Shown one piece after another: positions 1 through 38,701 of a DNA stretch of 38,701 nucleotides. The stretch's first letter is position 1. Every line of letters begins with the position of its first letter. Below the pieces are notes generated by a model, which was given only the letters and a program-made list of their open reading frames with translations, made no database searches and was not told where the DNA came from. Source of the DNA: an uncultured Lachnoclostridium sp. GTDB taxonomy: Bacteria; Bacillota; Clostridia; Lachnospirales; Lachnospiraceae. Position numbers and translations under genes: made by a program. The stretch covers positions 1 to 38,701 of the forward strand of contig CANBKJ010000021.1 in NCBI GenBank assembly GCA_947369165.1, in the 5' to 3' direction.

Positions 1-98
1 AAGCTTCATAGCGCAAATATGCCCCTGTTTCACCATTCAAGCCAAGCTAGTTACACAAGAAAAAGAAGTTCCTTAAAGTTCTAATGTGATTCAATTAC

Positions 99-143
99 TA
101 GCCTAACGCTGCCAAGTCGAGCCCGACTTGCACTGTTAGGCTA
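99..143. repeat. Nested inverted repeat downstream of the AIM24 gene
   Basis: Outer arms TAGCCTAAC (99-107) and GTTAGGCTA (135-143) are perfectly complementary. Inside them CAAGTCG (113-119) pairs with CGACTTG (124-130) around a four-base loop. The two stems are separated by an asymmetric internal loop. It lies just past the stop codon of the minus-strand AIM24 gene, so it could end that transcript, but no T-run follows on either strand. The rest of 1-162 shows no gene. Confidence 0.6.
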
Positions 144-162
144 ATTTCACATAAACATGAAT

Positions 163-915
163 TTACAGCGGCGCCATCAGAACCTTTCCAGTTCCCCGGT
201 ACACATTCACAAGTCCCTCGCCGCTTGCCGCAGAACCGATCAGTGTTTTGGTAGAGCGCTCAACCGTAAACTTAAGGCTCTGACTCCAGGCAATGGCAAA
301 ATTGCCATCCACCTTCAGCTCATCATCTTGAAGTTGTACTTCCACAAGCTCTTCTCTTGGGCAGTTGCATTCAAGAACCGCAAAACCATTTCCGATCAGG
401 CAGGAATTGAAAAGCCCCTCTCCCCCAGCGATAGCAGAAGAAAAAGATTTACGGGATACCGTTTTGATCTCAGTATTCGCGTCACAGGCAAGAAACAGTC
501 CATCATCAATGACCATACCGTTCCAGGCTGCCACATCTTCAATAATTAGGTATTTATAGGTTGGTTCTAACATAAGAATGCCCTTACCAGTGTACTTCGG
601 CTTGATTGTTGATTCATTTGTCACCTTTGAGCTGACAAACTTTTTCGCAAGATCACCAACACCTTTTACGTTTGTACCGCTGCTCACACTTCCTGCCATC
701 CACTGCATCGCCCCAGCCTGAACGATCACATCATGCTCTCCATCCAGATTAAACATCACCTGACGTCTGCGAATATTCATTTTGGATGAATAATATGCCT
801 GCATCGCAGCCCCCGGATTGGTGCTGAGATCCTGCTCATATTCATAGATCGTAATATTCCCCTTCTGCTCGATTATTTTACGATTATCCGTGTCTGGCAT
901 CTTTACTTGATACAT
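163..915 (-). CDS. AIM24 family protein
   Basis: A 250-residue soluble protein that reads as a member of the AIM24/TIGR00266 family, named after a yeast mitochondrial protein; the bacterial members have no agreed biochemical role. Visible family traits are the beta-rich, glycine-studded sequence, a central stretch on the pattern of 'GKGILMLEP' and a later 'GGEGLFNSCLIGNG' segment, with no signal peptide and no membrane helix. AAGGAGG sits nine bases before the ATG. It lies 97 bp after the acyl ligase gene on the same strand, so it may be the last gene of the TetR-controlled cassette or have its own promoter in the gap. The family call is fairly secure; membership in the pathway is inferred from position only. 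Confidence 0.8.
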   Translation of the reverse strand: MYQVKMPDTDNRKIIEQKGNITIYEYEQDLSTNPGAAMQAYYSSKMNIRRRQVMFNLDGEHDVIVQAGAMQWMAGSVSSGTNVKGVGDLAKKFVSSKVTNESTIKPKYTGKGILMLEPTYKYLIIEDVAAWNGMVIDDGLFLACDANTEIKTVSRKSFSSAIAGGEGLFNSCLIGNGFAVLECNCPREELVEVQLQDDELKVDGNFAIAWSQSLKFTVERSTKTLIGSAASGEGLVNVYRGTGKVLMAPL

Positions 916-951
916 ATAACTACTCCTCCTTGGTTTTTTAATATTTTTCCC

Positions 952-971
952 GGTGCCGTCATAACGACACC
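952..971 (-). repeat. Intercistronic hairpin between ligase and AIM24 genes
   Basis: On the minus-strand transcript GGTGTCGT pairs with ACGGCACC around a TATG loop, eight pairs with one G-U wobble. No U-run follows, so it is a weak terminator at best. It could partly separate AIM24 expression from the upstream cassette. Confidence 0.4.
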
Positions 972-1012
972 CTTGTCTATTTTTAGTTTAACAAATTTTA
1001 GGAAAAATGTCA

Positions 1013-2518
1013 CTACCTCTTTATCTTCTTTGAAGGAGTTTTTTCAAATTCCTGATCCCGGATCTTCAAACGATATATTCTTTTATGGGTTGGCGCCCCC
1101 GCATTGTATTCATCGATGACCTTCTGCATCTCTTTCTCCACGTCATCCACCTGTTTTCTTGCTATATATTCCTGATCGGGAAAAATCTCAGCCTCGATAA
1201 CACCTTCAGATTCCCGGACGAGGATCTCCTGCACCAGACGGGAAGAGCCAATCTTATTTTCCAGCTCTTCCGGGGATACATTTTCCCCATTTTTCGTGAT
1301 GATAAGATTCTTTTTCCTTCCGGTGAGATAGACAAAGCCGTCCTCATCCACATATCCCAGATCCCCGGTCTTTAACCAGCCATTCTCCAGCGTCTCAGCA
1401 GTTTCTTTCGGCATTTTGTAATACCCTGCCATCACACTGCTTCCCCGGATCCACAATTCATGTTCCACCACCTTTGCCTCACAGTTCGGCATAAGCTGTC
1501 CCACAGAATCCTTGCGGATATTCCAGCTGAGATTGGTGCTGATAACCGGGGCGCACTCCGTCATCCCATAGCCCTGCTGGATTCGGATGCCATACCGTTC
1601 AAACAGATCGATATAGTCCGGATTCAGATAAGCGCCGCCACTGCAGATCGTATGCAGATTTTCTCCAAACACCTGCTGTCTTACTGCCTCCGGGGGCAGT
1701 CCCTCCGCCGCCTCAAGCTTTTTTGCCAGTGTCTCGATCATCAGCGGAACCATTAGGATCATGTCCGGCTGGAAGATCTTCATATTCTTTGCCATGTGCA
1801 TCAGGGAGTCATTGATACAGATCACGCTTCCCAGGGAAATCCCTTTTATAATGTCCATGCTGAGGCAGTAAGCGTGGTGTATAGGAAGTACTGAGAGAAT
1901 AACTGTGCGCTCCGGAAATTTCATATCCAGACAGGTGGCATTTTCAGCAATGTTGCGCTGTGTGAGCATAACGCCTTTGCTCTTTCCTGTGGTTCCCGAT
2001 GTAAACATAATCGTACATAAATCCTCCGGTTTCGGGCGGTGGTCAACTCCCCTCTTCTGGGCGTTCACCAACTCCCAGAAAGACTCCATCCCTCCCTCTG
2101 CCTTTTCTTTCTGCATAGAGAGAACATAACGGATCTTCGGACAGCGTTCCCGCACTATGGCACCCACATCACTGCGGACTTCATCCAGCACCAGTACGGT
2201 GGCATCCGACCGGTGGATCAGCTCACACATTTCCTCCGCCGGCAGAGAGACATCCAGGGGGACCGCCACACATCCGCTTCCTGTCACACCAAGAAACGCG
2301 GTGATCCACGTATAGGAAGTCATACCCGTTATGGCAATATGGTTTCCCAGCTCTCCCAGTTCTCTCAGGACGCTGGAAAAATGGTCGCTGTCTTGTTTTA
2401 ACTGGGCATAGGTCTTTTCCTCGATGCCGTCTTTTGATACCCGGTAACGGACTGCCTCTTCCGAACCGTATTTTTTGTCTGCTGTATCAAGTATTTCCCA
2501 AATCGTCGAATAGATCAT
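1013..2518 (-). CDS. AMP-forming acyl-CoA/acyl-ACP synthetase (adenylate-forming ligase)
   Basis: A 501-residue ANL-superfamily adenylation enzyme expected to activate a carboxylic acid with ATP and pass it to CoA or to the carrier protein encoded just upstream. The phosphate-binding loop SGTTGKSKG is at about 174-182, the GYGMTE adenine motif at about 316-321, the TGD hinge region at 384-386 with the following GRKK segment, and a C-terminal PSKKIKR carrying the expected catalytic lysine of the A10 motif. I start at the ATG at 2518 because GGGGAGG lies six bases upstream; an in-frame ATG at 2548 would overlap the carrier gene stop as ATGA but has no Shine-Dalgarno sequence. Immediate neighbours are the ACP and a condensation-like protein, which favours acyl-ACP over acyl-CoA formation. 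The substrate cannot be read from the sequence. Confidence 0.88.
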   Translation of the reverse strand: MIYSTIWEILDTADKKYGSEEAVRYRVSKDGIEEKTYAQLKQDSDHFSSVLRELGELGNHIAITGMTSYTWITAFLGVTGSGCVAVPLDVSLPAEEMCELIHRSDATVLVLDEVRSDVGAIVRERCPKIRYVLSMQKEKAEGGMESFWELVNAQKRGVDHRPKPEDLCTIMFTSGTTGKSKGVMLTQRNIAENATCLDMKFPERTVILSVLPIHHAYCLSMDIIKGISLGSVICINDSLMHMAKNMKIFQPDMILMVPLMIETLAKKLEAAEGLPPEAVRQQVFGENLHTICSGGAYLNPDYIDLFERYGIRIQQGYGMTECAPVISTNLSWNIRKDSVGQLMPNCEAKVVEHELWIRGSSVMAGYYKMPKETAETLENGWLKTGDLGYVDEDGFVYLTGRKKNLIITKNGENVSPEELENKIGSSRLVQEILVRESEGVIEAEIFPDQEYIARKQVDDVEKEMQKVIDEYNAGAPTHKRIYRLKIRDQEFEKTPSKKIKR

Positions 2519-2544
2519 CGTATACCTCCCCGTATCTAAAGCAA

Positions 2545-2772
2545 TCATTCTATGATTGTAGATAAATAATCAACCGCTTCCTGCACCGTCCGGATGGAAC
2601 CCGCCTGGGCCGAATCGATCTCAATATCATACTGCTCTTCCAATTCCCCCATCATACTCACAAAGTCAAAAGAAGTAAATCCAAGATCCTCCATAAACCG
2701 GGAATCTGGATGAATATCTGACGGCTCTGCCTCCACATAATTACAAATTATCTCTCTCAGCTCTTCAAACAT
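2545..2772 (-). CDS. Stand-alone acyl/peptidyl carrier protein
   Basis: A 75-residue acidic helical protein of the phosphopantetheine carrier family. Ser34 in the stretch DLGFTSFDF matches the attachment serine, although the usual DSL is TSF here. The length equals a typical ACP. AAGGAGG lies nine bases before the ATG. It sits between the condensation-like gene (31-base gap) and the ligase (26-base gap). That placement suggests a dedicated carrier loaded by the ligase, not the housekeeping AcpP of fatty acid synthesis, which is absent from its frequent place between plsX and rnc in this window. Modification by a phosphopantetheinyl transferase must come from elsewhere. Confidence 0.85.
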   Translation of the reverse strand: MFEELREIICNYVEAEPSDIHPDSRFMEDLGFTSFDFVSMMGELEEQYDIEIDSAQAGSIRTVQEAVDYLSTIIE

Positions 2773-2802
2773 GATCTTCCTCCTTATAATTCCAAAGAAA
2801 TA

Positions 2803-4206
2803 CTACACAAGTTTCATGATCTCACCGATGGTAAGGTTCGGGTTTTCTGCGCCCTTAAACATGATCCTGCACAGATAATAATACAGATATTCCAGCTGCT
2901 TACGGCTGACTGCCTTCACCTGGTGTTCAAAACTAAAATCCAGTCCATTGTCCTCCGGACGGTGCATGACCGTTAGATACATCGCCTGGGTCGTGGCGCC
3001 ATTGGGATACCATTTGGTCTTATACTTAATATCTCCCAGCTTTTCTAACTCTTTATCCCGCATGGACATCGGCTGATAGGTAAGGGACATCGGTTCATAC
3101 ACCCGCCCCGGCGCCTTGTTCCACACCTTGCTCTGATGGGCAAAAAATGCCACGGGATCGTAGTTCGCATGGCGGAAATACTCATTTTGGCGATCCCGTA
3201 TCTCATAAATTCCCTCCAGAAAAGTTCTGTCCTCAGTAATAATTGTCCGAAACGGAAATGAATGAATCCTCGTACCGCCGCTCTTCTTCTCCTTTAGAGT
3301 TCCTCTTCTTGCGATCGTGGTCGTAATGGACACATCATCGTTATGGTTCATTTTCTGGAAATAGGTCCGCAGTCCCATCATCAGCAGGCAGACCAGAGAT
3401 ACGTGATAGGTTTCACAAAAATCCATAAGACGTCTGGTAGGTTCTTCCTCCAGATGAAATACATCCAGCGCCGAATCCACAGAATCAGATACATTCACCG
3501 CCGCCCTGGCATCCGGATTTCCAGAGTTCTTTCGTTCAGCCTCTAACCGTCCCGGACCGTCAATGCCGTTATAGATCGGTTCCGAAGCCTCGATCAGCTG
3601 GTGGAAAAAGGCCTCGTCCTTCTGTTTCGCCTTTGATTCTGCCTCATAGGCGAGATCTTTCTTCACCTGCTCGATATAGGAAGCCATCTCCTTGGGATAG
3701 GCAACCCCCTCATACATATTATGGCAGTAGATCTCAATGATATCTTTCAAAAAACAGATCATGGACTGGGCATCCATGATGCGGTGATCCACCAGAAAAT
3801 ATACTCCCTGATATCCGTCGGGCATCCGGATCATAACGATACGGCTCATGGGCGCATCTTCTTTGGTAAAGGGAACCTGTGTCCAGCTCTGTAGCACCGC
3901 TTCCGCCTCTTCCATGGTCTTTGTAGAAAAATCTTCTGAACCGATCTCCATCACTGCATCCTGGCACACATACTGATACCATGTGCCATCTTTATCCTTA
4001 AAAAAATGAACCTTTAGACACTCACAGCGCTCATATGCCTCCCCGATCGCCTCTCTCAGCACGTCAAAATCCAGATCTGCCCCGATGGTCAGGCTGGTTC
4101 CAATATTCAGAACTTCCTTTTTAGGACAAAAATCCATATAATAAAAATGGAATTTCTGCGCCACAGTCAGCGGATACACCGGATACCCTTTTCTCGTCTT
4201 TCTCAT
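2803..4206 (-). CDS. Condensation-domain-like acyltransferase (degenerate HHxxxDG)
   Basis: A 467-residue protein resembling stand-alone members of the CoA-dependent acyltransferase/NRPS condensation superfamily. The segment VDHRIMDAQS around residues 140-147 fits the HHxxxDG active-site motif with the second histidine (His141) and the aspartate (Asp145) kept, while the first His is Asp and the Gly is Ala. No adenylation or carrier domain is fused. The start is the ATG at 4206, which overlaps the hydrolase stop as ATGA and has GGAGGA upstream; a longer reading from 4233 is less likely. With the adjacent carrier and ligase it would transfer a carrier-bound acyl group to an amine or alcohol acceptor. 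That role is inferred from family and context; the acceptor is unknown. Confidence 0.65.
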   Translation of the reverse strand: MRKTRKGYPVYPLTVAQKFHFYYMDFCPKKEVLNIGTSLTIGADLDFDVLREAIGEAYERCECLKVHFFKDKDGTWYQYVCQDAVMEIGSEDFSTKTMEEAEAVLQSWTQVPFTKEDAPMSRIVMIRMPDGYQGVYFLVDHRIMDAQSMICFLKDIIEIYCHNMYEGVAYPKEMASYIEQVKKDLAYEAESKAKQKDEAFFHQLIEASEPIYNGIDGPGRLEAERKNSGNPDARAAVNVSDSVDSALDVFHLEEEPTRRLMDFCETYHVSLVCLLMMGLRTYFQKMNHNDDVSITTTIARRGTLKEKKSGGTRIHSFPFRTIITEDRTFLEGIYEIRDRQNEYFRHANYDPVAFFAHQSKVWNKAPGRVYEPMSLTYQPMSMRDKELEKLGDIKYKTKWYPNGATTQAMYLTVMHRPEDNGLDFSFEHQVKAVSRKQLEYLYYYLCRIMFKGAENPNLTIGEIMKLV

Positions 4207-5156
4207 ACTCTCCTCCATTCCTCTTCCAGCCACTCATCCAGTGTGCTCTCATATTGCTTCATGTCCTTAAAATAACTTTCAGCATGAGCCGCTCCTTCGA
4301 TGACCAGCTTTCTCTTCGCCGCCCCATAATGTTCAAAGATCTTGTCGCACATCCAGCTGGGAACAAAACCATCCTTAGAGCCGTGGATCAGCAGAGCCGG
4401 GATCTTTGCTTTTTTCACCTCTCTGGCCGCATTGCACTCATCCAGACTGTATCCCGCCAGGCGTCGATTGAGCCAATCGGAAATCCCCATCATCGGAAAT
4501 GCCGGTATATGATACATGGAACGCAGTACATGGGAAAAAACTTCCCTCGGTGAGGTAAATGCACAGTCCGAGACCACGCCCCTCACCTGTTCCGGCAGTT
4601 CCAGACCAGTACACATCAGCACCGTTGCCCCTCCCATGGAAATTCCATGAAGCAAAATATCCGTATCCCTGCCGCAGCGGTCTAACACCCACCGGATCCA
4701 TAATAAGGCGTCCCGCCGGTCCAGACATCCAAACCCTATGTATTTTCCCTCACTGTCGCCGTGGGCTCTGGCATCCAACAAAAGCATACTGAATCCTCTT
4801 TTCAGATAAAAATCCGAAAGGGCAATATAGTCTTTCATCCCCTGGCTGGTGTATCCGTGAAAACAGATCACCACTTTCTTCTGGTCCCCCTCGGGAAAAT
4901 AAGTAGCGTGAAGCCTCAGACCGTCTTCTGATTCCAGATATACGTCTTCCCTGCTATGAGCCAGAAACCGCTCCTTCCGCTCTTCGATCACCGGCATATA
5001 GCGGTTCCAGTCGGTTCCAGACATTTTAATCGTCCTCTTATTATTTGCCTTCCCCGGACAACGTATCATCGTCCGACGGTACATATAGACAGAACCCGCC
5101 AGCTCTGCGATCGTGAAGCCCCCAATCGCTGCCAGGATTCCTCTTCCAATCCCCAT
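4203..5156 (-). CDS. Membrane-anchored alpha/beta hydrolase
   Basis: A 317-residue serine hydrolase. A single hydrophobic helix near residues 6-25 probably anchors it to the membrane, followed by an alpha/beta fold with HGYTS (oxyanion region), the nucleophile elbow HGISMGG (Ser173), Asp262 in HGSKDG and His291 in GAAHAES forming the likely triad. It resembles the clostridial 'alpha/beta hydrolase with N-terminal helix' group related to bacterial BEM46/YqkD-like proteins. GGAGGTGA lies just before the start. It is the second gene of the cassette and its stop overlaps the condensation-like gene by ATGA, implying translational coupling. It may release or edit the acyl product; the substrate is unknown. 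Confidence 0.85.
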   Translation of the reverse strand: MGIGRGILAAIGGFTIAELAGSVYMYRRTMIRCPGKANNKRTIKMSGTDWNRYMPVIEERKERFLAHSREDVYLESEDGLRLHATYFPEGDQKKVVICFHGYTSQGMKDYIALSDFYLKRGFSMLLLDARAHGDSEGKYIGFGCLDRRDALLWIRWVLDRCGRDTDILLHGISMGGATVLMCTGLELPEQVRGVVSDCAFTSPREVFSHVLRSMYHIPAFPMMGISDWLNRRLAGYSLDECNAAREVKKAKIPALLIHGSKDGFVPSWMCDKIFEHYGAAKRKLVIEGAAHAESYFKDMKQYESTLDEWLEEEWRRV

Positions 5157-5174
5157 CGTCTTTCACCTCCGGAA

Positions 5175-5504
5175 TCAGCGTTTGCTGTTAATCAAGTCTT
5201 TTAATTTGAGTGCCTTATCAATATTTCCCTCTACCTTTAATTTCTGCAGGGTAAAAGCCAGCACCGGATCCAGCTTTCCTTCTGCGATCTTCATAAGTGT
5301 TTCTGCGCTCGCAGTAAACATGGCGTCCCGGTCATAATATTCATAAGGTTCTACATACAGCTGCCCCTCTTTTACCTCAACATAAAAAATTCCTTCCGCT
5401 TCTCCCGTGATATTGAACTGATATGCTAAATGTTCTGTGACATCACTGACATCGGCTCCCATAAACTGCTCCTTTACCAGAGCAAAAAAATCTGCATAGT
5501 TCAT
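5175..5504 (-). CDS. SCP2 sterol-binding-domain protein
   Basis: A 109-residue single-domain protein of the SCP2/UPF0 lipid-binding fold. The signature is the C-terminal half, where 'ASAETLMKIAEGKLDPVLAF' continues into 'LQKLKVEGN', as in SCP2 domains that carry fatty acyl groups in a hydrophobic tunnel. There is no signal peptide, so it is cytosolic. It is the first gene of the cassette, 19 bases before the hydrolase, and its leader carries the downstream TetR-type operator. In this setting a lipid-carrying role for the substrate or product of the ligase/ACP pair is plausible, but this is inferred. Confidence 0.85.
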   Translation of the reverse strand: MNYADFFALVKEQFMGADVSDVTEHLAYQFNITGEAEGIFYVEVKEGQLYVEPYEYYDRDAMFTASAETLMKIAEGKLDPVLAFTLQKLKVEGNIDKALKLKDLINSKR

Positions 5505-5526
5505 TTTTCTACATTTTCCTTTCTTT

Positions 5527-5542
5527 TTCGACCAGCGGTCAA
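5527..5542. promoter_or_regulatory. TetR-type operator, copy 2 (early transcribed region)
   Basis: An identical 16-base copy of the dyad, with the identity extending to about 22 bases. It lies 44 bp from copy 1 in the same orientation, just downstream of the predicted transcription start and before the SCP2 ribosome binding site. Bound repressor here would block elongation. Confidence 0.65.
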
Positions 5543-5557
5543 CTCTATTACAAGATT

Positions 5558-5586
5558 ACAATAACACTTTTTCGACCAGCGGTCAA
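5558..5586 (-). promoter_or_regulatory. Promoter of the SCP2-to-ligase cassette
   Basis: On the minus strand TTGACC (5586-5581) and TATTGT (5563-5558) are spaced by 17 bases, a good sigma-A-type promoter. Transcription should start near 5551, about 47 bases before the SCP2 start codon. The -35 box is part of an operator dyad. Confidence 0.6.
5571..5586. promoter_or_regulatory. TetR-type operator, copy 1 (over the -35 box)
   Basis: TTCGACCAGCGGTCAA is a near-perfect dyad, GACC-N3-GGTC at its core (5574-5584). It covers the -35 element of the cassette promoter. The shape and size suit a TetR dimer, and the divergent tetR gene is the obvious source of the repressor. Confidence 0.65.
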
Positions 5587-5719
5587 CTCTTTTTCAGGTT
5601 TTAAGAAAATTATGCTGCCCTACAGGAAAACAGGATACAAATTGGCGCTATTAATCTAACAATTTTCTCTAAAATATGATATACTTTGGTGTATCAGTAT
5701 CAATCGGAGGAAATTAACC

Positions 5720-6334
5720 ATGCCAGAACCTATGAAATATGAAAAAATATTAGATGCACTGGAAGATTTACTGACCAGCAGGGACATGCAGGCGATCACG
5801 GTCCGGGAGATCGCCCAGGCAGCCGGTATTGGAAAGGGAAGTATCTATTATTATTTTTCCTCGAAGGAAGAGATCTTAGATGCATTAATAGAACGTAATT
5901 ATAAAAAACCTCTGGAGCTGGCAAAAAATCTCGCCACCCAGAAGGAGATTCCCCCATTCACGCGGATGGCAATGCTTTTTCAGGCCTGCCGCAGCTCTTC
6001 GGCAGAATTTATCCGGCAGGATGCCTCGGTATCCGCGCTGGAAACCGGAACGGAGTGGGCATTCCTTCACCAAAAATACCTGAACTATATGGTGACGGAA
6101 TTAAAACCGGTGCTGACATCCATTATTCAGCAGGGCATTGAAACCGGAGATATCACTTTTGACCATCCCGCCGCCCTGGCTGAAATCGTTTTAATTATCT
6201 TAACGGTAAAACTGGATAACACCATCGTCCCTTCTACCGAGGAAGAGACAGCGGAAACGATCCGGGGATTGATCTGCCTATTGGAAAAGGGCACCGAAAA
6301 TCCCATCGGTGCCCTTAACTTCCTAATGTCGTGA
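5720..6334 (+). CDS. TetR/AcrR family transcriptional regulator
   Basis: A 204-residue regulator. The N-terminal helix-turn-helix at about 26-48 has the classic TetR pattern, 'ITVREIAQAAGIGKGSIYYYF', followed by a ligand-binding region without clear homology by eye. It is divergent from the SCP2-to-ligase cassette, and the two matching dyads sit in the shared 215-bp gap close to the cassette promoter, so it very likely represses the cassette and responds to an acyl or lipophilic ligand. CGGAGGAAA precedes the ATG; a weak promoter is possible with a TATACT box at 5680-5685. The last 46 bases of the gene hold a terminator hairpin for the opposite strand. Confidence 0.92.
   Translation: MPEPMKYEKILDALEDLLTSRDMQAITVREIAQAAGIGKGSIYYYFSSKEEILDALIERNYKKPLELAKNLATQKEIPPFTRMAMLFQACRSSSAEFIRQDASVSALETGTEWAFLHQKYLNYMVTELKPVLTSIIQQGIETGDITFDHPAALAEIVLIILTVKLDNTIVPSTEEETAETIRGLICLLEKGTENPIGALNFLMS
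6285..6314 (-). terminator. Terminator of the his operon inside tetR
   Basis: On the minus strand GGGCACCGA pairs with TCGGTGCCC (positions 6314-6306 and 6297-6289) around an eight-base loop and is followed by TTTTCC, the layout of a factor-independent terminator. It lies within the last codons of the convergent tetR gene. On the plus strand the trailing sequence is TTAACTT, a weaker signal. Confidence 0.7.
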
Positions 6335-6341
6335 AATAAGC

Positions 6342-6403
6342 CCCATCAAGCGGCTAAGCGGACAGGCAAGGAACTTGCATGGACGCTTAAGGCATTTGAT
6401 GGG
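6342..6403. repeat. Three-level nested hairpin between tetR and hisD
   Basis: Outer arms CCCATCAA (6342-6349) and TTGATGGG (6396-6403), middle arms TAAGCG (6355-6360) and CGCTTA (6384-6389), inner arms GCAAG (6366-6370) and CTTGC (6374-6378) closing on a GAA loop. It fills the 78-bp gap between the convergent tetR and hisD stop codons. No T-run follows. It may be a transcript-end stabiliser or a short structured element of its own. Confidence 0.6.
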
Positions 6404-6412
6404 CAATCTCTA

Positions 6413-7708
6413 TCATTGGTCAAAGCGGACAGCAATGGAATTGGCATGCGCCGTCAGCTGCTCCGCATTGGCAAACTGAATGATATCTTTGTGGATCGGC
6501 TCCAGTGCCTCTCTGGAATAAGAGATCAGACTGGATTTCTTGATAAAATCATCTACATTCAGCGGTGAGAAAAACTTAGCGGTGCCATTGGTGGGAAGTA
6601 CATGGTTCGGTCCCGCAAAATAGTCCCCCAGGGGCTCACTGCTGTATTCACCAAGAAAAATCGCTCCGGCATTTTTTATTCTTGTCATGGTATCAAAAGG
6701 ATTCTTCGTCAAAATCTCAAGGTGTTCAGAGGCGATCTCGTTAGCCGCCCGTATGGCGTCGGACATGGAATCTGCCACCAGAAGATATCCGTAATTTTGC
6801 AGTGATTTCCGGATGATATCCGCACGGCTCAACGTCTTCAAAAATTCCTGAATCTCTTCTTCCACCCGCACTGCCAGTTCCTCACTGGTGGTCACCAGGA
6901 TGGCAGAAGCCAGTTCGTCATGTTCTGCCTGGGATAAAAGATCCGCCGCCACATAACGGGGATTCGCTGTCTCGTCTGCCAGCACGAGGATCTCACTGGG
7001 ACCTGCGATGGAATCAATGCTCACATGTCCATATACGCTCTTTTTCGCCAGCGCCACAAATATATTTCCCGGTCCGCAGATCTTTGCCACCTTTTTGATG
7101 GAAGCGGTGCCATAGGCAAGGGCAGCCACTGCCTGAGCCCCTCCTACTTTGTAAACCTCTGTAGCTCCTGCCAGGTCTGCTGCCACCAATGTAGCAGGGT
7201 TTACCTTCCCATCTGATCCCGGAGGCGTCACCATCACGATGCGTTCCACTCCCGCCACCTGGGCTGGAATGATGTTCATAAGCACACTGGAAGGATATGC
7301 CGCTTTTCCCCCTGGCACATATACGCCGACACTCTCTAAGGGCGTGATGCGCTGTCCCAGAACAACTCCGTCCTCTCTCGTTTCGATCCAGCTGTTGCGG
7401 AGCTGTTTTTTATGAAAATCCTGGATGTTTGCCAGAGATTTTTTCATAACCTCTACCAGAGATGTCTCCACCTGGGCGTATGCCTCCTGGATCTCTTCCC
7501 CGGTCACATGGATATTGTCCGGTGTGATCTCTGTTTTATCAAATTTCTTTGTATAATGGAACAGGGCTTCATCTCCCTTTTCCTTTACCTCGTTTAAAAT
7601 CTCATTTACCGTATCCTGATAGGTGTCATACTGGTTTGGACTGCGTTTCAGCAGACTTTCCAGAATATTTTCCATCGATGCATCGTCCAGTCTGATCCGT
7701 CTCATCAT
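6413..7708 (-). CDS. hisD: Histidinol dehydrogenase
   Basis: A 431-residue NAD- and zinc-dependent enzyme that oxidises L-histidinol to L-histidine, the last step of histidine synthesis. Family blocks seen are 'SIDSIAGPSEILVLAD', the SQAEHDE segment with zinc-site residues, the HLEIL block and 'LGDYFAGPNHVLPT'. The length equals the family norm. AAGGAG precedes a double ATG; I take the first. It follows hisG by 13 bases and is the last gene of the ilvA-hisZGD run. The other histidine genes (hisB, C, A, F, H, I) are not nearby. The usual hairpin terminator lies beyond it, in tetR. Confidence 0.97.
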   Translation of the reverse strand: MMRRIRLDDASMENILESLLKRSPNQYDTYQDTVNEILNEVKEKGDEALFHYTKKFDKTEITPDNIHVTGEEIQEAYAQVETSLVEVMKKSLANIQDFHKKQLRNSWIETREDGVVLGQRITPLESVGVYVPGGKAAYPSSVLMNIIPAQVAGVERIVMVTPPGSDGKVNPATLVAADLAGATEVYKVGGAQAVAALAYGTASIKKVAKICGPGNIFVALAKKSVYGHVSIDSIAGPSEILVLADETANPRYVAADLLSQAEHDELASAILVTTSEELAVRVEEEIQEFLKTLSRADIIRKSLQNYGYLLVADSMSDAIRAANEIASEHLEILTKNPFDTMTRIKNAGAIFLGEYSSEPLGDYFAGPNHVLPTNGTAKFFSPLNVDDFIKKSSLISYSREALEPIHKDIIQFANAEQLTAHANSIAVRFDQ

Positions 7709-7721
7709 CGCCCTCTCCTTT

Positions 7722-8363
7722 CTATCCGTTCAATGCCTGCTTTAAATCTTTTACGATCTTTGTGATCCGCTCCCGTTGCATCTTCATGCTCGCCTCATTG
7801 ACAACCACTCTCGCCGACAGCGGACAGATCTCCTCCAATACCTCCAGACCGTTTTCCTTCAGGGTGGAACCAGTCTCCACGATATCTACAATTACCTCGG
7901 AGAGGCCCACGATGGGTGCCAGTTCCACGGAACCATTCAGCTTCACGATCTCCACGGTCTGATGTTTTTTATTGTAAAAATAATCCTTGGCGATCTTCGG
8001 ATATTTGGATGCCACCCGGATGATCTCATTTTTTTTCAAAAGCTCTCTGGCGGATGCCGGACCTGCCACACACATACGGCATTTCCCAAGTCCCAGATCC
8101 AGAACCTCCAGAATCTTACGCCCCTCTTCCAGAATGGTATCACTTCCAACCACTCCGATATCCGCAGCGCCGTATTCTACATATGTAGGCACATCCGAAG
8201 TCTTGGAAAGGAAAAATTTCAGTCCCAGCTCCTCATTGACAAAGATCAGTTTTCTCGTATCCTTGTCCTTCATTTCCTCACAGGTGATGCCCGTCTGTTC
8301 CAGTAATGCCAGTGTCTGCTTGGCAAGTCTTCCCTTTGCCAGTGCAATCGTTAAATATTTCAT
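7722..8363 (-). CDS. hisG: ATP phosphoribosyltransferase catalytic subunit, short form
   Basis: Catalyses the first, committed step of histidine synthesis, joining ATP and PRPP. From the ATG at 8363 it has 213 residues, the short form that lacks the C-terminal regulatory domain and needs HisZ. Visible features are the N-terminal 'LTIALAKGRLAKQ', 'AADIGVVGSDTI', and the PRPP loop 'IVDIVETGSTLKENGL'. This start has GGAGGAAGG five bases upstream; a longer in-frame reading to 8471 would run into hisZ and is rejected. It follows hisZ by 22 bases. Confidence 0.97.
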   Translation of the reverse strand: MKYLTIALAKGRLAKQTLALLEQTGITCEEMKDKDTRKLIFVNEELGLKFFLSKTSDVPTYVEYGAADIGVVGSDTILEEGRKILEVLDLGLGKCRMCVAGPASARELLKKNEIIRVASKYPKIAKDYFYNKKHQTVEIVKLNGSVELAPIVGLSEVIVDIVETGSTLKENGLEVLEEICPLSARVVVNEASMKMQRERITKIVKDLKQALNG

Positions 8364-8385
8364 ACCTTCCTCCATCCTGAATCTG

Positions 8386-9603
8386 TCATAGATCGATCGT
8401 TGTTGTCTGGTCGTCTTCCACATAGACAATGCTGGAAATCTGATTCTCTGACGCATAGCCGCGGTATACATCCAGCTCTGTCTCCGCGTCCCTGCGCATC
8501 AGCATCACGCGGCGTCCCTCATTCCGGTAACGGTTTCCCAGATGAACCGCATCTTTGCGGCTGGCAGAACGGTACAGGATCAGGATGCCGTCCGTCTCTG
8601 TGGGGATCTCCGCGTTCTGACTGGCGAGGGCGTTCATAAGCTGGTCTAAAACAATGGCAAGTCCTACCGCCGGCGACTTTTTGCCAAACTGCTCGATCAG
8701 CCTGTCATAACGTCCCCCGGTGACGATCGCCTCTCCGGTTCCGTATGTATATGCTTTAAAAATTATTCCTGTATAATAATCGTAATGACTGAGCATTGAC
8801 AGGTCAAAGGTCACACTCTCTTCCAGCCCATAGATTCCAAGAATCTCCTGGACAGTCTCCAGACGCTGCAATGCTTCCAACGCCAGCGGATGGCTCACCC
8901 TCTCCCTGGCATACGCCAGTGTCTCTTCTGCGCCAAACAGATCCGGAAGCCGGATCAGCAGCTCTTTTAACCGGGAAGAAAGATCTTTCTTCTCGATCAT
9001 CTCCTCCACGCCAAAACTATTTTTATTTGCAATAAGACGCTTATATTCCTGAATCTCTTCGGCCGAAAATCCAGACTCTTCCATCAGACCACGAATAAAT
9101 CCCGCATGACCCACATCGATCTTAAACTCCTTCAGACCAGATCTGGCAAGACATTCAACGGTCATAGCAATCATCTCAGCATCCGCATCGGAACTGGAAT
9201 CATTCATAAGCTCGGCGCCGATCTGGGCAATCTCCGAGAGCTTTCCCTGATACCCCCGCCGATGGATGAACGTATTTCCAGAATAGGAAAGACGGATGGG
9301 CATCTCTTCTGCTGAATAATATTTTGCCACACACCTTGCGATGGATGGCGTGATATCCGGCCGCAGTGCCAGGGTATTGTTATACTGGTCAAAGAATTTG
9401 AACATTTCCTTTGATTCCACGGTCCCCCGCTCCTGGTTGAAAATATCGAAAAATTCAAAGGTCGGGGTGAGGATATCCTGAAACCCATAGAGTTTCATGA
9501 TCTTATGAATCTCGGCTTCCACCCACTCTCTTTTCTCACATTCCACACCATATATATCCCGGACTCCCTCCGGAGTAAACAACAAATTCTGTTCGTATTC
9601 CAT
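8386..9603 (-). CDS. hisZ: ATP phosphoribosyltransferase regulatory subunit
   Basis: A 405-residue paralogue of histidyl-tRNA synthetase that has lost aminoacylation and acts as the regulatory partner of short HisG. It starts with the 'TPEGVRDIYG' block and keeps the class II synthetase core, including 'ALRPDITPSIAR', 'YSGNTFIHRRGY' and 'GGRYDRLIEQFG', but has no anticodon-binding domain after it; the C-terminal tail is short. It opens the hisZGD block 20 bases after ilvA. A true HisRS would be longer and have histidine motif 1 (LVPRGTSDR-like), so HisZ is the better call, supported by the adjacent short hisG. Confidence 0.95.
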   Translation of the reverse strand: MEYEQNLLFTPEGVRDIYGVECEKREWVEAEIHKIMKLYGFQDILTPTFEFFDIFNQERGTVESKEMFKFFDQYNNTLALRPDITPSIARCVAKYYSAEEMPIRLSYSGNTFIHRRGYQGKLSEIAQIGAELMNDSSSDADAEMIAMTVECLARSGLKEFKIDVGHAGFIRGLMEESGFSAEEIQEYKRLIANKNSFGVEEMIEKKDLSSRLKELLIRLPDLFGAEETLAYARERVSHPLALEALQRLETVQEILGIYGLEESVTFDLSMLSHYDYYTGIIFKAYTYGTGEAIVTGGRYDRLIEQFGKKSPAVGLAIVLDQLMNALASQNAEIPTETDGILILYRSASRKDAVHLGNRYRNEGRRVMLMRRDAETELDVYRGYASENQISSIVYVEDDQTTTIDL

Positions 9604-9623
9604 TTTGCCATTTCCTTCCTGTT

Positions 9624-10844
9624 TTAGTGATAGATCGCCGTCGGCTGCTGGCTCTTCGGTGCATATCCGGCATCTTCCAGTGCCTTTATGATCTGCTCCT
9701 TGTGTTCGTGACCAAAGGCCTCCATGGTGATCGTCAGCTCCACTGCGGCATTGCGGTTGATGCTGATAAACTGGTTATGTTCCAGCCGGATGACATTTCC
9801 CTGTGCCTTGGCGATTACATCCGCCACATGAAGCAGCTCACCGGGACGATCCGGAAGCTCTACAGACACGGTAAATACCCTTCCTCTTTGGATCAAACCG
9901 TGCTGCACCACAGAAGAAATGGTGATGACATCCATGTTTCCGCCGCTGAGGATAGACACGACTTTTTTTCCCTGAATATCCATTTTCTTCAACGCCGCCA
10001 CAGTCAAAAGCCCGGAATTTTCCACCACCATCTTATGGTTTTCCATCATATCAAGAAAATTCACGATCAGGTCATGGTCATCTACTGTAATGATATCATC
10101 CAGATTTTTCTGTATGTAGGGAAAAATATTGGATCCCGGCGTCTTCACGGCAGTACCGTCAGCGATGGTATCCACTCCCGGCAGTGATACAACCTCCCCC
10201 TGTCTTAATGATTCCTGCATACAGTTTGCCCCCGCCGGCTCCACGCCGATCACTTTGATGTTCGGGTTGAGGAGTTTAGCCAGGGTCGATACGCCGCAGG
10301 CAAGCCCGCCGCCTCCGATGGGAACCAGAATGATATCCACCGTGGGAAGCTCCTTAAAGATCTCCATGGCGATGGAACCCTGTCCGGTGGCCACCACCTC
10401 ATCATCAAAGGGATGGACAAAGGTATATCCCTGTTCTTCTGCCAGCTTCAGCGCATGGCTGCAGGCATCGTCGTATACATTGCCATGTAACACCACCTCT
10501 GCGCCGTAACTTTTGGTACGGTTTACTTTGATAAGTGGTGTGGTTGTGGGCATGACGATCACGGCTTTCACTCCAAAAAGCTTCGCCGCATAGGCCACAC
10601 CCTGGGCATGATTTCCGGCAGATGCGGTGATCAGTCCCTTCTTCCTCTCCTCATCGGACAGGGTGCTGATCTTATAGTAGGCACCTCTTACTTTATAAGC
10701 CCCCGTGTACTGCATATTTTCCGGCTTGAAATAAACTTTCCCCCCGGTCTGGGCGCTATAGTATTCGCTGTAGATCAGGTTCGTCGGAAGAATAACCTCC
10801 TTGACCCTCTCGCTCGCCTCTTCAAATTTATCCAGTGTCATCAT
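9624..10844 (-). CDS. ilvA: Threonine ammonia-lyase with C-terminal ACT domain
   Basis: A PLP enzyme that deaminates threonine to 2-oxobutyrate, feeding isoleucine synthesis or catabolism. The PLP lysine is Lys51 in TGAYKVRGA, the phosphate loop is IGGGGLACG and the later SGGN block is present. A single ACT domain covers about residues 330-400 (VSVELPDRPGEL...), giving the 406-residue architecture common in Clostridia, shorter than the two-ACT biosynthetic IlvA. Two adjacent ATGs allow a start at 10844 or 10841. It sits 58 bp after ftsY and 20 bp before hisZ. Whether it is biosynthetic or catabolic (tdcB-like) cannot be decided here. Confidence 0.93.
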   Translation of the reverse strand: MMTLDKFEEASERVKEVILPTNLIYSEYYSAQTGGKVYFKPENMQYTGAYKVRGAYYKISTLSDEERKKGLITASAGNHAQGVAYAAKLFGVKAVIVMPTTTPLIKVNRTKSYGAEVVLHGNVYDDACSHALKLAEEQGYTFVHPFDDEVVATGQGSIAMEIFKELPTVDIILVPIGGGGLACGVSTLAKLLNPNIKVIGVEPAGANCMQESLRQGEVVSLPGVDTIADGTAVKTPGSNIFPYIQKNLDDIITVDDHDLIVNFLDMMENHKMVVENSGLLTVAALKKMDIQGKKVVSILSGGNMDVITISSVVQHGLIQRGRVFTVSVELPDRPGELLHVADVIAKAQGNVIRLEHNQFISINRNAAVELTITMEAFGHEHKEQIIKALEDAGYAPKSQQPTAIYH

Positions 10845-10887
10845 GAATTGTCATCTGCCTTTCTTCTCATTTTTTATGTCGGCACTC

Positions 10888-10916
10888 ATTTTACCACGAT
10901 TTCTATTGTTCTGCAA
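10888..10916 (-). promoter_or_regulatory. Possible internal promoter for ilvA-hisZGD
   Basis: On the minus strand TTGCAG (10916-10911) and TAAAAT (10893-10888) are 17 bases apart, straddling the ftsY stop codon. It could give ilvA-hisZGD expression independent of the plsX-ftsY genes. The -35 is weak. Confidence 0.4.
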
Positions 10917-11826
10917 CATCAAATAGAGCGTCCACAAACTCATCGGCATCAAATCTCTGCAAATCATCGATCTTTTCTCCGATGCCGATATATTTTACCG
11001 GAATGTTCAGTTCGGACTGGATGGCGATGGCGATACCGCCCTTTGCTGTTCCGTCCAGCTTGGTGAGAACAACCCCCGTGATCTCCGCCACTTCACTGAA
11101 CTGTTTCGCCTGGACAAGGGCATTTTGTCCGGTGGTTCCGTCGACGACGATAAAAGTCTCCAGATGGGCGTCGCTGTACTCATTTTCGATGATTTTGTAA
11201 ATCTTATGCAGCTCCGCCATCAGGTTCTTCTTGTTGTGGAGACGCCCTGCGGTATCACACAAAAGCACATCTGTATTTCTTGCCTTTGCCGCCGCAACCG
11301 CATCATACACGACAGCCGCCGGATCCGCTCCCTCCTGGCCGGCAATAATATCCACTCCGGCACGGCCGGACCACTCCTTCAACTGGTCGATGGCACCGGC
11401 ACGGAATGTGTCTGCCGCCGCCAAAAGCACTTTCTTTCCATCTTTCTTCATCTGCCCTGCCAGTTTCCCTACACTTGTAGTCTTTCCCACACCGTTGACG
11501 CCGATAAACAGCACCACAGATTTTTTTTCTTCAAACTCATAAGCATCTTCATGTACCTTCATCTGCTCTTTGATGGTATCCATCAGAAGAGTACGGCAAG
11601 CCGATGCTTCTTTGATCTTCTCTTCCTTTACCTTTTCCTGGAGCTCTTCGATGATCCTCATCGAAGTGTCCATGCCGATATCCGCCATGATCAGCTGCTC
11701 CTCCAGCTCCTCATAAAAATCATCATCGATCTCGGAAAAACCGGAAAATATTGAATCAATGCCTGACACAAAACTATCTCTCGTCTTGCTCAGCCCGCTC
11801 TTTAATTTACTGAAAAAATTACCCAT
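10903..11826 (-). CDS. ftsY: Signal recognition particle receptor FtsY
   Basis: A 307-residue SRP GTPase that docks the ribosome-SRP complex at the membrane. The N domain begins almost at once and is followed by the G domain with G1 GVNGVGKTTS (about 109-118), 'DTAGRLHNK', and TKLDGTAKGG near the C terminus, with the DARGG-like 'AADTFRAGA' between. The acidic A domain of proteobacterial FtsY is nearly absent, as usual in Gram-positives. AGGAAGGAAA precedes the ATG. It follows smc by 41 bases, the classic rnc-smc-ftsY order; ffh is not next to it. Confidence 0.97.
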   Translation of the reverse strand: MGNFFSKLKSGLSKTRDSFVSGIDSIFSGFSEIDDDFYEELEEQLIMADIGMDTSMRIIEELQEKVKEEKIKEASACRTLLMDTIKEQMKVHEDAYEFEEKKSVVLFIGVNGVGKTTSVGKLAGQMKKDGKKVLLAAADTFRAGAIDQLKEWSGRAGVDIIAGQEGADPAAVVYDAVAAAKARNTDVLLCDTAGRLHNKKNLMAELHKIYKIIENEYSDAHLETFIVVDGTTGQNALVQAKQFSEVAEITGVVLTKLDGTAKGGIAIAIQSELNIPVKYIGIGEKIDDLQRFDADEFVDALFDVAEQ

Positions 11827-11867
11827 TGTTTTCCTTCCTTCTATCTGAATTCTACTGAAATTTTTAC

Positions 11868-14800
11868 CTATTGTGCTGCCGCATTCTGCTCATTTTTCAA
11901 CTGTTCCTCGATCAGCTTGACAGAAACAAGAGTTGACACACCCTTTTCCTGCATTGTGATACCGTAGAGGGCATCTGCCGCCGACATCGTTCCCTGCCGG
12001 TGGGTGATCACGATAAACTGTGTGTTCTTCGTTAGTTTATGTAAATACTTCGCATACCTCTTTACATTGGAATCATCCAGCGCCGCCTCGATCTCATCCA
12101 GCAGGCAGAAGGGGGATGGTTTCAGGTTCTGGATGGCAAATAAAAGGGCAATCGCCGTCAGCGCCTTCTCCCCACCGGAGAGCTGCATCATATTCTGCAG
12201 TTTTTTTCCCGGCGGCTGGGCGATGATCCGAATACCAGCTTCTAACACGTCTTCGTCCTCCACCAGTTCCAGGGTTCCCTTTCCACCGCCAAACAATTCC
12301 CGGAATACCCGGTCAAACTGGGATTTGATCTGGCTGAACTTTTCGTTGAACTGCCCCCGCATCTCCTCATCCAGATCGGCAATGATCTGTTTCAGTGCCT
12401 CCTCGGACTCGATCAGATCATCGTGCTGGGTTTTCAGCAGTTCATAGCGCTCACTGACGCTTTTATAGTCCTCAATGGCATTGACGTTGACGTCTCCCAG
12501 TCCGCGGATACTGTTTTTCGTCTCGCCCACCAGGTTTTTGATCCTCGCATAAGTAAATTCCGGTTCTCCTGCCGTCTCTTTGGCATTGTGGTAGGTGATC
12601 TCGTACTCGTTCCACATATAGTTGATGCGGTTTTCCAGCTGTTCCTCCAGTTTTTCCTTTCGCGCCCCCAGCCGGAAGCATTCTTTATCCAGTTCACCGA
12701 TGTGCTCCATCATCTCATTTCTCTTGTCAAAGAAATCTTTCTGAGAAACCATCAGCTCTTCTTTTTTCTTCGTGTAGTCTTCAATCTCCTGTTCCAGTGT
12801 GGCGATCTCGTCTTTGCAGGTCGTGATCCGCCCCTCAAACTCTTTGATAGACTGGTTCATCTGATCCACCTGGGTGTCTGAACTGTTCTGTTCCTCCACA
12901 AGCGCCTGATATTCTTTTTCCAATTCTATCAGCCGGTTCTCTGTCTTTTCCAGATTTTCCAGAAGAAAGCTGTTCTTCTGGGTAAAAGAAGAAATATCCA
13001 GCTTGAGCTCTGCCAGCCTTTCCTGGGATTTTGAGAGGGTTTCCGCTGCCTCTTCCAGTTCCTCTGTGGTCTGCTCCTGGATCTCTTTCGCCAAATCGTT
13101 TTTCCTCTGGCTCTCGTCCAGCTGGAAATCGATGCGGGACAGAGTTTCCGTCAAAATGTTTTTCTGGCTTTCCAGTTCCTTGCCGTCGTTGACGATGGCA
13201 TTGAATTCTGCCTCTTTCTGCTCCTTCACCGCCACCGCCTGCTCGTATTTGATGTTCGCCGTATTCTCACGAAGCCCCAGCTCCTTGAGCACAGAATCCT
13301 TTTCTTTCGCCCTCTGCTCCGCCTTACTGGCATCTTCCTCCAGACGCTTTCTCTTATCCCGGAGCTTGTCCATAGATTTTTCAATCTTCTGGATCTCCTC
13401 TTCCAGTTTTTCCATCTCCCGGCGCCTTCCCAGAAGATTATTGCTGTTCTTATAGGCGCCTCCGGACATGGAACCACCCGGATTTAGAAGCTCACCCTCC
13501 AGCGTTACGATGCGCAGGGTATGCTTGAATTTCCTTCCCAGCGCCATAGCGTGGTCAATGGTATCCACCAGGACAAACCGCCCCAGAAGATACTGTACCA
13601 GACCGTCAAACCGATGATCCTTCTTTACCAGTTCCGACACGCAGCCGATCACACCCGATTCCGAGAGCACCTCCGGCTTAATCCGTCCCGCCGCGGCAGA
13701 TACCGTGGTCAGCGGAAGAAAAGTAGCCCGTCCATAACGGTGCTTTTTTAGGAAGGTGATCATGTCTTTGGCAGTCTGCTCATCCTCTGTGACAATGTTC
13801 TGGATGCTTCCCCCCAGAGCGGTTTCCACCGCCGTTTCATATTTTTTATCAACCTGTATAATATCTGCCACAACGCCCACAATACCAGAATTTTCCTGTT
13901 TTTGCTCCATTACCCGGCGGATGCTCTGTCCATAGCCATCGTAGCGCTCCGTAATATTTTTCAGCGTGGCAAGGCGGGAAGATTTCATATGATAATCCCT
14001 CTGCCTGTCATGTAGTTCATGCTGAAGGTCTTTAACTTCAGTCCGGCATTCTTCTGCCTTCTTTAAAAACTCTTTTCTCTTTACATATTCCGCGTCCAGG
14101 GACTGGCGGATCTCTTCCAGCGCGGCCTCTTCCTGCTGCATTTGTTCGACAGCAGCAGCTACCTGGCTTTTGTTCGACAGAATCCTCTGGTTCAGCTCCG
14201 CCTTGCGGATGGAGTTCTGCTCCATCATGGACGCAATCTTCTGATGCTCGATATGAATCTCCGAGGTCTGATTCATGGAAGACAGTATGATGTCATTTTG
14301 CTCAGCGATGGTTTTTTCCATCTCCCCGATCTTTTCACCGAGCTGGTCTGTCTCTTTGAGAAGCTCTTCTTCTTCCGACTGCATCTGCACCAGCGTCCCA
14401 GTAAATTCCTTCTGGCTTTCCAGATATCCCTCTTTTTCCTTCGTGACCTCTTCCACAGATGCCTGAATGCTGCCCATGCGGTCAGTATAGTATTCCTTTC
14501 CATGAGAAAGAGAAGAAATCTTTTCTTTCGCGATGCGGATCTCTCCCTCGATACCGGCAAGTGTAACACGGTCTCTGTTACACTTCTCCTTTTTCTGCTC
14601 CAGCAGTTCGTCGTATTCCTTGATCTGATGTTCTACCTCTTCAAACCTGGATTTGGTGCTCTCCTGCTCTTTCTTGACCTCATCCAGTTCCTTTTCCGCA
14701 TTGGAGATATTGGTCTTTGTCTCCTGCAGGTCTTCCTGGCCGCTGTCATAATCCTGTATAAACAGGCTGATCTCATATTTTTTCAGTTCTTCCTTCAGCC

Positions 14801-15449
14801 GCAGGTATTCTCTCGCCTTTTCTGACTGTTTTTCCAAAGGTCCTACCTGTTTTTCCAGCTCTGTCAGGATATCGCTGACGCGGAGCAGATTCTGGCTCTC
14901 CGCTTCCAGATTTTTTTCTGCTGTTGCCTTTCTCTTCTTAAACTTTACAATTCCCGCTGCTTCATCAAAAAGCTCCCGGCGCTCCTCCGGTTTACCGCTA
15001 AGGATCTTATCAATCTGCCCCTGGCCGATGATCGAGTATCCCTCTTTTCCAATTCCGGTGTCAAAAAAAAGCTCCTGTACATCCTTCAGCCGGCATGTCA
15101 CACCATTGAGAAGATATTCACTCTCCCCGGAACGGTATACCCGCCTCGCCACCTGTACTTCCTCATAGGGCACATTTAACTTATGGTCCTCATTGGAGAT
15201 CGTCAGCGCCACATAGGCATAACTCTGAGGCTTGCGAAGCTCTGTTCCGGCAAAGATCACATCCTGCATACTGGCGCCGCGAAGCTGTTTGGCACTCTGC
15301 TCTCCCAGAACCCAGCGGACGGCGTCGGCCACATTACTCTTTCCGCTCCCATTGGGTCCCACGATGCCGGTTATGCCGTTGTGGAACTCAAACACCAGCT
15401 TGTTGGCGAAGGATTTAAAACCGTGAACTTCGATACTTTTCAGATACAT
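11868..15449 (-). CDS. smc: Chromosome partition protein SMC
   Basis: The 1193-residue condensin ATPase that loops and compacts the chromosome together with ScpA and ScpB (not in the window). Order of parts: Walker A GPNGSGKSN near residue 31-39, a long coiled coil, the hinge at about 510-665 with GGSMSGGAYK just after it, a second coiled coil, then the signature LSGGEKALTA and Walker B 'CLLDEIEAALDD' near the C terminus. I start at the ATG at 15449 with GGAG seven bases upstream; a TTG two codons earlier is less likely. It follows rnc by 13 bases. Confidence 0.97.
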   Translation of the reverse strand: MYLKSIEVHGFKSFANKLVFEFHNGITGIVGPNGSGKSNVADAVRWVLGEQSAKQLRGASMQDVIFAGTELRKPQSYAYVALTISNEDHKLNVPYEEVQVARRVYRSGESEYLLNGVTCRLKDVQELFFDTGIGKEGYSIIGQGQIDKILSGKPEERRELFDEAAGIVKFKKRKATAEKNLEAESQNLLRVSDILTELEKQVGPLEKQSEKAREYLRLKEELKKYEISLFIQDYDSGQEDLQETKTNISNAEKELDEVKKEQESTKSRFEEVEHQIKEYDELLEQKKEKCNRDRVTLAGIEGEIRIAKEKISSLSHGKEYYTDRMGSIQASVEEVTKEKEGYLESQKEFTGTLVQMQSEEEELLKETDQLGEKIGEMEKTIAEQNDIILSSMNQTSEIHIEHQKIASMMEQNSIRKAELNQRILSNKSQVAAAVEQMQQEEAALEEIRQSLDAEYVKRKEFLKKAEECRTEVKDLQHELHDRQRDYHMKSSRLATLKNITERYDGYGQSIRRVMEQKQENSGIVGVVADIIQVDKKYETAVETALGGSIQNIVTEDEQTAKDMITFLKKHRYGRATFLPLTTVSAAAGRIKPEVLSESGVIGCVSELVKKDHRFDGLVQYLLGRFVLVDTIDHAMALGRKFKHTLRIVTLEGELLNPGGSMSGGAYKNSNNLLGRRREMEKLEEEIQKIEKSMDKLRDKRKRLEEDASKAEQRAKEKDSVLKELGLRENTANIKYEQAVAVKEQKEAEFNAIVNDGKELESQKNILTETLSRIDFQLDESQRKNDLAKEIQEQTTEELEEAAETLSKSQERLAELKLDISSFTQKNSFLLENLEKTENRLIELEKEYQALVEEQNSSDTQVDQMNQSIKEFEGRITTCKDEIATLEQEIEDYTKKKEELMVSQKDFFDKRNEMMEHIGELDKECFRLGARKEKLEEQLENRINYMWNEYEITYHNAKETAGEPEFTYARIKNLVGETKNSIRGLGDVNVNAIEDYKSVSERYELLKTQHDDLIESEEALKQIIADLDEEMRGQFNEKFSQIKSQFDRVFRELFGGGKGTLELVEDEDVLEAGIRIIAQPPGKKLQNMMQLSGGEKALTAIALLFAIQNLKPSPFCLLDEIEAALDDSNVKRYAKYLHKLTKNTQFIVITHRQGTMSAADALYGITMQEKGVSTLVSVKLIEEQLKNEQNAAAQ

Positions 15450-15462
15450 AAACAAACTCCAA

Positions 15463-16158
15463 TCATTTATTATTCTTCATCTTACATAAAGCCTCATAGG
15501 CAGCATTCTGTTCCGCCGTCTTTTTGGAATGTCCCATTCCTGTCCCGAGACATGTTCCATCCAGCAGACATTTCACCTCAAATACTTTCGCATGATCTGG
15601 TCCAGTCTCTGATACGAGTTCATAACAAATGCTGCCTGTTCCCTGTGCCTGGATCATCTCCTGTAATACCGTTTTGCTGTCATAAAATAACTTTTTGTTC
15701 TCGATATCCGAGAGCACAAAACGTTTTACAAAAGACTTCGCCGTCTCCAGACCGCCATCCAGATACATGGCGCCGATCACCGCCTCAAAGGCGTCAGACA
15801 GGATGGAATCCCGCTCTCTGCCTCCGGTGGCAGCCTCGCCTTTTCCCAGTCGTATAAACCGCCCCAGCCCGATCTGTCTGGCAGAATCCGCCAGGCTTCT
15901 CTCACAGACCAGACTGGCGCGGAGCTTGGTCATCTCGCCTTCCATATCACCGCTGTGCTCGTGAAAAATAAAATCACTGCTCACCAGTTCCAACACAGCA
16001 TCCCCCAAAAACTCCAGCCTCTCATTATTTCTATTGTACGTCCAGTGCCTCTCGTTGGCAAAAGAACTGTGGGTCAGTGCATTCTGCAAAAGTCTTTTAT
16101 TTTGAAATGCATAGCCGATCCGATCCTCAAATTCCTCGATATCCTTCATATCAATCAC
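15463..16158 (-). CDS. rnc: Ribonuclease III
   Basis: A 231-residue double-strand-specific endonuclease for rRNA and mRNA processing. The catalytic domain has the signature NERLEFLGDAVLEL (about 45-58) and the later 'SDAFEAVIGAMYLDGG', with the metal-binding acidic residues in place; a C-terminal dsRNA-binding domain ends in 'SKKTAEQNAAYEAL'. I give the GTG at 16158, five bases after GAAAG and overlapping the plsX stop; the ATG at 16149 is the alternative, giving three residues fewer. Translation is probably coupled to plsX. Confidence 0.95.
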   Translation of the reverse strand: MIDMKDIEEFEDRIGYAFQNKRLLQNALTHSSFANERHWTYNRNNERLEFLGDAVLELVSSDFIFHEHSGDMEGEMTKLRASLVCERSLADSARQIGLGRFIRLGKGEAATGGRERDSILSDAFEAVIGAMYLDGGLETAKSFVKRFVLSDIENKKLFYDSKTVLQEMIQAQGTGSICYELVSETGPDHAKVFEVKCLLDGTCLGTGMGHSKKTAEQNAAYEALCKMKNNK

Positions 16159-17152
16159 AAATACTTTCTTTTATTTTCTCGTTTATGCCCTGCTTTTTAA
16201 AGGAGACACATTGTTTTATAGCGATCTCGATCTCCTTGCAGGTAGAGTTCCCATGTGCTTTTACCACCAGCCCCTTTAAACCAAGAAGCGGTGCGCCGCC
16301 CTGGCTGCTCGTATCAAACTGCTTTTTTAATCCTTTCAGGGCAGGTTTGACAAGCACCGTACCGATCTTTGTCCGCAGACTGGATAACAGTCCCTGCTTG
16401 AGACTGTCAAACATCGTCAGGGCAAGTCCCTCGAAAAACTTCAGCACAATATTTCCTACAAATGCCTCACAGACGATGACATCTGCCGCCCCCCGCACGA
16501 TTTCACGGGACTCAATGCTGCCGATGTAGTTGATTCCCTTACATTCCTTCAACAATGGTTTAGTATCCTTCACCAACTGGTTCCCCTTCTCTTCTTCCGT
16601 TCCGATATTGAGGAGCCCCACCGTAGGATTCTTTTTCCCCATCACATTTTCATAGTAGATAGATCCCATCTGGGCAAACTGAACCAGATGCTCCGGTCTG
16701 GCATCTACATTGGCACCGCAGTCAATGAGCAGGGAAAATCCCTTCGTCGTCGGCACAAAAGGCGCCAGCGGCGGTCTCTTGATCCCCTTCAGACGCCCTA
16801 CTACCAGCTGTCCACCTACCAGGATAGCACCGGTGCTTCCCGCAGAAACGACCGCATCCGCTTTTCCGTCCCGGACCAGCCTCATGGCCACCACCAGTGA
16901 CGAATCCTTTTTACTTTTAATCGCCGCCGTGGGCACATCTCCCATATCAATGATCTCTTCGGCATGAACCACCTCAATGGAATCACCGTTATATTCATAC
17001 TTCGCCAGTTCTGCCTGAATCAGGTCCTGCTTCCCCACCAGAATTACTTTGATCTCCCCGGAGGAATTCACCGCATTGACTGCACCCTGCACCGTCTGCT
17101 CCGGTGCAAAATCTCCGCCCATAGCATCCAGGGCAACAATAATCTTCTTCAT
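16151..17152 (-). CDS. plsX: Phosphate acyltransferase PlsX
   Basis: Makes acyl-phosphate from acyl-ACP for PlsY in phospholipid synthesis. The 333 residues begin with the diagnostic 'IIVALDAMGGDFAP' and contain 'VSAGSTGAILVGG', 'LLIDCGANVDARPEHL' and 'GNIVLKFFEG'. AAAGGAAAATT precedes the ATG. It is the first gene of the plsX-rnc-smc-ftsY run. In many Firmicutes acpP lies between plsX and rnc; here the two genes overlap by eight bases and no carrier protein gene is present. A leader full of inverted repeats lies upstream. Confidence 0.97.
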   Translation of the reverse strand: MKKIIVALDAMGGDFAPEQTVQGAVNAVNSSGEIKVILVGKQDLIQAELAKYEYNGDSIEVVHAEEIIDMGDVPTAAIKSKKDSSLVVAMRLVRDGKADAVVSAGSTGAILVGGQLVVGRLKGIKRPPLAPFVPTTKGFSLLIDCGANVDARPEHLVQFAQMGSIYYENVMGKKNPTVGLLNIGTEEEKGNQLVKDTKPLLKECKGINYIGSIESREIVRGAADVIVCEAFVGNIVLKFFEGLALTMFDSLKQGLLSSLRTKIGTVLVKPALKGLKKQFDTSSQGGAPLLGLKGLVVKAHGNSTCKEIEIAIKQCVSFKKQGINEKIKESICD

Positions 17153-17192
17153 AATTTTCCTTTCTTTTCTGCACTTTTTTTGCGCATCTCAA

Positions 17193-17219
17193 GTTTGTGA
17201 CTGCAACGCAGACACAAAC
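17193..17219. repeat. Leader hairpin A upstream of plsX
   Basis: GTTTGTG (17193-17199) pairs with CACAAAC (17213-17219), and inside CTGC (17201-17204) pairs with GCAG (17208-17211), with one mismatch between the two stems and a three-base loop. It ends about 40 bases before the plsX start codon. Confidence 0.55.
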
Positions 17220-17234
17220 GATGGAGTGAAGAGA

Positions 17235-17264
17235 GCCAGGTGTCACGAACTTCTGACACCTGGC
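17235..17264. repeat. Leader hairpin B upstream of plsX
   Basis: GCCAGGTGTCA (17235-17245) is perfectly complementary to TGACACCTGGC (17254-17264), with an eight-base loop. No T-run follows on either strand. It could be an operator dyad or an RNA hairpin. Between this and the next hairpin lie GTGAAG/CTTCAC arms (17278-17283, 17305-17310) and the palindrome GGCAATTGCC (17296-17305). Confidence 0.6.
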
Positions 17265-17326
17265 GAGCAAATGCCTGGTGAAGTTTTTCCGAACCGGCAA
17301 TTGCCTTCACTTTCTTTTCTTATTTA

Positions 17327-17354
17327 AAGCCACCCGATTTGGTTCGAGTGGCTT
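17327..17354 (-). terminator. Probable terminator downstream of cheR
   Basis: AAGCCACCCGA and TCGAGTGGCTT form an 11-pair stem with one mismatch and a six-base loop, 19 bases past the cheR stop. On the minus strand it is followed by TAAATAAG, a poor T-run, so termination may be partial. Confidence 0.5.
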
Positions 17355-17372
17355 ATTAACACATTTCTTTTC

Positions 17373-18152
17373 TTAAAGTTTTTTGTAGAAAAAGGATTGA
17401 AACGTCTCAAGACCATACCGGTTCGGACCTATGATCTGTTCCGTGCTTCCCACAAAAAGAATTCCATTCCTTTTGAGACTCTTCACAAACCCTTTATAAA
17501 TTCCATCCTTCGCATCGTCGGTAAAGTAGATCAGAACATTTCTGCATACCAGCAGGTCAACGTCTGCTATGTAAGAATCCTTTAAAAGATTATGCTGCCG
17601 GAACGTAATACATTTTTTAATAGAATCCACTACATGATACAGCCCATGTTCATCCTTTTTAAAATATTTATTGATATATTTATCCGGAAGTCCCTTGACA
17701 CTCTTTTCATTATAGCATCCACGCTTTGCCTTGGATAAAACCTCTTTATCCATATCGGTAGCAATGATCTCGATCTGATTCAGGGAAACATAATCACTCA
17801 GTACCATGGCAAGAGAATAGGGTTCATCACCAGTAGAGCAGGCTGCGCTCCAAATACGGAGTTTTTTCCCAAAACACTTTAGAAGGTGAGGAATGATAAC
17901 TTTTTCCAGAGTCGTCCATTGTGCCGGATTTCTATAAAATTCCGAGACATTGATAGTCAGATACGTGATAAACATGTCATAAATATCGCTGTCTCTCTGA
18001 ATTAATTTAAGAAAATTAACATATCCTGCACATTGGTTCTTTTCGATAAAGTTATCAATCCTTCGCTTCATCTGGTTTTCCTTATAGGAATTCAGATCGA
18101 TCTTAGAAAGCTTAAAAAACTCTTTCTTGAAATCTTCATAATTATTTAACAT
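17373..18152 (-). CDS. cheR: Chemotaxis protein methyltransferase CheR
   Basis: A 259-residue SAM-dependent enzyme that methylates glutamates of chemoreceptors. The N-terminal helical domain is followed by the SAM-binding Rossmann fold with 'SAACSTGDEPYSLAM' (the GCSTGEEPYS-type motif) and the 'LLVCRNVLIYF' block. There is no TPR extension. The Shine-Dalgarno sequence is weak. It lies 39 bases after the S1-domain gene, with no other chemotaxis gene in the window, so it implies a motile or chemosensory organism but an unusual genomic position. The family call is firm. Confidence 0.93.
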   Translation of the reverse strand: MLNNYEDFKKEFFKLSKIDLNSYKENQMKRRIDNFIEKNQCAGYVNFLKLIQRDSDIYDMFITYLTINVSEFYRNPAQWTTLEKVIIPHLLKCFGKKLRIWSAACSTGDEPYSLAMVLSDYVSLNQIEIIATDMDKEVLSKAKRGCYNEKSVKGLPDKYINKYFKKDEHGLYHVVDSIKKCITFRQHNLLKDSYIADVDLLVCRNVLIYFTDDAKDGIYKGFVKSLKRNGILFVGSTEQIIGPNRYGLETFQSFFYKKL

Positions 18153-18191
18153 AGATATACACCAGCAATTTTAAATCATTGGAGCGCAGAA

Positions 18192-19325
18192 TTATACTTC
18201 CTCTTCTGCCTCCTCGTTATCAGCTTCTATCGTCTCCTCAGCCGGAGCTTCTTCTGCTTCTTTCTGATTTTCAATCTCCAGTGCTTTGATACTAAGGCTG
18301 ATCTTCTTCGCCTCCTCGTTGAAATCAACGACTTTTGCAGTGATGTCCTGTCCTGCCTTCAAAACGTCAGATGGCTTCTCCACATGCTCAATCGAGATCT
18401 GGGATACATGAAGCAGCGCATCGATGCCCTCTTCCAGCTCTACAAATGCACCAAAATCTGTCATCCGGGCAACCTTACCTGTTACAACATTTCCCTTAGC
18501 ATACTTCTCAGGTGCAGTTCTCCATGGATTGTTGGAATCCAATTTCATCGTAAGGGCAATCTTGGTGCCGACGATATCTTTGATCATCACATTCACCTGA
18601 TCACCAACCTTGAACAGTTTCTTTGGATCCTCTACACGTCCCCAGCTCATCTCGGAGATATGTAAGAGTCCATCTGCTCCTCCCAGATCAATAAAAGCGC
18701 CAAAATCAGTGAGGTTCTTTACAGTACCTTCAATCATCATGCCCACTTCAATTTTTGCCAGCAGCTCTTCCTGCATCTCTTTTTTCTTTGCCACAACCAA
18801 CTGTCTGCGGTCACCGATAATTCTTCTCTTCCGCGGATTCACTTCTGTGAGTACAAAATCAATCTCCTGTCCTGCGTATTTGGACAGATCTCTTTCGTAT
18901 ACGTCAGATACCAGGCTCGCCGGAATGAATATCCTTCCCTCGCCATAGGCAACACTGAGTCCGCCTTTTAAAGCAGCTGCTACGGTACCGGTGAGAACTT
19001 CGCCCTTCTCCATCGCTTCTTCAAAAATCTTGTTCATCTTATCCTGCTGTAATCTCTTATAGGTAAGAAGAACCTGACCTTCTCCGTCATTAACTTTCAG
19101 CACTTTTACAGTGAGCTTATCATCCAATTTGACTTCTTTGGTCAAATCAACATCCGGATTGTTGCTATATTCATTCTTTGTCAATATACCATCTGCTTTA
19201 TATCCAATATTTAAGATAATTTCACTATCCTTTACGCCGATAACTGTCCCTTCTACAACCTCATTATTATGGATTGTTACTAATGATTCCTCTAATAATT
19301 CTCCAAAACTTCTTTCTTCTGACAT
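18192..19325 (-). CDS. rpsA: S1 RNA-binding domain protein (30S ribosomal protein S1 homologue)
   Basis: A 377-residue protein with four S1/OB-fold repeats at about 22-90, 108-175, 194-262 and 278-347; the last two have the canonical 'TDFGAF' segment. The C-terminal 25 residues are strongly acidic. This is the four-domain S1 homologue of Firmicutes, thought to help translation or RNA binding rather than being a stoichiometric S1. AGGAGG lies ten bases before the ATG, which is 34 bases inside the end of ispH. In some Clostridia ispH and this gene are fused; here they are separate but overlapping in different frames. Confidence 0.9.
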   Translation of the reverse strand: MSEERSFGELLEESLVTIHNNEVVEGTVIGVKDSEIILNIGYKADGILTKNEYSNNPDVDLTKEVKLDDKLTVKVLKVNDGEGQVLLTYKRLQQDKMNKIFEEAMEKGEVLTGTVAAALKGGLSVAYGEGRIFIPASLVSDVYERDLSKYAGQEIDFVLTEVNPRKRRIIGDRRQLVVAKKKEMQEELLAKIEVGMMIEGTVKNLTDFGAFIDLGGADGLLHISEMSWGRVEDPKKLFKVGDQVNVMIKDIVGTKIALTMKLDSNNPWRTAPEKYAKGNVVTGKVARMTDFGAFVELEEGIDALLHVSQISIEHVEKPSDVLKAGQDITAKVVDFNEEAKKISLSIKALEIENQKEAEEAPAEETIEADNEEAEEEV

Positions 19326-20176
19326 GCCTCTAGAACCTCCTGAATAATGTTTTTTGGGGTGGATGCCCCCGCAGTAATACCTAGGCTTTCAGACGACCGG
19401 ACGCATTCCATGTCCAGATCTTCCAATGTCTGTATAAAATAAGTGCTCTCACACTGATTTTTACTGATTTCATATAGTTTTCTGGAATTTGAACTGTTCT
19501 TTCCACCAATCACAATCATGGCATCAGAACAGGCCGCAAGCTCCTGTGCCTCTTTCTGTCTCTCTGCCGTCGCATTGCATATAGTATTCACAGCAATTAT
19601 ATCATAACCTTTTTTTGAGATAATTTCAACTAAATCTTTAAATTTTTTGTAATTAAATGTCGTCTGTGCCACTACACATACCTTTTTTTCATTATTCTGA
19701 GGCTCATAGGAAGATATTTCCTGCTCTTTTTCCAGCACCGTCCCCCGTCCCAGGCACCATCCCAGGATCCCCTGTACTTCCGGATGTTCTCTGCTTCCGA
19801 TGATAACAATATCATACCCCTGTGCGGCATGTTTTCTGACCGTATCATGAATCTTTTTCACAAAAGGACAGGTAGAGTCTACAATTTCACATTTTTTTTC
19901 CTCCAGCGACCGATAAACTGCTTCGGAGACGCCATGGGATCGTATGACCACCGTAGAGCCGGACAACTCATTTCCATCTCCCTCTATTTTTTCCAGATCC
20001 TGCTCACTGATCACTTTCACGCCTTTTTTTTCCAGATCAGACACAACTTCCTCGTTATGGATAATTGGTCCAAGGGTATAGACCTGCTTTCCCTTTTGTG
20101 CCTCCGTATAAACCATCTCCACTGCTCTCTTAACCCCAAAGCAAAACCCTGCTGTTTTTGCCAGTGTTACCTTCAT
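19292..20176 (-). CDS. ispH: 4-hydroxy-3-methylbut-2-enyl diphosphate reductase
   Basis: The iron-sulfur enzyme for the last step of the methylerythritol phosphate route, making IPP and DMAPP. The three cluster cysteines are Cys12 (AGFCFGVKRA), Cys103 (STCPFV) and Cys200 (NTICNATAERQ); the conserved 'GSREHPEVQG' is present. The 294 residues match the family. Its ATG overlaps the cmk stop as ATGA, and its 3' end overlaps the S1 gene, so it is translated in a tightly coupled run. The MEP route is the expected isoprenoid route for this group. Confidence 0.96.
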   Translation of the reverse strand: MKVTLAKTAGFCFGVKRAVEMVYTEAQKGKQVYTLGPIIHNEEVVSDLEKKGVKVISEQDLEKIEGDGNELSGSTVVIRSHGVSEAVYRSLEEKKCEIVDSTCPFVKKIHDTVRKHAAQGYDIVIIGSREHPEVQGILGWCLGRGTVLEKEQEISSYEPQNNEKKVCVVAQTTFNYKKFKDLVEIISKKGYDIIAVNTICNATAERQKEAQELAACSDAMIVIGGKNSSNSRKLYEISKNQCESTYFIQTLEDLDMECVRSSESLGITAGASTPKNIIQEVLEACQKKEVLENY

Positions 20177-20838
20177 ACGCTCTTCTTCCCTTCTGCAAGA
20201 GTAACAATCTTTTCTACCACCTCATCGATGGTCATATCCGATGAATCCAGATATACCGCGTCCTCTGCCTGTTTGAGAGGAGATATTTCACGGTTCATAT
20301 CCTGTTTGTCACGAAGAATGATATCCTCTTCGATCTTCTTCCGGTCACAATCTACTCCCTTTTCCTGAAGTTCTTTGTATCTCCTGTCCGCCCGTACCAC
20401 GGAACTTGCTGTCAGATAGATCTTTAACTCTGCATCCGGCAGAACCACCGTACCGATGTCCCTGCCATCCATGATCACATCCGTGCTGGCTGCCATCTGG
20501 CGCTGAAGGGCTACCAATTTTTCCCTGACGGCTCCATAGGCAGCGACCACTGAGGCCTGATTTCCTACCTCCTCGCCGCGGATCTCCCTGGATACGTTTA
20601 CCTCGTTGAGAAAAATCTGCTGCTCGCCGTCTTCATAGGCAATACGGATTTCGATCTCCCCACAATGTTCCGCCACTGCCTTTTCTTCCCCCGTATTGAT
20701 TCCGTGTTTCAAAAAATAATAAGCCATCGTCCGATACATGGCTCCCGTATCGATATACACAAAAGATAATCTTTTTGCTACCAGCTTCGCGATAGAACTT
20801 TTTCCTGCCCCAGCAGGTCCGTCAATTGCTATATTCAT
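20173..20838 (-). CDS. cmk: Cytidylate kinase
   Basis: Phosphorylates CMP and dCMP. The P-loop GPAGAGKSSIAK follows the start directly, then 'YIDTGAMYRT', 'GRDIGTVV' and 'YLTASSVVRADRRYKEL', all typical of Cmk. From the ATG at 20838, preceded by GGAGAGAG, it has 221 residues; upstream in-frame codons reach into the oxidoreductase gene and are not used. The order oxidoreductase-cmk-ispH-S1 with a 40-base gap before it and an ATGA overlap after it marks one operon. Confidence 0.96.
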   Translation of the reverse strand: MNIAIDGPAGAGKSSIAKLVAKRLSFVYIDTGAMYRTMAYYFLKHGINTGEEKAVAEHCGEIEIRIAYEDGEQQIFLNEVNVSREIRGEEVGNQASVVAAYGAVREKLVALQRQMAASTDVIMDGRDIGTVVLPDAELKIYLTASSVVRADRRYKELQEKGVDCDRKKIEEDIILRDKQDMNREISPLKQAEDAVYLDSSDMTIDEVVEKIVTLAEGKKSV

Positions 20839-20878
20839 CGTCTCTCTCCATTCTGTCTTGTTTTTCTTCGTTCTTTCT

Positions 20879-22168
20879 CTATTTATCCCACTTGGTGTCC
20901 AATACCCGTTCCGCGGCACTTTCTCCCGCCGTATAACCGGTAGACCATGCGATCTGAAGATTAAATCCACCCGTCAATGCATCCACATCCAGCACCTCAC
21001 CCGCAAAATACAGACCCTGGATCTGTTTACTCTCCATCGTAGCGGGATCAATCTCACGGACATTGACGCCGCCTTTGGTAATGATTGCCTCGTTCCAGCC
21101 CCGAAGGGAGTCGATCGAAAACACCATTCCTTTTATAACGTCCACCAGTTTTTCCCGTTCTTCCCTGGTCACTTGATTGACTGCCTTGTCGCCTCTCAGA
21201 CCACTTATTCTCAAAACCACTGGAATCATACTCCGGGGAAGAAGTCCTCCCAGTGAATTTTTAAGGCTCACATTGGGATTTGCCTCAAAATCTCTCAGAA
21301 TCCGCTTGTGAAGCTTTTCTTTGGAAAGCGCCGGCTTACAGTCCAGTTCTGCATATACCTGTTCTGTCTCTAAGACGCTGCCGATGCGGCTGGAAGCTGA
21401 GAGCACGATTGGCCCCGTGATCCCAAAATGAGTAAACATCATTTCTCCAAATTCCCGGTACAGCTCTTTTTTCTTCCCACCAGCCTTTCTCGTATAGAAA
21501 GACATCTCGACATTTTTCATGGACAACCCCTGCATCTGTGCTGGCTCTTCTCCTCTGATATTCATTGGCACCAGCGACGGCAGGCACCTGGTTACGGTGT
21601 GACCGGTCTGTGCCGCCCACAGATAACCATCCCCTTCAGAACCGGTAGAAGGATAGGATCTGCCCCCTGCCGCCACGATCACCTGACTGGCCATGATCTC
21701 CCTGCCATCAGCGAGACTCACACCCTTAACAGCTTGAAGGCCATCGTAATCACATAAAATTGATTTCACCTGGCTGTGGAAGAGAAATTCCACACCACAT
21801 TTCTGGCACGCCCCAGACAGCACCCGGATCACATCCGAGGATTTGTCCGATACTGGGAAAACACGGTTTCCACGCTCGATCTTTAGCGAAAGACCTTCTT
21901 TTTCAAAAAAAGCGATGACATCCTCATTCGTAAAGCGGTAAAAACTACTGTACATAAACTTATGATTGGTCATCACATTCTGAAACAGTTCATCCATTTC
22001 ACAGGCATTGGTGATATTACACCTGCCCTTTCCTGTTATATATATTTTTTTCCCTGGCTTCTCATTCCGTTCAACGATACAGACCCGGCACCCCCGTCTG
22101 CCTGCAGCGACCGCCGCCATCATTCCGGCCGCACCGGCACCAATGACTACTATATCATAATCTTTCAT
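20879..22168 (-). CDS. HI0933/YhiN-family FAD-dependent oxidoreductase
   Basis: A 429-residue flavoprotein with an N-terminal Rossmann motif, 'VVIGAGAAGMMAAVAAGRRG', the 'GKGRCNITNAC' block that marks the HI0933/YhiN family, and the C-terminal 'YFAGEVLDVDALTGGFNLQ' FAD-binding segment. Members are widespread and their substrate is unknown. No signal peptide. It lies between a lipoprotein gene (24-base gap) and cmk (40-base gap), a common neighbourhood in Clostridia that has not revealed its role. Confidence 0.93.
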   Translation of the reverse strand: MKDYDIVVIGAGAAGMMAAVAAGRRGCRVCIVERNEKPGKKIYITGKGRCNITNACEMDELFQNVMTNHKFMYSSFYRFTNEDVIAFFEKEGLSLKIERGNRVFPVSDKSSDVIRVLSGACQKCGVEFLFHSQVKSILCDYDGLQAVKGVSLADGREIMASQVIVAAGGRSYPSTGSEGDGYLWAAQTGHTVTRCLPSLVPMNIRGEEPAQMQGLSMKNVEMSFYTRKAGGKKKELYREFGEMMFTHFGITGPIVLSASSRIGSVLETEQVYAELDCKPALSKEKLHKRILRDFEANPNVSLKNSLGGLLPRSMIPVVLRISGLRGDKAVNQVTREEREKLVDVIKGMVFSIDSLRGWNEAIITKGGVNVREIDPATMESKQIQGLYFAGEVLDVDALTGGFNLQIAWSTGYTAGESAAERVLDTKWDK

Positions 22169-22192
22169 TCGTTCTATCCTCTTTATCTCAAA

Positions 22193-22726
22193 CTACCTGG
22201 AGCTGTACACCTCATCCTCTTCAAAGTTGAAATTATCGGACCGATAGGCTCCCTTTTCGCCGCGAAAAACCACTTCATCAATATACGGAATGTTGTCCAG
22301 AATACTGTTGGAAATACAGTCAAGTATCATGGTTTCAAAATTTTTGGAACATTTTTTGACCGGCGCATAGTCCTCATTAAAGGTAATAAAAATACGCGAT
22401 TTTTCAATGTCTATCTCCGTCACCTCAACCTTTTCATCCAGGTTCCGGATCACCTCATCCATTATAAATGCTGGTGTAATACGGCTTCCACCTACAGGAA
22501 TCTGTAACGGTACCAGTTCCTCCTGGATGCTGTCGATGGTATATATAAACAATGTATTGACCGTACTCACACTGCCAGAAGATACTCCCATAATCTGATT
22601 ATCGTTGGCAGAGAGGATATCCTCCTCTGTCAGATCCATCTCATCCTCCTCCGGTTTAAACATACTGCATCCGATACCTCCGAATGCGATCAGCACAACA
22701 CACAAAAAAAGTATGATTTTTTTCAA
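22193..22726 (-). CDS. GerMN-domain-like lipoprotein
   Basis: A 177-residue predicted lipoprotein: a hydrophobic signal peptide ends in the lipobox GGIGC with Cys20 as the likely lipidation site. The rest, about 55-165, resembles a GerMN domain as in sporulation protein GerM, with predicted strands leading to 'IFITFNEDYAPV' and 'IDEVVFRGEKG'. The start is TTG, eight bases after AAGGAG and five bases past the cinA stop. It may act in envelope or spore processes. The lipoprotein call is firm, the domain call moderate. Confidence 0.7.
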   Translation of the reverse strand: MKKIILFLCVVLIAFGGIGCSMFKPEEDEMDLTEEDILSANDNQIMGVSSGSVSTVNTLFIYTIDSIQEELVPLQIPVGGSRITPAFIMDEVIRNLDEKVEVTEIDIEKSRIFITFNEDYAPVKKCSKNFETMILDCISNSILDNIPYIDEVVFRGEKGAYRSDNFNFEEDEVYSSR

Positions 22727-22731
22727 TCAAT

Positions 22732-23205
22732 TCACTCCTTCAGACATTTTTTTGCAAGAGTCAGTGCTGTCTCTACCGAAGCATTTCTGATTTCCATCCG
22801 GTTTCCTTTAAATACATGCCTTTCTACAATTGTCTCACCATAACAGCAGCATCCGATATAAACAAGTCCCACCGGTTTTTCCGGCGTACCACCATCCGGT
22901 CCCGCTATTCCTGTGACACTGAGTGCCACTTCGGCCTTTGCTGCCTTTGCCGCTCCCCGCGCCATCTGCTCTGCAGTCTCCGGGCTCACAGCCCCGACGC
23001 TGTCCAGTGTCTCCTGTTTTACTCCGAGAAGATCCCTTTTCGCCTCATTGGAGTAGGTGACAAAGCTCTGGTTAAACACAGAAGAGGCACCTCCGACGTT
23101 TACGATTCTGCCTGAGACCAGCCCCCCGGTACATGACTCTGCTGTTGTAATGCTAGCATGTCTTTTTGTCAATTCCTTGACAAGCCACTCTTCCAGAGTC
23201 TCCAT
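22732..23205 (-). CDS. CinA C-terminal-type nicotinamide-nucleotide amidohydrolase
   Basis: A 157-residue stand-alone CinA C-terminal domain (PncC type), which deamidates nicotinamide mononucleotide to recycle NAD. The diagnostic 'TTAESCTGGLVSGRI' and 'ALSVTGIAGPDGGTPEKPVG' are present. I start at the ATG at 23205, eight bases after AGGAGG; an upstream GTG at 23214 overlaps the ribosome binding site. It follows pgsA by 33 bases, the common pgsA-cinA order of Firmicutes, though here without the N-terminal CinA domain and without recA following. Confidence 0.93.
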   Translation of the reverse strand: METLEEWLVKELTKRHASITTAESCTGGLVSGRIVNVGGASSVFNQSFVTYSNEAKRDLLGVKQETLDSVGAVSPETAEQMARGAAKAAKAEVALSVTGIAGPDGGTPEKPVGLVYIGCCCYGETIVERHVFKGNRMEIRNASVETALTLAKKCLKE

Positions 23206-23238
23206 ATTACGCACCTCCTAGTGAGAAAAAACAAAAAA

Positions 23239-23784
23239 TTATGAAACATCCGATAAAACGGCCCGATTTTTATAAATATAATCCACCAGTGAGATCACAG
23301 TCAGCACCAGTGCCGCGTAGATCAGTATCTGTTCCAACAGGGCAAATAGCGGATGTTTGAAATCAAAGATCAACACAATCGCCATAATCATCTGTACAGT
23401 TGTCTTTACCTTAGCCCAGTAACTCGCCGCAATGACAACCCCTTTTTCCGCTGCCACCAGGCGAAATCCGCTGATGATAAATTCCCGCCCGATAATTACG
23501 ATGACAACCCACACAGGCATCGGACTATCCGCTTCTGCCAGAAAGCAGATCAGCGCCGAGCAGACCAGGATCTTATCTGCCAGAGGATCCATAAACTTGC
23601 CAAAGGTAGTGACCTGATTATATTTTCTCGCAATGTACCCATCAAAAAAATCTGTGACACAGGCTAGTATAAATACCCCCGCCGCAATATAATCCGAATA
23701 CGGAAATGCCTGCCATAGCATAAACAGGATAAATACCGGAATCATAATGACCCGAAGTATCGTCAATCTGTTTGGCACATTCAT
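23239..23784 (-). CDS. pgsA: CDP-diacylglycerol-glycerol-3-phosphate 3-phosphatidyltransferase
   Basis: A 181-residue integral membrane enzyme that makes phosphatidylglycerol phosphate. The CDP-alcohol phosphatidyltransferase motif runs through TDFFDGYIARKYN and GKFMDPLADK, with the required aspartates spaced as in the family, and several hydrophobic segments follow. GAGGAGG precedes the ATG, partly within the end of rimO, three bases away. The coupling with rimO and cinA is usual in Clostridia. Confidence 0.95.
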   Translation of the reverse strand: MNVPNRLTILRVIMIPVFILFMLWQAFPYSDYIAAGVFILACVTDFFDGYIARKYNQVTTFGKFMDPLADKILVCSALICFLAEADSPMPVWVVIVIIGREFIISGFRLVAAEKGVVIAASYWAKVKTTVQMIMAIVLIFDFKHPLFALLEQILIYAALVLTVISLVDYIYKNRAVLSDVS

Positions 23785-23787
23785 CGT

Positions 23788-25125
23788 CTAGTCCTCCTCA
23801 CTGCATAACATTCCTATTAGATCATAGCCGCTGGCGTCCGTTACCTCCAGCTCTACCATGGTCCCTGAAAGGATCTCAGCGGAAGAGTGAAAAAACACAC
23901 ATCCGTCGATCTCCGGCGTATCACGGTACGTTCTCGCCACATAGACGTCTTCTTCTGGCAGATAGCCATCCACCAGCCCCAGGATCCTTCTACCCACCAT
24001 ATTCTCATTGGCTTCAAAGATCACCTGCTGCTGCGTCTCCATAATCTCATCTGCCCACCGCCTCTTCACTTCTTCCTCCAGCTGTCCCTCAAATCCGGCA
24101 GCTCTCGTTCCCTCCTCAGGGGAATATGGAAACACGCCAAGACGGTCAAATCGCATCGCCTTTACAAATTCTACACATTCTTCATGCTGTTCCTCTGTCT
24201 CCCCAGGGAATCCGCTGATCAATGTAGTTCTCAGCGCAATGTCCGGGATCATTTTCCGCAGCATCCCGATCTTTTCCATAAGCTGTTCTTTGTTGGTTTG
24301 TCTTCCCATCTTTTTTAAGATTTCATCATTACAATGCTGTATCGGAAGGTCGAGATAATGACAGACCTTTTTATTCTTTCTGATCTCTTCGGCAAGCTCT
24401 TCTGTGATCTCCTCCGGATAGCAGTACAGGATACGGATCCACCTGACCGCCTCGATCTGTGCCAGCCGGTCCAGAAGTTCTGGAAGTCTCTTCTCACCAT
24501 ATAGATCCACCCCGTACAGCGTGGTCTCCTGCGCCACCAGGATCAGTTCTTTTGCACCACCGGCGGTAAGCTTCACCGCTTCTTCTATCAGTTCTTCCAT
24601 AGGCACACTGCGATACCGCCCCCTCATGGAAGGGATGGCACAGTAAGAACAGTTTTTGCTGCATCCCTCGCCGATTTTCAGATAACCCACATGTCCGGCA
24701 CCGGACCGGATCCGGTCTGTCAGTCCCGAAGGAATATAAGAAAGCTCTTTCATACTGACCGTCGTCTGGCCTGTCAGAGTCTGCTCTACCACCTGCGCCA
24801 CCGTATCATAGGCCGTAGTTCCGATGATACCATCGATCTCCGGCATTTCCTTCTGGATCTCTTCTTTGTAGCGTTCCGCCAGACAACCAGCCGCAATAAG
24901 TACCCTGCAGGTTCCCTTCTTCTTATACTCCGCCATTTCCAGAAGAGTCTCGATGCTCTCCTGCTTAGCGTCGTGGATAAACGCACAGGTATTGACCACG
25001 ATCACATCCGCCTGCTCTGGCTCCTGCGCCAGGCGGTATCCCGCATGATCCAGTATCGCCAGCATCTTTTCGCTGTCCACCAGATTCTTGTCACAGCCAA
25101 GTGATACGAAATATATATCTATCAT
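23788..25125 (-). CDS. rimO: Ribosomal protein S12 methylthiotransferase RimO
   Basis: A 445-residue radical SAM enzyme that methylthiolates an aspartate of ribosomal protein S12. The N-terminal UPF0004 domain holds Cys11, Cys47 and Cys81 for one [4Fe-4S] cluster; the radical SAM cluster motif CSKNCSYC has Cys155, Cys159 and Cys162; a C-terminal TRAM domain follows. 'SLGCDKNLVDSE' at the start favours RimO over MiaB. Its ATG directly follows the folD stop with no gap, and AAAGGA is inside folD. Confidence 0.94.
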   Translation of the reverse strand: MIDIYFVSLGCDKNLVDSEKMLAILDHAGYRLAQEPEQADVIVVNTCAFIHDAKQESIETLLEMAEYKKKGTCRVLIAAGCLAERYKEEIQKEMPEIDGIIGTTAYDTVAQVVEQTLTGQTTVSMKELSYIPSGLTDRIRSGAGHVGYLKIGEGCSKNCSYCAIPSMRGRYRSVPMEELIEEAVKLTAGGAKELILVAQETTLYGVDLYGEKRLPELLDRLAQIEAVRWIRILYCYPEEITEELAEEIRKNKKVCHYLDLPIQHCNDEILKKMGRQTNKEQLMEKIGMLRKMIPDIALRTTLISGFPGETEEQHEECVEFVKAMRFDRLGVFPYSPEEGTRAAGFEGQLEEEVKRRWADEIMETQQQVIFEANENMVGRRILGLVDGYLPEEDVYVARTYRDTPEIDGCVFFHSSAEILSGTMVELEVTDASGYDLIGMLCSEED

Positions 25126-25959
25126 TTACTGTATTCCTTTCGCCTCAACACAGTTATTCATAAGCATGGCGATCGTCATCGGACCTACACCTCCGGGAAC
25201 CGGGGTAATTGCGGAAGCAACTGGTTCAACCTCTTCAAAATTCACGTCTCCACAGAGCTTATTGTCTACACCTCTGTGAATTCCAACATCGATAACAACG
25301 GCACCCTCTTTTACATATTCTTTCGTGATAAATCCTGGCTTTCCAATGGCCACGATTAGTATATCCGCACGTCTCGTCACCTCTTTTAAATCCTTTGTAC
25401 GGGAATGGCAGACCGTGACGGTGGCATTTTCACGAAGCATAAGAAGCGCCATCGGCTTCCCTACGATATTGCTCCTGCCCACAATAACACATTCTTTTCC
25501 CTCGATCTCCACACCGGAACGCTTCAAAAGCTGTATGACACCCGCCGGCGTACAGGAGACAAATCCTGGCTGACCGATGCTGAGGGCTCCCACACTCTGG
25601 GGATGAAAACCATCCACATCCTTTTTCGGAGAGATCGTCTGGATCACCTTATCCTCGTCCATATGTGCCGGAAGGGGCAGCTGGACAAGAATTCCGTCCA
25701 CATCTTCTCTGTCATTCAGCTCCCTGACCAGATCCAGAAGCTCTTCTTCTTTTGTCTCCTCCGGAAGCTCAAAGGCAAGAGAACGAATTCCGATGTACTC
25801 ACACGCCTTCTTTTTGTTTCCCACATAAACAGTGGAGGCCGGATCACTGCCGACCTGGATCACTGCCAGTGTCGCCTCGATCTTTTCTTTTTTCACACGT
25901 TCCCTGAGTTCATCCTTTACCATCTGCGAGATTGCTTTTCCATCAATTCGTGTAGCCAT
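25126..25959 (-). CDS. folD: Methylenetetrahydrofolate dehydrogenase/cyclohydrolase
   Basis: Interconverts methylene-, methenyl- and formyl-tetrahydrofolate. Family blocks in order: 'YVGNKKKACEYIGI' with the catalytic lysine region, DGILVQLPLP, 'IVGRSNIVGKPMALLML' and 'TPVPGGVGPMTIAML'. The 277 residues match the family. GGAGGAAAAGG precedes the ATG. It is the first gene of the folD-rimO-pgsA-cinA run and has its own likely extended -10 promoter. Confidence 0.97.
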   Translation of the reverse strand: MATRIDGKAISQMVKDELRERVKKEKIEATLAVIQVGSDPASTVYVGNKKKACEYIGIRSLAFELPEETKEEELLDLVRELNDREDVDGILVQLPLPAHMDEDKVIQTISPKKDVDGFHPQSVGALSIGQPGFVSCTPAGVIQLLKRSGVEIEGKECVIVGRSNIVGKPMALLMLRENATVTVCHSRTKDLKEVTRRADILIVAIGKPGFITKEYVKEGAVVIDVGIHRGVDNKLCGDVNFEEVEPVASAITPVPGGVGPMTIAMLMNNCVEAKGIQ

Positions 25960-26025
25960 AATTTTCCTTTTCCTCCATTTCTATCCTTTCGGTCCTATCT
26001 TTATGTATTCACAGAACCGCCTTAC

Positions 26026-26034
26026 ACTATACCA
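26026..26034 (-). promoter_or_regulatory. Extended -10 promoter of the folD operon
   Basis: On the minus strand TGGTATAGT (26034-26026) fits an extended -10 element, TG-N-TATAGT. No good -35 box is seen 17 bases upstream, as often with this promoter type. It lies 67 bp before the folD start. Confidence 0.4.
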
Positions 26035-26041
26035 GTCATTG

Positions 26042-26722
26042 TTATGAATTTTCGACGATCCGGTCTCTCAACGACTGCATATGATAATCGGTGCGGTTGA
26101 TCACATCCGCACAGGCACGCAGTTCATACATAATATTTTCCGCATCATCAATATCTTTTTTATATTTGAGCTGATGTTCCAGACTCGCCCAAAAGTCCAT
26201 GGCAATGGTCCGGATCTGTACTTCCACCCGCATCAATTCTTTATGGTCAGAAAAGAAAACCGGAACCTCCACGATCAGATGGAGGCTTCGATACCCGTTC
26301 ATCTTCGGATTTTTAATGTAATCCTTTCGCTTGATCAACTCGATATCATCCTGTGCCGTCAGCATATCTGCCACTTTGTATATGTCATCAATAAATGCGC
26401 AGATCACCCTTACCCCCGCCACATCTGACAGAACATCCATGGCGGATTCCACCGTCACAGGACATCCTTTCCGTTTTAATTTGGACGCTATGCTCGTGGG
26501 CTGTTTGATCCTGGATTTAATGAACTCAATAGGATTTCTTTTTCTTGTGATCGACAGCTCATCATTCAGCACCTGAAGTTTCGTCTTTACTTCCTTTATC
26601 GCACAGCTGTACATCATCATCATTTCCCGGAATTTCATTTCCTGGTCAATAAAAACATGGGATTCATCCATGGGAATATGAATCTGTCTCAGCATCGATG
26701 TATCCAATTCCTGTTCCAGCAT
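26042..26722 (-). CDS. RelQ-like small (p)ppGpp synthetase
   Basis: A 226-residue single-domain RelA/SpoT synthetase that makes the alarmones ppGpp/pppGpp. The synthetase core shows 'VLSDVAGVRVICAF' (about 97-110), KNPKMNGYRSLHLIV (137-151) and RVEVQIRTIAMDFWASLEH (165-183). There is no HD hydrolase, TGS or ACT domain, so it is a small alarmone synthetase of the RelQ/YjbM group. The ATG follows AAGGAG by nine bases and a strong promoter lies about 70 bp upstream. It is upstream of folD on the same strand, with 82 bases between. Confidence 0.92.
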   Translation of the reverse strand: MLEQELDTSMLRQIHIPMDESHVFIDQEMKFREMMMMYSCAIKEVKTKLQVLNDELSITRKRNPIEFIKSRIKQPTSIASKLKRKGCPVTVESAMDVLSDVAGVRVICAFIDDIYKVADMLTAQDDIELIKRKDYIKNPKMNGYRSLHLIVEVPVFFSDHKELMRVEVQIRTIAMDFWASLEHQLKYKKDIDDAENIMYELRACADVINRTDYHMQSLRDRIVENS

Positions 26723-26792
26723 CGTACCTTACTCCTTCTCCAACGAAAAACAGCTTCTGCCTTTTTCTGTATCATATAATAACACCTTCTTA

Positions 26793-26821
26793 ATTTTATA
26801 AGAAAATGAATACAAAGTCAA
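26793..26821 (-). promoter_or_regulatory. Promoter of the RelQ-like gene
   Basis: On the minus strand TTGACT (26821-26816) and TAAAAT (26798-26793) are separated by 17 bases, close to the sigma-A consensus. Confidence 0.65.
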
Positions 26822-26828
26822 ATAATTC

Positions 26829-26857
26829 TTTACTTTTTAACTCTGGCAACGTATACT
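26829..26857 (+). promoter_or_regulatory. Promoter of the 89-aa orphan gene
   Basis: TTTACT (26829-26834) and TATACT (26852-26857) are separated by 17 bases, about 60 bases before the ATG at 26918. It diverges from the RelQ-like promoter with the -35 boxes about 8 bases apart. Confidence 0.6.
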
Positions 26858-26917
26858 GTAACCGTGTCAGGGTAAGTACAAACACACAGATGAAAATATA
26901 CGGAAAGAAGGGATCCC

Positions 26918-27187
26918 ATGTTCAGACTGTGGGCAAAAGAATTTTGTTCCAACCGCATGCTCCGGGATATGGTGGTGGAAAATGCCTCACCGGACCTAAA
27001 TCGTACTAAAAAAATATTTGCTGCCATGGATGAAATCTGCTATGTATTTGACCTTAGTAAACCCATCTGGCTGGAACATAATATTGCTGAATTTAAGCGC
27101 ATCGATAAGACCCGGTTTACCAGTGACAATTTTATCGAAACCATCGACTTTGATTTTTTGGAAATTCAGGTTATTGAAGAAGATTAA
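26918..27187 (+). CDS. Small conserved-looking protein of unknown function
   Basis: I do not recognise this 89-residue protein. It is soluble, mixed in charge, begins 'MFRLWAKEFCSNRMLRDMV' and ends in an acidic tail, with no signal peptide, membrane helix or metal motif apart from two cysteines (positions 10 and 41). It has a clear promoter 61 bases upstream and GAAGGG just before the ATG, and its composition matches its neighbours, so it is likely a real gene. It diverges from the RelQ-like synthetase and lies before the ferredoxin. No function can be assigned. Confidence 0.7.
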   Translation: MFRLWAKEFCSNRMLRDMVVENASPDLNRTKKIFAAMDEICYVFDLSKPIWLEHNIAEFKRIDKTRFTSDNFIETIDFDFLEIQVIEED

Positions 27188-27302
27188 ATGAATATTTTTC
27201 CAGTCATCTGGCTATACTTCTGTAAAAGAGCTTCCGGGTCCGGCACAGAACACTGGCCTTTTCCCGGAATCTCTAAGATTTCAGCAGGAAGGAGACCATA
27301 TA

Positions 27303-27491
27303 ATGAAGGCTGTTGTAGATGAAGATACATGTATTGCCTGCGGTTTATGCGTCGGTACATGCGAAACAGTATTTGCTTTCAATGACAATGGAAAAGCAGC
27401 TTCTCAGGTGGATGAGATTCCGCCAGAATGCGAAGCGGACGCCCAGACAGCAAGAGATGGCTGTCCGGTGGATGCAATCTCAATTCATTAA
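27303..27491 (+). CDS. Monocluster [4Fe-4S] ferredoxin
   Basis: A 62-residue electron carrier. Cys10, Cys13, Cys16 and Cys54 (DGCPVDAI) fit the ligands of one [4Fe-4S] cluster. Cys20 and Cys43 are extra; in Thermotoga maritima ferredoxin, two cysteines in the same places form a disulfide. The usual second CxxCxxC is lacking. AAGGAG lies eight bases before the ATG. It converges with hydF over a shared terminator, and a likely use is to carry electrons to an [FeFe]-hydrogenase or another redox enzyme. Its upstream gap (27188-27302) holds a 7-pair TTCCGGG/CCCGGAA dyad and no other gene. Confidence 0.95.
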   Translation: MKAVVDEDTCIACGLCVGTCETVFAFNDNGKAASQVDEIPPECEADAQTARDGCPVDAISIH

Positions 27492-27496
27492 ACCCC

Positions 27497-27550
27497 AAAA
27501 GAGATACAGCAGATTTGAGTCGTACTCAAAAGTGCTGTATCTCTTTTTTT
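27497..27550. terminator. Bidirectional terminator between ferredoxin and hydF
   Basis: AAAAGAGATACAGCA (27497-27511) pairs with TGCTGTATCTCTTTT (27533-27547), and inside TTTGAGT (27514-27520) pairs with ACTCAAA (27524-27530) around a three-base loop. A T-run follows on the plus strand (27544-27550) and the A-rich left side serves as a short T-run on the minus strand. It would end both convergent transcripts. Confidence 0.92.
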
Positions 27551-27579
27551 CTTTTCTTTACTTTTTCCTTCCCGACGTA

Positions 27580-28779
27580 TCAAATCATGGCCGCCAGGTC
27601 TGGAAATATACTGACGCTCCGTTTCAGAATCCCCTGCATATACGCAATGGTGATGCCATAGTTGGTAAACGGTATCTTCTGGTCCACCGCACACTTCATC
27701 CGGTATCTGACCTCTCTTTCATTGAGCATACAGCCACCGCAGTGGATGACCAGCGAATAGGGAGACAGATCTTCCGGAAATTCTCTTCCCGCACTGAGTT
27801 CGATCTCCAGATCCTTTCCCGTATATTTTCTGAGCCATCTGGGAATCTTCACGCTCCCGATATCATCACACTGCCTGTGGTGGGTACATCCTTCGGATAT
27901 AAGCACCTTGTCTCCATTATTCAGGGATTCCACAGCCGACACTCCTTTTACCGCCGTTTCCAGATATCCTTTATAACGCGCCATCAGGATTGAAAAAGAA
28001 GTCAGCGGTATTTCCTCCGGCACATCTGCAGAAACACCGGCAAAAACCTGGCTGTCGGTGATCACAAGAGTCGGCTTCTTTCCCATCTGTTCCAGCGTCT
28101 GCTTCAGCCCGGTTTCTTTCACTGCCAGCACGGTGGCGTCTGCTTCCAGCAGATCACGGATGGTCTGCTGCTGTGGCAGAATCAGCCTGCCCTTTGGCGC
28201 CGCCGAATCAATGGGCACCACCAACACCACAAAATCCGATGGCTGCACCAGATCCCCCACAATCCTTCCCTGCATCTCCTCTCTGGGTGCCAATCTCCCA
28301 ATTCTTTCCCTGCATTCATGAATTCCGCTTTTTGTATCCGCACTGATGTACATCTCATGCTCTTCTGCTTCCGGAATCTTCTGCAGAAGATCTGATTTAT
28401 TATTCAGAATAAGATATGGGATATGTTTCTCTTTAAACAGAGTAATCAACTGTTGGTCCGTCTCTTTCATACCTATTGTGGCATCCACCACCAGAAGAGC
28501 AATATCCGTCCGGTTCAGAATGCTCCTGGTTTTCCTTATGCGAAGCTCTCCCAGCTCTCCCACATCATCAAATCCCGGCGTGTCAATGATCATCACAGGC
28601 CCTAAGGGCAAGATTTCCATCGCTTTCATCACCGGATCCGTCGTAGTTCCCAGCGTATCTGAAACCACTGCAAGTTCCTGCCCTGTTATGGCATTTACCA
28701 CACTGGATTTACCCGCATTCCGGCAGCCAAAAAATCCAATATGTATCCGCTCAGCAGATGGTGTATCATTTAGTCCCAT
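27580..28779 (-). CDS. hydF: [FeFe]-hydrogenase maturation GTPase HydF
   Basis: The scaffold that builds and delivers the diiron subcluster of the H-cluster, working with HydE and HydG (not in this window). The N-terminal GTPase domain has G1 GCRNAGKSS (18-26), DTPGF (66-70) and NKSD (127-130); after a dimerisation region the C-terminal domain holds the cluster ligands Cys298-x-His300 and Cys347-x2-Cys350. The 399 residues match the family. GGAAAGGAG precedes the ATG and a strong promoter lies 38 bases upstream. Its presence implies that the organism has an active [FeFe]-hydrogenase. Confidence 0.96.
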   Translation of the reverse strand: MGLNDTPSAERIHIGFFGCRNAGKSSVVNAITGQELAVVSDTLGTTTDPVMKAMEILPLGPVMIIDTPGFDDVGELGELRIRKTRSILNRTDIALLVVDATIGMKETDQQLITLFKEKHIPYLILNNKSDLLQKIPEAEEHEMYISADTKSGIHECRERIGRLAPREEMQGRIVGDLVQPSDFVVLVVPIDSAAPKGRLILPQQQTIRDLLEADATVLAVKETGLKQTLEQMGKKPTLVITDSQVFAGVSADVPEEIPLTSFSILMARYKGYLETAVKGVSAVESLNNGDKVLISEGCTHHRQCDDIGSVKIPRWLRKYTGKDLEIELSAGREFPEDLSPYSLVIHCGGCMLNEREVRYRMKCAVDQKIPFTNYGITIAYMQGILKRSVSIFPDLAAMI

Positions 28780-28816
28780 ACGATTCTCCTTTCCGTCAAA
28801 AAACTAAGTTTTTGAT

Positions 28817-28845
28817 ATTATATCTCTTTTTCTTTCATTCTGCAA
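28817..28845 (-). promoter_or_regulatory. Promoter of hydF
   Basis: On the minus strand TTGCAG (28845-28840), a 17-base spacer and a perfect TATAAT (28822-28817). Confidence 0.65.
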
Positions 28846-28892
28846 CTTCTTGCATCTTTTTGCATTTCATACTATACTTACTATAAAAGTTA

Positions 28893-28921
28893 TGGACATT
28901 GTCCGGACAAGACGATATAAG
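28893..28921 (+). promoter_or_regulatory. Promoter of the methyltransferase gene, with a palindrome in its spacer
   Basis: TGGACA (28893-28898) and TATAAG (28916-28921) are 17 bases apart, each one base from consensus. The spacer starts with the perfect 12-base palindrome TTGTCCGGACAA (28899-28910), well placed as an operator. A second weaker promoter may exist upstream with TATACT at 28873-28878. Confidence 0.6.
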
Positions 28922-28983
28922 TACACAGGGCGGCAGCCCGAACGTACGAATACCGGCAACGATTGCTTAATAAGGAGTTTAAC

Positions 28984-29478
28984 ATGGAATCTAACAATAT
29001 ACTTTATCTGCCCTCTCCCATCGGAACATTGAGACTCGAAGCAGACCCGCACGGGATCTGCCGTCTCGCTTTTTGTCATACAAAAGTAGAATATCCGGAA
29101 TCCTCTGTTTCTCCTTTATTGACAGAGGCAAAAAAGCAGCTGGATGAATACTTTGCCGGGAAACGAAAAATATTTTCCCTTCCTCTCTCCTTTCGGGGAA
29201 CCTCCTTTCAGATCCGGGTTTGGGAAGCTCTCCAAACGATCCCCTATGGAGAGACCTGGTATTATGGACAGCTGGCGGAGGCTGTGGGCAATCCCAAAGC
29301 ATGCCGCGCTGTGGGGATGGCAAATAACCGCAATCCTCTGCCGATCCTGATTCCCTGCCACCGGGTGATCGGTAAGAATGGCAGCCTCACCGGCTACGGA
29401 GGCGGTCTGGATATCAAAGAGAAGCTGCTGGCACTGGAACAAAGAACACGGAGAGAGAATGGAGAAGAAACAAAATGA
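28984..29478 (+). CDS. ogt: Methylated-DNA-[protein]-cysteine S-methyltransferase
   Basis: Removes alkyl groups from O6-alkylguanine onto its own cysteine. The 164 residues hold the C-terminal domain with the active-site PCHRV (Cys125), 'QIRVWEALQTIPYGETWYYG' of the helix-turn-helix, and 'GSLTGYGGGLDIKEKLL'. The start is the ATG at 28984 with AAGGAG six bases upstream; an in-frame TTG 21 bases earlier is rejected. No Ada-type methyl-phosphotriester domain is fused. Its stop overlaps the next ATG as ATGA, so the DUF4317-like gene is translated together with it. Confidence 0.95.
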   Translation: MESNNILYLPSPIGTLRLEADPHGICRLAFCHTKVEYPESSVSPLLTEAKKQLDEYFAGKRKIFSLPLSFRGTSFQIRVWEALQTIPYGETWYYGQLAEAVGNPKACRAVGMANNRNPLPILIPCHRVIGKNGSLTGYGGGLDIKEKLLALEQRTRRENGEETK

Positions 29479-30635
29479 ATAAAAAAGAAATCGCGGAGAT
29501 CAAAAAATTATTTAAAAAAGATGATAATGGTATCACAAGAATCTGCGGCTGTTACGTGGACGCCGAAAAAAATAAGCGCCTGGAACTGAGAGAGGCCTTT
29601 TATTCCCTGCCCGAAGAAGAGATGTTTAAATATGTGGAAATTTTCCGCAAAACCCTCTCCGGTACTCTGGGAAAAAACCTGATGAATATGGAATTTCCTT
29701 CGGAGGAAGAAACCGGTGAAGAGGGTAAACAGAAGTTTTTAATGGAACTTCTTCAGAGCGGACTGCAAAACCATGAGCTTCTGGACAAATTTTATGACAT
29801 GGTCATCCAGACCTACGACTATGACGGCAGTTATTTTATCATACTGATCCATGATGCCTACGACATCCCTTCTGTGACTGCCGACGGCAATACGATCCTG
29901 GGCGACAGTGACAATGGGCTTCCCGCCATTGATGCCTCTGATTATGTGTATAATTTTATACTGTGCAGTATCTGCCCAGTTAAATTGTCCAAGGCAGGTC
30001 TTTGTTACAATCCAGAAAAAAACAGCATTGAGGACTGTATGCGGGACTGGCTGGTGCAGCCGCCGGAAAATGGCTTTTTATTTCCCGCCTTTAACGACCG
30101 CAATACCGATATACATAATCTTCTCTATTTTGCCAGGAATGCAGATGATATGGACATCGATTTTTCTTATGACCTGTTGGGTTGCACCTTTCCAATCCCG
30201 GCAAAGGAACAGCGGGAAACATTTACCACCATCGTTGAGGAATCCCTTGGTACCACCTGCGACTATGAAGTGGTGAGAAACATACACGAAAATCTAAACG
30301 AAATGATCACCGAGAACAAAGAAAATCCGGAACCTCTGGAATTAGACCGGGAAGACGTGAAAAAACTGCTGACAGCCAGCGGCGTCCCAGAAGAAAAAAT
30401 GGAGACCTTTGAAGAAAAATTCACAGAAAATGTAGGAGAGGACCACAAACTGGTAGCTGACAACATTGCCAATGTTAGAAAATTTGAGCTAAAAACCCCA
30501 GATGTAACCATTCAGGTCAATCCGGGACGGACGGATCTCATCGACACAAGGGTCATCGACGGCATCCCCTGTATCGTCATTGAATGCAATGACCAGGTGG
30601 AAGTAAACGGGATCCGTGTAGCGAATCCTCAGTGA
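29475..30635 (+). CDS. DUF4317-like protein, unknown function
   Basis: A 386-residue soluble acidic protein that I place in the DUF4317 group from its opening 'KKEIAEIKKLFKKDD' and 'ITRICGCYVDAEKNK' segments; no function is known to me. No membrane segment, signal peptide or catalytic motif is evident. The C-terminal fifth is rich in Glu, Lys and Thr. It is coupled to the DNA-repair methyltransferase by an ATGA overlap. That arrangement suggests co-expression but not a function. The gene is clearly real: full-length frame, good fit to neighbours. Confidence 0.8.
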   Translation: MNKKEIAEIKKLFKKDDNGITRICGCYVDAEKNKRLELREAFYSLPEEEMFKYVEIFRKTLSGTLGKNLMNMEFPSEEETGEEGKQKFLMELLQSGLQNHELLDKFYDMVIQTYDYDGSYFIILIHDAYDIPSVTADGNTILGDSDNGLPAIDASDYVYNFILCSICPVKLSKAGLCYNPEKNSIEDCMRDWLVQPPENGFLFPAFNDRNTDIHNLLYFARNADDMDIDFSYDLLGCTFPIPAKEQRETFTTIVEESLGTTCDYEVVRNIHENLNEMITENKENPEPLELDREDVKKLLTASGVPEEKMETFEEKFTENVGEDHKLVADNIANVRKFELKTPDVTIQVNPGRTDLIDTRVIDGIPCIVIECNDQVEVNGIRVANPQ

Positions 30636-30667
30636 ATTACCCTTTTTAATTTAATTATTTCAAATTA

Positions 30668-30705
30668 TTTCTCTGCTGGCTTATGGGTTAGAGCCAGCAG
30701 AGAAA
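30668..30705. repeat. Perfect 14-bp inverted repeat between convergent genes
   Basis: TTTCTCTGCTGGCT (30668-30681) is fully complementary to AGCCAGCAGAGAAA (30692-30705), with a ten-base loop. It lies 33 bases past the DUF4317-like stop and 47 bases from the next gene stop on the other strand. No T-run follows, so termination by it alone is unsure. Confidence 0.7.
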
Positions 30706-30751
30706 GTCGTCCATAATTGATTCTATAATTTTTCCATAAATCCCCTTACTT

Positions 30752-31471
30752 TCAGATTTTTAAGTCAAAACCTTCATCTATCATTATCGTATCGATAAGC
30801 TGTTGTACCTCTTCCCAGGGTTCAGGCGATTCTATCTCTTTCGTTTTTGTCTCTTGGTTTTTTTCCTTCTCTTTTGCCCCTTCTGCCTTTTTCTCTAACT
30901 GTTCCTCAAGTTTTTCCGCCTTTTCACGGGCATTTTTGCGGGTTTTCTCAATGTGTTTCTCCGTGTTTTTCTTTGTCTCTTCCCGGATTTTTTTATTCAG
31001 CCTGTCATCGCGGCGCGTATAGGCAAAATGATAATGATTGCCCTCTTCATCCACATACCAGTGGCTGGTCCGCTCCACAACACCGCCAAGGGAATTGTAA
31101 TATGCATTTGCCGTTCGTTCTGCCCGCTCAATATCTTTTAATTTTTGTGTATACTGTGCCGCCGCTTCCGGATCCTTCTGCATTTTCTCCAGAAGTTTTG
31201 GGTTTACCGTAATGACCCCCGCCCTTTTGTCCTTCTTCATGCTAAGGGCAGAGCCAATCTCCAGTTTCGTATATGGCACCTGTTTCTGTAAGCTTCTAAG
31301 ATATTCCTCGTTATCTGTTTCCTTCGTCTTCTCCGTTTTCTCCATTATGATTCCGGATGTTCTGTGAACATCGCCCGCTCTTTTCTGTCCGGAAGTCTCT
31401 GCATCCTTTTTTTGCATCACAGAGACGCCCTCATACACATTGTTATAAGTTCCTAAACTTGAAACAGCCAT
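30752..31471 (-). CDS. DUF6033-like charged protein, unknown function
   Basis: A 239-residue highly charged soluble protein. The N-terminal half is globular in look, while about 130-225 is a Lys/Glu-rich stretch likely to form a coiled coil ('EETKKNTEKHIEKTRK', 'EKLEEQLEKKAEG'). A short conserved-looking segment 'WYVDEEGNHYHFAYTRRDDRL' sits before it. It resembles DUF6033 members of Lachnospiraceae, without known role. I start at the ATG at 31471, five bases after GGAGGA, not at 31495. It lies 78 bp after the BlaR1-like gene on the same strand and converges with the DUF4317-like gene. Confidence 0.65.
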   Translation of the reverse strand: MAVSSLGTYNNVYEGVSVMQKKDAETSGQKRAGDVHRTSGIIMEKTEKTKETDNEEYLRSLQKQVPYTKLEIGSALSMKKDKRAGVITVNPKLLEKMQKDPEAAAQYTQKLKDIERAERTANAYYNSLGGVVERTSHWYVDEEGNHYHFAYTRRDDRLNKKIREETKKNTEKHIEKTRKNAREKAEKLEEQLEKKAEGAKEKEKNQETKTKEIESPEPWEEVQQLIDTIMIDEGFDLKI

Positions 31472-31549
31472 AATATTCCTCCATTCCGAGAACATTTACG
31501 TTCTCTGTTACAAACATACTGCCGTCGGTACGCACCCCATGAATAAAGA

Positions 31550-32791
31550 TCAGATCCACTTAAAAAGAAGTGTAAGGAATCTGGTATCATTGTTCTGGTA
31601 GGAAAGCCTCAACAGCCCGTCCTCTTTCTTTTTATCTACGTACACGGCGTTCCCTCCGCCGCCGATCCCCGGCATTTTGATAAAACCGCCGAATAAAATG
31701 AAATAAGAATCCAATTGAATTTCCTGTTCCTCAAAAATGTGGTTCATTGCTTTCTGGTCTACCTTCACCTCATCTTCGCCGATTTCAATAGCACGATGCA
31801 GGGCAGTTTTATTACTGATCTCTACAAATTTATTCTCATCACTGAGAATCAAAATCTCATTATCTTCCGTATAATTCGGATAAGAATTCCCGTGGATCAG
31901 ACAAAACAACCCAAGTACTGCCACGATCCCACCGATACAAATAGCAATTGCCCTATATTTTTTATACGGCCGAAACTCAGCGATATGGGTAAACCGTTTT
32001 TTCGTAATCCGGTATTCTCTTCTTTCAGCAAATGCTGCCTCTGGATTTACGGATTCTGCTCGAAGCAGGGACATGCATTTCAACAATAATTTCCCATACT
32101 CGTACGCACTTCTGCCACTTTTCTGAATGGTCACCTGATCACAGATATCTTCCAGATCTTCCCGCATAATTTTCGTACATAAGGTTAAAAATGGATTCAG
32201 CCACAAAAGGCTGCGCCCAATATCCCACAATAAATACAACCACAAATGTCCCAGGTGGGTATGTGTCTGTTCGTGCAGATAAACAAGCTGTAATTCCTCC
32301 GGCAAAAAAGTTTCTGTCATGACCCTGGGCAGAACAACCCGGTTGCGGATCAACCCTGTAGTAAATGGCGTAAATGAAAAATCTCCCACCCACACCTCAT
32401 GCCCATTTAAATCCCATTTTTTCATACCGGAAACAAAATTCTTCACACGCCTGCGCCGGATAAAAATAACAGCAGCCGTTACAAACATTCCTGCCAGATA
32501 GCCGTAACGTACCCAGGCAAACTCCATACATGCGTAATTCCACCACCAAAACATACGAACCATCCAGGGTGATTGATAAAACAGTTTCAACCTCCCAACA
32601 AAGGGAATGACTAAAAATACAGCCCAGCACATTCCCTTCAGAAATAATCGGTTTTTAAAACATGTATGCCGCAGGAGAAGTACCACCGCCAGGGCAGCGA
32701 AAGAAAACAATACACATCTGCCAAGCTGTATCGAATAATAAACAACAAAACAATCCAGATATTCCAGGACTCTTCTTCCGGTTTCCAGCAC
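31550..32791 (-). CDS. BlaR1-like M56-family membrane metallopeptidase
   Basis: A 413-residue sensor-peptidase. Four to five membrane helices (near 25-42, 52-68, 97-112, 183-200 and 282-300) flank the cytosolic zinc site HEQTH (173-177) with a likely third ligand Glu214 in LEDICD. After the last helix about 110 residues lie outside and end in a 'MPGIGGGGNAVYV' segment; they lack a penicillin-binding transpeptidase domain and show no SxxK. The start is GTG, two bases after the repressor stop. It likely cleaves the BlaI-type repressor encoded upstream upon an external signal, which is not beta-lactam binding by the usual means. Confidence 0.85.
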   Translation of the reverse strand: MLETGRRVLEYLDCFVVYYSIQLGRCVLFSFAALAVVLLLRHTCFKNRLFLKGMCWAVFLVIPFVGRLKLFYQSPWMVRMFWWWNYACMEFAWVRYGYLAGMFVTAAVIFIRRRRVKNFVSGMKKWDLNGHEVWVGDFSFTPFTTGLIRNRVVLPRVMTETFLPEELQLVYLHEQTHTHLGHLWLYLLWDIGRSLLWLNPFLTLCTKIMREDLEDICDQVTIQKSGRSAYEYGKLLLKCMSLLRAESVNPEAAFAERREYRITKKRFTHIAEFRPYKKYRAIAICIGGIVAVLGLFCLIHGNSYPNYTEDNEILILSDENKFVEISNKTALHRAIEIGEDEVKVDQKAMNHIFEEQEIQLDSYFILFGGFIKMPGIGGGGNAVYVDKKKEDGLLRLSYQNNDTRFLTLLFKWI

Positions 32792-32793
32792 AG

Positions 32794-33195
32794 CTATTCC
32801 TCACCCTTTCTCTTGTTTTCCTCTAGAAGCGCCTCCAGTTCTCCGATCTGTTCCGCGGTCAAGGCGCTGCTCTGCAATAGCGATGCGATCGCCCCAGTCT
32901 GGCTCCCGGCAAAATAGTATTCTATAAAACGCCTGCTCTTTTCCCTTCTGCACTCTGCCCTGCTCTTGCTGGAAAAATAATGGTACACCCTTGCATCTTT
33001 TTCATCTACTATGTAATCAACCAGTTCCTTCTGGCACAGCCGGTTGAGAAGAACCCGGACCATTCTCGAAGTCATACTCCCGTGTTCTCCCAGGCGTCTG
33101 ATAATCTCTGAAGAGGAAAGTGGTACGTCGCTCTCCCAAAGCACTTCCATCACCCGCCATTCGCTGTCGCTTGGTATCTTGTCTTCTTTAGACAT
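32794..33195 (-). CDS. BlaI/MecI/CopY-family transcriptional repressor
   Basis: A 133-residue winged-helix repressor. The opening 'IPSDSEWRVMEVLWESDVPLSSSEIIRRL' is the family signature, followed by a recognition-helix region and a C-terminal dimerisation part. The start is the ATG at 33195, six bases after GGGAGG, rather than the upstream in-frame codon at 33234. It heads a two-gene unit with the BlaR1-like peptidase. Two dyads of the TAACA-N2-TGTTA type lie upstream, so it probably represses its own unit. Confidence 0.93.
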   Translation of the reverse strand: MSKEDKIPSDSEWRVMEVLWESDVPLSSSEIIRRLGEHGSMTSRMVRVLLNRLCQKELVDYIVDEKDARVYHYFSSKSRAECRREKSRRFIEYYFAGSQTGAIASLLQSSALTAEQIGELEALLEENKRKGEE

Positions 33196-33247
33196 CTGAA
33201 TCCTCCCTGACATTCTTAATATTAATGGTGTCATAATTTATATCGGA

Positions 33248-33276
33248 TAACATTTGTTAATAGTTAACGTATGTTA
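33248..33276. promoter_or_regulatory. Tandem BlaI-type operator dyads
   Basis: TAACATTTGTTA (33248-33259) is a perfect 5-2-5 dyad and TAACGTATGTTA (33265-33276) differs by one base; their centres are 17 bp apart. BlaI/MecI dimers bind TACA-N2-TGTA dyads, so this is a likely autoregulatory site. A TATAAA -10 box for the minus strand lies at 33242-33237. Confidence 0.6.
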
Positions 33277-33352
33277 ATCAATTTTTATGAATTGAATCAC
33301 CAATGTTCTTCACAATAAAAGCAATCTGTCAACGTCAGTCTTCCCTGCCTGT

Positions 33353-33413
33353 AAAAAAGAAAAAACCGACCTCCCATTGCCAGATTTTTTATCTGACTTT
33401 TGGGGGGGCGGTT
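33353..33413 (-). terminator. Terminator of the GH115 gene
   Basis: On the minus strand AACCGCCCCCCC (33413-33402) pairs with GGGAGGTCGGTT (33375-33364), with two mismatches; an inner CAGAT/ATCTG stem lies between. A T-rich tail of TTTTCTTTTTT follows. It lies 47 bases past the glycosidase stop and shows the usual terminator layout. Confidence 0.8.
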
Positions 33414-33459
33414 CATATCTGCCAACCTTTGGTTAGATTATTATATAAACTCCACTCTC

Positions 33460-36400
33460 CTAATTCTTCCCTATATAATAGCTTTCTTCTGGTCCCAGAT
33501 GAGACGCTGCTACAGGTGCTTCAGATACCACCAGTTTCTGCAGGACAAATGCTGGATCCATAGCATAGATGCGGATCGTATTGACGCCGGTATTTAATAC
33601 CACCTCACTCTGGGTCTTTCTGCCGTTTGCCTCAACATCCTTTGTCCACGATCCACTGTACTCACCTGCCTTGAAGGTTGCCGGATCCACCGTATTAAGC
33701 TTCTCTGCTTTTCCTCCATTTACTGATACTCCATAATAAATCCCCACATCTTCACGCAGCAAATTATTGGATGGCGCTGTATAGGCAGTCAGCTGGTAAG
33801 TGCCTGCCTTCTCCACAGAAACAAGGTATTCTACCCAGGCTGCATCTTCTGGAACAGAAGCCGTTTTTACATCCGTCGGTAAAGCTTTTAAGGATTCTCC
33901 AGTTTTCCCATATTTATGGATAACGGAGATCTCCGTTCCATTGGTTCCCTTGCCGCTCTGGCTGAAATGCCCAGGCAGAATCGACGCATATCCATTGGCA
34001 TAAATAAACGTATTCGCTGCCAGACCATCTGTATTGATCTTCCTAGTCTTTACCTGAATCGTCACGATCTGAGTGCCACTCTGGATCTGGACTGTTCCCT
34101 CAGCTTCCGGATTTTTACTCCAGTCAACAGATACTTGGAAATTGTCCTGCATCTCCACCTGCCCGGAAGTCTTTGATACCTGAATCCAGTCAGCAGACGT
34201 CTTCACCGAGTAATCCAGCGGACTTTCTCCCATATTTGCTAAAGTTACTGTATAGGTTTCCTTACCAGTGCTGGTAAATTCATCCAGCTGGCATTCTCCC
34301 TCACGGTAAGCTTCTGCCTGATTTTCAAGGGTGACAGAAAGTCCTGTCTGGTCAGATTCCCGCAGCCACTTTGCTGTAGGATATTTCCATCCTTCCGAAT
34401 TCCAGGTAACATAACCTACATGTGGAGAACTCATCATATTTTTCCATTTATCCCCCACGCCTGGCATATCATTATTGTATGTATTCTGCAGATCTTTATC
34501 CTGCTGAATGGAATCTTCCACAAGTGCCGCATATAGATTTGCATTCATGCTGCCAAGGTCATAAAAATATTTATTCAATCCTTTGCCAATCTGCATCTTC
34601 GCTACGGCTGCCGCTCCCACCACAGGGTAATAGATCAGTTCAAAATATGCCGCCTGATGGCTTTCTGGAATCACGTCTTTATACTCATCTGCCAGCTGCT
34701 CCATCTTCTGGACACGGTCCAACACTCTTACCGCTTCGTTATAATTGGAAGCATTGTACGTATTCGCACTTATTACTTCCGGTTTACAGGATCCATGGAG
34801 CCATGTGTACTCCTGGATCAGAGAACGAAGGTCCTGAACCTGCTGTTCTTCAAGAGAAGAGCCAAACTGCTGTCTTACCCAGCGGTTCATATATTCTTCA
34901 GTCCGGTTCAGTCCATTTTTTCCCCAGGTATCGTAATCATATGCCAAATCCAGGAAATAAGATATGTTCATTTCCATCGGTTTCAGATCTCCTACATTGA
35001 CGATCCAGATATCATCAATACCGTGTTCATATGCCATGGTCATCTGTTCCCATACCTTATTGAGCTCCACGGTATTGATCCACTCATAAGAAGTCGGTCC
35101 TCCGTGATAGTCAAAGTGGTAATACATTCCCCAGCCCCCGGGACGGTTGATCGTCTCCTGGTCAGGAAGCGTCCGCATATTACCAAAATTATCATCACAG
35201 AGCATAATCGTTACATCATCCAACATCTCCCATTTTTTGAGTCCCTCGGCTTTCTCTGTTCCATGCCAGAACTTTTCTACCTCTTTATATACGGTTAGTA
35301 CCTGTGGTGCCTCTGACAGATCATTTTCCTCCAATATATTTTTTTGAACAGTAATAACCTTTTTCAGAAGCTCGATATTCTCCTCATCGGTTCCGGAAAG
35401 TGCGGAATCCGCCTCTCCACGCATACCCAGGGTATATACATTTTCAAAAGCCATATTTCTTTTAACGCCGTCCTGCCAGAACTTTGTGATGGCCTCTTCG
35501 TTGGTGTTAAAATTCCATTTATTGCTGTTACCATATTTTTTGTATATTCTCTGCCACTCTACACCGGCACGGCACAGCGGCTCATGATGGGAGGTACCCA
35601 TTACGATACCGTACTTGTCGGCAAGCTCTGCATTGGCAATTTTGCTGGATTTACCATCCTCGCTGAAATTATTGGACCACATCGCAGGCCACAGATAATT
35701 TCCCTTGCAACGCAGTATTAATTCATATACATGTTTATAAAATTCTTCGTTATAGCCTTTGAATTTTGCGTTCACCCATCCTGTCAGGGAAGGCGCCTCA
35801 TCATTCAGGAATATTCCACGGTATTTCACCGATGGCTCTTTTGAAGTCACATTTAACTCGGAAGCTTCCAGAACAATACTGCCCTTTTTATCCGGCACAG
35901 CATCCGCCCAGAAAATCCAAGGGGAAACACCGATCAGTTCAGAAATATGATAGAGTCCGTAAATGGTTCCCCGCTTATCGCTTCCCACTACGACAAGCCC
36001 CCGGTCGATCCCTGGTGAAGGCTGGTCTACTATCTGAATTTTGTAAGTCTCTCTTTTGCCCTGAATGGCAGATACGTCCAGCTTACCAGCTGCAATCAGC
36101 GAATCGATGACCTGATTGTTTCCAATGGAGCCTGCATAAATAGCAGTCCCCATAATATCGCCAGGATCTGTGACAACATCCGGTCTGCATTCACTGGTTA
36201 AAACCTGCTCAATATCGCCGGCAAAAGAATCCGCTACAAGACTTAACCCTTCGTAATCATCCCCTGTATCATCTATGTAAATGGAAACATAACCAAATCC
36301 TTCTGCCAAAGTAAATGGTTTCTGGGGCAGCGGAGTTGGATCCGTTACAGGCGGAGCAGAATTTGTGATCTGTGGCGGAGCCGCAGTAACTTTGCTGTCA

Positions 36401-37035
36401 TCCGACGGTTTTACCACTGTAACTGTACAAACCGCCTTAGCTCCCCTTCCATCCGCAGCATAGGCTGTGATTTTAGCGGTTCCTGTCTTTTTCGCTGTAA
36501 CAACGCCCTTACTGGTCACTTTGGCAACCGATGTGTCCGAACTCTGAAATGTCACGTTCTTCACAGTGGCATTTTTCGGCGATACCGAAGCTTTCAACTG
36601 CAACTTCTGGCCTTCCAGAAGAGACGCATTTTTCTGATTCAACACGACCTTCTTTGCCTTTTTAAATGCTTTGAATACAGAAACTGTCAATTTGACACTC
36701 TTCTTTGGCTTGGTCTGGCTGGAAATCGTGATCACTGCTTTTCCTGCCTTCTTCGCTTTGAGTTTTCCTTTTTTGTCTACGGAAACCACCGCTTTTTTAC
36801 TGGAGCGGTAGGTTATTTTTTTACTCATTCCCGCTGGTTTCACTTTCACTTTGAGAGAGAATGTCTCTCCCTTTTTCATCCCCAGCGTCTTCACTACTGG
36901 TTTAGACAGCGTAATGCTTTTTACTGCCTTTTTCGCCGCATGTACTGCTTCTGGTACAACTACCGCTGTCGCCATAACAACTAGCGCCATAACCGCTGCC
37001 AGTACACGCCGCAGTCTATTACTGTAACATTTCAC
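33460..37035 (-). CDS. Secreted GH115-family alpha-glucuronidase with BIG2 domains
   Basis: A 1191-residue exported enzyme expected to remove (4-O-methyl)glucuronic acid from xylan side chains. Order: signal peptide (cleavage after VHA, residue 33), two bacterial Ig-like BIG2 domains at about 37-120 and 128-208, a Pro/Thr linker near 210-240, then a GH115 body. Family-typical segments are 'VVVGSDKRGTIYGLYHISE', 'WIFWADAVP', 'KYRGIFLNDEAPSLTGW', 'LWPAMWSNNF', 'VMGTSHHEP', 'LGMRGEADSA' and 'IWIVNVGDLKPMEMNISYFL'. The C-terminal part has a beta-rich region with 'GHFSQ', as in GH115. There is no LPxTG or SLH anchor. The start is GTG, eight bases after GGAG. Confidence 0.93.
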   Translation of the reverse strand: MKCYSNRLRRVLAAVMALVVMATAVVVPEAVHAAKKAVKSITLSKPVVKTLGMKKGETFSLKVKVKPAGMSKKITYRSSKKAVVSVDKKGKLKAKKAGKAVITISSQTKPKKSVKLTVSVFKAFKKAKKVVLNQKNASLLEGQKLQLKASVSPKNATVKNVTFQSSDTSVAKVTSKGVVTAKKTGTAKITAYAADGRGAKAVCTVTVVKPSDDSKVTAAPPQITNSAPPVTDPTPLPQKPFTLAEGFGYVSIYIDDTGDDYEGLSLVADSFAGDIEQVLTSECRPDVVTDPGDIMGTAIYAGSIGNNQVIDSLIAAGKLDVSAIQGKRETYKIQIVDQPSPGIDRGLVVVGSDKRGTIYGLYHISELIGVSPWIFWADAVPDKKGSIVLEASELNVTSKEPSVKYRGIFLNDEAPSLTGWVNAKFKGYNEEFYKHVYELILRCKGNYLWPAMWSNNFSEDGKSSKIANAELADKYGIVMGTSHHEPLCRAGVEWQRIYKKYGNSNKWNFNTNEEAITKFWQDGVKRNMAFENVYTLGMRGEADSALSGTDEENIELLKKVITVQKNILEENDLSEAPQVLTVYKEVEKFWHGTEKAEGLKKWEMLDDVTIMLCDDNFGNMRTLPDQETINRPGGWGMYYHFDYHGGPTSYEWINTVELNKVWEQMTMAYEHGIDDIWIVNVGDLKPMEMNISYFLDLAYDYDTWGKNGLNRTEEYMNRWVRQQFGSSLEEQQVQDLRSLIQEYTWLHGSCKPEVISANTYNASNYNEAVRVLDRVQKMEQLADEYKDVIPESHQAAYFELIYYPVVGAAAVAKMQIGKGLNKYFYDLGSMNANLYAALVEDSIQQDKDLQNTYNNDMPGVGDKWKNMMSSPHVGYVTWNSEGWKYPTAKWLRESDQTGLSVTLENQAEAYREGECQLDEFTSTGKETYTVTLANMGESPLDYSVKTSADWIQVSKTSGQVEMQDNFQVSVDWSKNPEAEGTVQIQSGTQIVTIQVKTRKINTDGLAANTFIYANGYASILPGHFSQSGKGTNGTEISVIHKYGKTGESLKALPTDVKTASVPEDAAWVEYLVSVEKAGTYQLTAYTAPSNNLLREDVGIYYGVSVNGGKAEKLNTVDPATFKAGEYSGSWTKDVEANGRKTQSEVVLNTGVNTIRIYAMDPAFVLQKLVVSEAPVAASHLGPEESYYIGKN

Positions 37036-37061
37036 AAAATCATCTCCTTCTCTTTTTGTTT

Positions 37062-37116
37062 ATTGTACAATATTCACAATAAAATCACGATTGCATTTCT
37101 TTGAAAAGTGATTGCA
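37062..37116 (-). promoter_or_regulatory. Candidate promoter and activator repeats of the GH115 gene
   Basis: A -10 box TACAAT lies at 37067-37062 on the minus strand, with no good -35. Direct repeats GATTGCA (37089-37095 and 37110-37116 on the plus strand) are 21 bp apart, two helical turns, at about -34 to -61 from the predicted start. This suits an AraC-type activator site; the regulator is not in the window. Confidence 0.45.
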
Positions 37117-37131
37117 AATATTGGGCTTTTA

Positions 37132-38598
37132 TTACAGACGTTTTTCCAACGCATTCACCACTGTCTCCAACACTTTAATCCTGGCGTAATACTTGGAATT
37201 AGCCTCCACCACGATCCACGGGGCATCCTCTGTGGAAGTGCGGACAATCATCTCGTCCACAGCTTTTTCGTATAGATCCCATTTTGCCCGGTTTCGCCAG
37301 TCCTCATCGGTGATCTTCCACTGTTTTTCTGGTGTGTTTTCTCTCTCCCGGAATCTGCGCTCCTGCTCTTCCTTATCAATGTGAAGCCAGAACTTCAATA
37401 CAATGTATCCGGCATTTGTAAACTGCTCTTCCATATTGTTGATCTCGCTGTAAGCGCGGCTCCATTCCTGCTCCCTGGCAAATCCCTCAATGCGTTCCAC
37501 CAGAACCCTGCCATACCAGGTACGGTCAAAAATCGCCATATGCCCGGCTTTGGGAATCCTCTCCCAGAATCTCCACAAATAATGATGTGCCTTTTCTATA
37601 TCGTTGGGTGCTGCCACAGGAACCACTTCATATCCTCTCGGATCCATCGCCTGGGTGAGCCGCTTGATGGCTCCTCCCTTCCCACCAGCATCCCAGCCCT
37701 CAAAGGCAAGAATAACAGGCACCCTTTTCAGATACATTTTATTATGAAGGGCAAGAAGACGCTTCTGCAGTTCTTTTTTCTTCTTCTTATATTCTTCCCG
37801 TTCCATGGTCTTACTCAGATCGATCCCCTGAAGTACGCCGTTCCGGAACCTTTCTCCATCAAGTGCTGTCCCATCGTTTCCGCTGTTCCCTTTGCCGGTC
37901 TCATTGGAAAGAGATTCCTCAGCTTCCCTCACCGCGCGCTCCATTCTTTCTACGATTGTAGTAATTATTTTACAGGTGGCATACTGTTTATCCGTCGCCT
38001 CCACCACGGTCCAGGGTGATTTCGCCGTATCGGTATGAACCAGAACCCGGTCATATTCTTTTAGGCATTTTTCATAGTTTTTGTTGTTTACTTTATCTTT
38101 TTCTGTAACTCTCCAACTGGTCTCATTATTTTTTTCCAGTTTCTCCAGTCTCTTTTTTTGCTCCTGCTTGGAGATCATCAGAAAAAACTTAATGATCAAA
38201 CAGCCGTCTTCTGTCAGCATTTCCTCAAAATCCAGCACTTCCTTTTCCGAAATGATGTTCTCGTATACTCCCTTATACCAGCTCTGGTCAAAGATGTGCA
38301 TCCTTCCTTTCTCCGGCGTCTTTGTGAAATACCGCCAGAAATAAGGGCGCATCACTTCATCTTCCTTATCCCTGCCCACAGTAAATACCTTAAAACCGCG
38401 GGGATCCAAAGACTGGATCATACGGTTTATCATCGTTCCCTTTCCCGCCGCATCCAATCCTTCAAATACGACCATAACCGGAATCTGTTTATCCTTGCAC
38501 GCCCGCTGTAACTCCCCAAAACGTACCTCCAGCTGATCCATCTTCTCATCGTATTCTTTCTTTTGCATTGACTTGTTTACATCAATCTGCCCCAACAT
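37132..38598 (-). CDS. pap: Polyphosphate:AMP phosphotransferase, two PPK2 domains
   Basis: A 488-residue PPK2-family kinase that uses polyphosphate to convert AMP to ADP. It is a tandem duplication: Walker A GLDAAGKGT at about 47-55 and GWDAGGKGG at about 301-309, each followed by a PPK2 block (FDQSWYKGV, then FDRTWYGRV) and a 'W.V.EA' segment. Long two-domain members are polyphosphate:AMP phosphotransferases, whereas one-domain members act on nucleoside diphosphates or both. The ATG at 38598 follows GGAGG by nine bases; the longer in-frame reading to 38640 overlaps the leader hairpin. It likely recycles AMP in polyphosphate-rich cells. Confidence 0.9.
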   Translation of the reverse strand: MLGQIDVNKSMQKKEYDEKMDQLEVRFGELQRACKDKQIPVMVVFEGLDAAGKGTMINRMIQSLDPRGFKVFTVGRDKEDEVMRPYFWRYFTKTPEKGRMHIFDQSWYKGVYENIISEKEVLDFEEMLTEDGCLIIKFFLMISKQEQKKRLEKLEKNNETSWRVTEKDKVNNKNYEKCLKEYDRVLVHTDTAKSPWTVVEATDKQYATCKIITTIVERMERAVREAEESLSNETGKGNSGNDGTALDGERFRNGVLQGIDLSKTMEREEYKKKKKELQKRLLALHNKMYLKRVPVILAFEGWDAGGKGGAIKRLTQAMDPRGYEVVPVAAPNDIEKAHHYLWRFWERIPKAGHMAIFDRTWYGRVLVERIEGFAREQEWSRAYSEINNMEEQFTNAGYIVLKFWLHIDKEEQERRFRERENTPEKQWKITDEDWRNRAKWDLYEKAVDEMIVRTSTEDAPWIVVEANSKYYARIKVLETVVNALEKRL

Positions 38599-38625
38599 AA
38601 CGATCAACCTCCATTCCGCATAAAT

Positions 38626-38660
38626 CATAGGAAACGGCAAATATTTTTCCGTTTCCTATG
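38626..38660. repeat. Perfect 12-bp leader hairpin before pap
   Basis: CATAGGAAACGG (38626-38637) is fully complementary to CCGTTTCCTATG (38649-38660), with an 11-base AT-rich loop, ending 28 bases before the start codon. No T-run follows. It may be an operator or a leader RNA hairpin. Confidence 0.6.
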
Positions 38661-38680
38661 CCCCAATACTTCTATCTTTT

Positions 38681-38686
38681 ATTATA
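38681..38686 (-). promoter_or_regulatory. Likely -10 box of pap
   Basis: A perfect TATAAT on the minus strand (38686-38681), about 83 bases before the start codon. The matching -35 box would lie beyond the window edge, so the promoter cannot be completed. Confidence 0.45.
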
Positions 38687-38701
38687 AATCAAAAATGTAT
38701 T

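Follow-up and report, generated by a model that had tools for sequence, protein, structure and literature searches.

A fatty acid amide-type C-T-A operon of Lachnospiraceae with two lipid-handling genes and a candidate TetR operator pair

The window analysed here, a stretch of 38,701 nucleotides from an uncultured member of the Lachnospiraceae (Lachnoclostridium sp.), contains a compact set of minus-strand genes which we consider likely to be an operon of the C-T-A type for fatty acid amides (acyl amines), accompanied by a repressor gene and two lipid-handling genes. This reading draws on gene content and order, active sites, an operator pair and a promoter, all present in the window, and for its chemistry on analogy with the published work on the condensation enzyme OaaC. 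The regulatory layer is in our view the most useful new fact, as a repressor with a sharply defined two-site operator would offer a direct way to influence the timing of acyl amine production by gut bacteria, while the SCP2 and hydrolase genes are two candidates for further steps in the pathway.

Gene content and conservation of the unit

The unit has the layout TetR< SCP2> hydrolase> C> ACP> ligase>, with the five minus-strand genes (window positions 1013-5504) in the order SCP2, alpha/beta hydrolase, C, T and A, and Pfam matches located all genes where the first-pass annotation had placed them. The first gene of the operon (5175..5504, minus strand) encodes a stand-alone SCP2 lipid-binding domain (Pfam SCP2, E = 1.7e-15; SCP2 structure 4uei in the PDB, E = 6.5e-8), and is followed by genes for an alpha/beta serine hydrolase with an N-terminal helix and the triad Ser173/Asp262/His291 (4203..5156, minus strand; Hydrolase_4, 1.4e-13), a free-standing, fatty acid amide-type condensation enzyme with the motif DHRIMDA (2803..4233, minus strand; Pfam Condensation, 8.4e-38), a stand-alone acyl carrier protein of 75 aa with Ser34 (2545..2772, minus strand; PP-binding, 2.3e-12) and a stand-alone AMP-forming acyl ligase of 511 aa (1013..2548, minus strand; Pfam AMP-binding, 2.8e-65, and AMP-binding_C_3). 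A TetR-family repressor, which probably acts on the operon, is encoded divergently (5720..6334, plus strand; TetR_N, 5.9e-16). The stop codon of the hydrolase gene overlaps the start codon of the C gene (ATG at 4206) as ATGA, as do the carrier stop and ligase start codons, which makes a single transcript across the minus-strand genes likely. The ATG at 4206 is also a likelier start of the C gene than the GTG at 4233.

We compared this organisation with the best 80 of 505 confirmed related stretches (70-97% identity), counting each feature only in the loci where it could be tested. The hydrolase gene directly preceded the C gene in all 77 such loci, and the C, ACP and ligase genes were free-standing and in C-T-A order, as in the window, in 68/70. 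An upstream SCP2 gene was present in 68/75 loci and lacking in seven, and a divergent upstream TetR gene was present in 63/69 and lacking in six, one of which (L066) has TetR on the other strand. The flanks vary: the mechanically called ORFs neighbouring the unit fall into 52 families for 64 ORFs on the left and 45 families for 61 ORFs on the right, and as these differ between loci, general synteny does not account for the gene order. Carriers of the unit include commensals that can be grown in culture, e.g. Claveliimonas bilis (L109) and Merdimonas faecis (L097). The first-pass annotation had staked its proposal on conservation of this order across Lachnospiraceae genomes, and the order was indeed kept in the 80-locus set, for the wider TetR-SCP2-hydrolase-C-ACP-ligase unit and with varying flanks. 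Its suggestion that the AIM24 gene (163-915, minus strand; 4.2e-42) may be an accessory did not fare as well, since this gene occurred in just 3/80 loci, all among the nearest relatives.

The surroundings of the unit in the window include genes at 6413-9603 which we take to be hisD, hisG and hisZ. In a second set of 24 loci, 12 of which are OaaC-like (L043-L054, see below), all three of these neighbours were found in five loci (L031, L032, L034, L035 and L036); L033 has two of them and the remaining 18 loci have none. At a distance of approximately 10 kb is a gene for a fatty acid synthesis protein (16151-17152; Pfam FA_synthesis, 5.7e-104), presumably plsX, with an SMC gene (11868-15455) nearby. 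Further along, the window encodes a glycosyl hydrolase of family 115 that carries a Big_2 domain (33460-37035) and a PPK2-type kinase (37132-38640).

Operator pair and promoter

The two matching dyads described in the first-pass annotation are identical 16-mers, TTGACCGCTGGTCGAA, spaced 44 bp start to start, each being a copy of TTGACC-N3-GGTCGAA. The proximal candidate operator is located at 5527..5542 and the distal one at 5571..5586, both on the minus strand. The left half of the distal site (5586-5581) is the predicted -35 box, and is followed after a 17-nt spacer by a predicted -10 box TATTGT (5558..5563, minus strand) preceded by TG, i.e. an extended -10; both boxes were matches in a promoter scan of which the total match count was not above that of shuffles. 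In the 2.8 Mb source assembly (92.6% complete) the window pair represents the only zero-mismatch sites, and one-mismatch sites were absent from the same assembly.

A pair spaced 43-45 bp was found in 74/80 related loci, or 75/81 counting the window. The six loci without such a pair are L101, L111, L113 and L128, which lie on contigs with little or nothing upstream, L060, where neither SCP2 nor TetR was found, and L079, where the copies are 54 bp apart. There were no pairs outside the promoter region in the 966,279 bp of loci searched on both strands, and when 59 intergenic regions were shuffled 20 times as a control, the mean was 0.0 pairs. In the alignment of relatives the distal TTGACC shows a single deviating base, in one of 75 rows, an extended -10 sequence TGnTAWTGT stands 17 nt after it, and the proximal site is more variable than the distal site. 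A fixed distal TTGACC with a drifting proximal site is what a -35 box in the distal site would predict, and fits an arrangement where the distal operator contains the -35 box and the proximal operator lies just past the start site. Judging from this pattern of conservation we regard the two dyads as a genuine operator pair, which also supports the earlier proposal of TetR control, and from position and co-occurrence we infer that TetR binds to the 16-mers. Four loci (L088, L090, L093 and L095) have kept the pair with no TetR gene found adjoining, and there the regulator may act from elsewhere.

The operator pair was also used on its own to search 397 Lachnospiraceae genomes, which resulted in 15 matches, compared with none for the reversed-pattern control in the same genomes. 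All 15 pairs sit between TetR and SCP2 genes, and the C gene was present in 13/15 of the matching genomes vs 55/397 overall (Fisher p = 1.5e-10, with relatedness ignored). Of the 55 genomes with C, 42 escaped the strict pattern, in part since some of them are OaaC-like and in part through variation of the sites in the relatives. The pair offers a DNA signature for finding such operons without the use of protein homology. Two genomes lack C but have retained TetR, SCP2 and the operators between them (locus L199 in G182 and L200 in G107), and in L200 the SCP2 gene is followed by ligase fragments, a state which looks like operon decay.

The condensation enzyme and the proposed function

Among all solved structures, the nearest to the C protein is by far OaaC (12kh, 'Condensation Domain Protein'; E = 6e-108, 38.6% identity over 458 positions), while the next-best, a fragment of a non-ribosomal peptide synthetase (NRPS), has an E-value of 2e-5. 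Within this comparison the protein is nearer to a characterised fatty acid amide (FAA) condensation enzyme than to the C domains of multi-domain NRPSs. OaaC is a free-standing condensation enzyme from the FAA pathway of Coprococcus eutactus, and is described as producing oleoyl aminovaleric acid together with a separate ligase and carrier (PMC13142362). The sequence logo published for FAA enzymes is (D/H)HxxxD followed by S in 42%, A in 36% and G in 17% (PMC13142362), and the catalytic motif DHRIMDA fits (D/H)HxxxD with S, A or G at the next position. The residue following the catalytic Asp is Ala in 111/111 window-like rows and Ser in 13/13 OaaC-like rows, with Ala also present in two NRPS rows and thus not diagnostic by itself. 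In a tree of C proteins, a branch with support 99 separates OaaC and 12 rows from 113 rows, consisting of 111 window-like rows (window included) and the two NRPS rows; the rows included no DA-type enzyme of known product.

By sequence and gene order, the genes for C, carrier and ligase form a C-T-A operon belonging to the FAA (acyl amine) type. As two 2026 preprints cover this FAA or CTA operon type (PMC13142362, PMC13060934), the core cannot be called undescribed or without a named pathway, as the first-pass annotation had it, while the logic given there, with a ligase loading a carrier and C joining the acyl group to an acceptor, finds support in the kinship to OaaC. The residues it listed are likewise present: the His141 and Asp145 of C, which become His150 and Asp154 if the GTG at 4233 is counted, were kept in 100/100 rows aligned with relatives, the phosphopantetheine Ser34 of the carrier in 97/97, and the hydrolase triad in 93/95 (Ser173) and 95/95 (Asp262 and His291). 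The predicted model of the hydrolase has its N-terminal helix at residues 3-30, with a peak N-terminal hydropathy of 1.56, and a value of 1.6 was exceeded in only 23/92 relatives, so that the membrane anchor described in the first-pass annotation is no more than a possibility. The best NCBIfam match of the ligase was 'long-chain-fatty-acid--CoA ligase' with 250.7 bits, under the cut-off of 476. Two NCBIfam equivalog scores fell below the cut-off, namely UbiT for the SCP2 protein (29.4 bits, with 46.9 required) and Bacillus FadR for the TetR protein (39.4 bits, cut-off 200). The TetR protein does share with FadR, a TetR-type acyl-CoA-responsive repressor, the TetR fold and a weak likeness over the whole length, but the operator of Bacillus FadR differs from the TTGACC-N3-GGTCGAA pair.

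We propose that the ligase would activate a free fatty acid at the expense of ATP and load it onto Ser34 of the phosphopantetheinylated carrier, after which C (His150/Asp154) would pass the acyl chain to an amine that diffuses freely, with release of an N-acyl amine. The SCP2 protein probably shields or delivers acyl chains, and a probable role of the hydrolase is to release fatty acids from esters (e.g. monoacylglycerols) or to remove acyl-thioesters that have stalled. Dimers of TetR would occupy the two sites, which are about four helical turns apart and hence on one face of the DNA, with one dimer covering the -35 box and the other just past the start site, so that the operon is off; derepression would come from a lipid inducer binding TetR, most likely a long-chain fatty acid or thioester. 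The operon is probably under repressor control and induced by fatty acid. TetR may answer to fatty acids, SCP2 may carry them and the hydrolase may supply or edit them.

This reading partly overlaps with a role in fatty acid stress defence, where the amides would be secondary, and the unit would trap and neutralise toxic free fatty acids by SCP2 binding, carrier loading and conjugation; the fatty acid would be sensed by TetR. We regard this as possible, although less likely than not to be the main role; it overlaps with the C-T-A acyl amine reading rather than excluding it. Free fatty acids are toxic to Lachnospiraceae and inhibit growth of Blautia, some amines rescue this, and acyl amines have been proposed to detoxify fatty acids (PMC13060934). 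The position of SCP2 as first gene and the two genomes with TetR, operator and SCP2 in the absence of C point the same way, whereas a hydrolase acting as esterase would release fatty acid rather than remove it. Carried further, the unit could tentatively be seen as a self-contained cassette for sensing and neutralising fatty acids which has moved as a block among Lachnospiraceae, where free fatty acid would lift TetR, SCP2 and the carrier would take up the acyl chain, and C would dispose of it as host-active N-acyl amines. Acyl amines of the FAA type act on human receptors (PMC13142362), and PMC13060934 connects acyl amines with GLP-1 release as well as with appetite and fat intake. If this cassette reading is true, luminal fat would switch the production of host signals, a notion not found in the parts of the literature searched.

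Two further explanations differ from the acyl amine reading in what C would do. It is rather unlikely that the DA-type C joins acyl groups to a partner other than a small gut amine, e.g. an amino acid, alcohol or membrane lipid head group, giving a lipid for the cell's own use: the window group is apart from OaaC with support 99, no member of known product was placed in it, and the unit has the extra SCP2 and hydrolase genes, but 36% of the C domains in the published FAA set are of the alanine type (PMC13142362) and the C-T-A gene order is shared. That the genes are a piece of an NRPS, decayed or borrowed and with no set function, is very improbable; while C, T and A are NRPS-type domains, active-site residues are conserved in 93-100% of the relatives' rows, and among the best 80 of the 505 related stretches confirmed, 68/70 counted loci encode C, T and A separately.

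Comparison with known fatty acid amide operons

The unit resembles OaaA-OaaACP-OaaC (12kh; PMC13142362) in its free-standing A, T and C genes and in the noncanonical (D/H)HxxxD motif, and differs from it in the DA rather than DS motif of C, which is 38.6% identical to OaaC, and in having SCP2, an adjoining hydrolase, a divergent TetR gene and the operator pair. In the 12 OaaC-like loci of our second set, SCP2 was absent (0/12) and the operator pair was not found, while a hydrolase gene was directly upstream in 6/12, and a TetR-like gene of approximately 200 aa was present in 8/12, in most cases after the ligase gene or else near C, and with approximately 15-17% identity to the window TetR. The terms SCP2, hydrolase and TetR do not occur in the main text of PMC13142362, and these and the term regulator do not occur in that of PMC13060934; neither did the titles and abstract openings among the matches listed connect SCP2, hydrolase or TetR with an FAA operon, although Chang et al. 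2021 may show them. The core operon type is known, whereas the wider unit and its regulatory layer are not mentioned in the main text of these two preprints, with the proviso that neighbouring genes may be shown in Chang et al. 2021.

PMC13060934, which cites Chang et al. 2021, counted the CTA operon in 36 Lachnospiraceae species, one being Blautia wexlerae, and required C and A to be no less than 70% identical to the proteins of Chang et al. Acyl amine production by the tested CTA+ strains exceeded that of CTA- strains (PMC13060934). The unit described here has the C-T-A order and the Lachnospiraceae host in common with that operon, for which three genes were counted, and unlike it adds SCP2, a hydrolase and TetR.
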